Source of the DNA: Blepharisma japonicum
Taxonomy: Eukaryota > Ciliophora > Heterotrichea > Heterotrichida > Blepharismidae
Assembly (NCBI GenBank): GCA_949751835.1
Contig: CATKHK010000075.1
Location: 1 to 64,000, forward strand
Direction of reading: 5' to 3'
DNA length: 64,000 nt
Positions within the stretch are counted from its first letter, which is position 1. Each line of letters starts with the position of its first letter. The translations under genes were made by a program, and so were the position numbers. Positions 1 to 64,000 of this stretch are shown piece after piece. The notes under the pieces were generated by a model that did no database searches, was not told where the DNA came from, and was given only the letters and a program-made list of their open reading frames with translations.

Positions 1-286
1 GTGAGCTATCAGTGAGTTTTCCAGCCATTCAGCCAATAATTTCATGATGATATAAGTGGGCATGCAAAGACATCATAAAGTAGGCTTCTTTGTGAATTGT
101 TACTGAAATCATTGATGAGGATGCAGCAATGAGAGGGACCAGCTCATGGAGACTTTGAGTCCTTGTGAGCTTTGGAAATCGGGGCTTTCTAACTCGCTTT
201 GCTGGTAAAATTTCTGTTTGTGAAGTTGGCGCATTTGAATCAGTCAAGTTTTCTGACTGATGTTTTTCAGAGGGAAAGTCCTGCAT
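1..286 (-). CDS. MPN/JAMM-domain protein, MPND/MYSM1-like (5' part)
   Basis: The frame starts at ATG 284-286 and runs leftward off the window; TGA at 29-31 is read as Trp. The N-terminal 55 residues are basic and low complexity (KRVRKPRFPKLTR). From about residue 57 the sequence ITIHKEAYFMMSLHAHLY followed by HHEIIGWMAGK resembles the start of an MPN domain in the MPND/MYSM1 branch of JAMM metalloproteases, where the Glu of the E-[IV]-[IV]-G motif is part of the zinc site. The HxHxxxxxxxD part of the JAMM motif lies beyond the edge, so catalytic competence cannot be judged. If intact it would be a deubiquitinase-type or chromatin-linked isopeptidase; that is inferred from family resemblance of a short segment. 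Confidence 0.55.
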
Positions 287-516
287 ATTGATATTTATTC
301 TATTTAAATTATTAGAAATGAAGCAGATGCGTAATAAAGCGAAGACTTATAACTTTATTAAATATTTAGCCGCAATCTTTAAATTAGCCTAGATAGTGAG
401 CATTAATAATGATCGACTCAAATAAATTGAATTTTACTTTGAAAACAACAAAAAATAAGTTAACAATCTATATGATATTATCGATCATCAATAAATAATT
501 CGAGGTGAAATATAAA

Positions 517-2679
517 ATGGAATCTTTGCAAAATCTATGATGGGAAGAAGAAGTTGCAGAAAAATATCAAACTCTAAAAAGGTTCTCGTACTTACTTATG
601 GGAATTTATATAATATACTGAGTTTTCAGTTTTATTTTTGATGTTGACTTATCACAATTCACTATTACATACTTTCCATATGCATCAGCTCATTCAGTGC
701 TATGCTTATTGCTGTATTATATTGATAAAAAAAGCGCTAAGCTCAAGTCAATATTTTCAATTGCATTTTCAGAGTACAATTGTACAATATGGTGGCTTAT
801 GGGAATGAGTGATGAATGCAAATCAGCAGGGTTGTTATTTGCACTATTATCATCCTCATTTATAAATATCTGTGAATGGCCTTTTATACCAAATCCTTGA
901 ATTAAAGATTTAGTTTTACTTAAGCATCTTTTAATGTGGCATTATTATTGACTCTTTGCCAATAATATCAAGCTTGATTCAAATTGTATGCATCCTTTGC
1001 TAACGTTTCTTGTCTTACTTGTATGTGGACTGAGATCACGCCTAGTGAAAACAATATCTTATGAAAGATTCATATCAAGAAAACACTTGGAAATCACAGA
1101 AAAAAATTTAAGCTTGATTTTTAATCTATTTCCTGATGGAATTTTGATAATATCAAATGAGAATTCTGTGATTTATTCAAATGCAAAATTTACAAGGCTT
1201 TTAAATTGCAGTATTGAAGAGGTAATGGACAAGTTATCAAAAGTCGAATATTGCCAAGGTAAAAAATACTCTAATTTCTCAGATTCCAATTTATTGATTG
1301 ATGATATTAGTATGATAAGAAACTTGCAGGTAAATCAAGAAATTGTATTTGGGTTAAGCAAGCTTGGAGTGGCAAATTTGGAATGGAGAGGACAAAAAGT
1401 ATTGTGGGAAAATAGCGAGGCGAAGCTGGTAACAGTAAGGGATGCAAATCATCTGATTGAGTTGGAGCAAACAATATCTGATAATAAACTGAAAAATATT
1501 TTGTTGAGATCTGTTTCACATGAACTAAGGACTCCAATAAACGCAATATCCTTTCTTTCAGAGTCACTCTTAGAAGAGAATGATATTAAAAGCAACACAA
1601 AATACAGTGAAAGACTCAATATAATTTCAGTTTCATCTAAATTGTTGATATCGCTCATCAATGATTTATTGGATTATTCTAGAATTCTTGCTGGAGTTTT
1701 TTCAATACAAAAAAACAATTTTTTATTAATAAATGTGATAACTGATGCAATTAAGCTTATTAAAATTCAAGCAGAAAAGAAAGGAATCGAGATTCTCATG
1801 AGATTAGATCCTGAACTCCCAAAATTTATATATTCAGATCCTTTGAGAATAAGCCAAATTTTACTTAATTTACTGAGTAATGCTTTAAAGTTTACTTTAA
1901 AAGGAACTATCGAGGTATGCTGCCTTTCTTATAGTTATGGAAAAATAAAGATTATAATTAAAGACACAGGAATAGGAATAGGAGATAACAAAATGCATGA
2001 ATTGTTTAAAGAATTTGCTACTCTATGCATGCCAATTCTAAATCCTAATGGATGCGGCCTAGGCCTATATATCTCTAACTGGATCGTAAAGCAGCTAGGA
2101 GGCCATGAAATAGAGGTAGAATCCATATTAAACATAGGATCTTCTTTTTCCTTTATAATTGATACATTGGAAAATATAAATACCCAAACTCTAAATTTTG
2201 AAATAGCGCCCGACTGAATTACTCCTACAGAAGGTGAAGCCAATTTTACCCAAAACGATTTCAATAAAATTCTTAGTGATAAAAAGCGAAAAAAGGTCTT
2301 GATTGTCGATGATAACGATTTCAATCGATATGTGCTTGGAAATTTGCTGATGTCGAATGGAATTTTATTTGATGAAGCTTGCACAGGGCGTGAGGCGATA
2401 GATTTAGTTGAGGAAAGAAGTTTGAAAAAAATCTCTTATAAGCTTGTCATTATGGATGGTAGTATGCCTGAGCTTAATGGCTGAGATGCAGCTAGAGCTA
2501 TACACAATTTGAAACTATCAGGGATAATTGAAGATATACCTATAATTATTGGATATACTGCTTTTAGCTCTGAGGAAGAGCTAAGGCTTTGCATTGAGTC
2601 AGGAATGAGAGAATGTCTTATTAAACCTTGCAGCTCAAAAATAATAATTGAAAAGGTTTTTCATTATCTCAAATGGTAA
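517..2679 (+). CDS. Transmembrane hybrid histidine kinase, array copy 1
   Basis: A 720-residue protein from ATG 517 to TAA 2677, with TGA codons read as Trp. Order: a short N-terminus with a Trp-Trp-acidic motif (residues 8-13), about six hydrophobic segments (roughly 25-190), a PAS-like region from about 199 (FNLFPDGILII), HisKA with phospho-acceptor His335 in SVSHELRTPINAI, and HATPase with N-box LLNLLSNALKFT (about 449), G1 DTGIGIG (about 483) and G2 GCGLGLY (about 513). The REC domain has the acidic pair VDDND, phospho-acceptor Asp647 in MDGSMPELNG, and Lys703 in LIKPC. All phosphorelay residues are present, so it should autophosphorylate on His and pass phosphate to its own receiver. The ligand is unknown. 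No intron. First of four tandem copies. Confidence 0.93.
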
Positions 2680-3403
2680 TTATTGAAGGTTTATCTGTCT
2701 TGTTGTTGAAAAATTATATACTCAAAAATAAACATTGTAAAATAATTTTTGATAATGAGTAATTTTAATTTTATTGTAATGATAATATTTTTGCATATTA
2801 ATTTATAGTAAAAAATGAAGTTAATTCTCAAATATATATGCAAAATTAAAATCTTAATGAAATGTTTAAGAAATTAAATTATTTATTTTGCTAAAATTCC
2901 GATGCTTTGCACCATACTGCTAGATATTAAAAAATCTATATCAGCTTTTATCGATAAATATTTGATAAATTCATATTATGATATTCTAAAATTTATAATC
3001 AATTTTTCACAAATCTCTATCAATGCGAATCAAATAATCAAACTGAAAATTTTCAATTATATAGCAGTAAATAGTATAATAAAAATCAGAATAAAGCCAA
3101 ATTTTAAATTCTGTTGGGATATTCATAAATTTTTAATAATTTTTTATCAATTATTATTGTTTTTTGTTCTGTTTAATTGAATCTATGCATATGCAGAACA
3201 CTCAACTTAACAATTATAAATTTGCTTCGTATTTTATTTTTAATAAATTGTATATGGCTAAACAATGCTTATTTAGAAGAGTTTTCATAATGATTGATTC
3301 AACACCTATTAAATTAAAGTAAATCCCCAAAATTAAGCTTGTAATCAATATTAATTTTATTTTTTGTTCAATGTTTAACTATTACTGGCGATCATTCACT
3401 ATA
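2680..3403 (+). other. AT-rich intergenic region between kinase copies 1 and 2
   Basis: Very AT-rich spacer. A 92-codon frame at 2902-3180 has Ile/Lys/Phe-rich composition expected of random AT-rich sequence and no recognisable domain, so it is not called as a gene. Presumably carries the 3' end of copy 1 and the promoter of copy 2. Confidence 0.6.
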
Positions 3404-5568
3404 ATGGATAAATTGAGAAGTGCCTGGTGGGAGGAAGAGATAGCAGAAAACTACCATATCTTAAAAAAATTTAATTACCGGCGAACTAAACTCTCCATCA
3501 TATCATTTAGCTTGTTCTCTATAGGATATTTTATCCTTTCTTTTAAATGCTGAAATTATGTAATGCTGACTTTTCAAATGACTTCTATACAGCTGCTTAT
3601 ATATTTCTTAGTGATTTTTTTTGAAAGAAAAGGGGTTCTTGCTAAAACTATATTTGCCATCGTGCTTTCTGAGTATAACTGTTTTATTTGGTGGCTGATG
3701 GGAAGAAGTCAATATAGATCTGCAAAATTATTATTATCAAATGTATCACTTTCATACACAAATATTTTTGAATGGCCTTTCATTAGAAATTCTTATTTAA
3801 GAGTATTTATAATGATAAAACACATACTTTTCTGGCACTATTCTAGTTATTTTGAGTTAGAAGATGCTGAAAGAGAGCTTCTTATGCCCCACCTTATATC
3901 CTTTTTACTAATATGATTATGCGATTTATATGTTAGAAATATAAAGGGAAACTCTTTTGAACGGTTTTTGTCTCGAAAACACCTCGAAAGCGCAGAAAAA
4001 AGGCTGAGCGTTATTTTCAATTTATTTCCTGACGGAATTTTAATTATTTCTGAAGAAAAGTCAATTCTATATGTTAACGCTATCATAACTAGATTTTTAA
4101 ACTGTGAGAAATCACGAATAATGGAAACTTTATCATCAATTGAATATTGCCAAGGGAAAAAATACTCACTTTTATCAGATTCTAACAAATTAATCGACGA
4201 TATCCACCTTGTTCCACAATTGGAACTCAACCAGCAAGTGCTGCTTGGACTAAGCCAAACTGAAGCATCAAATTTGGAATGGAGAGCTCAAAAAGTGCAG
4301 TGAGATGACCAAGAAGCTATATTATTAACAGTGCGAAATGCAAACCACATCATAAACTTAGAGCAATCAATTTCAGACAATAAGTTGAAAAACGTTTTGT
4401 TAAGATCTGTATCTCACGAATTGAGAACCCCTATAAATGCAATTATTTCTATGTCGGAATCATTAAAGACAGAGCCAGAGGTGTCTGGAAATGAAAGTTT
4501 TAAGGAGAAATTAGCAATTGTCTTTGTTTCTTCAAAACTGTTACTTTCTTTGGTAAACGATTTATTGGATTATTCAAGAATATTAGCTGGAGCTTTTTCC
4601 ATTCAAAAAACCAAGTGTTTATTAAGAAGTATAGTTTATGACTCAGTCAATTTGGTAAAGATCCAGGCTGAGAAGAAAGGACTAAAATTGTATACAAGGA
4701 TTGATTCGAATCTTCCAGCATATATTTATACAGATCCTTAAGATTGAGCCAAATGCTACTTAACCTCCTCAGCAACGCTTTGAAGTTCACACTTAAAGGG
4801 TGAATTGAAGTGTGTTGTGTATTAGTTTCCAAAGGAAAACTAAAGATAATTGTTAACGACACAGGTATTGGCATTGAAGAAGGAAAGCTCTCGACAATCT
4901 TCAAAGAATTCAGCACTCAATTAAACGCCACAATAAACCCTTCAGGCTGTGGACTCGGATTATTTATTTCAAATGCAATTTCAAAGGAGCTCGGCTCTCA
5001 GCCAATAGAAGTCCGTTCAGAACTTCGCAAAGGGTCCTCTTTTAGCTTCTCAGTCGATATAGGTGAAGAGCCCACGTCTGAGGAGCCTTTATTTGAAGAA
5101 TTTAATGCACCTTTAGTTTCTGAAGATCTCCCTCTATTCCAAGTCAAAGATTTCAGTAAGCTTATTGAAAAAGAATTTCCAAAGGTCTTGGTGGTTGATG
5201 ATAATGATTTTAATAGAATTGCTGTAGGAACTTTGCTGCTTCACTATGGAATTTTGTTCACTGAGTGCTGCACTGGAAAAGAAGCTATAGCAGCAGTAGA
5301 AGAAAGCGACAAGAAAAAGAAGCCTTATAAACTGATCATTATGGATGGGAGCATGCCTGAACTGAATGGCTGGGATGCTGCAAAAATTATACATCAATGA
5401 TTTTTTGATGGAAAAATTGAAGTTCTGCCAATAATTATTGGGTACACTGCTTTTAGTTCAGAAGAAGAGTTGAATCTATGCACGACGTCAGGGATGAAGG
5501 AATGTTTGATTAAACCTTGTAATCCTGAAGTTTTAATTGGTAAAGTTTTGCACTATTTGTCAACGTAA
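3404..5568 (+). CDS. Transmembrane hybrid histidine kinase, array copy 2 (one-base frameshift)
   Basis: Paralogue of copy 1 beginning at ATG 3404 (MDKLRSAWWEEE; an in-frame ATG at 3371 is not conserved) and ending at TAA 5566. The same sensor, PAS-like, HisKA (His338 in SVSHELRTPINAI), HATPase and REC domains are recognisable. At about 4736-4742 the reading frame stops at CCT-TAA just after YTDP; the paralogues read DPLR here. One T fewer than in copies 1 and 3 shifts the downstream part by one base, after which homology is perfect to the end, including G2 GCGLGLF and MDGSMPELNGW. The rest shows no decay, which suggests a recent mutation, a sequencing or assembly indel in a T run, or less likely a -1 frameshift site. 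Without correction the product would end inside the ATPase domain, before the nucleotide-binding motifs, and lack REC. Confidence 0.85.
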
Positions 5569-6353
5569 CGAAACAAATTGTAATAACTTATTAAATTTTA
5601 AATTGATTAGCAAAATTTTTTAGAAACAGATAAAAATATAATTCTATCAAGATTTTAAGTTCAGTAATTGGCAATCATAAAACATTTTTGCAAATCGAAT
5701 TAAAATTTAAAAAACAAATACTAATGAAGATTGCAATTTTTTTTATAAATGGCATATGGTATTTTAAAGATTGGATCATAGAGTCTTTGGATCCATTATG
5801 AATTTTTTAATTATATTTGAGATTGCTCTAATTTTGGGAAATTCATTAGGTATATTCTATTAGAAAATAGAGCAATTATATATAAATAAAAATTGTGATA
5901 TTAAGGCCGAAATAATTTCTGCAGTAAATCTAAAGAAGAAAATTGGAAATTATTTCAATAATTGATAAAAGGCTTAAGCATAAATCCCTTAAATAAAACT
6001 ATTGCCAGCATATCAAAATTAAATAGCGTTTTATCTCTGTGCACCCCTATTAAAAAGTATTCACAAAGCTTTTAAGCCTCTAATATTCAAAAATTAAGAT
6101 CCACAATAAAAAATGGTTTTAAAGACCTTACAACAAATAATAAATAAATTTCGTAAAATGCATTTATTTTTTGTCCATTAATACAACTTTATGCTAATAT
6201 TATCAGAACTATTCGATATTTAAAATATGATTTCTGTTTTATTAATAATCAAATACCCAAATAGCTTTTCCCAATAGTTTTTACGATTTTTTCTAGAATT
6301 TAACACTCCAATCTAATTAGCACAAAAATTTAATTATTATTTACATATTTTTT
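5569..6353 (+). other. AT-rich intergenic region between kinase copies 2 and 3
   Basis: About 785 bp of AT-rich sequence with dense stops on both strands. No coding frame, RNA-like structure or repeat was recognised by eye. Confidence 0.5.
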
Positions 6354-8507
6354 ATGGAAAAGTTGCAAGCTATCTGGTGAGAAGAAGAAGTCAACGAAAA
6401 ATATTTGATTATAAAGAGATTCAATTATTCACTTTTGTGAATGATGGTCGCTATCTTGATATTTCAGCTACTATTCCTTTCAGAGTGATATGAAATAACT
6501 GTAAAATATACTCCTTTCGGATTAATGCATCTCCTAATATGCTTCCTTATAAAAAAACTGGAACGTCGCAGTGTTTCCGAAAAATCAGCTTTTTCTGTAG
6601 TCCTTTCCGAATTCAACTGCGCTCTGTGGTGGAGAATGAGCCGAATCGAGTGCCGAGATTGTGAAGTTTTACTCTCAATCCTTTCTTTCACATCTATTAA
6701 CATATGTGAGTGACCTTTTATTCAATCCAGCTTTAAAAGAAACATAGTATTATTTAAGCATCTCTTTATTTGGCATTATTATGACTATCTTTCAGGGGAT
6801 ATGACAATCAGTCAAGATTCCTTGCCTATGATGGTTTCTGGACTAGTTATGCTTTTATGTGAATTACATTGATGGCAAGTCCGGGATGGCTCATATGGGA
6901 AGTTTCTTTCAAGGACCAAGTTTGAAAACGCTGAAAAGAGGCTAAATTTGATTTTTAACTTATTTCCTGATGGGATATTGATAATGTCAGACAATGGAAA
7001 AATTTTATATTCCAATACAAATCTTACGAGGCTTTTAGGCTGCAATCTCACACAAGTTTTCTCCATGATCTCTTCAATGGAGTATAGTCAAGGCAAAAAA
7101 TACTCAGGCCTAACAAATTCGAATCGGCTCATTGATGATATTAATTTGATTCCAAGCCTTCACTTAAACCAAGAAATTGTCTTTGGGATCTGCAAAATTG
7201 GCTCTTCAAATTTAGAATGAAGAGGGCAAAAGGTACTATGAGAAGATCAAGAATCAATTTTATTGACTGTTCGGGATGCGAATCAAATTATCCAGCTCGA
7301 ACAAACTGTTTCTGACAACAAACTAAAAAATGTCCTTCTACGCTCAGTTTCGCACGAACTGAGGACTCCAATAAATGCAATCGTAGCTTTGGTTGATTCT
7401 TTAAAAGAAGAAATCGAAATTGTTAGGAATCAGAACTGGAAAGAGAAACTTGACATCATCTCTGTGTCTTCTCAGCTTTTATTGTCATTAGTGAATGATT
7501 TATTGGATTATTCAAGAATTCTAGCTGGGGTATTTTCTATTCAAAAATCAAAATTCTCATTCAGAAATTCTATTGGGAACGCAATACAGCTAGTAAAGAT
7601 CCAAGCTGAAAAGAAAGGATTAAATTTAATAACTCGTATAGACAAGGATCTACCAGTTTATGTCTTTTCGGATCCTTTGAGGCTTAATCAAGTGCTATTG
7701 AACCTTCTAGGAAATGCTTTGAAATTTACTTTAAAAGGCTACATCGAAATCTGCTGCTTGCTCGTGAGTAAAAACAAAGTAAAAATAATTGTCACTGACA
7801 CTGGCATTGGAATCGAAGAAAGGAAAATATCTACCTTATTTCAAGAATTTAATACCAATCATGACAGAAATTTAAATCCTTCTGGATGTGGCCTTGGATT
7901 ATTCATTTCTAACGTGATCGTTCAAGAACTGGGATCAAAATCAATAGAAGTGGAGTCTAAGCTTCATGAAGGCTCATCCTTTAGTTTTATAATCAATATC
8001 TCAGAAGAAAATTTCAATTTTGATGATTTAGAGTCTTCATTTACAGATGAAAGTATTTTAGAAAGCACCAGTCCAATATGAGTGAAAGATTTCACAGAAC
8101 TTCTGGAAAAAGAGTTTCCACAAGTTCTTATTGTCGATGACAATGATTTTAATAGATTTGCTTTGGGAACGCTTCTAAATAATAATGATATATTATTTTC
8201 AGAGGCTTGCACTGGAAGACAAGCTATCAAATGCGTAAAAGGAGCTGATGAAAGAAGTAAGCCTTACAAGTTAATTATTATGGACGGAAGTATGCCTGAG
8301 CTGGATGGGTGAGAAGCAGCAAAATTAATATTTGAAATGTATTATAAAGGGGAGATTCATAGTTTCCCAATAATTGTTGGCTACACAGCTTTTAGTTCGG
8401 ATTTAGAAATTTCAAAATGTATTGAAAGTGGAATGAAAGAATGCATTATTAAACCTTGCAAAGCAGAAATCCTAATCCAAAAAATCACAAAATATTTATC
8501 TATGTAG
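6354..8507 (+). CDS. Transmembrane hybrid histidine kinase, array copy 3
   Basis: A 717-residue protein from ATG 6354 (MEKLQAIWWEEEV) to TAG 8505, open only if TGA is Trp; many Trp codons here are TGA, including the second Trp of the N-terminal WW motif and the Trp of EWPFI. Domain order matches copy 1: hydrophobic sensor (to about residue 190), PAS-like region (FNLFPDGILIM), HisKA with His334, HATPase with LLNLLGNALKFT, DTGIGIEE and GCGLGLF, then REC with VDDNDFN, Asp644 in MDGSMPEL and Lys in IIKPC. All phosphorelay residues are intact. The sensor region is the most diverged part relative to copies 1, 2 and 4, as expected if ligand specificity varies. Confidence 0.93.
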
Positions 8508-8970
8508 ATATAAAATTATTTTAAAAATAATTATAATTTGCTTCGTAAATATATTAGATGCAATTAATAGACGGCTGCATTTTTTTCATTTGAGACATAT
8601 TAGAAAAATCAGAAAATTCTAAGAAAATTAAAGATTCTATTTACTGATTGATGCTGGATTCTTGGAATAAAAAGATCCTGAACTCTTTCAAAATCAAGCT
8701 AAACTATAGTAGTATTTAAGTCGAGGCAAATATCAAAAGAAGATCTCTCTGCTCTTTCGCTATAATAAGTTTGATGCTAGAAATATTTCTTATTTTTATA
8801 CATTATTAAATTTTCTATTAGCAAAAATAAAGAAAAGATTTTATAAGCTCTATTCACAGCTACTCCCAAGTCTGTCTTTCAAAATTTAAGTATCCAAGTA
8901 ATAGACTTTCTGGGAAGTATGGACTGGCTTAACTATTCCAGATTTTTTTTTATTCTCATATAATATATAA
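8508..8970 (+). other. AT-rich intergenic region between kinase copies 3 and 4
   Basis: About 460 bp without a coding frame. The sequence is slightly less extreme in AT around 8700-8760, but no gene, repeat or RNA was recognised. Confidence 0.5.
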
Positions 8971-11136
8971 ATGGAAAGACTCCGTACCCTCTGGTGGCAA
9001 GAAGAAGTAGACGAAAAATACAAAATCCTCAAAAGATTCAACTATTCCCGATTATTCTTAGTTCTATCTTTTTGAGCAACACTTTGACTTTTACAGTCAA
9101 TAACTCCAATTAGATGGCTCAAAATAGAATGACTTCATTTTATCTATGGCATAGTTCAATTAGCAGCATGCTGTTTAATAAAAATCGTAGATAAAAAAGG
9201 AGAACGTTGCAAATCAATTTTTGCAATTTTACTTGCAGAATGTAATTGCTTAGGATGGTGGGCTTTGGGAACTTATAAATATAATTCTTCGAGACTTTTG
9301 TTTTGCAATTTATCACTCACTTGCATTAAAGTCTGCGAATGGCCTTTTATCCAAGCGTCATGGCTTAGATTTTTTATTATTTGCAAGCATTTAGTGATGT
9401 GGCATTATATAAGCTACTTCAATGGGGAATTGGATTTTTCTGCTGACTCAGTTCCTCACCTTATGGCGTTTTTAACTTTTTTCCTTAGCAATATCTATTG
9501 CCAACACGCAAAGCAAAATTCACTTGATAGATTTCTCTCAAGAAAAAATCTTGAAAATGCTGAAAAGCGATTGAGTGTCCTTTTTAATCTTTTCCCTGAT
9601 GGCTTATTGATATTATCAAATCTGAAGTCAATTTTATATTCCAACGTAGTATTAACAAGACTTTTGTCTTGTGATATCGACCAAATTGTCTCAAAAATAT
9701 CTGAAATCGAGTATTGCCAGGACAAAAAATACTCTGATTTGTCGAACTCTAATAGGTTGATTGATGATATTGATTTAATTCACAAATTACAGTTAAACCA
9801 GCAGGTTGTTCTTGGCCTAAGCCAATCTGGCCATTTAAATTTAGAATGGAGAGCTCAAAAAGTGTTATGGGATGAAGGTCAAGAAGCGATTTTACTGACT
9901 GTAAAAGATGCAAATCATATTATTCAGCTGGAGCAAACCCTTGGTGATAACAGATTGAAAAATGTGCTTTTAAGGTCTGTTTCTCATGAATTGAGAACCC
10001 CAATTAATGCGATTACATCTTTGTCAGACTCGCTTACCAGTGAAAAAGAAATTTTATGTAATGAAAAAATTTCTGCTAAATTAAATATCATTTCAGTTTC
10101 GTCAAAACTTTTACTTTCACTGGTAAATGACTTATTAGATTACTCAAGAATTCTAGCTAGAGCCTTTTCTATACAAAAATCAAAATTCTGCTTGAGAAGC
10201 GCTATTAATGATGCAGTGCAGCTTATAAAACTTCAGGCTGACAAGAAGAACTTGAAAATCATTGTGAGAATCGATCCTCAAATTCCTGATTCAATTTATT
10301 CTGACCGTTTAAGATTTAGCCAAATCCTGCTAAATCTTTTATCAAATGCACTTAAATTTACATTTACAGGTTATATAGATATTTGCTGTTCACTCAGCTC
10401 TAAAGGAAAGATGCATTTAACAATAAAAGATACAGGAATTGGCATTGAAAGTTCTAAACTTTCCAACATTTTTAAAGAATTCAACACTCTAAGTAGCCCA
10501 GCTTTAAATCCTTCAGGGTGTGGGCTGGGTTTGTTTATATCAAACATAATTGCAAAAGAGTTAGGAAGTGAATCAATTGAAGCCCAATCCGACCTCGGCA
10601 AAGGGTCGTGCTTTGGCTTATCGATTGATATTTATGAAAGCAAAACACCAATAGAAATTCGTGAATTTGAGGAATTTGAGATTTCATCTGAAGATGTATT
10701 ACCTGTACAAATAAAAAACTTTAGTGAGATCATTAAAAAGCAATATCCTCAGGTCTTAATTGTTGACGATAACGAATTCAATAGAGTCGCCCTTGGAGCT
10801 TTATTGAATCATCATGGAATTCTGTTTGAAGAGTCTTGCACTGGAATGCAAGCTGTTAAAAAGGTTAAAGAAGTTAGTGAAAAAAAGAAGCCATTCAAGC
10901 TAGTAATAATGGATGGAAGTATGCCAGAGCTAAATGGATGGGATGCTACAAAAATGATTCATCAACAATATTATGAAGGGCAAATTGAAAGCTTACCTAT
11001 TATTATTGGATACACAGCGTTTGGCTCAGACGCTGATGTATCTTTGTGCATAAATTCTGGAATGAAGGAGTGCCTTATAAAACCTTGCAGTTCTGAAATA
11101 TTAATGGAAAAAATATCAAAATATTTATATATATAA
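8971..11136 (+). CDS. Transmembrane hybrid histidine kinase, array copy 4
   Basis: A 721-residue intact member from ATG 8971 (MERLRTLWWQEEVDEKY) to TAA 11134. TGA as Trp occurs only in the first hundred codons; the remainder uses TGG, so this copy best shows the full domain set: hydrophobic sensor, PAS-like (FNLFPDGLLIL), HisKA His339 in SVSHELRTPINAI, HATPase LLNLLSNALKFT, DTGIGIES and GCGLGLF, and REC with VDDNEFN, Asp648 in MDGSMPELNGW and Lys in LIKPC. A short acidic linker (residues about 558-575) joins kinase and receiver. Likely a plasma-membrane or organelle receptor signalling through a phosphorelay; the downstream HPt partner is not in the window. Confidence 0.94.
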
Positions 11137-11326
11137 ATAAATAACTACAAAATATTATAAATAATTCACCTTAATTCCAAGATAAACCTTATAGATCCAG
11201 ATGATATTTTAATATTTATCTTTGCTTTTTACAAATTTTCGATTTAATAAAGCCATTTATTAAATAATGCATTTTTATCATATTTCTTATGAAATATTTA
11301 AACTTGAATTTTTTCATAAATGCTCT

Positions 11327-11849
11327 TTATCCTGAAAGGAAATTGCAGCAGCAAAGAGATGATCCTAAAATCATTGATTTAAAAGTGGAATTTCCATCTT
11401 GGGCCTGTTTGCAATAATAGCAAATACCATCCTCTATATAAGAAAGTTTTCTACATTTTTTGCATTGAGCAATTTTTATTATACTTTGTCTTGGATTTTC
11501 TTGTCTCTCTGCTGCTGTTTTGCTGCGATTTATTATATTGAGCAGGTTATCTGCAGGATCTTCTCGAATGGTTCCTGCATATTCGAATTCGTATCCTTTA
11601 ACCCAACCATCTTCAATTAGGAAATCGGAATCATCAGTATATGGCATTATTGCTCTTCCTTTTTTGGCAGCAGTTGTTTTCTCTAGCCAAATTTTCTTCA
11701 GGCTCGATAATATATTTTGAAGAAATTTTTGAAATATCTTTTTTGTGAGGATAAGAAGGATATGCTTCAGGGTAGTTTTCACTGAAGTAATTTCTTTCAA
11801 AAATTGATGTAGTTGTGAGGCTTCGTTGAAAGATGCTTGGTGCTTCCAT
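11327..11849 (-). CDS. Small zinc-ribbon protein, reading frame interrupted
   Basis: Two overlapping minus-strand frames look like halves of one gene. The N-terminal half starts at ATG 11849 (MEAPSIFQRSLTTTSIFERN) and stays protein-like to about 11690. The C-terminal half, in another frame, carries PYTDDSDFLIEDGWVKGYEF and a CxxC-x10-CxxC pair (CKKCRKL...ICYYCKQ), typical of a zinc ribbon, and ends at TAA 11327. The frame change lies about 11680-11760. No GT...AG intron of suitable length fits, so it is either an indel (real or assembly) or the N-terminal half is read differently. Not assigned to a family. It lies between the kinase array and the RNA candidate. Confidence 0.4.
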
Positions 11850-12224
11850 ATTAATAAAATATAATGAATTCTGGTGAATATATAAATTCCTTGATAAAGC
11901 CAGGGAAATGCTCATATTATTGTTTAAAATACTTTAATCAAGGATTATACAGGATTTAGATGACAAATACTAGCTATTTTATATTTATTCTCAATAGGAG
12001 ATAATTTTAGATTTTGAAGAAAATATTAAAATGGAGGTCTTAAATTTGAAGAAAATATTAAAATTGACATATTTTAGACAGCTTATTTTATTCTAAATAG
12101 AATCGAAAAAGAATTAAAAATAAGTTAAGTTAGCTTTTTCAACTTTTGCAAGATTACGCTTTGAATTATAAATCAATTTATAGGAACAATAAGCAAAATA
12201 AAGTCATGAATTGAAGATTCATTG
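11850..12224 (-). other. AT-rich spacer upstream of the zinc-ribbon ORF
   Basis: No coding frame. A short direct repeat is visible: the segment around 12013-12031 (TTTTGAAGAAAATATTAAAA-like) recurs about 30 bp downstream around 12045-12063. Nothing else recognised. Confidence 0.45.
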
Positions 12225-12555
12225 GGTGACATAAAAAACCCCTAAATCTCAATTTCATTGAGTGCAGGCTTTCTGGTGAAGACAGCGGGCATAAGATTTA
12301 AGGATTAGTCTCATTGTGTTGCTAGAGGTTGGCAATAAAGGTATTGGCTTATAATCTTTAAATAATTCGTTAATCGATTCTATCAAAGGGAGCTAATCCT
12401 CGGGATAGGCGAACATAAAATGGCTGCCTTTTATTTTCCTTATTAGAACTCCCAGGCATATTGAGACTGGTTTTTGGAGCAAGGCAAGGTGATGATCAGT
12501 GGTTTACCCCGCGCTAATGGCTGATAATTAATCTTATCAGTGATAAATGAATAGC
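12225..12555 (+). ncRNA. Candidate structured non-coding RNA, family unknown
   Basis: This stretch is clearly less AT-rich than the flanks, has no usable coding frame, and contains several short perfect inverted repeats: 12248-12262 (CTCAAT/ATTGAG), 12385-12431 (AAAGG..GC with GC..CCTTT) enclosing 12396-12406 (ATCC-TCG-GGAT), 12449-12479 (CCAG/CTGG inside CTCC/GGAG), and a terminal 7-bp hairpin 12521-12540 (CTGATAA/TTATCAG). A C-box-like GTGATGA occurs at 12489 and a GGAGCA at 12476 as in SRP helix 8, but neither is enough to name it. Strand is assigned from the terminal hairpin and these motifs and is uncertain. Alternatives: RNase P/MRP, SRP or a U3-like snoRNA. Confidence 0.35.
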
Positions 12556-12832
12556 TGAACATGATGGCTATTTTCTAGTTTTATCTAATTATATATCGTG
12601 TATTGGGTTATTTTTTAGAATCTTAATCTTGAATAATTATTTAAAGAAAGCTTTAAAGAATATTTAAGAAAATTCTCTTATTATTAGATAAGCTCTTCAA
12701 AAAATTTAAAATACTAAATTCAATATATTATACTTTCTTAAATGTCTCTATTATATTGACACTTTAAAAAAGCATGATATTTAATCTAATTACTTAATCA
12801 AATTAAAAACTGAACTATTTTTTTAAAAATAA

Positions 12833-14758
12833 TTATTCTCGTTTTTTATTAGTTAAAGCTTGGGCTGTTTCTTTTGAGAAATAAACCTTTTCTAGCAAAT
12901 TAAAAGGCATTTCAATTAAAGTTGCAAGAGGAACAGCAAGTATATAAGAAACCAGTAAAAAATATAGAAAATTTGCTATTAAACTTTCTTCACTTATAAT
13001 ATATGGTTCAATCTGTTGCCTATAAAAATAAAGCATTACTAAATAATGAATCAAATAAACACAAAATGTTAATCTCTCTAATGGTGCCCAAACATTAAAA
13101 GAAAGAATTTTGGTTAAAATTTTAAAATGACCTAAAAAGGCTGGCATAAAAATAAAGCTAATTGCTAATCCAAATAAAGGTTTAGATAATGCAATATATG
13201 CAACGTTTTGCCATTTACTTCAATACAAATATTCATTATGTTTTCCAGGAAACCTATAAGTATCGTAAGGACCCAATAAAACTAAGACATTTATAAAAAT
13301 TCCAATTGTTGCAAGACTATATCTCCAAAATTTAATTTCTAGAGCTTTTGCTATTGAAATTGCGAATTTATCATAATGACTTCCATTTTCTCTATTCTTT
13401 CTATAAGAAAAAACAATGAAAGCGGTTAATGTGCCAATGGCATATGGTGCAATTCTGCAATAGGTTTTATTGTAATAATAAAAGGCCCAATTATTATAAT
13501 TCCCATGAGCGGCATTAACTGCATTTATATTCATTGTATATGCAATATATCCTGAGCTTATGATTGAAATAAGCACATAAGAAATCAAGCAAAGCCATCC
13601 AATTTTTCTATTTTTTGTATAAATATATATAATTGGGACAGTTATAATAAAGAATTGCATATCAGCAGAAGTTGACCAAGAAGGACCTAAACAGTAATTT
13701 CCCCGCCAATTTGGAATAAAATTGCTTATAAAAAATATATTTGACCACCAGACACCTTTGCATTCTTCAAATATAAAATCTCCAACACTTCAAAGCGGAC
13801 CTCCTCCTACGTATTTCCAAATGGACATTACAAAACATACCATGAAAATATTTAAAGGAAGATATCTTAAGATCCGATGAACATAAACCATTTTCCAGTT
13901 TAATTTGTTGGCCTTATGTAGCTCACTTAGCAGTAAAAATCCTAACAAAAATCCAGAAATCCAAAAAAAAATGTCAACAGCAAACGTTGCATCAATAACT
14001 ATCATATTTTTTGGGCTAATATCTGCTGTAAATTTTTTGGTATTAGAAATAACACCGCCTACCCACATAGAGCTAATTGTGTGAAATATGATGATCCATG
14101 CATTACCAAAAACTCTCAAGAAATTTAATAGCTCTAAAGAGTCCTTTTGTCCTAATTTATCTCGACTTCGACTTCTTAGAAGCAATTTTAAATTGTTGAG
14201 AAGAGAAAAGCATAATAAATATTTCAAAGCAGCTGCTTCTTCGTTTTTTATATTTGCTAACTGATAATCTTTAATAGAAGCATATAAAGCTATAGCTATA
14301 ATTAAAGAAATAAAAATGATCATTATGATTGCAAAATAATCTGTATGCATATCATTGAATTCTTTTGAAATTCACACAGCTAGATTATCTGGGGGGAATT
14401 TGTTAACTTGAGAATGAATAACTTGGTTTATTTTGTATTTGGACATTGAGGAATTGTGTTGCAAGATTTCATAATAGTCTTTAATATCGCAGAGTTTTGG
14501 GCTACACAGAGTAAAGAGCTTTGTTGGAGTATCAGTAAGCCGAATAATTGTGTACTGGAGGTCAGGTGATGAAATACACTTATGATAATTTCCAAAACTA
14601 TCTACTTCAAAGCCAGAAAAAGCAATCATTTTGGAATATTTTGATAAAAGGTCCTCTTCATTTTGATTTTTGAAGGCGATTTCTCACTCATTTTGGCATT
14701 CCATTAAGGCTGCTTGAGCTATAGTATAGAATAACGCTAAAACTGATATAGGTTTCAT
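12833..14758 (-). CDS. Membrane acyltransferase 3, NRF-6 (nose resistant to fluoxetine) type
   Basis: A 641-residue protein from ATG 14758 to TAA 12833, continuous when TGA is Trp. Signal peptide MKPISVLALFYTIAQA, then an extracellular or luminal NRF-type domain (about 17-125) with CQNEWE, SKMIAFSGFEVDSFGNYHKC and LCSPKLC, whose cysteines probably form disulphides. The rest is a multi-pass acyltransferase-3 domain: LLNFLRVFGNAWIIIFHTIS carries the conserved His, followed by about ten hydrophobic helices and a terminal APLERLTFCVYLIHYLVM segment typical of the family. Such proteins transfer acyl groups across membranes or modify lipids; the substrate is unknown. No intron found. Confidence 0.88.
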
Positions 14759-14994
14759 ACTTTATTAAGCTTTTAAAAGCTAAATTTCACCATAATTCTG
14801 ATGGGAAAATGTTTGTTGCATTACTTTGATGAGCCAATTCTTGGCTTATTATTTGACAATGCATCTGCATATAAATTTTTGATTTTAAATTTCATTGAAG
14901 TCAAGAAATTAATTTAATTACATTAGAACTAGATATTTTCATAATACTTAAAAACTTTATTTATTATAAATAGTTTCTCATTATTTCATCAAAT

Positions 14995-15852
14995 TTATCG
15001 AGACTTAAATCTTTCATATTTAGTCTCAGGAATAACATCAAGCCCATATTTCGATATCGAAATTTTCTTGACTTTAAAATTTGGAATGTACAAATCTGAT
15101 TCCTGGAAACTCCACTCCTCAATAGGCTCTTTTTTTAATTTTTCGAACTCATTTAGAGCCTTTCTCAATACATCTTTTCCATACTCTTTCTTTTTCTTCA
15201 CAAAATCTTTTGCTAAAAATCTTCTAAATGCCCTTTGAATAATCAAAATATTTTCTGTATGCAAATTTTTAATAGGCCATAATACATCTCTTTTTTTCTT
15301 ACGTCTTAGAGTTAGTTTGTCAAGAATGACAAGCTTTTTAGAGAACTGAGGAATATTCAACTTAAAAGAATGCTTTAATTGAATTGGTAATAGTTTTTTT
15401 GGTTCTAAAGTTGTGTTGAATATTCCTTGGGATCGAGGGGTAGGAGGTGATATCTTTCTTCCTAGCTTTCTTGAAGATTTTTGAGGGCTATATAAAGAAA
15501 AATCTAAAGGCTTTTCGAAACTTTTATTTAACTTCTTGATTTTTATTTTTTGAGTTGCAGGGCGCAGCGGAGATTGATTGGGAATAACTATAAGTGAGTC
15601 TTTAATTTTTTTATGCTTAGAACCGCAATATGCTTCAGAGATTATCAGTCCTTCTGAAAGTTTATTGATTCGCTGCTCAGATGTCTCGATTTCATTCTGA
15701 GTTTTGTTGAACTTCTTTAAAGCATTAGAGATGGACTCATAATCAAACGAATTACCAGCCTTTTTATGAGTTTCTAAAAACAAATCTAAGATTTTGATAG
15801 CATTTTTGGAGGATTCTTCATACTTTCCTTCAAAAGAAAATTGATTATTCAT
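14995..15852 (-). CDS. Basic protein with an IQ-like calmodulin-binding motif
   Basis: A 285-residue protein from ATG 15852 to TAA 14995, needing no TGA. The N-terminal third is helical (SSKNAIKILDLFLETHKKAG); the middle is Lys/Ser/Pro-rich and probably disordered (SPQKSSRKLGRKISPPTPRS). At about residues 204-217 the sequence IIQRAFRRFLAKDFVKKKKE fits an IQ motif (IQxxxRRxxxK), suggesting calmodulin or centrin binding, common in ciliate cortex and basal-body proteins. No other domain recognised. The family assignment is only this motif; cytoskeletal location is inference. Confidence 0.75.
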   Translation of the reverse strand: MNNQFSFEGKYEESSKNAIKILDLFLETHKKAGNSFDYESISNALKKFNKTQNEIETSEQRINKLSEGLIISEAYCGSKHKKIKDSLIVIPNQSPLRPATQKIKIKKLNKSFEKPLDFSLYSPQKSSRKLGRKISPPTPRSQGIFNTTLEPKKLLPIQLKHSFKLNIPQFSKKLVILDKLTLRRKKKRDVLWPIKNLHTENILIIQRAFRRFLAKDFVKKKKEYGKDVLRKALNEFEKLKKEPIEEWSFQESDLYIPNFKVKKISISKYGLDVIPETKYERFKSR

Positions 15853-16557
15853 TAATATGGAAATTTATATGAATTAAATCATTTCAACTCACTTTATTAT
15901 TTTAGTTCCTGAAAATAATTTTCTTATAAAAATTTAGCATTTATACTGAACCAAATTAATGCAAATCATCAAAATGCTCTTAAAAAGTTTTTAACAAATG
16001 GACAGCAATGTAATGCTTTAATCATCGTAGTTAGTATAATAGCATAATAAAATTAATTAAAACTATGGTTTTATAAAATAGCTGATTAAGGTGAATTAGA
16101 AAAATTTCTTATATTATAAATAAGTATATTTAGCCCAATATTCTTTCAAAACTTTTTATTTCAAATAAATAGCTTTCTGATATAAGAGCTAATTTAAATT
16201 GACATTGTTTAAATGATACTCATTAGATTAGAACAGCACAATATAAAAGAGCTAACTCAAAAGTATACAACTTAAAGCATAATCAAAAAGAATTAGACTT
16301 TTATAAAAAAATCAATGTTTATGATCTTTCTATTCATTACAATTCTCATAAATCTCAAAAATATTAGTAATTCCTATAGCTTAGAATAATGTTAAGAATA
16401 CCAAATTGATGAGATTTTTCCTATATTTTATCAGGAATACCTTTTTATTGCTTTCAAAAATTTAATAGAGGAGCCAACACAATTTTCTTTAATAAAATTT
16501 TGCAAATTAGCACATCAATATTTTACTGATCTAAGAGAAAATATAACCATGCGCCAA
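15853..16557 (-). other. AT-rich intergenic region
   Basis: About 700 bp with dense stops in all frames and no recognisable gene, repeat or RNA. Confidence 0.5.
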
Positions 16558-17145
16558 TTAAAGCGAATTCTTAAAAATTGAACTTAAAATTCAGATATCA
16601 GCTCCAAAATTATTGGGGTGCATATTTCGGAAATGTGTTTTTTGCATGTGAATAAGAATATTAGATATAGTTTCCAATGCATTTATCATAAGATTTTTGA
16701 GATTGTATGCACAATTATGACTAGTTAAGTTTAATGTGTCTAACATAGCATGACCATTCAATATTTTGATAGTACTAGTTGTGTCGCCGGTCATCCCCTC
16801 ATATGTAAGTTGAAAGCTAAATTGACAGTTATTTATCCAATCCCATTGTCGTCTGACCAGTATCTCTCACTCGGCGCTTTCCTTAGCATGCAGCTCAGCC
16901 CCTGAGCATATGCTGCCTAAAAGTCACATTCCTTGATGTGTGCCTTCCGAAATATCCATAAAATTAGTCCTGCTTGATGGCATAGCTTTATAAAGATATT
17001 CTAGAAAATCTGAATCTCATAATAATAAATGAGCCCAGAAAAGAAAATTTTCTAATGAAATTTCGAATACATTGCCCTTTATTATTATGGCTTGTATGGT
17101 AAATCGGATAATTTCCTTAAACAAATGAAGAATAAGGAATTTTTC
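16558..17145 (-). CDS. Unrecognised coding frame, start unresolved
   Basis: Reading TGA as Trp gives an uninterrupted minus-strand frame of 195 codons from just below TAA 17146-17148 to TAA 16558-16560. Residue composition is protein-like and base composition is richer in GC than the flanks. Readable segments include MPSSRTNFMDISEGTHQGMW, SAEWEILVRRQWDWINNC, and NLTSHNCAYNLKNLMINALE. The first in-frame ATG is 16983 (giving 141 residues), but the 54 upstream codons also look coding, so the true start may lie in an upstream exon joined by a 15-nt intron not located, or the gene is 5'-truncated. No domain was recognised. TAA/TAG-free length at this AT content is unlikely by chance. Confidence 0.55.
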
Positions 17146-17148
17146 TTA

Positions 17149-17753
17149 AGAAATAGAAAGTGATAGGACATTTGTTCAGCCCATCAGTCTCATATCAGGG
17201 GTTGTATAGCTCTATTAATAGAGATAAATTCAGCTTAAAGAGAATACTTTAGAATTTTAAATGTGAAAGATTAAAATATCTATATGCAAATTATATAGGG
17301 TACGCAAAATGTTGGATAGAATTTTTGCATTTTGATTAATTTTATAATTTCATTTGGAGACTACTTATTCTCATAATCTTCATTTTCAAATTGGAAGTTG
17401 CTAAGATATAATTAGTAAAAATGATAGATGCCACTTATAAATTTATGGCGAATAATACTTTATGAATGCTAGCTAACTAAAAACTATGAATATAATACTA
17501 TTTGCAATTAATTAAATATAATGCATATAAAGAAACGTTTAAATGTGTGAATGCTATATTAGCTTGCTTTACAATTATTGTTGTAAATCTCATTGGTAGT
17601 TAATTGCTCCTAATAAGATAGTATTTAGCAATTTTATACCATATTCAAAGTAATTTTTACTTAATATTTTTCTAGTTTAAAATTATCATAAAAACAGCAA
17701 TTTTCACTGACAAATTTTATCTAATTTCTGACAAGTTCTCTTATAATAGAAAG
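17149..17753 (+). other. AT-rich intergenic region upstream of kinase copy 5
   Basis: About 600 bp, strongly AT-rich, without coding frame or recognisable element. Probably contains the promoter of copy 5. Confidence 0.5.
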
Positions 17754-19886
17754 ATGGAAGCCTTGATAGAACTGTGATGGAAGAAAGAAATAAGTGACCT
17801 CTACGAGTTGCTGGTATTTTATAGCTATGCGCTCTTATCAATTGGCCTTTTATCTAGACTTTTATATTTGATGTTCAATTGGTCTGTTGACATGGAGCTT
17901 TTACAAGTCGAAGTTGTAGGACTACACTTCGTAAACATTTTTCTTATAAAAGTCTATAAGAATTCCTCATTGAAAGCCAAAATTCTTGTAATTTTATTTT
18001 TCACTGAGTCTTACAATTGTTTTTGCTTTTATGTGTCTATAATAAAAAGTGAAGACTCTAAAATATTGGCAGTTTTCGCTATAATGCTGACAACAAGATT
18101 TCAGTTGCCCATTATTAAAAACAAGCTTTTCTTCAACCTGTTTCTTACCAAAAATATATTGGTATGGTGCTTTATTCGAATGAATATCTTCCAAGATTCG
18201 CAGTTTAGAATAATGGAGATAAATTTTACATTAGGCACAATAATTACATGCAATATATGACATTACTATAGGATGAAGATATCTTTTGAGAGGTTCAACC
18301 TGAGCAAAGAACTGGAAAAAAGCCACGAAATATTGACATTTATAACAGAGGCTTTTCGAGATGGAATTATAGTACTTTCTGAGGATCAGACAATCGAGTT
18401 CAATAATAATAACTCTCTTAGGCTTCTGAATTGTGAAGAGCTAAATCTCTTGTCTTCTATATCACAACATGAATATCACCAAGAAAAGAAGTTGTCAGGG
18501 AATCCTACATCGAACTTTGTGATAGATGACATTATGTATTGTTTTAATGACACAGATTTCTCTGAGAAGACTTTAGGTATAAGTGTAGTGAATAACTGTA
18601 ATTTAGAGTGAAAAATCCAAAAAATCTCATGATATGATAAAAACAGCTTGTTTATAACTATCAGAGATGTAACTCAGATCATAAAACTCGAAAATTCAAT
18701 AGCAAGTGATAACATGAAAACGGTCTTATTGAGATCAGTTTCCCATGAACTTCGAACCCCTCTTAATGCCATCATATATTTTACTAACGACATTTTGGAA
18801 AAACAAAATTTAAGCATCTCAGGAGAAAGTGAAAAATTAAAAGCTATTTCAGTTTCTTCACAGCTTATGCTATCTCTTATCAATGATCTGCTAGATTTTT
18901 CGAAAATGCTAGCAGGAGTATTCAGCATTCATAAAACTAAGTGTCAACTAAAAGATATAATAAAAAATGCTTGCGAGCTTATTCAGATGCAATGCAAAAA
19001 GAAAAAGTTGAAGCTCATTATAAGACTCGATGAAAAGATTCCGGATAGGGTTTGCACCGATTCTTTGAGACTTAGTCAGATCTTACTTAATTTGCTTACA
19101 AACGCTTTGAAGTTCACTATGAAAGGCTGAATCGAAGTTATATGCCTGCTGGATAAAAGAAATCGTTTAAAAATTTCAATAGAGGATACAGGAATCGGGA
19201 TATCAGAAGATTATCAGAAAAAACTTTCTTCTGAGTTTACCTCATCAATTTCTCCATCTATAAGCCCCCAAGGATGTGGTCTTGGGCTTTATATCTCAAA
19301 TTCATTGGTAAAAAAACTTGGGAATAAGCCTATCAAAATCCGGTCTGAGCCTGGAAAAGGCTCAGCTTTTATATTCAAAATCAACATTTTCCCTAAAAAC
19401 AGCCCAAGCGATAAATACGACATTTTCGCAGAAAGTCTGCTTGAAGAAAATTTATTCAGATATGACATGAGTCAATACTCTATAAGAAGAAAAAATTATT
19501 CTCCTTCAGTTCTAATTGTTGATGATAACGAATTAAATCGGCTTGTCCTTGGATCAATTTTATTACAATATCATATAACATTCGATGAAGCTGGGGGTGG
19601 AAAAGATGCAATTAAAAAGGTCCTTGAAAGAAATAGGCTTGGGTGTGGATATCGAGTAGTTATTATGGATTGCGATATGCCAGAAATCAACGGCTTTGAA
19701 GCAACAAGAAAAATTAATGTATTATTTAACAATCGAGAAATTAATGAAATACCAAATATTATAGCTTATACAGCTTTTACATTAGATGAAGACCGTGCTG
19801 CATGCTTTGAGTGCGGGATGGTAGATTATTTAATAAAACCTTCCACCCCTGAAAAAATAATTAACATAATTAAAAAGTATTTATAA
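17754..19886 (+). CDS. Transmembrane hybrid histidine kinase, diverged copy 5
   Basis: A 710-residue relative of the array from ATG 17754 (MEALIELWWKKEISDLYELL; first Trp is TGA) to TAA 19884. Hydrophobic sensor (residues about 20-170), PAS-like region (AFRDGIIVLSEDQ), HisKA with His331 in SVSHELRTPLNAI, HATPase with LLNLLTNALKFT, DTGIGISE and GCGLGLY, and REC with VDDNELNR, Asp639 in MDCDMPEING and Lys in LIKPS. It diverges throughout from copies 1-4: the receiver has MDCDMPEI instead of MDGSMPEL and the sensor lacks the KHLxxWHY motif. Separated from the array by about 6.6 kb and several minus-strand genes. Intact and presumably active. Confidence 0.92.
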
Positions 19887-21024
19887 ATAGGCTTCATTTC
19901 ATTTGCTAATCACTCTAATATAAAGCTTCATTGCATTTTAACTAAAATAACTGCTGAATGAACCACCAAAATTTTATTACTTGAAAATTTTGCATAATAA
20001 GAATAAGCAGCAATGCATATAACTTTGCTATTAAAAACATTAATTTTTAAAATAATTCAGACAAAAGAATCATATAATAAATATGATTTAAGTAAAGACT
20101 TTAATAATTTTTCTAAAAGTAGATAATAAACTTTATTTAGATTATTAAATAAAAATTGTCTAATAAGCCTATTAATTAGGAAGAATGCATAAACCACGTT
20201 TACCATATTTAATGATAAAACTTTGAACTATAAATATGAATAGAATTCTCTCAAAATAAGGCACTTTATGCTTAATTAAGCAGCTAAATAAGCATGCAGA
20301 AATTTTATTTTAGAACCATTTTTTTATAATAGATAAAATAAAATTTATTAATTTACAAATTTCAATTAAAGATAAAAGGCTAATTTATTGAATAAAAAAA
20401 TTATGAATGACTTTAAGATAAAACCAGAGAAAAGGTAAAATAATCGTTTATCAGTTAATTCTTCATATAAAGCATAGAGAATATTTTTATTGCCACCACT
20501 TTTTAACACTTAAAAGTCATTATAATGTATTGAATTTTAACTTTAAAAGTCTCGAAAGTATTAAATTTTTCATTGAAACAAAAGTTAGAAATCTATCTAA
20601 TCCACTATGCAAATAAAAACCGTATTTAACTTATAAAAAATTTGTTGCCGAAATTGTTTCAACAAATTATTAAATTTTTGTTGCATATTTTTATAATGCT
20701 TCCAAGCAAAAATGCTAATTTTTACATCGTAGACCAGTATCTGTTTCAGTTCCTAGCGATATTTCAAATTATAATTTTAATTCTCAAAATATCAAAATAG
20801 CCAGCCTAATATTACAATTCTGGCACATAAACCTACTTATTCTTTGCTAAGATTTATAAAATAGAATTTATTTTAAAATTTCTTCCCTTATCAAAGCCAA
20901 AAATATTTCTAGATCCATAGTAAAATTTTGACGGCTCTCGCATTTTATTGCTAGCTTAATTTCGCTTAAATTTTTTCATATAGCTTTGTTGTAAAATTCA
21001 AACTAAAAGTAATGGTTTATAAAT
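19887..21024 (+). other. Long AT-rich intergenic region
   Basis: About 1.1 kb between kinase copy 5 and the giant receptor gene. Homopolymer-rich, no frame longer than background, no RNA or repeat recognised. Confidence 0.5.
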
Positions 21025-24000
21025 ATGTTCTTTATAGCTCTCGTAATTCAAGCTTTGTTCATATCGGTGAATGGAGTGTGAATTTCAGGCATCTCGATAG
21101 ATCCTTCAGTATTAAACCAAGGATACTTAGCAGGCTCAGTAGCAGGTGGAACAGTCCTTCATATTCGTGGAGGCTTTGACAACGAAGACCCAACCTCAAA
21201 TATAATTAACATTGATGGACAAGTTTGCGAAATTATCCAGTTCCACGCAAGAAGTGATTATTTACAGTGTATTACCCCACCCTCTAAACATCCAAACGGA
21301 GCGACAGTACTAATTACAGCCTCTTATCATGGAGAAAGCTTCAGTGCCGATAAATCTGTAACAATGCAGTTTACATATAACAAGTACAACACACCAGTCG
21401 TTTTTGAAATGAACCCAGTAGAAGCAGCTCCAGGCGACGAAGTAAGCTTTGTTGGGAGGTGGATGACAACTGCCTGGGATCAGTTTGACAATGCAAAAGT
21501 TGACACCCAAAACATGCTCATGTACACATTGGATACAAGCCAAACCTTTGGAAGTTGGGATGTCATGAACCTAACTGCTGTCTTAGGGGATAATGACCAA
21601 GGAGATATCAACGCCACTATTACACTTAATGGGGCTTATGGAAAAGCCTTCAAAAGATGGACTGGGACTCAATATGACTTAAATGGAAACCCTTACAATT
21701 TTCGAACTCTTGCAAGAATTGACTCAGTCTCAGCAAGTAGCGGAAGCTCAGCAGGCGGCCAAGAATTGATAATAAAAGGTGAAGGTTTTCCTTTAACAGC
21801 TTCATGGGTAAAAGTTGAAGTGGATGGGAGCAATTGCGAAATCTCTTCACTTGCTTTTGATACAATTAACTGCACTACAACTGCTGCTACTAGGACTGAC
21901 CCACAAACTATCTTTGAAGGTGGGGCAGGCTTAAAGAGACAAGTGTGGTATAATCAAACAACTACATCCTTGGACTTTACTAGCTTAAGCTCAGTTACTC
22001 CTGATTTCACCTTTAAAGTGGCTTCAGCCCAGATTCCAAGAGATGAAGATGTAAATATCAGAGATAAAATGACTGGGCTTTTTAGAGCTCCAGCTACAGG
22101 GACTTATAAGTTTTTCGTGTCTTCAGATGATTATGCTCAAGTGTTTCTAGGAACCTCTGATGACCCAACAACTGCAGTTTCTGTGCTTAAGTTTCAAAGT
22201 TATACTTCATTAAGAGATCAGTTTTCTAAAGCGTCTCAAAGTGACGGAATTTCCTTAGTTGAAAATACAGACTATTACTTTGAAGTGAGACACACCCAAG
22301 GGAGCGGATCCAGCCACTTAGATTTAGGAGTCTTAATTTCAGGGTCAACCCTGCCTAATACAATGCCATATGTCCAAAAACTGCAACTTACCCCTACAGA
22401 TCCAGTTTATGAAGTCCAAACACTTAAAATATTTGGGTCATCTACAGGCCCTACAGGTGGGAAGCTTCGTCTAGTGTATGGAACTACAGTAAGAGACTCA
22501 ATTGATTGGGATGCTACCTCCGGAATGTGGAAATGCAGTGACATCCTCAACCAAACCAGCTACTTAGGACTAGGAGGCTCTCTTTCATGTCTAGGCTCCT
22601 GGGACAGCACCAATACAGTATTGTCTTATACTATTACATTTAACTACTTGGTATCTGATAAGAGATACAAGTTCTCAGCTGACACCTCACTTATTGAGCC
22701 TAAAAACAGCATTTCTGTTACCAATACCAAATCTCCAGGTACAACTACATTAAAAGGAAGCTTCAAGCTTGGGTTTAGAGGTGCGCAGTCAGATTGGATC
22801 GATATTACCACTTGGGTTGACGGACTAGAATTTTACTTAAACAAGCAAATTGCTGAGTTCCAAAACCAATTAGTCGTTTACGGATCTGTTGGATTTCCTT
22901 TCAATACTCTTCTAGCTTTGCCTTGGTTCTTGTTTGATGGGACCAATTTCGATGGAATCACCGTTGTAGATACCAACTTTACTGGTGGAAATATAGAAGG
23001 GTCAACTGATCCTGCAAGCATTACAACTACTCTTGACCACGTTTATTTACCAACTGATGGCGCTTTTTGGCCAGTTATCCCATCAGACTTCTTAAGAACG
23101 ACTGAATCTTCTCCTCAAGTTAGAGTTTTTGTCAATGAAACAGTTTCAGTATGCAGAGGAGATTGCAGCTACACTTATTTGTCATCTCCAGATTTCCCAA
23201 AAATAACAAGCTTTACCAAATTATCATCTACTCTTACAATTGTAGGTCAAGATTTACCAACAGTTGCAACTCAGCTATCAGTTTCTGTAGGATTTTCTGC
23301 TTGCAAAGACATTGCTATCACTGATAATACTCAATTCTCCTGCACACTTCAAGATGGCGTTGCTGGAAGCTATCAGCCAGTAGTTAAAGTAGTAGGCAAA
23401 GGAATCATTCCAATAGACTCTTCAGTTACTAATACGATTGACTCTACTCCTACAATAACTTCAATATCTCCAACAGCCGGTAGTACCCAAGGTGGAACAA
23501 TAGTTACGATTACAGGTACTGGATTTTTTGACTCGTTAACTAATTCTGCTTATGAGCAAACTGTTACCATTGAAGGTGCCAACTGTGTTATAACTAGCAC
23601 TTCATTGACCCAAATTATATGTACTGCAGGTCAATCTGCCTCTGGGTCAGGTGTTGTTGTTACTGTTGGCGGACAATCATCAGATCCTTTTGCTTCTACT
23701 TTCTACGACTCAGGCAGCACTCCTACGGTGACATCTATAAGTCCAAGCTACGCAAGCACGACCTTCAAAACTGTTATCACCATTGGAGGAACTTCCTTTT
23801 CTACTACAATAAGTGACATTTCAGTCACAATTGGTGACCAAATCTGTATGGTGATAAGCTCAACTGCAACTCAAATTACCTGCGATTTATTAGGAGGTCC
23901 CCCAGGCACCTATGATATAGCAGTTACAGTTTCTCCTTATGGATTAGCTAATTTTGATTCAGTTTCTAGCAGATATGACCTCAAATTTGATGTAGAATCA

Positions 24001-27000
24001 ATCAGCCCTGCCTTAGGCTCTGTTGTTGGTGGAACCACAATTACCATTAGCGGCCACGGATTTTCAGATGTGTCAAGCTCTTTAATAATCATCATTGGAA
24101 ACCAAGATCACCAGTGTGGAAATTTAGTTGTGGTATCAGCAGAAATAATAACCTGCACAACTCCATCGTCAAGCGGTATGACTATTGGCACTGAATATGA
24201 TGTAACTGTAATTGGAAGAGTCCAGATGGAAAGCAGATGCAAAGGTACTTGCAAATTTGCATGGTCAGACACGGTAACTCCAAGTGTTGTTTCAATTTCT
24301 CCGAGCAGTGGAGCAAATGGAGATTCCATCACTTTGTCAGGCTCGATCCTTGGAACTGACCCAAGTAAAGTTCACTTGACATTTGGAGGAGTTGAAGCAA
24401 CCATTACTTCATGCACCGATACTACAATTGTGGCCACAGTCCCAGCTGTTAAAGGAGTCAAGCCAGCTTTGGCACTTACAATTGATGGCCAAGGACTTGC
24501 CGATACATCAGCACTTAGGTTCAGTAATAATATATTTGTTTCAGATGTCAATCCGAAGACTATTTCTCAAGGAGGAGAAGATATTACTATAACTGGTAGT
24601 GGCTTTGACACTGGAATGACCTTTGCTTTCGGCTCAGTTTCTTGTACAGTATCTCAAATTACTGATACTACAGCAAAATGCAAGGCAGGGGCTTATTCTG
24701 CATCTAGCACTGCTCAAAACCTCGTTATTTCTGGATCTAGCTCATCATATACATGCTCAGACAGTTCTAAATGTGCAATCACCTACTCTTCAGCATTCAC
24801 CCCTGTTCTTGGGTCTTCAACTTCTGGATTCTTAACAATTCCATTCACTGCCCCATCAGGAAGTGTAGTTCTGGACTCTTCAACTGTTCATGTATATCTT
24901 GGCAGCTACCCATGCACATTAACTTCTGTGTCAGCAAGCCAAATCTCTTGCACTCCTAATGCTCCAGCAGGAACTTATGCTATCAAAGTACACGTAGATG
25001 GATACGGATACTCAACAGGCACATTGAACGCTCAAATCACCCTTTCTATAACTAATGTAGTTGCTAGCCCATCCTCATATGAAGGTGGCCAAACTGTCAC
25101 CTTATCTGGTACTGGGCTGAGTGATAACTTAGGCGTCTATTTGTGTGGATTCCAATGCGCTCTTGAAACTGCAACTGGGGATACTTTGACATGTTTATCT
25201 CCTAAAGTAATTACTACCTACTCACAAAACACCTTCAATTTAGCCAATTCTCCAACCCAGCTCAGCAACTTTACAGTGATTTCTAGCACCGCAACAAATG
25301 CTGCTAATGCTTTTGATGGAAAGGCGGAAACCCATTATAGAGATATGACCAATACATTTGCATATGTCGGAGTTGATGCAGGAGAAGGACGCTATATTCA
25401 ACTTTCTCAGGTAACTTTGATTGGAGGAGGCGATAATAACTACTATTACAGCAACTTAGTAGGCACAGTTGTCCAAGGTTCTAATGATAACTCAAACTGG
25501 GACAATTTATACAACTTTACAACAGTTACTGACTATACCAACAAATGGAATGTCCCTGTAAATAGCCAGACTTCAGACAATTACCCTGTATACACCTACA
25601 GATATTACCGTCTCTATAAGCAATACGCAGGCAATAACTATTACATCAATGAAGTCTCTATATTCGGGTTCATTGGCCTTTCAGTGACTGATGTAGATGT
25701 TACTTGTGACTTAACGACCAGTTATCTTTCAACATCAGGAAGAATGCTTGCAGGTTCTTCCACTTCATATGCTTCAGCAATCCAATATCAGGGCTCAATC
25801 ACCCCATATATATCTGACTTTACACCAAAAGTTGGGACAAGTCTTGGAGGAGATGCCATCACATTTACTGGCTCATTTGGAGATTCAACAACACCGGCTG
25901 ATGTAACCATTCTCATTGATGAAGTCTCTTGCACTGTTACTTCCGTTTCTAGCACGCAAATTGTTTGTACGACTTCTGCAAGACCAAACTATGTCGCACC
26001 GTCTCTTTCTATTGCAATTGCTGGAGTTGGCTATGTTGTAACTCATGGTAAGACCTTCCTTTATGCAGAACGTTGGAGCGCATACTCAACTTGGGGTGGT
26101 GAAGTCCCTCCATTTGCAGGAGAAACAGTCCATATTCCTGTAGGTATGAACATTTTATTAGATGTAGCAACTCCTCATTTAGGACTGATCCTAGTTGAAG
26201 GAAGTCTCATAGTTGAAGATGTCGAAGGGCTTAGCATTGATGCAAACTACATTTTTGTGCAAGGAGGACGTTTGCAAATAGGTACAGAGGCAGAGCCATT
26301 CCAAAACAAATTCACTATAACTATCCATGGAGACAGGAGTTCCCCATTATTGCCATACTACGGCAGTCAGTTCATTGCTTTCAGAGGCGGAGTCTTAGAC
26401 ATTCATGGAGTTAAAAGAACCCCAACATGGACCTTTATAGATGGCACAATTGCTCCAGGCGACACAAAATTCAATGTTGCAGAAACAGTGGACTGGGTAG
26501 CTGGCGAAAAAATTGTAATCGCTTCTACATCTTATGACCATAATGAAGCTGAAATGATGACTATTGCTTCAGTTAGCGGAAATGAAATAACTGTGACTAC
26601 TCCTTTCGTTTATAAGCATTATGGTGTTATTGAAACCTATGGCAGCGATACCATGGATATGAGGGCTGAAGTTGGTTTATTGACCAGGAACATTTTGATT
26701 CAAGGAGGTCCTGAAGGCATTGCTCAAGAATGTGGTGTCCATGTCATGCTTTTTGCCCCTGGTGATGAGTCTTGCATTGGAAGAATTGAGTACGCAGAAT
26801 TCTATCATGCTGGCCAAGCTTATAGACTTGGAAGATATCCTATTCACTTCCATATGATTGGAAAAGTCAGCTTGTCTTATGTCAGAGGAAACTCAATCCA
26901 TCATACTTTTAATAGAGCAATTACAACCCATGGTGTCCACTATCAAACTCTTGAAAATAATGTTGTGTATAGAAATAAAGGGCATGCTTACTTTGTAGAA

Positions 27001-30000
27001 GACGGTATTGAGACTATGAACAAGTTCATCCATAACTTGGGTATTAGCACTATTGCATCATTTTCTCTGTTGAATACTGACCAAGAACCTGCTACTTTTT
27101 GGATCACCAATCCTAATAACATTTTCATAGGAAACCATGCTGCAGGTTCAGATAGGTTCGGATACTGGATTGAGCCACCTGAGCATCCTGGCGGGCCATC
27201 AGCTACCACCCTTATATGCCCTCCATTTATGCCTCTTGGAGAATTCAAAAACAACACTGCTCACTCTAATGGAAAATATGGCTTCAGAATTTGGCTTGGC
27301 CATGTGCCTCTTGCAAACCCTTGCTCTCCAGGTAGAGATAAATCTTTACGTGACCCATTCTCAGTGAACACCCCAATTACTGCTACCTATTATAACTATA
27401 CAGGCTGGAAAAATGAGCAAGACGGCGCAATCGCTGAAGACGTCGGAGATGTCAGATTTGTTGGCTTCAAAGTAGCAGACCACCACAAGAACGGTATGGA
27501 AATTTCATACTCTGAGTTCTCCACACCTTACCAAACTGCCAGAATCCATGACGCTTTGATTATCGGTAAGTCCGGAAACACTGAAGACGATGTTTCTGGC
27601 GCAATTGGGCTAACAACTCCACAGACAGATGGACTTTTAATTGAAAACGTCAGGTTCCATAACTTTGACGATGACATGTTCCCACTTGGAGACGAATCTC
27701 ACTCAGAAAATGTTCAGTCAAGGGATTGGGGTGGAGTCATGCACAAGTTTTCTGGACTATCATTTACTAACTCTAATAAGAGAATTTCTTGGAATGTCCC
27801 ATATAGAGGAATCTTCCACTTCCTTGATGATTCTTATAACGGTGTAGCTGGGTCTTATGTGACTGCTTATTGGCCTCATTTGATAACTCCTGAGTGTAAA
27901 CATGAGCCAGATCTATACAACGCCATTAATTGTGACTCAACTGTAGCTGTAAAAAGAGTACTTTTCTACAACCATGTTCCTAATGGCATTTTCTCATTCC
28001 AGAATTTGAATATAAGAAGAACATCAGGAGAAGAGCTTCCAACAGAAAACGTAGATGTCACTGTCGACGGGGTAACTTCGACTGTAACTCAGCCAACCTG
28101 GGGCAAACTACCAATGACAAAATCATGTCAGAAGAAAGACCCACTTAAAGGATGGGGTATCCCAGTTGTGACTGGCTATAACTATACACTGTTCTGGGGA
28201 AGAGGATTTCCACTAGACTGGACTGAACTTGATATCAGGATCGAACAATTTGATTATGACGAAGCTGACAAATGGGTGATAATAAGCATGAACTTTACAG
28301 ACCACCGTGAAATGTTCAATCTCACCCGTGGACACCTCCCATCATCTGTAGACACATCAGCTCCTGGCTTTGTGGATCCTACTAAAATGAAAAATACTAC
28401 TCACTTCAACGTAGCTACAGACACTTCAGGAACATTTTACTGGGACAACTCAACAGATAACAGAAGAATCGACATTCTTCTCAATGGAGTTAATGATCAC
28501 CAATACCAATATGGACCTATTCATGCAAAAGCTTGGAGATGTTATGGAGACCATTGCAGTACTCTCGCCACAACTGACGACAGTTTGAAAAACTTATCAG
28601 TAGTCTATTGGAGTGACCCTACTATTTGGCCAAACGGTGTGCTTCCAACAGCAGGCCAAAATGTTTTTGTCCTAAATACCTGGCATTTAATGCTAGATGT
28701 TGATACTCCAATTTTCCACTATGTTGAAATTAATGGTCTTCTTGAATTCGACAGAACTAAAAATGTATCATTGAGCTCTGAATGGATTTTCGTAAGAGGC
28801 GGAAAACTTGTGTCAGGAAGCGAAGAATACCCTATTCCACCTAACATTTTCCACACAATTACTCTTCATGGTCATCCAAATTCTGACGAATTCGCATTTT
28901 CAAACGATGTGGAAGGAGGCAATAAGGTCCTTGCCATTACTGGAGAAGTCCAAATGCATGGATATCCTAAGACTCCATACTCTTTCTTATCCCAAAATGC
29001 ATATCCAGGCGACTCATTTATCTTTGTCGATAGCGTTGATTGGAGTGTTGGTGACGAAATTGTGATTGCTCCTTCTGGATTTGATAATACAGAAGATGAG
29101 GTCTTTGTGATAACAGCCATAACTGGCGCTTCACCTCAGTACGTAATACCTGCGATGAACAGCACTAGGATGCTTATTGACTTTGCAACTGATCCTGACT
29201 GGAATAGAGTCAATAACCTAAGAAATGTAGGGAAAAATCCTAGCAGCACTGATCAAAGCTTGTCTCAGCAGTCTGTTCCAGGCTCTTCTACTGGCATTAC
29301 CAAGATTTCTCTAAATAGCACTCTTAAATACTACCATTCTGGAGTCCAAATGCTCATACAAGGAATCACTGTTGACACCAGAACTGAAGTCGGAGTTCTT
29401 TCCAGAAATGTGAAAATCCAAGGTGACGGCTACGTTGGTTGGGGCTGCACATCAATTGTAAGTGATTTCTATGATGTTTTAACCACCAGTGGTACCCCTG
29501 CCTACAGATATGGCAGAGTCAATCTGACAAACGTTGAGTTTTCTCAATGTGCCCAAGAAGACACCACTAAGGCTTCTCTACGATTTGAGCTTGGCGGAAA
29601 GATCCCATCACGAGTCCACAACTCAGTCTTCAGAGACTCTTATTCATACGCAGCCTTTATCCATCAAGCCAGTAACGTGGAGTTCTCAAACAACTTTATC
29701 TATAAGACTATTTGGAAAGGGGTTGTAGGCTCTGATATGAAAAATGTTACCATATCTAATAACGTACTCATAAAGACAGCAAACAGAGGATTCTTGAGCA
29801 ATGCATTAGACGTCCCTGCAGGATTCTTTATTTGTGGTGATAATCCTCTTTGTAGCAATGTTTCGACTATTGGAAATAGAGTAGTAGGATCTGATAGTGT
29901 TTCCTTTATTCTTGGAGGACAAAATTGTGACACTAATGTGGTTACCCATTACATTGCAGACAATGTGGCACATTCTTCGCTTTATGGCTATGTTATCAGT

Positions 30001-32133
30001 GGACAAAATGATGTTAAATGTGCAAGCGCAACTGGTCTAAAGGCTTGGTTCTGTGAGCAAGGTGTAGGCTCTCAAGGAGGATTAGTCAATAGATTCCAAT
30101 TTTCAGGACTTGTCCTTGTGGAAAATCAAATGGGTATTGCAATCAGAGGGCAGCATAATGATGACTTTGTGCCATATGTCAGCACGATAACTGATAGTTT
30201 AATTGTTGGAAGAACTCAACAGAGCTATTGTGATCCTTCAAATTGCACATCTGCAGACTGCGCGGATAGAAAAGGTATTGTAACAGGCGTTCATGATGTT
30301 AAGATTTTCGACCTTGAATATGACCAGAAAATGAAGCTTCCTCTTTATGATGCTAAAAAGCCAGAATGCGGCTATGGCCACTGGGAATACACAGGTACTA
30401 CCTTTGTTAACTTAGTAAAAACAGGATGTGGAAGAGATTATGCTATTGGCGGAAATGAAAAAGTTCCTAACTTGCCTCAGCCCAACTTGTTCTCAAAGTC
30501 AACATTCATCAACGTCGACAAAGGATCAATAGCTTATATGCCAGCACCTGATAAAAGCTTGATTGGTGTTGGCTTTTGTGGAAACTGGGTTTGCACAGGA
30601 GCTAATAACAACTTAGTCCAAGACATTGATGGCACCATTACAGGCGGCCCTATAGGAGGAGCAGTAATTCCTTTAGTTCCAGGCATCGCAAACATAAACA
30701 TATGTAAGCCATATACCCAAGGTCAGGTTTATATTTGTCCTTATGATACCGCATCAGGTGAAATCTATGAATATGTCATCATTGAGTCAATGGACGGCGA
30801 TAAATGGAACAGAACATTTTCACCATTGAACATCACCTCATTTGACGTCGGAAATGGCTTCGCATTCAAGAGCTACAACTACGGTGCTTTTAGAAATGAC
30901 TTGAACGAGTACGAAGATATGACTTGGGAAGGATTCTATAGAGACAACTTCCACTTAAGTAGATTTGGGTCAATCATTTATACAGGACAGTATTACAATT
31001 TGACAGCTACTGGAACCCCTCCAACTAAATTGTCAATTGTAACTGAGGCTTCTGTAGACCAATCGAGAGGATTTGTTATGGCACTTAGGTATGATAGTCC
31101 AGTCATTGTAGATGTGTATGTCAATGGTACAAAAGTAGAAGCAATTGAGTATGTAAGTGGCGAATCAACTCCAGTATGTCAGCTTTCTGACCCAACAGGA
31201 ACAAATAGATGGTTCCATGAAAATGCTACTATTCAATGGGTTCAAAAAGGCCACGCAAATGTAACATTGGTTCAAACAAGCTCAGTTAGATTAACTATGC
31301 AGCTAGATATGACACTTAAAGAGTTCTACAGCGATAACACCCGCGCTACCTTAATAGACAAGCTTGCATCAGTCCTTGGCATCCCATCCTACAGGATAAG
31401 AGTAGCAAGTGTCAAGCAAGGCTCAGTCATCCTCAACATGTTTATTAAGCCAGATGAAACCTTAGCTGGGCAAACAGACTCTACAGGTGCTAAAGCACAA
31501 GATAAAGAATTATCCAACGTTAACACATTAGTTAATTCTCTCGCATCTAGTGGGAAGCTTAGCCAAGCTCTTGGAAAGACTGTTTTAAGTATAGACTCCC
31601 AAACATCTATAGTCAATGCCACAGCAAGTGTCGCAGTAAATACTGGAGGAAGTGGAAACACTGGAGGTGGAAACACTGATGGAGGAAATACAGGCGGCGG
31701 AAATACTGGTGGAGATCCAGGCACTGGAGGTGGAAACACTGATAACGGAGGAGGATCGAATATTGTCTTTAAAGGCACTTTTAATGAAGCAGTCAGTGAT
31801 TGGGTTATTGGACTTCTTGTTGGAATTATTCTAGTAGTCATGGCAATTGGGTCAATTATTGCTTATGCATTTAGTAAGGGAAAGAGAATGATCCTTGCAG
31901 AGCCACCTTCTGCCAAAGTAGTCCCAATTTTAGAAGAAGTCGATGAGCAGCACGCAATTTCATTTGAATCTCCTAAGAAGCAAGCCTTTGAATTCGAAGC
32001 TGGAGATGTTGGAGACTTACATAGAATCTTTACAAAGGAGGAAGAAATAAAAGAAGTGGACCAAGGACAAGTAAGAACACTTGAAGCAGAGGAAAGAAAG
32101 GTTATTCGCCATGCATCCCTTGTGGATGTTTAG
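21025..32133 (+). CDS. Giant fibrocystin-L (PKHD1L1)-like type I membrane receptor
   Basis: A 3,702-residue protein from ATG 21025 (signal peptide MFFIALVIQALFISVNGVW, whose Trp is the only TGA seen in the gene) to TAG 32131. Order: IPT/TIG-like repeat; PA14 domain (about 325-452, GTYKFFVSSDDYAQVFLG); a run of IPT/TIG repeats from about 806 (PTITSISPTAGSTQGGT, then several SISPxxG repeats); a discoidin-like segment (about 1402-1556, NAANAFDGKAETHY); G8 domain (about 1682-1810, WSAYSTWGGEVPP); parallel beta-helix; second G8 (about 2526-2656, YWSDPTIWPNGVLP); beta-helix; Gly/Asn/Thr linker (about 3539-3579); one TM (about 3592-3616); and an acidic cytoplasmic tail of about 85 residues. The architecture matches animal fibrocystin-L and TMEM2 relatives. 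It is probably a large surface or ciliary receptor or adhesin. Intronless over 11 kb. Confidence 0.92.
31639..31760 (+). repeat. Gly/Asn/Thr-rich coding tandem repeat (juxtamembrane linker)
   Basis: Imperfect tandem copies of a GGxNTGGGNTxGG-type unit (nucleotide core GGAGGTGGAAACACTG) lie just outside the TM helix of the giant receptor. It should form a flexible stalk. Such repeats change length easily by slippage. Confidence 0.8.
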
Positions 32134-33035
32134 TCTCAAGTAGGCATAATAAATAAGTTCATTTACTTAATTTAAATTTAGTCATCCTGAAAAAATACTG
32201 TTGATAGTATGAATAATAATAGATTTTATGAGCTATCTTGTTAGATAATTGATAACAAATAAGTTAATATTTAAAGATTTTAAATTTTTTATTAGTATTA
32301 AATCAACTATCAAAAATGGAAAATTCTGATACTTGAAAATAATTCAAATGCACTTCCTTTTGATTTCAATAATATTAGCATTAAAACATAATTTTTAGCA
32401 CTTTTGGCTTAAAAGATTTAGATGAAATTGGAAATAAACAGTTTTTAAAGAAAATCTTACGAGTTTGTTTGCAAGAACCTAAAGTTATTGAAAATACTAA
32501 CTCCCAGTCCATATGCAAATATGATTATTTTGTATTCTCTCGAAGGAATTAATTTTTTTCTTTTATAAATTTTTATTGTATAGATGGAGAAGTTATTTAT
32601 CCCCAAATATTGATTTGATACCTTATATAATAACAAAATTTTCGATTTAATTGATATAGTATCGACATTTATACCAAGCTAGAATATTCTATCTCTTAAC
32701 ATTTAATCAATAATAAAGCAGTTTAATATTTATTTGAATTAGATCTCTAGCAATTCAAATTATATTTACGACCAGTTTGCTGGTCTGGAATTATATTTAA
32801 TGCCACGTAAATCATTATAAGTACTTCTAGCAGATTGTGGAAGCTTTTTCAAAAGGCTTCATAGGTGAGAGCTAGAACAGATTTCTCATATTTTTTTTAC
32901 ATGGAATTCCTTATTATTATATTTATGCTTCAAAATTTTAACTCAGTTTCACAAACCATATAATTATACATCCTATCTGATATTAATAAGGAATGCATTA
33001 AATTAATTCGCCATCATTAAACTTATAATAATTAG
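32134..33035 (+). other. AT-rich intergenic region with small inverted repeats
   Basis: About 900 bp without a coding frame. Between 32770 and 32877 there are several stems: 32770-32785 (GACCAG-TTTG-CTGGTC), and 32825-32831 with 32871-32877 (TTCTAGC/GCTAGAA) enclosing 32840-32860 (GAAGCTTTT/AAAA-G-GCTTC). These may belong to a small RNA or to transcript ends; see the findings. Confidence 0.4.
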
Positions 33036-34673
33036 ATGCTTTCGTCACTATTCTCAAAGGTAGAGAGTCTTGCAGAGAACCATTTCTGGTCACCTCATGA
33101 AAAACAAGACTATGAAGATTTGGGGGAAATTGTATATCAAGGGACTTTGAGCAGGCAAAATCCCTCTGGCGGTCTCCGTCATGAGACTTATTATTTAACC
33201 AGTAAAAAGCTTATTTATTTCCAAAATTCTATTGGTCTCACAAAATACAGTAACTTGAGCTGAAAGATTATTGAGCCTTTCGTTGAGGAAGAAGCCTCAC
33301 GAAGATATGGGTTTTGTATTTCATATGGGAAAAAATGTAAATATTTTTACACTAAATCGTCTGACGAGCTAGATAAATGGCTCAACCATTTATCATTCTC
33401 CGCAATTATGACAGACATAGAAAATGATTATTTATTTCAAAAACAAATTGGAACAGGTAGCTTCGCAGCAGTTTATTTAGTGAAAGATTTAGACAGCAAA
33501 AAATCTTTTGCAGTAAAATCAATAAATAAGGCTGTGATTCAAAGAAATAAAAGAAATTTAGACCAAATTGTTAGAGAAATAGAAATAATGCGTCAAATTG
33601 ACCACCCAAATATTGCAAAGCTTTATAAAGTTTATGAAAGTGATACTCATGTCCATCTAGTTCTTGAATATGTTGCAGGAGGCACGCTTTTACAGAGACT
33701 CACAACAAAAGGACCATTTTCAGAAGAAAAATCAGCAAAATTCATAGAGAAATTTTTGAAGGTTTTGCGGTACCTTTGCCAAAAAAACATTGTACATAGA
33801 GATATTAAGCCAGAAAATATTTTAATGACAGATGATAATAAAGACACAAGCTTTAAACTAATTGATTTTGGGCTTGCATGTGCACCTAGCTGATAACCTG
33901 GAAAAAACTCTTATAACGATATTCTACAAAAATTATCAAAAATATGAATTAATGGTTGGCTAGTTAATAAGTCGATAAAGGGCATGAAGATAAATTTTCT
34001 CTATAAGGGAATTATATTTTATTTTAAAAATAAAATTATTTTACTAAAAAAAATTATAGTCGGTATTATACTAACCGCATGTGTATATACTGGAAGTTTA
34101 ACCTCTAGTTGTGGATCGCCAGGCTATGTTGCCCCAGAAATTTTAAGAAAAATTCCTTATGATCCGAAAGTCGATGTTTTTAGTGCTGGTATTATTTTGT
34201 ATATAATATTATCTGGAAGAGCTCCATTTTCAGCAGGATCTCCTAAAGAAACTTTGGTAAAAAATAGAGATTGCTTTATAACGTTTTCTGATAAATATTG
34301 GGGTAATGTCTCTAGACAAGCGATAAATATTGTTCTGAGGCTTACTCAACCTAATCCTTTATTAAGGCCTACTGCAAAAGAAGCCTTAGCTTATGAGTGG
34401 TTTAGATGGAAAAGTAACGAAAACATACTCTTAAAATCTTCACCTACAAGTTTTAGTGGTGTTTGGAGTAACCAACCAACAAATTCTTCACCTATAGATA
34501 TGACTAAAAAAGGACTTTCATCTAATAGAAGTGTCAGAATGTTCCCATTCCTGGGTGATAAAAATCGAATAAGTTTGAAAAAGTTGAATAATCCTAAACT
34601 CGCAAAAAAGATTTCATTGGATTTGAGAAGAGAAATTGAAACTCCAAAGATCAAAATAAAAATACACTCATAA
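33036..34673 (+). CDS. PH-domain serine/threonine protein kinase with an insertion in the activation segment
   Basis: From ATG 33036 to TAA 34671; TGA 33261 is Trp. Residues 1-125 look like a PH domain ([20 protein letters not shown] ... [10 protein letters not shown]). The kinase follows: Gly-loop [16 protein letters not shown] Lys, [10 protein letters not shown] catalytic loop, [38 protein letters not shown]. It is CAMK-group-like, and all catalytic residues are present. Between DFGLAC and SSCGSPG lies a 201-bp AT-rich insertion with an in-frame TAA at 33894. Removing 201 bp between its flanking direct repeats restores an activation loop of normal length, so the gene is likely functional if the insertion is excised. 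The C-terminal about 100 residues are basic and Ser-rich. PH domains usually target kinases to membrane phosphoinositides. Confidence 0.85.
33889..34089 (+). other. IES-like 201-bp insertion in the kinase gene
   Basis: Very AT-rich segment interrupting the kinase activation segment. Its ends carry an imperfect direct repeat, 33876-33888 (GCATGTGCACCTA) and 34077-34089 (GCATGTGTATATA), 10 of 13 positions identical, with a TA in register. Loss of one repeat plus the 201 bp keeps the frame and gives a normal DFG-to-APE segment. Paralogy is not needed for this inference because kinase spacing is well known. TA-bounded internal eliminated sequences are the known Blepharisma type. A 180-nt GT-AG intron (33880-34059) is formally possible but unlike the 15-nt introns elsewhere in the window. 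Confidence 0.55.
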
Positions 34674-34790
34674 GTAAATTGTTTTTTTATAAATTTTTAT
34701 TAAATTATTTGAAAAGTATTTTTTCGTTTAATTAATATTTTTATAAAAATTATTATTTTTAATTAAAATAATCATTAAACCACAATTTTA

Positions 34791-36002
34791 TTATTTGGGA
34801 TCAATGCATGTCGATAGCAGCCTATTGTAAAATCTTTCTGTGTATTTTTGCTCCTGGATTATTTTTTCTGGAGTAGCATTAAATGCATGGCTTTCTCTAT
34901 ATGGTAACTTGCATTCAGAACTAACAAGAGACATATATTTTGGCTCTTTTTTCAAGTCAAAATAAGGTGGCATTCCACATCCAACTTCCGTAGCATTTTT
35001 TCCATATGAAACTTCGTTAAATTCATACCACACCCATTGATACAAATTTACCAGAGCCCTGAATGCTGGATATTTATGAAGCATATAATATTTCCACTCA
35101 TAGCTCACCCTTACTCTAGGATTAATATAAATTTTGTCATAGCCTTTTTTCCTATAATCTGTGCATATCAGCAAGCACTCGCTTTGTGGGCATTCACAAT
35201 TTTCTGAGTCATATTTCCTAGGCCTGAATTTTACACCTTGTTTTAAGATAGGTTCGGCATTAAGAATGGCGATTCCATTTCAGCACGAATAAACTTCAAA
35301 AGGCTCATTATTTTTTAGTAGTATTTGAGATTGGTTATGACGAGTAAACGGGTAGTTACCAGAGAACCAATACCCTTCTATATCCCTTGCAACTAAAGTA
35401 TCATAAAATTCATAATAAAAATCTAAAGGACAAACAACATCATAATTTCCTTCTTTTGTATTGACCAATTCCAAAATTTCGTCAGCCGTAAAATAAATAT
35501 CGTTAAGAAACACAATTTTCGTCGGCCATTCATTATGCTCAAAAGTGTGCTCATATAAAGGTAAAAGTGCCACATTACGGATTCCAGCCATTTTTCGATA
35601 TCGATACTCCGCCTTCATTTTAAAGACCTTTTTGGAAAGCTCTTCTCCTAATATTTGTTTTCCTTCCCATGCATTGCTTCCTGTCATATTACAAACAATA
35701 ATTGTATTCGGAATTTCCAAAGATTTCTGAAATTCCTTTAATATCAAAGCAGTCTCATCTTCGCTGCCGTTTTCAAAAAAACTCACATAGAGATTGTCAC
35801 CATTTCTAAGCTCTTTTAAGAGTTTTTTTATTTCAGGGATTGTGTATTCTAAGGCTTCTTGTGAATTAAAATAATTTGCAACTAAAAAGTAATTTTCGTT
35901 TATACGCTTATGAGGACTTGGAGTTGTTTGGAAAAGGAAAAAAGTGCATGCTAGGATTCCTGCACTTAAAATAACTAAAGTCCCTAGCTTCATAATATTC
36001 AT
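34791..36002 (-). CDS. GT69 (CAP59/CMT1-like) alpha-1,3-mannosyltransferase
   Basis: A 403-residue type II membrane protein from ATG 36002 to TAA 34791; TGA at about 35280 is Trp. N-terminal anchor LGTLVILSAGILACTFFLFQ (about residues 6-25), then the luminal catalytic domain. Family hallmarks of cryptococcal mannosyltransferase 1/CAP59 are visible: SFFENGSEDET, IVFLNDIYFTADEILELV (a D in place of DxD), YDVVCPLDFY, YDTLVARDIEGYW, and after the TGA-Trp a WNGIAILNAEPI segment. It probably adds mannose to glycans in the Golgi. Divergent from the p24 gene with only 33 bp between start codons. Confidence 0.85.
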
Positions 36003-36035
36003 ATTTTACTATCTACTTAAACGTGTACATATTTA
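36003..36035. promoter_or_regulatory. 33-bp divergent intergenic spacer (bidirectional promoter region)
   Basis: The start codons of the GT69 gene (minus) and the p24 gene (plus) are separated by 33 bp of AT-rich DNA. Both 5' UTRs and core promoters must fit here or overlap the opposite coding sequence. No TATA element is distinguishable in this background. Confidence 0.55.
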
Positions 36036-36626
36036 ATGCTGGCTTTTCTTTGTTTATTGGTCGGAACAGCTCATGCGCTTTTCTTTAATCTCCCAGGTAA
36101 AACCGAGCAATGCTTTGCGGTCACAGTTTCTAGAGGAGCAGAACTATGGGGTGTCTATGTAGTTTCTGGGGAAGGCGATCAAAATGTCTTAGCTCGTGTA
36201 ACAGGGCCAGATGGTCGTGTTCATTTTCAAAGCAAGCCAAAGTCACGTGAAGGGACCTTCGAGCTAACTCCAGAGCCAACTGGTGACTACCGCTTGTGCT
36301 TCCAAGCTAAAGACAGCCGCCAGAAAACTATTTCCTTTGAGTTTTCCAGCCAGGAAAAGGTCGTTGAAGATAAGCTAGCTACTGAAGAAGAAATGACACC
36401 TTTAAAGGAAACTTTAAAACAATTATCAAGGAATTTAGACAGTGTCTATAGAAATATTCACTTTTATGAAAGAAGAGAAAAAATACACAGAGATTTGGCT
36501 GAAAGGACTTGTGATAGAGTTTTGTGGAGCGCTATGGGAAAGATATTTGTGCTTTGCGTGATCAGCTTTATGCAGATTTTTATGTTGAGAAGCTTTTTCG
36601 ATTCTAAAAAATCTACAGGGGTATAA
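36036..36626 (+). CDS. p24/TMED family COPI-COPII cargo receptor
   Basis: A 196-residue protein from ATG 36036 to TAA. Signal peptide MLAFLCLLVGTAHA, then a GOLD beta-sandwich (about 15-115) with the paired cysteines of p24 proteins (EQCFAVTV and YRLCFQAKD), a coiled-coil region (about 120-160), and a C-terminal TM (IFVLCVISFMQIFMLRSF) with a short tail containing FF and KK, as used for COPII and COPI binding. Full length matches the family. It should cycle between ER and Golgi selecting cargo, fitting its divergent pairing with a Golgi glycosyltransferase. Confidence 0.92.
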   Translation: MLAFLCLLVGTAHALFFNLPGKTEQCFAVTVSRGAELWGVYVVSGEGDQNVLARVTGPDGRVHFQSKPKSREGTFELTPEPTGDYRLCFQAKDSRQKTISFEFSSQEKVVEDKLATEEEMTPLKETLKQLSRNLDSVYRNIHFYERREKIHRDLAERTCDRVLWSAMGKIFVLCVISFMQIFMLRSFFDSKKSTGV

Positions 36627-36785
36627 GTAATAAGAAATATTAGTAAAAATAACAATGAGATGAGAATATAGTAAAAAATAGATCTTGATGATTTCAATCG
36701 AAAGTCTTATTGAATTTTGCATTAATAGAAAAGCTATTTCTCTATTGCTTATTCTACTAAATCAATTATTTTGCATCTTATTTAA

Positions 36786-37832
36786 ATGGAAAACCAAAAT
36801 AATTCCCCAGTATTGTCAAGAGCACATAACAATATTTTGCTAATCACGTTAAATAGAGCTTCAGCTCTTAACTCACTGAACCTAGAAATGCTTGCAATTT
36901 TGTCACAAATAACACAAGAAGCAGAAAAATCAAACTCTCCAATAATTTTTAGAGGTGAAGGACGTGCATTTTGTGCAGGAGGAGATATTGTGAGCATTGC
37001 TAAAGGTGATACAAGTCCTGAGGAGTTTTTTGGGTCAGAGTTTACCTATTTCCACTATTTATCTAGGCTTCGTACAGAAAGAATTGCAATTATGGACGGA
37101 ATTGTGATGGGTGGAGGTGTAGGGTTATCAATGGCTTGCTCCAAAAGAATAGCAACACCAAAGACTTTATGGGCTATGCCCGAAACTGCAATTGGTTTTA
37201 CACCAGATGTTGGATCTACTTATTTTCTAAATAGGATAAATCCACCTGAGCTTGGGCTTTATTTAGCCTTAACAGGCGACAGACTATCTGGAGTTGACTG
37301 CTTTTTATTCGGACTTGCTGACTATTATATAGAAAACAGTATAGAAACTGTAAGAAATCAATTGCTTCAAGAAGATTTTGCCACTGTTTTAACAAGACAT
37401 CATACAGATCCAAATCCAGCTAATTCAAAAATTATGCAAAATATCCAAAACATCAGATTTTGTTTTGAAACTCATGGAAATCTTGAAAGCATCATAGGAA
37501 AACTCAATACTTTGAACAACCAATGGTCCACACAAGTTCTTGAAAAATTGCAAGAAATGTGCCCACTATCCATGAGGATTGCATATGAATCTTTTAATAG
37601 AGGAAGACACATGAATTACTCAGAGTGCTTGATAATGGAGTATAACCTTGTAATACAGTTAACAAAGCACAGGAATTATAATTTCAAAGAAGCAGTCACA
37701 CATAAATTCATAAATAAAGCTAAAGGCAAGCCAAATTGGAACCCAAACAATATTTCTGAAGTCGGAGACTCACTAACTCTAAGCTACTTCCTTAATACTG
37801 AAGGCCCAAGATTATCCTTACCGCGGCTTTAA
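36786..37832 (+). CDS. HIBCH: 3-hydroxyisobutyryl-CoA hydrolase-like enoyl-CoA hydratase family protein
   Basis: A 348-residue ECH_2-type hydrolase from ATG 36786 to TAA 37830. Crotonase-fold motifs: NRASALNSLNLEML, FRGEGRAFCAGGDIVSI (oxyanion hole), DGIVMGGGVGLSMA (oxyanion hole), and MPETAIGFTPDVGSTYFL with the Glu and Asp characteristic of HIBCH. The C-terminal HIBCH extension is present (NRGRHMNYSECLIMEYNLV). In other eukaryotes the enzyme cleaves 3-hydroxyisobutyryl-CoA in valine breakdown. The N-terminus is short and has no clear mitochondrial presequence, and the C-terminal PRL is not a canonical peroxisomal signal, so location is open. No intron. Confidence 0.9.
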   Translation: MENQNNSPVLSRAHNNILLITLNRASALNSLNLEMLAILSQITQEAEKSNSPIIFRGEGRAFCAGGDIVSIAKGDTSPEEFFGSEFTYFHYLSRLRTERIAIMDGIVMGGGVGLSMACSKRIATPKTLWAMPETAIGFTPDVGSTYFLNRINPPELGLYLALTGDRLSGVDCFLFGLADYYIENSIETVRNQLLQEDFATVLTRHHTDPNPANSKIMQNIQNIRFCFETHGNLESIIGKLNTLNNQWSTQVLEKLQEMCPLSMRIAYESFNRGRHMNYSECLIMEYNLVIQLTKHRNYNFKEAVTHKFINKAKGKPNWNPNNISEVGDSLTLSYFLNTEGPRLSLPRL

Positions 37833-37878
37833 TTAATCCTTATTAATTTTATTCCAAATAATTAAAGAGTTCCACGTC

Positions 37879-38718
37879 ATGTTCTACACACTGACTCTTT
37901 TATCTCTTTTTTCCGTCATTTCCTACTGCAAAACATGCTTAGAAATAACAGCAGATTCTGAAGACAAGTATATTAAAGAATTGTCAAAGGATATTGAATT
38001 CGAAGACAAGTAAAAATTATTTAGATGCCTAAAGGATCTCATGGCCAAACAATGGTGGCAAGCCTCAATCGAGCTTTCTACTTTTGCAATACAGAGAGAC
38101 CAACAAATAGACCCTTCCTTTAAAACAGAAGCTTTGAATGCTAAGAAAAAGGTAGAAAAATTGATTTCATTAATAGAAAATCAAGGAAAAATCAATACGG
38201 TTTCTCCAGCTTTCCAATGGGCACAATCCCCAGATACTGTTTTTATTGAAGTGAAATTTTCTCATAGATGGGATTACCCAGGTTGTCTTGAAGTCAGCGA
38301 CCCAGAAGTCTCAATCAAAGAAGATAGAATCACCTTTACTGGGATGTGTAGCAGATCGAACCAAAGGATAAAAATTGCTTTAGATCTAGAACTTTATAAT
38401 AAAATTGTCCCAGAAGCCAGTACTTATTCTATGAAATCCGGAGGCAGACTGAATTTCACTTTGAAAAAATACGAGGTCGAAGCATGGGCTAAGCCAAATA
38501 AAGGGAAAAAACTAAGCAATGCTACTGTTTGGTGGGAAATGAGAGACAAGTATAGAAGAGAAATGAATGCATTGACCGGAGAAGAAGACGATGAAGACTA
38601 CAAAAAGCCAAAAAAAACTGGGCTAGAAGATTTAATGGACAATCCTAATGTAGTTATCAAGGACTCATATGTTGATGGGAAGAAAATTGATAACACCAAA
38701 GAGAAACAAGATCTTTAA
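37879..38718 (+). CDS. ER-targeted CS-domain (p23-like) protein, one 15-nt intron
   Basis: From ATG 37879, with intron 38010-38024, to TAA 38716; 274 residues. Signal peptide MFYTLTLLSLFSVISYC. After a helical N-terminal part (KQWWQASIELSTFAIQRD) comes a CS domain (about residues 105-205): FQWAQSPDTVFIEVKFSHRW, ITFTGMCS, EAWAKPNKGKKLSNATVWW. The tail is acidic and then ends in KEKQDL, resembling a KDEL-type ER retrieval signal. CS domains act as HSP90 co-chaperones or independent chaperones; with a signal peptide this one is probably an ER-lumen folding factor. Its start lies only 46 bp after the HIBCH stop, and its stop faces the TBC gene 29 bp away. Confidence 0.85.
38010..38024 (+). other. 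15-nt intron in the CS-domain gene
   Basis: GTAAAAATTATTTAG. Splicing joins FEDK to CLKDLMAKQW; retention puts TAA in frame. A at intron position 10. Confidence 0.9.
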
Positions 38719-38747
38719 ATAATAGAGGCTACCAAATATTAAAACAG

Positions 38748-39719
38748 TTAATTTAAAAGTGCAGGGTTAGGAGAGTTTTGATACTCTCTATCTATATCTG
38801 ATAGTTCTTTTCTAGATAATGAGATGCTAAATGCAGCTCTAAGTAGGGAATCTGCATCTAAATTGGTTTCTATTCTTCGTATAGCCATCAGCAGATTTTC
38901 AAAATCTAGATCTCTCAACTCATTTTTGTACAGTTTAAAAAATCCTAAAAAGACCCGGAAAATAATTTTTGGGCCTTCTAATAAAAAGCAGTCCCATATC
39001 CTCAGTACTGTATCTATTTTAAATGAAAATGTAAATAAAGTCATAAATCACTGTGTAGCATAAATTTGGGGGTAAAATTCTGCATCGTAGAACTTTTTCC
39101 ATAAAGAAGGCTCATGCAGTTTTAGCAAGTAATTTGCTTTATATAAACTTTGATATACTTTCGTCATCCCTTGCATATAATAGCCTCTCATTTGATAATT
39201 ATACATAAAGCTCACTAGCATCCAAAAAGAACTTTCTTCATCCATATGCATCAGAAATACACCGACGATATATGCCATTCCTTGGCAATACCCAATTTCT
39301 GGATCTAAAAATGCATAAGCTCTCAAAACGTTGGTTAGAGAATGCTGACCGTCTTGACCCATAAATAAAACATGCTCAGGGAAGGTGCGATTTACATCTT
39401 TTGTAATATCATGCATGCAAGGAGGGTCTTCTTCACGGTTACAAAGCCTAAAATATAGGTGGTTGGGGTAGCTATTTTTCACTTCAAGCCCTTTGCATAG
39501 CATAAATCAAGCTCTGCTGCGGATATTGCTAGGAATCCCTTTGCGACATCGACGTTTGAGAGCTTTATATTTTGAAGTTGAGTAGTTTGAATAATCAGAC
39601 CAATTCGCTAGCATGTTAATCCACTTTTCAATGCGAGCATTCACCTGAAAGTGTGTCAATGTGCTATCAGTTCTAGGTTCATTTGAAATAAATCCATGCT
39701 TATCTATATGCTCAATCAT
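38748..39719 (-). CDS. TBC-domain Rab GTPase-activating protein
   Basis: A 323-residue protein from ATG 39719 to TAA 38748; two TGA codons (39507, 39048) are Trp. The TBC domain fills most of it: RCRKGIPSNIRSRAW at the start, the arginine-finger motif ITKDVNRTFPEH, and the glutamine-finger motif IGYCQGMAYIVGVFL, then FFMTLFTFSFKIDTVLRIWD-like motif C (with TGA-Trp). Both catalytic fingers are present, so it should accelerate Rab GTP hydrolysis in vesicle traffic. The N-terminal KWxxML-KGIP pattern resembles the TBC1D10 group. Convergent with the CS-domain gene (29 bp gap). Confidence 0.92.
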
Positions 39720-39779
39720 TTTTTCTTATTCATGTTTAGATGAAAATTTTTAATATTTTTTTAATTTTAGGTTAAATTA

Positions 39780-41573
39780 TTAAAAAGTTTTTTGTGCTCT
39801 TTTAATTTGTCTTGTTAAGCCTTTAACGTTCATTAGAGATCTGATATCATTGAAATCAATTTTTCCTTTAGCTGTATTTATTTGTTGCAGCTCTTTGACC
39901 ACTTCCCAGAACTTTCTTAATTCCATATCTTGCTCTCTAAGCTTATCTCTAAGCTTCTCTTTTTGTGATTTAATTTTTACTTCTTCTTGGATTTTGTTTT
40001 GTCGATCCTTCGCTGATTCTTCTATAAGCTTCCTATTATCTTCGCAAGCCCAATTTAATTGCTCTTTAAGTGTCTTTATTTCTAGACTTAAGTTGTCACA
40101 AATTTCTGCCCATTCGTTTTTCTGTTTATGTCTCAGCTCTTCTTTGACATCAATTTCTGCCATCAGCCTTTCTCTATCTAAGTACATCTGCTTATCTTTT
40201 TCTTCCAATTCTAAGTGAATTCTTCTAAGTTCTTCTTTTATATCAAATTCTGTTATTAATTTTTCTCTTTCCAAATGCAGCTGTTTGTCTTTCTCTTGCA
40301 GTTCTCTACGCAGATTTTCTAAATCTTCTTTATATCTCTGGCTGTTCAGTTTGTTTTCTTCTTCTAATCTTCTTACTTCTCTCTGTAGATCTTGAATTTC
40401 AGCTCTTGCAAGTTCATCTCCTTTCCTCATATGATTTAATGCATCTTGCAACTGATTTTCTAATATTTTTGCCTCAGATTTAAGCCTTTCTATTTCTCTT
40501 TCCTTTGTGACTTCAAATTTTGCAAGTTTTCCTGTATCTGTTTTTCTGGAAATTTCTAGTTCTTTTTTCGATTTACTGAGCATATCGCGCATATAATTGA
40601 TTTCTGCTCTTAAGTTTGCTGACTGAGAAGAGTCAGCAGACTGTTGAGATTTAATTGTGACTTGGAAATTCTCAATGTCAGCATGAAGACGCTCAATTTC
40701 TTCATTAAGTGAAATTATTTTGTTTTGGAGTTTATTAGTTTCAATACTTTTTCTTTTTAAGTTTTCAGTGCTTTCATTGTATGACTCAGTCAATTTTTTT
40801 AAGCTAGATTGAAGTTGGATAATTTTTTCATTATGCTCATCTTCAGATATGCTGCGTTTTTTATTTGAGGACAGCTCTTTATTATGCTCAATTATAGCTT
40901 TCATTTGATTTTCATATTTTATTTTGGCTTTATTTAAAGCTGCTTCCATTTCTTCTTTCATTGATCTTTTAATATCAGCATTTTCCAACATAGAAATCTT
41001 GCTCATCTGTTCGATCAGCCTTAGAACCTCACGAAACGAGGATGCTGTTTTATCTATTTCTTTGGAGATATATAATGCAATTTCCTCGATCTCACATGCT
41101 TGATCATTTGTATAATCTTTGCTGTTAGAATTTCTTATAGCTGTAAGAGGTTTTTTAATTTTTTTAATACTTTCAATAGCATTTTCTAGTGAAATATTCT
41201 GCTTTACCATAAGATCTTTGATTTTCAGAAATTCAGCTTGTCCTGAAATTTCGCTTTGAAATAGCTCACTAATTTGTAAATTCTCTTTAATATTTTTGTT
41301 TTTAATTTGCCGCTGAGAACTTGATGATAGTTTAGGTGATTCCACTTCTTCCTTGAACATGTTTCTTTTTAATCCTAGTGTTTCAATATGATTTAGTATT
41401 TTTCTTGAGCCGTTGTCTTCATTCAAATGAAAATCAATAATTTCTTTCGCTTTTTCTTTAAAAAAAGTGTACTTTGTACTAGGAATTTCTTCATCAATTC
41501 TTTCTTTGTAAGAAGTCAATAATTTTCTTTCAAGAATGATTTCAGTGGGTGATTTTTCTCTAATTTTATCCAT
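39780..41573 (-). CDS. Long coiled-coil protein
   Basis: A 597-residue protein from ATG 41573 to TAA 39780 without TGA codons. From about residue 180 to 570 it is a nearly continuous heptad-rich, Glu/Lys/Leu coiled coil; the N-terminal part is less regular. An internal 31-residue duplication (EKDKQLHLEREKLI... and EKDKQMYLDRERLM...) is clear. No enzymatic domain. Probably a cytoskeletal, basal-body or tethering protein; the family cannot be named from the sequence. It lies 60 bp upstream of the TBC gene on the same strand. Confidence 0.85.
   Translation of the reverse strand: MDKIREKSPTEIILERKLLTSYKERIDEEIPSTKYTFFKEKAKEIIDFHLNEDNGSRKILNHIETLGLKRNMFKEEVESPKLSSSSQRQIKNKNIKENLQISELFQSEISGQAEFLKIKDLMVKQNISLENAIESIKKIKKPLTAIRNSNSKDYTNDQACEIEEIALYISKEIDKTASSFREVLRLIEQMSKISMLENADIKRSMKEEMEAALNKAKIKYENQMKAIIEHNKELSSNKKRSISEDEHNEKIIQLQSSLKKLTESYNESTENLKRKSIETNKLQNKIISLNEEIERLHADIENFQVTIKSQQSADSSQSANLRAEINYMRDMLSKSKKELEISRKTDTGKLAKFEVTKEREIERLKSEAKILENQLQDALNHMRKGDELARAEIQDLQREVRRLEEENKLNSQRYKEDLENLRRELQEKDKQLHLEREKLITEFDIKEELRRIHLELEEKDKQMYLDRERLMAEIDVKEELRHKQKNEWAEICDNLSLEIKTLKEQLNWACEDNRKLIEESAKDRQNKIQEEVKIKSQKEKLRDKLREQDMELRKFWEVVKELQQINTAKGKIDFNDIRSLMNVKGLTRQIKRAQKTF
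40128..40302 (-). repeat. Internal duplication in coiled-coil gene
   Basis: Two in-frame copies, period about 93 bp, encode EEKDKQ-[LM]-x-LxRE-[KR]-L followed by D-[IV]-KEELR. This is a tandem coding duplication within the coiled coil. Confidence 0.75.
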
Positions 41574-42118
41574 TTATCATATAATTTGGAAGATAATAAG
41601 GCTGTTTTAAATTTAAAAGTGATAAAGGATAATTATGATTTCTGATTATCAAATTATTTTATCATTATTATTTTTTTTATGATAATACTTTATGCATTAT
41701 CCTTATAATTTTTTAATACCAATTTTATCCGCCCCTTTCTATCAGTAAAAAATATTATATAAAATTTAGGGGACAAAATCGGTAAGTTAATTGCTATTTC
41801 TTGCTAATTTTGCCTTTTTGCTATCATTTTCTTGCTCTTTTTTAGTAATTTCTCATAAAATTAAGAAAGCTCTATCTTAAGCAGTAGTTAATATAATTCT
41901 TAATAAAGTATAAGTATGTCATGCAATAAAAATTTTTACAAAGACTATTAAAATTCAATCATACAAATATCTAAAATTAAATACACTATAAAATGCTAAA
42001 TAATTCTAAATTCCATTTTTAACGCTATCTCGACCATTATACATTGAAAATTATTTTTTATTAATTTCAAATATTAGACTATAACTTTTTCCAAAATTAA
42101 TAGCAATTTTATTTAAAA
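41574..42118 (+). other. AT-rich intergenic region
   Basis: About 545 bp between the divergent coiled-coil gene and the protease gene; presumably holds both promoters. No gene or structure recognised. Confidence 0.5.
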
Positions 42119-43435
42119 ATGAAGCTCCTCTTTTTCTTAATAACAGCTTTTGCCCTCATCAGCATTCCTCTAACTCGTAAATCAGACTTGGCTTTTCTGC
42201 AATACTTCACAAATCCCTTATTACTTTTCACAAACCTTTCAATCCCTCTCAATAATTATGAAAATGTATCTTATAAGCAGGTGCAATACAGAGGAAACGT
42301 AAGCATTGGCACACCTCCTCAGTATTTCGAGTTGACATTTGATACTGGCTCTTCTGTATTTACTAATTAGTGAATTTGGGTCGTTTCTAAAGAATTTTCA
42401 TCTAATTGTCATCCTACAAAATCTCAATTTATTTCTAATTCGTCATCAACCTTTATACCTATGAACATTACAATTACTTTAAATGTACAATCCAATTAGT
42501 ATAATAAAGGCAAAGCAATTGGCAAAATATCTGAGGAGTCAGTTTCTGTAGGAGGTCATGCACAATTTATAGCGAAAAAGCAAAAATTCGTGCTTGTTAA
42601 TAAAGATTATGATTTCGGAGCATTAGAAGCAGATGGGATGCTAGGATTAGGATTTAGTAGGCTATCTGAAGGGTATAATACTTTTGTTATGAACTTAAAA
42701 GAGCAAGGGATTATTGAGAAGGCTGTTTTTGGGCTTTATTTGAATGATAATGAATTCGGAGATTCTACACCTATTCCAAGATCTAATATAATATTGGGAG
42801 GCTATGATTTAAAACAATATGCCTTATCAGAAGAAATTACTTATGTTAATGTTTTTGATGAGACTGGATATTGAGCTATTCATTTGCATAGTGTCAAGAT
42901 TGGCAATAGCCCACTAATGCTGAAATCAGCAATAGCAATTTTAGATACAGGAAGCAGCTTAATTTATGCACCTAATGCAGAAGTTCTTCAAATTATGATT
43001 GATATTGGAAATGCAGGGAGTTGCTATCAATTGTATGGAATGCTTGTTTGTGGATGTGGAGAAAAAAATCCATTAAGTAGTTATCCAGTGATAACATTAA
43101 AGTTAGGAACGCATTTATATAGTTTGCTACCTGAATATTATTTTTGGAAATATGAAGATAGGTGCACTTTATTGATAATGAGCTTCAACAAGGGAAATTT
43201 CTGATTGCTTGGGGATGTGTTTTTAAGAAGATATTACACAATTTTTGATATGGAAAATTCAAGAGTAGGATTTGTGCCTTCTATTAACAATTTATATAGA
43301 AAATCAGAAACAAGAAGCATATGAGATTATTGAGTTGTCATTGTTTGTATAATAGGCTTTATCACAGTAGTCATAGTGGGTTTTATTTGCTATAAAAATT
43401 GTAAAAGAAATCATCAAAATATTCATGAGTTTTAA
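42119..43435 (+). CDS. Membrane-anchored pepsin-like aspartic protease, two 15-nt introns
   Basis: From ATG 42119 to TAA 43433 with introns 42356-42370 and 42485-42499; 428 residues, TGA as Trp several times. Signal peptide MKLLFFLITAFALISIPL, short propeptide, YRGNVSIGTPPQYFELTFDT, then the first catalytic DTGSS followed after splicing by WIWVVS. The flap region lies near TLNYNKGKAIGKISEESVSV, the second catalytic Asp in ILDTGSSLIYAP, and the lobe end in LLGDVFLRRYYTIFDMENSR. Both Asp residues are intact. A C-terminal TM helix (VVIVCIIGFITVVIVGFICY) and a short basic tail anchor it at the surface or in acidic vesicles, unlike soluble pepsins. Likely a lysosomal, food-vacuole or surface protease. 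Confidence 0.92.
42356..42370 (+). other. 15-nt intron 1 of the aspartic protease gene
   Basis: GTATTTACTAATTAG, located immediately after the codons for the active-site DTGSS. Retention introduces an in-frame TAG. A at intron position 10. Confidence 0.92.
42485..42499 (+). other. 15-nt intron 2 of the aspartic protease gene
   Basis: GTACAATCCAATTAG. Splicing joins ITLN to YNKGKAIGK; retention introduces TAG. A at intron position 10. Confidence 0.92.
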
Positions 43436-44095
43436 AATGTTTAAATAATAAATTTCTATAGAGTTAATTTTATAAAAAATTAAATTGTAATAACATTACA
43501 CCATGTTTAAATACTTATTGCTGCGATTCTGATAGCATTTTTGCCTTCAATGATTAGACTTTATTATAGTAATAATATTTAAAGAGCTCCATCAATTTTG
43601 AATAATAAAAAATATATAAACGGAGAATCTAATTGAATTTTGAACCTTGAAATAATTAATTATTAGCAAAAGTTGAAATAAATTGCAAAACCAGTTAAAG
43701 AAATTTAAGATACTGAGTTGTGCTTTTAGCCTTAGCCTTTTCACCTAAAAATATAATCTTCATATATTTATTTAAAATATTTTATTTTTCAACAAATTGA
43801 AGGTGAATAAAATGAAATTATATAAAATCATAAATTTCCATAATTCCCATGCATAATGGAAAGACATGCTGATTTTTTTTATACATTTCTTATATTTTAC
43901 TTTTCTTTTTCATCGCCTAAATTTTTTAATAATGTTTCTACTTTAAAGCATATTCAAGTAATTCTATAATTTATCTCAATTAATTATATATGTAAAATCA
44001 AAATATTTGTTTGAAATATTTTTCTACTTTTTCCCTCAACTCCATCTTGGTAATCTTCTATTTATATCAAATATAATGCTCTCCTACATTAATAA
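43436..44095 (+). other. AT-rich intergenic region
   Basis: About 660 bp, no coding frame or RNA seen; upstream region of the giant modular gene. Confidence 0.5.
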
Positions 44096-47000
44096 ATGAT
44101 CAAAAATCCTTTTCCTCTCCAATTATCGCTGCTGTTATTGTTATTTCTCGTTTTAACCTTTCTCCCTTTGGTTAACTCATCTCTAGCAGCTTCTGATGTT
44201 GTTTTATCTTATGAGAATGGAGGAAGCACTTCTCAGCTTATGTCTCCAGAAACATGAACTATGTCCGCAGACACTTTGACTTATAGCTCAGGTGCTAGCT
44301 CAGAAACTTCGTCCTGCGGTAGCGTTACTAATACAGATTACACGAATGCTACACCTTTGAAAACACGAGTTCATAAAAACGGTGACTTTTCTTATTCATT
44401 AACAATAACTACTGGCGACTCCAATTATGTTTTGATTCTAGGATTTTGTGAAGATGGATCAGCTACAAGAAGATTTGATGTCAAATTGGCAGGAACTTCT
44501 ATTGCACCTTCAAATTTTGACCCAGGAAGTATGATTGGGATCTGCAAAGTATATGAAATTTATACTCTCTTTACTTTGACTAATTCAGGAACTAAAATTA
44601 CACTTAACAGCTCAACAATAAATCTCACTTCAACTAATGTCATTACGATTAGCCTTTTAAAAGGAAATGGGCAAGATCCAATAATCAATTACACCATTTT
44701 GGTTAAAGGTAATTGCTCAAAAGCAAACTATTGCTCAATGTGTAATGATCAACTATGCGCAACCTGCGACCCATCTACTAGACTCTGTTCAGCTTGTGTC
44801 TCTGGAACAACTGTAATAAATTCTAAATGCTCCTGTATTGCTCAATATTATTATAGCTCTGTAGCATCTGCATGTCAGCTTTGTGATCAGCTCTGCTCTA
44901 CTTGTGCTGGTGGAGGAGTCTTTGCTTGCACAACCTGCACTTCAGCCTCTTACTATTTAATCAATACTGTTTGCTTTTATGGTTGTCCTTATGGATATTC
45001 AGGATCTACTTGTGGTACAAGTCCAACAAGCTCAGTTATTAATGTGAGTTTTAACCAAGATTTTGCAGGGAGTTATGGAATTTTTAACACTGGCACAGGT
45101 TCTTCAACTTATCAGTTCTTTGTAACCCCTGATAGTGTTGATCCGATTCCTTCATATTTGCAAGGATTTTATTTTTCAAGTACAAGTCCTGGATATTACT
45201 TGGCTTCAAGCTCAACTCTTTGGTTTAGCCATACTTTTTCTATTGCCTTATGGGCTTATTCTATAACAACAACTACTAATGATTTAGTTGGAAAAGGGAC
45301 TTTAGGATCTTGCATACTAAGAATTCAAGGATCTGGAGCTATGACTTTGACTTTGCAAAGCCCATCATTGACTACAACATCAGTAACTTCGAACTCTTTG
45401 AGCATAACAACTGGTGTCTGGATTTTGTTTTCTTATACAGTTGCATACTCATCCTATTCCACCACTATTACTCCTTATAAAAACAACTTAGCTGTAACTG
45501 GCACAACAACCTCAGGATATGTTTATAGAGAATCAGCAGCCTCAACGCTTTATATCGGCCAAGGAAACAGCTACTTCAATGGGTTTATATACAATTTCAA
45601 GCTCTGGAATACAAATTATTCCCCTTTTACTACTGAATATACAGGCACCGAACTTTGTACCTCAGGTGGAAGTGCCTGCTTTGGAACTTGTACATTTGGC
45701 CAATACTATGACACAGCTAGCTCTCAATGTAAATCTTGTTCAAGCTGCAGTAAGGGATGCACTCGAGCAGTCTCTTGCAATATCTGCTATGATCCTTTAT
45801 GCTCAGTCTGTACAGGCTTTGGGTCTGGTAAATGTTCAACTTGTGTGACAAATGCGTCTAAAACATCTACAACCGACTGTGCCTGTAATAGCGGATATTA
45901 CTTATCAGATCCTTTTACATGTACTGCATGCTATACAGGATGTTCTTCATGTACAGGAACAAGCTATTATCAATGCACTGCATGTGTGTCAACTAAATAT
46001 TTCCTTTCTATTATGTGTTTAAGCTATTGTCCAACTGGATATACTCAAGATTCTGCAAATAATTTATGTACGCTCTCTACAACTAATGTGATTTCGGTCG
46101 CTTTGCAAGATTTGATTTATTTGGGGACTGTAAGTAGTTTTACGGTTGGATCACTAAGCACTAATGCATACCCAACTTTTGACGCTGGAAGTGATCCTAT
46201 CCCCTCGATTTATAGAGGATACTATTTTACTAGTGCTTATTATATGACTTATAGCTCTCTTATAATTACTCCTTATTTTACAGTAACGGTTTGGGTTAAA
46301 CCAATAAATTCAGGATACTTACTGCTAAAATTGGATGGCTCTTCAAATTCTATGTTTGCACTTTCATTTACTGCTTTAGGATATGCATCGCTTGCTTTGC
46401 GCCTTCAAGATGCTTCAACAGTCACTTCAACTGGGTTAGCAAGTGTGCTTGGAAGCTGGCATAATATTGCTTTTACTGGAGATATCTCTAGTGGTCAAAC
46501 AGTTATTAAATTGTATACAGATGGCAATTTAATTGGAGGTACTTCTACTGCGCTGTCAACAAATTTATCTCCATTCATAGACTCGTCATCTGGCACTCTA
46601 TATGTCGGCTCACAGTCAGGATCTAATGGATTTATAGGCTTTTTGTGAAGTTTTAAATTTTATAATGGAAATTCTAATCAGAATGCTGAGTGGTTTACAA
46701 GCGGCTGCAACTCGGCGTGCTCATCATGTCCATCAGAGAAAATCTGCCCTGACAGTTGTGCCTTTGGATATTTTTACTCAGGATCAGGATGCACTCAATG
46801 CGGAAGTGGATGTGGGAATTATGGATGTAGGAGTACTGATACTTGCAGGCTTTGCCAAACGAAAGAATGTCTTGTTTGCACTACATTTGATGGTACCTGC
46901 ACATCTTGTATAACAAATGCTTCTAAGACTGGTACAGCATGTGCTTGCGATGCTAATGCGTTTTGGAAAGCTTCGACTGCTACTTGCGAATTGTGCGATA

Positions 47001-50000
47001 ATAAATGTTCGACGTGTGCTGGAACTTATTACTTTTTATGCAATACGTGTTCGTCAGGAACGATTGTAGGTAATGTATGCTTGACTGGCTGCCCTCAAGG
47101 ATATACTACAGGCCCATGCACAAGTACAACATCGGCAATATTCCAAGTACCATTTGATAATTCATTTTCTGGAACATACTCAACATATTTCCAAACATCA
47201 AGCTCCTCAGCTACATATCAATTTTTCAACACTCCAGATACTTTAGATCCAGTACCTGCTTATAAAAGAGGCCTTTATTTTTCAGCAGGACAATATTTAA
47301 CTACCAATACCAATATCTTACTAAGTAATAATGTTTCAATGGGCCTTTGGATTTATGTGATTTCTTCTGGAGATATTTTTCAAAAATCACCTGGAATTAC
47401 ATTCAGTTCTTCAGGTGTTCTAACAGTCACCTTAGAAAATCCATCACTTACTACAAGCTCTCTTTCTACTATTGCTCTAACGGCTTTCTCTGGTTGAACT
47501 TATGTATCATTTTCGATTTCTTTTTCAAATGGAGACACTTCAATAGCGACTTACTTAAACGGAGCAGCAGGAAGCACTGCTAGCTCCGCAACTAATATTT
47601 ACAGAGATACTTCAAATGTTTTATATATCGGAAAAAGCACAAACAGCTACTTTACTGGCTTTATTTACTACTTTACCTTATGAAATGCAGCTATTACTAC
47701 TTTTACTTCAAGCTTATCAATTCCTTGCTCATCAAGTTCAAGTCCTTATACTTCTTGTCTTTGGTCTTGCCCAATAGGTCAATATTATACTACATCATGC
47801 ACAGCCTGTAGTGACGGGTCTGGAGGTAGCTGCTCATATGGATGTGTAAAAGCTTCATCTTGCAATATTTGCTATGATCCACTTTGTAAGACCTGTACAA
47901 GCTTTAATTCAGGAGATTGTACTCTTTGTGTTGATTATGCTACTGGTGGAGGGGCCACAGCTTGTTATTGCAATACTAATTACATATCCAGCGGATTTGC
48001 TTGTGTATGGGCTTGTACTACGGGATGTGCCGGATGTTCAGGGACTCTATATTATCAATGCACGTCATGTAATAGTGGTTATTTCTATTTAAATGGGCTT
48101 TGCTTATTAGCTTGCCCAACAGGCTATACAGCAAACCCAAGCCCATCTAATTCCTGTGTTCAATCATCTGCAACCATATATTCTCTAGCTCTTCAAGACA
48201 TTATTAAGCTCAGTTCTACAGACTCAAGCATAACAATTGGTTCTTCTAATTCCAATTCTTACCCTACATTTGAAACAGGTGATCCTATTCCTAGCATATA
48301 TAGAGGCTATTATTTTACTAGCACTTCAACAATTACTTTGAGCAGTGCTAAGCTATATTCATTTTATTCAATAACATTATGGGTTAGAGAAAAAGGGGAT
48401 GGAAAACTGCTATCTCAATCTGATGGGGCCACCCAGTTTATTAATATATCATTTTCATCAGGGAAAATTTCAATAATTCTCATCTTAGAAGACTCCTCAA
48501 CAGTCACTTTGGCCGATTCAACCACTACCTTTACTGGAAATTGGCATAATATTGCATTTGAAGGGAATTTAAATAGTGGCAAAACGAAAATTTCTTACTA
48601 TTTAGATGGATCCTTAGTCTCAACCCAAAGCTCTATAAATTCAAAGATGCTAATTGATACTGGCACTTTGTATATAGGGCAATACTCTGGAGGAGATGGC
48701 TTTGTAGGCTTTTTATGGAGCCTTAAAATTTTTAATGAAAATGGTCATTACCTTGATGAATGGATTACTTCTGGATGCCCAACAAGCTGCTCAACTGGAT
48801 GCCCTTCAGAAAAGCTCTGCCCAGACAGTTGTGAATTCGGGTACTATTATGATTCAACTTATTTGACTTGCAAACAATGCGATTCCTCACAAAACTGCGG
48901 AGGCAGTTATGGCTGTAGAAGTCTCTTAACTTGCCGCTTATGCAAAGCAAAAGAATGCTCAGCTTGCTCAGCATTTGACGGTGCCTGCTCTGGATGCATA
49001 ACAAACGCTTATATTCCTTCGGGGAATGATCAATGCCAATGCAACTTAAATGCTTTTTGGATCCAATCCACACAAACATGCGAAATATGTGATAGTCTCT
49101 GTGATGACTGCGCTGAAACTTATTACCACGAATGCAGTCAATGTAGTAGCTCAGCAGTTGCTGTTGGGACTGTATGTTTACATGAATGCCCTTATGGCTA
49201 TACATATTCATCTCCAACATGTACAATATCTACATCTTCTATTGTCGATCAGTCGTTTTATCAAGATTGGGGAGGGTCTTACGGCATTTTCCAGACATCT
49301 TCATCAGCAGCCTCATATTATTTTTCTGCTACTGTAGACACACAGGATCCTGTACCTGTTTATAACAGAGGGCTTTATTTTTCAGGTGGAAAATATTTGA
49401 TATCTACCACAAATATATACTTAGCTCACTACTTTTCTGTTGGGTTATGGGTATATGTGATTACTGCCGGAGATGTTTTCCAGAAAAATAGCCGAGTTAT
49501 ATTGAATTCTTCAGGATCAGCTACAATTGTATTGGAACAGCCTTTAACTACAAGCGCAACAGTTTCAGTAACTTCTGCAACGCTAAGCTTTAGCGGATGG
49601 GTTTATTTGTCCTTAACAGTTTCCTATTCACAAGGCACCACTTCTATCCAGACTCGTTATAATACAAATAATGGTGTGGCTTCATCCAGCACAAACAATA
49701 TATTTAGAGATGTGTCAAGTGATGTTATTTACATTGGAAAAAGTACCAGCTCTTCAACCTTTGCAGGATATGTATATTCAATTACTATGTGAAATACAGC
49801 CATCACTGATTTTACAACACAGCTTGCCTTAAGTACTTCATCTTTATGGTCTTGCAGCTACAGTCAGTACTATGATGGCTCCGCATGCCAAAGTTGTGGA
49901 GGGTCTTGTTCTCTTGGATGCAGAAGAGCTCTGTCTTGCAATTACTGTGATGATATTTTATGCAAAACTTGTTCTGGGTTTTCTTCAAATGAGTGTTCAC

Positions 50001-53000
50001 TATGTGTTGATAATGCAAGTGGTCCTGGGACAGGCTGCACTTGTAATGCAGGCTGGAAGCCATCTTCAGTAGGTGATACATGCATTAATGACTGCAAAAC
50101 TGGATGCACAAGCTGCACATCTTCTGCTTATTATAATTGTGATTCCTGCAGTACCGGGTATTATTTGATCTCCAATATGTGTTTTACTGCCTGTCCAACA
50201 GGTTATACAGCAGCTTCGAATGTTTGTACTTTAACCATTGATAGTGTGCTATCGTTATCCCTAGAGAATTTAATTTATTTAGATAGTGTAAGCTCAGTAC
50301 AAGTTGGCTCTTCAAGTTCTAATACATATCCTACCTGGGATTCAAGTGACCCAATTCCTTCTATTAGTCGTGGATATTATTTTACAAGCGGAAAATATAT
50401 GGATGCTGGAGCATTTATGCTGAGTCCGTTTTATACAGTTACTATATGGGTGAAACCTATTAGCTTAGGATATTTGCTGGTAAAATTAAATGGATCTACA
50501 GAAATGTTTGGAATTCACTTTGATTCAAATGGGTACCCAATAGCTGAAGCCACTTTAAATGATGGCTCAAGTGTTGCTTTAACAATTTCGTCATCATCAT
50601 TATTTAGCAGTTGGCATAATTTAGCTTATACAGGAGATATTGTAACTGGCTACACCACAATTTCTCTTTACTTGGATGGAGCTGCTACACCAACAACTCA
50701 AACTTCTGCTTCAGTCCAGCCATTTATTGACTCAGGATCACTATTATTTGGATACTCATCCTTTGCTGATAGTTTCGAAGGCTTTTTATGAAGTGTGAAA
50801 ATCTACAGTAAAAATACATATCAAGCTTCTGAATGGATAACATCAGGCTGCCCTTCATCCTGCAGCTCAGGCTGTCCTTCAGAGCAGCTTTGTCCTGATT
50901 CTTGCTCATTCGGACAATATTATGATAGTGGCTGTCAATCTTGCGATAGCACATTTTCATGCTCTTATGGATGTAGAAGTTGGGATACTTGCAGACTTTG
51001 TAAAGCAAAAGAATGCGACATTTGCACAACATTCACTGGGGATTGCACTCATTGTATAACTAATGCTGAACTTGTAACAGGAAATACTTGTGCTTGCAAA
51101 GATGTAGCTTTCTGGATTCATTCCTCTCAATCTTGCGAACTTTGTGATGGTCTTTGCTCAAAATGCTTAGGATCTTATTACTTTGAGTGTCAAACTTGTA
51201 TAACAGGAGCACAAAAAGTTGACAATATCTGTTTGCATGCTTGCCCTTATGGCTTTGATACAAGCTGCAATTACCCTACATCAAGCCAAGTAATAAACCA
51301 AGTGTTTGGAGATAATTTTAGAGGTCAATATGGAGAATTTATAACTGGGACAAGTGCAACTTCTTATCAGTTTTTCAATTCTCCTGAACTAAATATCGAC
51401 CCAACTCCAGCTAAAAATAGAGGACTTTACTTTACTAATGGCAGCTATCTTCAAGCAACTACAATATATCTTAATTATAAATTTTCTATAGGTTTCTGGG
51501 CTAATGTAAAGACTGCTGGAGATATGCTGGAAAAGCAGCAAAATTTGAGATTTAGCTCTGATGCGTCATCTATTGTTTATTTAGAAAATCCAAGCTTAGC
51601 AACAGCATCAGTTAGCACGTCAGCAATTACATATACAGCAGGATGGAATTATTTTGCTATAACCGCTTCATATACTCCTGGCTCTACAACTATTACTTGC
51701 TATGTTAACGCAGTTTCAAGTTCTCCAGCAACTACCACAAATAATCGTATATTTAGAGATGTCAGCTCTCAGCAAATTCTAATAGGTAAAAGCTCAGTAT
51801 CTTCAACATTTGAAGGTTTTATATACAATTTCAACTTGTGGACTAGTACAATAACTGATTTTAGCAACCAAATAAATAATGATATATGCAACACTGGGCA
51901 GGGCCATAGTTGCTTGTGGGATTGTTATATAGATAAATATCAAGATACCGATGGTACCTGTAAATCTTGCAATTCATGCTCTTTAGGCTGCACAAGGGGT
52001 GTCTCTTGCGGAATTTGTGATGATAAATTGTGCGACAAATGCTATGGGTTTGGAGCCAACCTTTGCTATAATTGCGTTACCCATGCGTCAGGTGCACCAG
52101 GAAGTGCTTGCTCATGTGATCCACAGTATTATTTAAATCCTGATGGCTTTTCCTGTTCTCCTTGCACAATGGGATGCAATACCTGCACCGGAAATAGTTA
52201 TTATCTATGCACATCTTGCATTAGCTTGTATTATTTGCTTTCAGGAATGTGCTTAGGATATTGTCCAACTGGCTATACAGCAGACAGTAGTGGCCATGTA
52301 TGCACTCTATCACAAAACCCTTCTCTTTCAGTGGTATTAAACAATGACATCCTACTAAATGTAGTTGATGGCATGGATGTAGGAAGTGACAATTCAAATA
52401 AATACCCTGCTTGAACTGATGCAAATGATCCAACACCAGCTATCCTAAGAGGTTATTATTTTTACGGCACACAGTCTTTGTCTAAATCTTCATTTCTTAT
52501 ATCCACACAATTTTCTGTCCTATTGTGGCTAAGACCAATTGCAGGAGGATATGTAGCTGCAAAATCAGATGGGACCAATGAATACTTCAAGCTCATTTTA
52601 GATGGGTCTGGGAATCCTAGCTTAGCTGTTTTAATGGCTGATGGCTCAACTGTTACCATAGCAGGGTCTTCAAGCTTAGTATTAAATAATTGGCATTTTC
52701 TTGCAATCACTGGAACATTGATATCAGGCCAGACACAGTTTGCTATGTATTTAGATAATGCCGGGACTACAAATATAGGAAGCTCTACTTCAGGTAGCAC
52801 TTATTTTAAAGATCAAGGAACTTTGTATATTGGGACAAATAACCTATTGGCTTCAGGATTTACTGGTTTTATATGGAGTTTTAAAGTGTATCTTGATAAT
52901 AGTAGCGTAAGCAATGAATGGCAAACCACATGCCCAACAGATTGTGTAAATTGCCCTTCAGAATTAATCTGCCCTAGCACCTGCCCCATCGGTCAATTTG

Positions 53001-56000
53001 GTACTTCAACTTGCACAACTTGTGTTGGTGCAGCTCCTTATGGGTGCAGAAATACAGATACAATCAGACTATGCAAAGCCAAAGAATGCAGTGCTTGTGA
53101 AGCTTTTGACGGAGACTGCTCAAATTGTATTACTCATGCAACTTTGGCTGCGACTACTTGTGCTTGCGATATTGATGCTATTTGGGTAGCTTCTTCATCA
53201 TCTTGTGAGTTATGCGATGATCCTATCTGTTCTGATTGTGCAGCTACATGATACTTTGATTGTTCAACTTGTAGCTCTGGGAATTTGGTAGGGTCTGCTT
53301 GTTTATATAGTTGTCCTACAGGGTATACATCTTCATGCACTGTAGCACCAACTTCTCCTATTATTGATGTACTACTATATGGGACTTTTGCAGGAAGTTA
53401 TTCTTCATTCACGACAGGATCAGATAGCACGAAATATTTCTTTTTCCATTCCCCTGAAGCAGTTGATCCAATTCCAGCCTACAAAAGAGGTCTTTATTTC
53501 TCAAGTGGAAGCTATTTGCAATGGTCTTCTTCCATCTATTTATCTCATAGTTTCTCTCTTGGCCTTTGGATAAATATTTTTAGCTCTGGAGATATATTAG
53601 AAAAAGACTCAACTGTAATAATTAATTCAAGCGGGGTTGCTACAATCAAATTAGAAAGTCCTACAGCCTCATCTCAGCAAGCATCTACAGCTACTTCTAC
53701 AATATCTGGATGAAGCTATATATCACTAACAGTCTCCTACTCAACTGCTGTTACAACCATGACTCTATATATTAACAATGCAGCAGGAACTCCAGTTCCA
53801 TCTACAAATCTTCTATTCAGAGACGAAATAGGCAAATACCTTACACTAGGCAAAAGCAGCTCCTCTAGTTTCAGAGGATTCATTTATAATTTCAAGCTAT
53901 GGAATACTCCCATAACAGATTTTACTAGCTATTATTCAAATGAAATTTGTGGAAATTTAGGCTATGGCTCTTGTCTGTGAAGCTGTGATATTGATAGCTA
54001 TTATACAACAGCTTGTACAACATGCACAGGAACTTGTAGTGATGGATGCAGAAGGTCTCTTACTTGTAATATTTGTAACGATGTATTGTGTGATATATGT
54101 GGAGACTTCGAAACTGGGACTTGCACTCAATGTATTTCTCATGCAAATGGGACTCCTTGCAGCTGTGTTACTGGGTATAGTTTGTCTAATGATGGACTTT
54201 CCTGCAATACTTGCTATTTGGGATGTGCCTCATGCACTGGTGGAAATTATTATCAATGTGGCTCTTGTAGCTCGACTTATTACTATATAGGAGGGTTATG
54301 CGAGCAAGACTGCCCAACTGGCTATACAGCGAATGGGAGTCCTAATAACTCTTGCGATTTAATTGATTCTACTACTGATGTGGTGTTATATATGAACTTA
54401 ATCGATCAAATTTGTCTAGATACGGTCAGTGGCTTTAATGTGGGAAGCTCTAGTACAAATGTATACCCTGATTGGGATACAAATGATCCTATTCCTTCAA
54501 AATCAAGAGGCTATTATTTTGGTGGGACAAGCTATATGGAACAAAATTTCAAGTTCAGTCCTTGGTTTACTCTATCTTTATGGGTAAAGGGTACAAATGA
54601 TGGATATTTGTTAACAAAATACTATTCAGGGACTTCATATCTTTATGTTGTATTTTCATCAGGAATCCCAACGCTTACTATTACATTGCAGGATACACAT
54701 ACTTTATCAGTTACATGTGGGACAGCGAGTATTTTCAATTCATGAAGCTTCTTATCATTTACTGGAGAACTTTTAAATAGCGGGCTGAGCAAAGTTCAAT
54801 GCTATATAGGAAACTCCTTTGTCCTTAGCTCTACATCAGGCACTTCAAGCTATCTTAGAGATAACGCTCTGGGAAATCTTATAATTGGCACCAAAGAGGA
54901 TTACACTACAGGGTTTAAAGGCTATATATGGAACTTAAAAATCTTTATTACAAGCTCAAATCAAGGAGACGACTACTCAACCTCAGGATGCTCATCTGGC
55001 TGTACTATCTGCCCATCTGATAAAAACTGTTTAAGTAATTGCCTTTTCTCCGAATATCCTACAACTTGCACCAGCTGTAAAACATCATGCAATGAAGGAT
55101 GCGTGAGCAATTTAGCTTGCAGTCTTTGCAAAAATAAAGAATGCAACCATTGTAATACCTTTACCGGAACCTGCATCGACTGTATTACGAATGCTGGCTT
55201 TGTCGGTACTAATTGTCAATGCAATACCAATGCTTTATGAAATAGTGCTACAGAATCCTGTGATTTATGCTATAATTTATGTGGATCCTGCTCAGCTTAT
55301 ACATTTTCTAGCTGCACATCTTGTATTTCATCTCATTATTTGTCTCAAAATTTGTGTATTCAATACTGTCCAACTGGGTATACTGCATCTTCAGGCCAAT
55401 GCAGTTTGAATACATCGTTGAATGGATTTGTATTTAACTTGATGCCACATCAGATAATGGATACAGTAACAGATCTCCAATCAAGTTTTTCAATCCGAAC
55501 AGGCCAAAACACAAACTTTTATCCGAATTATGATACGAAAGACCCATATGCAGCAGAATATAGAGGATATTACTATTTAGGAACTTCTTATATGAGCTTC
55601 GTAACTAGTTCATTGCTTATTGCGCCAAAGTTTACGATTTCTGCATGAATTAATCCAAGTTCTGGAAGCTGTGCAATTTTCTCGAAGCAAGACTCGTCTT
55701 TTGTGATTTATTTAGAGCTTGGAATATTTAGCGACAATAAGCCAATTCTTACCCTAAAGCTTCTTGATGGAAGTGTGGTCTCTTATAAAAGCTCTTCTAC
55801 AATTGTAACTTCTCAATGAAATCTTATAATAGTCTCCTCAGATATTTCGTCTACTCCTAAACAGATCATAAGCTTCAATGTGAACTCAGTCACTGATGCT
55901 TCACTAGACCTGGCTTCTTCTTGGTTTGAAGACCTACAAACTTCATCTACAACTTTAATAGGTGCTCATTACACTGCGGCTTCTACTTTTGGGAATTATT

Positions 56001-59000
56001 TTACAGGCTTCCTATGAGACTTAAAAATCTATAACCTAGTCAAAACACCATCATCTTTATATTTGACTTCCTGCTCTGGATGTTCCCAATGTCCTACAGA
56101 TAATTCTGGGTCATGCTTAGTTAATTGTCCAATCTCTAAGTATTGGGACGGTACCGCCTGCACAGATTGTGACACAGGATGTGCATCTACTGGCTGTGTA
56201 AGAGTTGACATAAATTGTAACTTATGTGACGATGTAATCTGCTATGAGTGTCACGATTATACTGGAAACTGCATATCGTGCAGACCTCACGCTCATTTAG
56301 ATTCTGGAAAATGTGTCTGTGATACTGGGTATTCTTGGGATACCGTCACTGAGTCTTGCATACTTTGCTATAGCTCATGCAAATCTTGCACAGGAGTCAA
56401 TTTTTATGAATGTGTTACATGCATTTCTGGATATTATTTAGTAAATGGATTATGCTTGCCATATTGCCCAAGCGGTTATAGAGCTTCGACAAATATATGC
56501 GCTGAAACGAATGCAATGATGTTTGACTTGGAACTGGAAACGCTTAATGGAGTGATTTATGATAAAGCAAGCCAAGTGCCTGTGCTGACTGGATCTACCT
56601 CGAATTTCTATATGAACTATGATAGTGATGACCCAGTTCCAGCTCCTCTACGAGGAATGTGGTTTAATGGAGACTCTTCGATTCTTCATATGCCTAAGTA
56701 CTCTAACTATTCATCTCCTTTATTGATCATTGGACCAGTTTTTACATACTCAATATGAATTGATCCTTGGTCAGACACATCTACTGTAATGTATTCCCAA
56801 GATTCTTCAAACTCCGAAGAATTCGCTATTAAGCTAAACGCAGGCTATCCTTCAATAGAATTAAATCTTAAAATTGCGGGATTTATAACCTATCAATGCA
56901 AAACCCCAATCACACAGCCTGAATGAAATCATGTTCTATTTACCTTGAATAGAGATGCTTTAGGTAATTCTTACATTCTATGTACTGTGAATACTATTCC
57001 TGATGATTCTGCTGCTGTAGGTCTTGGCCTTTCCTATTATTTGACTTCAAAAACCAACCCGACAGGAACTATTGGTGGAGAAATCCAAGGGTCAAATTAT
57101 GTTCACTATTATAAAGGCTTTATATACAACATAGTTATATATCACTCAATTAAAACAATTGATTATTTTGCCTTGGCTCAATCATTTTGCACTGAGCCTT
57201 GTCCTTCATGCCTTACAACCAAAAAATGCATCCCGAACTGCAGTATTGACAAATATTGGCTTGGACCTGCGTATAATGTATGCTCTGACTGTAAAAGCAA
57301 CTGTAAATATGGATGCAAAGATTCTTCTGTAGTTTGTAACCTATGTTACAGCACACTTTGCAGTAATTGCACCGATTATGATAGTTATTCTTGCACTAAC
57401 TGTGTTTCAAATGCTGAAAACATCTCAAATTGTACATGCGAAGATTCTTTTGGAATTAGTAAAAACTTAACTTATTGTGCTCCTTGTAACACAAATGCAT
57501 ATACTGAAGATGGATACTGTAAAACCTGCCCCAACCTCTGTGAAACTTGTACAAACAGCACTAACTGCCTTACCTGTTTAGAGAATTCTCATTTAAGCAA
57601 CGGTCTTTGCAAATGCAGCGTAGGTTTCAATGGAACCACAAGCTGCACTGAAATTTGGTTTTATGCGAATTTAACAGTAAATGACGACAATTCCTTAAAT
57701 CTCACATTTTCTAATGATTTATCAGTGTCACTTGATTCGATGGACATACTTATATCAATATCAAACGTATCTGATTCCAATTTGACATGGACAATGGAAG
57801 AAAGAAACAGCTCATTTTATTTTATTTCTCTTGACATTTTAACTAAAGTTTCTTCAGGCACTCAAGTGACATTAAAATTTTTAAATAAAAACTACGTTGT
57901 TTCAGTATCAAATGAGCTGCTAAAAAGCGACGCCTTGGTCGGCTATTTGTACTCTTATAACCCTTACTCAGAAGATCCTGCAGTTCAAGCTATTACAAGC
58001 CAAACCACTGCCGTAGTCCAGTCTGTAACCGGAGTTGCTTTGGCTGTCTCCTTTATAAACCCGAACCCTTCTAGCTTGTGGAGCATGCTGAATGTGTTGC
58101 AGTATCTTTCATATCTTGGCATATCAAAAATCCCGATGTCAAATTCATTTTATGCTTTTGTGACGAGCATGAACGGGATGTATTATTTTCCAAATATGTT
58201 TAAATATTTCATTGATGAAAATCAAGGTACTGCTCCTTATGATCAAGCTGTAAGATATGGATATGACACTGATTTAGTTCTGCTCAATGTAGGAAGCCCT
58301 ATATGCACTGTTAGCCTATTTTTCGTACTTTTGCCTGCTGTTTATCTTTTATCGTCATGCTCACAGCCTTTTGTGGCTAAAAAGCTCGCAATGGTATTAA
58401 GAAACTATAAATATTCATTATTTGTGAGGTTTTGGATTCAAGCATATTTAGATTTCTGTGCAGCTACAGTTATAGGATTCATAAACGTAATTTTCATTTA
58501 GTTTTCAATGCAAAACCCTACCCAGTATATCAACATTACCCTTTGCCTTGGATTATTTGCTCTTGAAGTTGCCACTCCTGCTTTGTTCTTTATGTTTTCT
58601 TATAAGAATTTAAACAAAATTCAGCACAAAGAAAGGGGATTTGAAAGACTTTGGAGCTCATTTTTCTATGAGTTTAAGAACGATCAAGGACTTATGAGCA
58701 CTCAATACTATTCGCTTTTCTTTTTAAGAAGGCTCATTTATATATTCAATCTTGCCCTTTTAATTGATTACCCAGCGACTCAGGTTACCATAAATAGCGT
58801 TATCTCATTTGCAACTGTATTTTATTTGATCAAATATAAGCCATACTTAGAAAGAGTCCAACAGATTACAAATGTAGCGACTGAAATTGGAGTCTTTCTA
58901 TTTGTGACAATAATGGCAGGGAATGTTTTTGGACTTGAAAGCAGTGTACAAGCAAAGTTCGAACTGACAATGGTTGTGGTGGCCATTACGATTATGGCTG

Positions 59001-59239
59001 TTCAGATGTGTGGAAGTCTTGTGGTATTTGGACAAACTTGCTATGAAATTATCAAAGATGGGATACAAAAAACTACCGGAAAAGGGACTAAAAAACTTGA
59101 TCCAGTGAATGATCCCAGCAGGCAGACAATTGTTCTGGATAGAGATACTGAATTTTATCATAGGGGGATTACTGATAATATGACACTGGTGAGATCTGAA
59201 ACAAGGCCGACAGCTGTTGAAGAGTTTATATTAGATTAA
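44096..59239 (+). CDS. Giant LamG-like / cysteine-rich surface protein with C-terminal multi-pass membrane domain
   Basis: One gene of about 5,042 residues from ATG 44096 (signal peptide with PLQLSLLLLLFLVLTFLPLV) to TAA 59237, continuous through about 17 TGA-Trp codons and one 15-nt intron (58487-58501). After a unique N-terminal domain, twelve LamG/concanavalin-like modules (each about 190-200 residues, marked by DPIPxxxRGxYFxS and later YIGxS...FxGFIYNFKLWN) alternate with cysteine-rich modules (CPxGYT, CxxCxxx repeats like growth-factor-receptor Cys-rich or furin-like repeats). From about nt 57650 there is a Cys-poor segment, then about 6-7 TM helices (for example VSLFFVLLPAVYLLSS, ITLCLGLFALEVATPALFFM, IGVFLFVTIMAGNVFG) and a cytoplasmic tail. 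Probably a surface receptor or adhesion protein; ligand unknown. Ciliates commonly have large cysteine-rich multi-pass proteins of this kind. Confidence 0.9.
45030..57180 (+). repeat. Higher-order coding repeat, period about 2.1 kb
   Basis: LamG-like modules of two types alternate. Type A (FxGxYxxFxTxSSxxxYxFF) starts near 45030, 47130, 49230, 51280 and 53350. Type B (LxxLIxLxxVxSxxVGSSxSNxYP) starts near 46085, 48170, 50240, 52315 and 54370, with more diverged modules near 55420 and 56515. Each A+Cys+B+Cys unit spans about 2.05-2.1 kb, so the gene grew by duplication of a two-module unit. Confidence 0.85.
58487..58501 (+). other. 15-nt intron in the giant LamG/Cys-rich gene
   Basis: GTAATTTTCATTTAG. 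Splicing joins GFIN to FSMQNPTQYINI between two TM helices; retention gives TAG. A at intron position 10. Confidence 0.92.
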
Positions 59240-59355
59240 ATAACACTAGCCCCCTAATATTCAATTAACTTTCAATTGATACTCAAATAATTAATAAATT
59301 ATTTTAGCGGTATTCAATAATTTAAAAATGTACGTTGAATTTTTTAAATAATAAC

Positions 59356-62343
59356 ATGGACTATTCCTCTGATATGTCTTTTCGACAAACATGCCCATCA
59401 TGCATGGAATTGCAAAGCAGTCTCGACGATTTCCATGATAAACTCAGCACACAATCATATGACCTTCAAAAAGCTCAGTCTACCATTGCAAAGCTTATAA
59501 GTGAAAAAGTGTCATTAGAAAATAAGCTTTCTTTATCAAAAGCTTCTCTGGAAACCCATGATGAAGAACAAACCATTCTTCTTCAGACCAAAATAAATTC
59601 CCTTATAGCTGATCTTATAGAGAGGGATAACACCTTAAGCACTGCTAAACAAATCATCAAAAAACTCAATCATGAATCTGAAGAATACGCAAGAACTATT
59701 AGCGAACTAAACTCACAAGTAACGGAGGCAAAGGCGAAATCTAAACAATTTGAAGCACTTTATTTAGAAAATATTAAAGGATTCCAAGAAATTGAAGTTC
59801 TAAAGAAAACTGAGCAGAGAATCAAAGCAGAAAATTTCAAATTAAAAGAGCAGATTGATGCGATAAAAGAAGAAAGCGCAAAAGAAATCGCAGATTTGGA
59901 AAATATGATAAAGCATTTAATTACAGAAAAAGGAACTTTAGAAGAACTTATAGGAGAGCTTGAAATAAAATTAGGAGAAATTGATAAGGCTAACGGCCAA
60001 AGGGAAAATTTATATCAAGATACTCAAAATAGGATAAAAGAGCTGGAAGATGAGCTTGAAAGGAAAGATTTTGAAATCAAGCAGCAGGCTGAAGACTGGA
60101 AAAAAGAAAAAGAGCAAGCAGAAATAGATGTTAATCATATGAGAAGGGCTGCAGAAAACATGATCCGACAGTTAAGAAGCATGGTTGGAGCTGATGCAAA
60201 AATCCCAGATCTTGGTGAAAAATCTAACCAAAAAATCGTTTTTTCCAAAAATCCTGGCAAAAAAGAATCACAAACTCAGAATCAAAATTCTCAAGCTCAC
60301 ACTGATATTTACAAGATGAATTCAGAAGAAATGAGAGGGCGTTCATTGGAACGAGAAATGAAGCTTCTAAAATTTCTGTCAAAATTAGTTAAATCTGAAG
60401 GAAAATATTTTGCCTCCGAATTTGAAAATTTAGCCACAAAGCTATCGTTAAGCAGATCAGAAACTGAAAAGTGAATCATGAGGAACGAAGAATTAGAAAT
60501 AATCCTCAATTCACACTTAGAAACTGAAGTGAAATTGTGTGATATCATTTCTAAACTCAAAAAAACTATAATTGTGAAAAATCAACATTTAGGACAAACT
60601 GAACAATCTTTTACAGACCTATTAGGGATTTTGCACATGACTATAGAAAATTTTGAAGCTCTAAAGCTAAACACTAAAATCGAATCAAATAATTTATCAA
60701 AAACAAGTGAAAACCTTGAAAATGCAATAGCTGATTGGAATTCTCAAATCGATTTATTCAAGTCAAAAATAGAGGATGCTATGATCCAAAATGAAAAATT
60801 GTTTAATGATAATTCTGCATGAAATAAGGTTGTGGTCAAAAAAAATCAAGAATTGCTTAGCATTAATGATGAATTGGAAAACTTGCAAAAAATAAACAAA
60901 AAGTTAGAAGAAGAATTGGATACCACAAATAACGAAATAGTAAATTTACAAAAATATAATAAGCAGCTAGAAGAAGAGTTAGAAAAGTTTAATAAGCAAG
61001 AAGCTAAATTGATAAGTAGTTTTGGGGCCGATTCAGTCGAAAAAGCTATTGAGATTTTTATGAACATTCAAGAAAACTGCAAAAATGCATTAAATCAGTT
61101 ATCACGTAATGAGGCTGAAAAGAAAGAATTTATAGGAAGAGTCTCAAAACTTCAATCAGAAGTAGAAAATTTAAATGACATAGTAAGAAACAAAGAAAAA
61201 ATTATTTTGGAAATCAAAATGGCTTCAAAAAGCGCTGAAAATGATTTTTTGTGCAGATTTAATGAAATAGAGGCCTTAATAAACAGAAAAGAAGAAATAG
61301 AAAAGGATTTGAAAGAGGAAAATCAAAGAATAAAAAAGGAGCTTGAAATATACAGTGAAATGCATAGTAAAGAAATGGAAGAAATAATAACAAAAAAGGA
61401 GTTAGAAATAAAAAGCCTATGGAAAGAGCTGGAAGAAGCTAAGCTTGTGCAGAGCAAGACGCTTAATGATAAATCAGAAATAATGGATTTAAAATCTCAA
61501 ACGGAGGAGTTAAAGTTAAAAATAAAAGAAAGAGAAAAATATATTGAATTATTACAAAAAACTCAACAGCAAATTGACCAAAAAATCCTTTCCCCTCACA
61601 ATAGTATCTCGAAAACTATAAAATTTGAAGAAAATGCAAGAGATGAAAGTACTTTTATAAATGGGCTATTAAGATCGATAAAAGAAAAAAATGATCAAAT
61701 TTCGGATCTTGAAAGAGAACTCAGAAGATCAGAAAGCCAGAATAGTTTAAAAGCCCAAATATTAGATCTTGAGACTATTATTGAACTTCTTTCCAAAAAA
61801 ATGCTAGACATGCTAGGAAAAAGAATACAATTGCCAAGAATTGAGTCTTTAAATCCCAATGTAAAAAAATGAATAACTCCATTGTTTCATCACCTGGAAG
61901 AAATAAGAAATCTAGGAAATTTTTATAACGTAGAAAAGGGATATAGCGAATTGGTTGATGTTCTTAAAGAGCTTCACCCTGCAATTTCCTGGGAATCTAT
62001 TAATTCTGCTCTTAGAAGAGAGGAGGGAATAGAGATTCTTATAGGACTACTCGTAGATACTCTAAAAGGCAACATAAAACACATAAAGGATGCTAAAGCT
62101 TCATGCAAAGAAATCATATGCGACACCATTTCTCATATAGAAGAAACTGAAAAAAATACCAACCAAATCTCGAATACTGGAGATGAAATTCTCAGCACAT
62201 TATCAAATATAGACGGTGAAGCTTTACAGCGAGAAATGGTTGACAAAGTTGTAAAAATGCTTCAAAGACTCATAAAGCGGCTACTTGAAGGCTTCAAATT
62301 TGAGCGAGAAAAACTGTTTCAAGCTTTATCATATGTAAAATAA
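59356..62343 (+). CDS. Long coiled-coil protein with N-terminal CxxC
   Basis: A 995-residue protein from ATG 59356 (MDYSSDMSFRQTCPSCMELQ) to TAA 62341. TGA codons at about 60472, 60820 and 61870 are Trp and join what would otherwise look like four short genes. Nearly all of it is Glu/Lys-rich heptad sequence, with a break around 290-345 rich in Asn/Gln/Lys and a helical C-terminus (EGFKFEREKLFQALSYVK). One CxxC lies near the N-terminus; no catalytic domain. Probably cytoskeletal. It starts 116 bp after the giant gene and ends 24 bp from the convergent neighbour. Confidence 0.88.
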
Positions 62344-62367
62344 TATTAATTACTATAAATTTACACA

Positions 62368-63870
62368 TTATTGGTGGCTTTGCAGTATATTATTTCCATA
62401 ATATGCTAAATATCCTGACCTATTAGGGGTGCTTCGTCCAGATGAAAATGAGTTGTTCATGTTGGGGTTATAAAGTTTGCTGGCTAAATCGCTTTTTCTT
62501 CTTACTGGGGTGTGGGATTGGCTTATATTGGTAGGTGTTAAGCTATATCCTGGGACTTTAGCGTAGGTTTGATGAGAGCCTAATTGGTAAGCTTCTAAGT
62601 CTCTTCTATTTATTTTCCGTTCATCTTCATTCATCTTGTGAAGTCTCATTTTATCTGACTGCTTTTCTTGTATCTGATAAGAAATCAGCTCGGAGTACTG
62701 CTGTTGTTTAAGCCGATTTCTTTGTTTTTCTTGATTTACAAATAAATCTAAGCGGCGCTGTCTTTCTGCTAGAGAAAATGCATACATTTGGTCCTCGTTT
62801 AGCATTTTTTTGTTGGTTTCTTGCTTTTCTTTGATTTGTCTTTTAATTGCTTCTTGATTTTCTTTGTAGCTGTTCATTTGATTTATTTTCTCTTCATACT
62901 CTTTTCTCCTTTGATAATCTGCTTGTGCTTTTTGGAATTCCAAAGCTTTAATTTCATCTTCTTTAGACTTAATTTCCATAGGAGAAACTGGCTGCATTTT
63001 TCTCTGTATTTCATAAAACTTGTTAGAAAATTCATCATATTCTGAAAGAAACCTTTGCCTTCTCTCTTCATATTCATCTCAATGAGAAAACGCATTATTT
63101 ATATACTGTTTGTCAACGATCTTTTCTTTTTCTTTTTCCATTTCTTTGAGCTTCAGTAAGTATGCATTATAAAGGTTGGTTTCTTGCTGCTTATAAAAAG
63201 CTTCCCTTTTCTCAATTTCAGCCCTTCTCCTGGCTTTTTCTTCTTCAGTTTTGATTCCATTTAAAAATTCATCTCTTTCTTTTACTCTTTGTGCATGCTT
63301 TTCTTCTAAAGTTTTATAATATTCATTTAAACTTTCGTCTTGTAGTTGCTTTTGTATTTGGAAGCGGTTTCTTGACATAAATTGGTCTCTTGAGCTGATA
63401 TTACTACTTAATTCATCACTAAAATCTTTTAATTGCTTTTCTTCATTTTTTTCTCTTAATTCTTGTTGTGATTTAAATTGCTGCTGAGATTTTAAAAAAT
63501 TATCAAGCTCTTCTTTGTATTTTTTCTTTTTTTCAGCTTCTTCAAGCTGTGCTTGGATTTCTGCCATTTCTTGTACATCAGCTTGATGTTTAATGATCCC
63601 AGCCCATTCATCTTCTCCTTCTTTAGGTCTCACCGGAAATTGTTTAAACATTGGTGTGCAATTTCTCTCAATCCTTCTCCTCACTTCTTCTAAAACTCCT
63701 GCAAAATCCAACCCTTCATCAAATAGGTCATCAACATTTTTCAATTCTTGATCAATGTACTCGTATTTCTAATTTTATCTTACTTTTGCACCGAATTCAG
63801 ACAGCAAAATTTTTTTTAGCTTTTCTTTTCTTCTAAAACTTAATACTTGTGAGCGATGGGTATCTGACAT
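62368..63870 (-). CDS. Charged coiled-coil protein, possible ciliary/axonemal component
   Basis: A 495-residue protein from ATG 63870 (MSDTHRSQVLSFRRKEKLKK) through intron 63769-63783 to TAA 62368; TGA at 63079 is Trp. Without the intron the first exon would be missed. The central 400 residues are a long, highly charged single-helix or coiled-coil region (KARRRAEIEKREAFYKQQ, LAERQRRLDLFVNQEKQRN) similar in style to trichohyalin-plectin-homology or RIB43A-type microtubule inner proteins, but I cannot assign the family. The C-terminus is Ser/Asn/Tyr-rich and probably disordered (NNSFSSGRSTPNRSGYLAYY). Confidence 0.85.
63769..63783 (-). other. 15-nt intron in the charged coiled-coil gene
   Basis: On the minus strand GTAAGATAAAATTAG. 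Splicing joins SEFGAK to KYEYIDQELKN; retention introduces TAA and TAG. A at intron position 10. Confidence 0.9.
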
Positions 63871-64000
63871 TTAGGTGTAAATAAATTTAGTTGAATTTTC
63901 ATATGGAATTTTCTTTAATATTCGTTAAATTTAACGAAGAGGTTATTTGAAGGGGAAAAAAAGGTGCTGTTGAAAGAATAATTATTAGTTTTATAATTAT

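Follow-up and report, generated by a model that had tools for sequence, protein, structure and literature searches.

A 201-bp noncoding insertion in the activation segment of a Blepharisma kinase gene, a candidate retained internal eliminated sequence

Introduction

How does a protein kinase gene come to carry 201 bp of noncoding DNA in the middle of its activation segment, and is that DNA normally removed? The question is raised by a gene at positions 33036-34673 (+) of the stretch analyzed here, which we call the window: 64,000 nucleotides of Blepharisma japonicum (contig C75:1-64000) from a genome assembly of 45.19 Mb in 224 contigs. Translated with TGA as Trp, the gene codes for a protein kinase preceded by a PH-like domain, and the block lies between the kinase DFG and APE motifs. 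An initial annotation had described the block as AT-rich, flanked by an imperfect direct repeat and similar to an internal eliminated sequence (IES), and had proposed that kinase activity depends on its excision.

IESs of Blepharisma stoltei offer a standard of comparison. The main text of PMC9942856 describes 39,799 of them, about 70% intragenic, with a median length of 255 bp and a GC content of 33.3% as a whole; they are mostly flanked by direct repeats, about three quarters are TA-bound, and terminal inverted repeats are common, although not universal. Incomplete IES excision is already established as a phenomenon. The same text portrays excision as a continuum in which partially retained IESs are hidden by assemblies, with residual retention of 0.02 or less in MAC-enriched DNA, and according to PMC3464196 excision in Paramecium falls short of 100% efficiency.

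Results

The block divides the kinase gene into two parts. The 5' half (33036..33896, +) encodes the PH-like domain and the kinase N-lobe through HRD and DFG, and terminates after 286 residues, with TGA read as Trp, at TAA 33894-33896. The 3' half (34077..34673, +), delimited by translation and by comparison with other genes, supplies the remaining activation segment, APE, the C-lobe, a tail and the stop codon. Pfam Pkinase matches the 5' half at 151.3 bits and positions 34062-34670 at 76.1 bits; PH reaches 23.6 bits on the 5' half, just under the cut-off of 25.1. The catalytic motifs are present and, judged by sequence similarity, the gene belongs to a family of PH-like plus protein-kinase genes within its own genome. 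With TGA as Trp, the TAA at 33894-33896, the eighth codon past DFG, is the single internal stop; under the standard code, the TGA immediately before it would stop translation sooner. The earlier claim that this TAA truncates the kinase before its C-lobe is confirmed by translation: the product with the block retained ends 7 residues past DFG and lacks the C-lobe.

To define the unoccupied site, we compared the gene with its relatives. Searches of the same genome returned 136 places with the 5' half and 150 with the 3' half. Pairing used the best 71 of the 136, together with the best 70 of the 150 plus one lower-ranking match whose partner was already listed; 65 of the 136 and 79 of the 150, all lower-ranking, lie outside it. 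Seventy of the 71 halves could be paired, the window gene itself among them, leaving 69 other genes. Relative to the window gene minus 201 bp, the excess was 0 bp in 62 of the 69, 3 bp in five and 6 bp in two, and none of these paired genes contains the block. Both unpaired halves are also block-free: a 5' half of another kinase type (L047, C6:301938) has a 28-residue segment, and a 3' half that reaches the contig end (L046, C75:228377) has one of 27 residues. The distance from DFG to APE was 25 residues in 18 of 20 distinct segments taken from fetched loci, 26 in one and 27 in another; the text pattern used for this count skipped L009, whose excess in the pairing is 0, and L047. Subtraction of exactly 201 bp from the window gene yields a 25-residue segment, so that precise removal does, on paper, keep the frame and leave a normal activation loop, as had been proposed. 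Because the block is found in 0 of 69 paired genes, and because exactly 201 bp restores the 25-residue loop, we consider this sequence comparison to confirm the insertion as real, beyond chance. A pattern for the unoccupied site had 0 matches in two other sets, one of genomic and one of viral contigs, a result that carries no information because ciliates are not expected in either. We place the block at 33876..34076 (+), with the proviso that both ends could shift by up to 13 bp rightwards.

The closest relative among the best-ranked matches listed, L007, is 66% identical over the 5' half. Against this gene, dN/dS was 0.151/1.29 for the N-lobe, 0.112/1.107 for the C-lobe and 0.290/0.977 for the PH part, and in the tail dS was saturated. 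In an alignment of 19 genes, we scored the columns that were at least 90% conserved among 17 outgroups: the window gene departs from 1 of 56 such columns in the 5' half and from 0 of 21 in the 3' half, and L007 from 3 of 56 and 0 of 21. Unique changes, window gene versus L007, number 17 versus 21 in the 5' half and 14 versus 6 in the 3' half, the latter a possible lean to relaxation that is not significant alone. Both halves look constrained, so the protein was maintained 5' and 3' of the block through most of its past, and the block should be either recent or removed.

The block itself resembles ordinary noncoding DNA. The coding sequence on either side has about 33% GC; the 22.8-22.9% of the block bears out the description as AT-rich and is typical of noncoding DNA in this genome (24.6%). 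Codon usage in the kinase frame scores -0.173 bits per codon, where the 1st percentile of coding windows is -0.04, and is therefore noncoding. Despite this codon usage, positions 33889-34076 contain 1 TAA/TAG in the kinase frame versus 5.7 expected (P = 0.011). At five candidate boundaries no terminal inverted repeat was found, with 6-8 of 25 positions matching and a longest run of 2-3, and the pairs listed by an inverted-repeat scan do not connect the block's two ends. A DNA-level search of the genome, in which very common words were skipped, returned the block region alone, and a repeated element was rejected on that basis; short AT-rich matches elsewhere were treated as low complexity, and copies confined to the germline could not show in such an assembly. 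We also discarded a known RNA element (no Rfam match within the window at gathering thresholds), a degenerate duplicate derived from the gene itself (aligned locally with each gene part, with L007 and with the intergenic stretch on the 5' side, the block scored no higher than shuffles, P 0.25-0.92) and a special single-stranded DNA fold (z = 0.48). One likeness, spotted post hoc and given no weight in our conclusions, concerns the 23 bp immediately inside the left end: positions 33889-33911 match the loop DNA of L007 in register at 14 of 23 (P = 0.0004 when L007 is taken alone, P = 0.013 when the best match among 18 loops is taken), but averaged over those loops the match is unremarkable (P = 0.13).

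At the edges of the block, the imperfect 13-bp direct repeat that had been reported is present. Its left copy (33876-33888, +; GCATGTGCACCTA) and right copy (34077-34089, +; GCATGTGTATATA) lie 201 bp apart and are identical at 10 of 13 positions, with a TA in register at 33887-33888 and 34088-34089. The exact part is GCATGTG, at 33876-33882 and 34077-34083. Once comparison with related genes has set the register at 201 bp, the chance of an exact run of at least 7 within 21 bp is P = 0.0037, or P = 0.0031 against random 3n offsets; when the register is left free, a 7-mer often recurs 150-300 bp further along (P = 0.28). In the fixed register, at least 10 of 13 matches at a given place has P = 0.0013, but past the 7-mer identity drops to 3 of 6 positions. 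Chance puts an in-register TA within 15 bp with P = 0.11, and this one sits 4 bp beyond the exact 7-mer, there being none inside GCATGTG. A repeat scan listed no direct repeat of at least 8 bp around the block. The reliable repeat is the 7 bp of GCATGTG, to which the weak 10/13 extension and in-register TA add little. The repeat supports an insertion with a short duplication or a terminal direct repeat, and is not a mark specific to IESs.

The same comparison bears on the exact junction. With a cut at GCATGTG, positions 7-8 of the loop would read VY, and with a cut at TA they would read AP; L007 has VV there. The 18 loops lean to VY (mean BLOSUM62 90.1 versus 88.5 for AP), and since this preference is slight, the loop comparison does not decide between the two junctions. 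Another TA-to-TA removal, of 192 bp, would give a near-normal loop with 28 residues left. The boundaries given here were drawn independently of a MAFFT DNA alignment to L007, which misplaced the gap.

What the block means depends on the kind of genome that was assembled. Three tandem copies of CCCTAACA occur in 168 matches, overlaps counted, and among the first 100 matches listed, those at contig starts or on contigs of known length fall no more than about 500 bp from a contig end. When 20 kinase genes, the window gene plus 19 more, were aligned in pairs, TGA codons faced TGG in 196 cells and another TGA in 82, Phe being next with 20. A frame-bridging scan for introns of 10-60 nt in the window plus 200 kb found 10 GT..AG candidates at 15 nt, some of which may not be real introns, and 0-4 at each other length; three control signals gave 0, 0 and 1 at 15 nt, and one control reached 11 at 52 nt. 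A scan of GTA..TAG spacing showed no intron peak, whereas the frame-bridging scan did. For PF13843, the PiggyBac-type transposase family, there are 12 matches, of which three are close to full length and free of TAA/TAG. Other PiggyBac-type matches, at C112:107992-108915, C214:4909-5954, C5:276928-277562 and C9:271572-272170, are fragmented or contain internal TAA/TAG.

According to the main text of PMC9942806, the macronuclear genome of B. stoltei comprises 41 Mbp in 64 telomere-to-telomere sequences with CCCTAACA telomeres, reads UGA as Trp, has introns predominantly of 15 and 16 bp and encodes eight PiggyBac homologs. By its telomeres, UGA as Trp, 15-nt intron peak and PiggyBac homologs, our assembly looks like a Blepharisma-like macronuclear one, although at 45.19 Mb in 224 contigs it differs from that published set. 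The window contains uninterrupted frames of 3706 and 4801 codons, which disfavor a germline assembly, since the latter should carry about one IES per kilobase by our own division of counts in the main text of PMC9942856.

Discussion

Our preferred explanation, to which we assign a probability of about one half, is that the block is an IES-type insertion that entered the assembly through incomplete excision or through germline reads. Noncoding DNA would have entered the germline copy of the kinase gene at GCATGTG and would normally be cut out as the somatic nucleus develops; its occurrence in a macronuclear-looking assembly would then reflect incomplete excision or germline reads in the consensus. 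A gene with the block would yield the 286-residue product alone, and one without it a normal-looking kinase with a 25-residue loop. The germline origin, the excision and the reason for the block's presence in the assembly are steps that we infer. In favor of this explanation are the empty site in 69 of 69 paired genes, the 25-residue loop and coding sequence that precise removal would restore, the constraint on both halves, the exact 7-bp flanking repeat (P = 0.0037), the Blepharisma-like macronuclear traits and, as candidate excisases, the PiggyBac homologs in the genome. The block also resembles the B. stoltei IESs described in the main text of PMC9942856 as a short noncoding block within coding sequence, flanked by a direct repeat, whose removal restores a gene in a genome with PiggyBac homologs. 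It differs from them in that its exact repeat lacks a TA, no terminal inverted repeat is seen at the five candidate boundaries, its GC content is lower (22.8% versus 33.3%) and it is present in the assembly. That presence counts against germline limitation unless the block was retained, and here the block is the consensus, versus a retention of 0.02 or less in B. stoltei; the lack of a second copy in the assembly, where copies confined to the germline would be missing, is a further point against. The initial proposal of an IES-like insertion is partly supported. The exact length, the empty site in the 69 paired genes and the improbability of an intron speak for it, and the type of organism (a ciliate), the length (B. 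stoltei median 255 bp, main text of PMC9942856) and the flanking direct repeat are consistent with an IES; the 13-bp extension and its TA are weak, and what is left is an above-chance repeat that lacks a TA, with no terminal inverted repeat.

A serious contender, though a less probable one, is a plain insertion that never undergoes excision: it would have disrupted this copy recently, in both the germline and the soma, and left a truncated or dead gene. It accounts directly for a block that sits in the consensus of a macronuclear-looking assembly and for the weakness of the IES hallmarks, and the 14 versus 6 unique changes in the 3' half (17 versus 21 in the 5' half) point slightly, without significance, to relaxed constraint. 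Such a break is harder to reconcile with low dN/dS in both lobes and with conserved columns that stay intact in the two halves (departures in 1 of 56 and in 0 of 21). The imperfection of the 13-bp repeat would also speak for an old event if the whole 13 bp were a target duplication, but the extension may be chance.

Removal from RNA rather than DNA seems improbable. A spliceosomal intron of 180 nt at 33880..34059 (+), found by enumeration of GT..AG pairs, would keep the frame and remove the stop, and a TACTAA-like motif and an A-rich stretch precede its TATAG. It would, however, leave a 32-residue loop, with 7 extra residues relative to the 25 of 18 of 20 segments, and it is twelve times the length of the 15-nt peak of candidate introns in the 10-60 nt scan, where introns in B. 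stoltei are predominantly 15 and 16 bp (main text of PMC9942806); nothing, moreover, lies between the halves of the 69 paired genes. Like those tiny introns, the block interrupts coding sequence and offers a frame-keeping GT..AG; it differs from them in length and in the 7 extra residues left. Within the range scanned, the stop-free, frame-keeping GT..AG choices are that of 180 nt and one of 243 nt, which would leave 11 residues and delete most of the loop, and none gives the usual 25. Because the sole choice that spares the loop leaves 32 residues, an insertion is better supported than an intron, and DNA excision fits better than RNA splicing. Still less credible is a coding insertion, with about 67 extra loop residues and a TAA explained by readthrough or by sequence error: the length is divisible by 3 and the kinase frame has fewer TAA/TAG than expected (1 versus 5.7), but the codon usage, at -0.173 bits per codon versus a 1st percentile of -0.04, is noncoding, and the 69 paired genes hold nothing similar. 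The rest of the probability falls to causes beyond these four readings, such as misassembly.

The proposed dependence of kinase activity on excision is speculative and follows just trivially, as a protein stopping past DFG would have no C-lobe. A DNA-level switch, in which normal cells would contain block-bearing and block-free somatic copies side by side and excision, varying with each sexual cycle, would set kinase dose through their ratio, strikes us as very unlikely. A parallel is offered by retained IESs, as in Paramecium (PMC3464196), where a retained intragenic block would likewise truncate a protein; the present case is known from an assembly consensus. In the texts consulted, supplementary files aside, no such insertion is named in this kinase gene. 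A retained IES here would provide a well-delimited heterotrich example, with an empty site defined by about 70 related genes, and read counts at one junction would gauge the excision fidelity of an intragenic element. Otherwise, the gene is one broken copy within a large family. We regard the insertion, which affects a single gene of a large kinase family, as confirmed and neatly delimited; it most likely belongs to a known kind, and the finding is tidy but ordinary.

Other features of the window

The window also contains a cluster of hybrid histidine kinases, at 499-11133 and 17676-19883. Four intact frames (499-2676, 6321-8504, 8971-11133 and 17676-19883), 36-55% identical to one another, encode their HisKA, HATPase_c and response-regulator domains. 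A fifth histidine-kinase relative, at 3404-5559, changes frame near 4735-4738, where there is no intron-sized gap; it may be a broken copy, a sequence error or a frameshift. The 3706-codon open frame lies at 21013-32133 and has 41% GC along most of its length. Farther along, a 15-nt intron candidate at 58487-58501 links the 4801-codon open frame to the 245 codons that follow (44096-59239).
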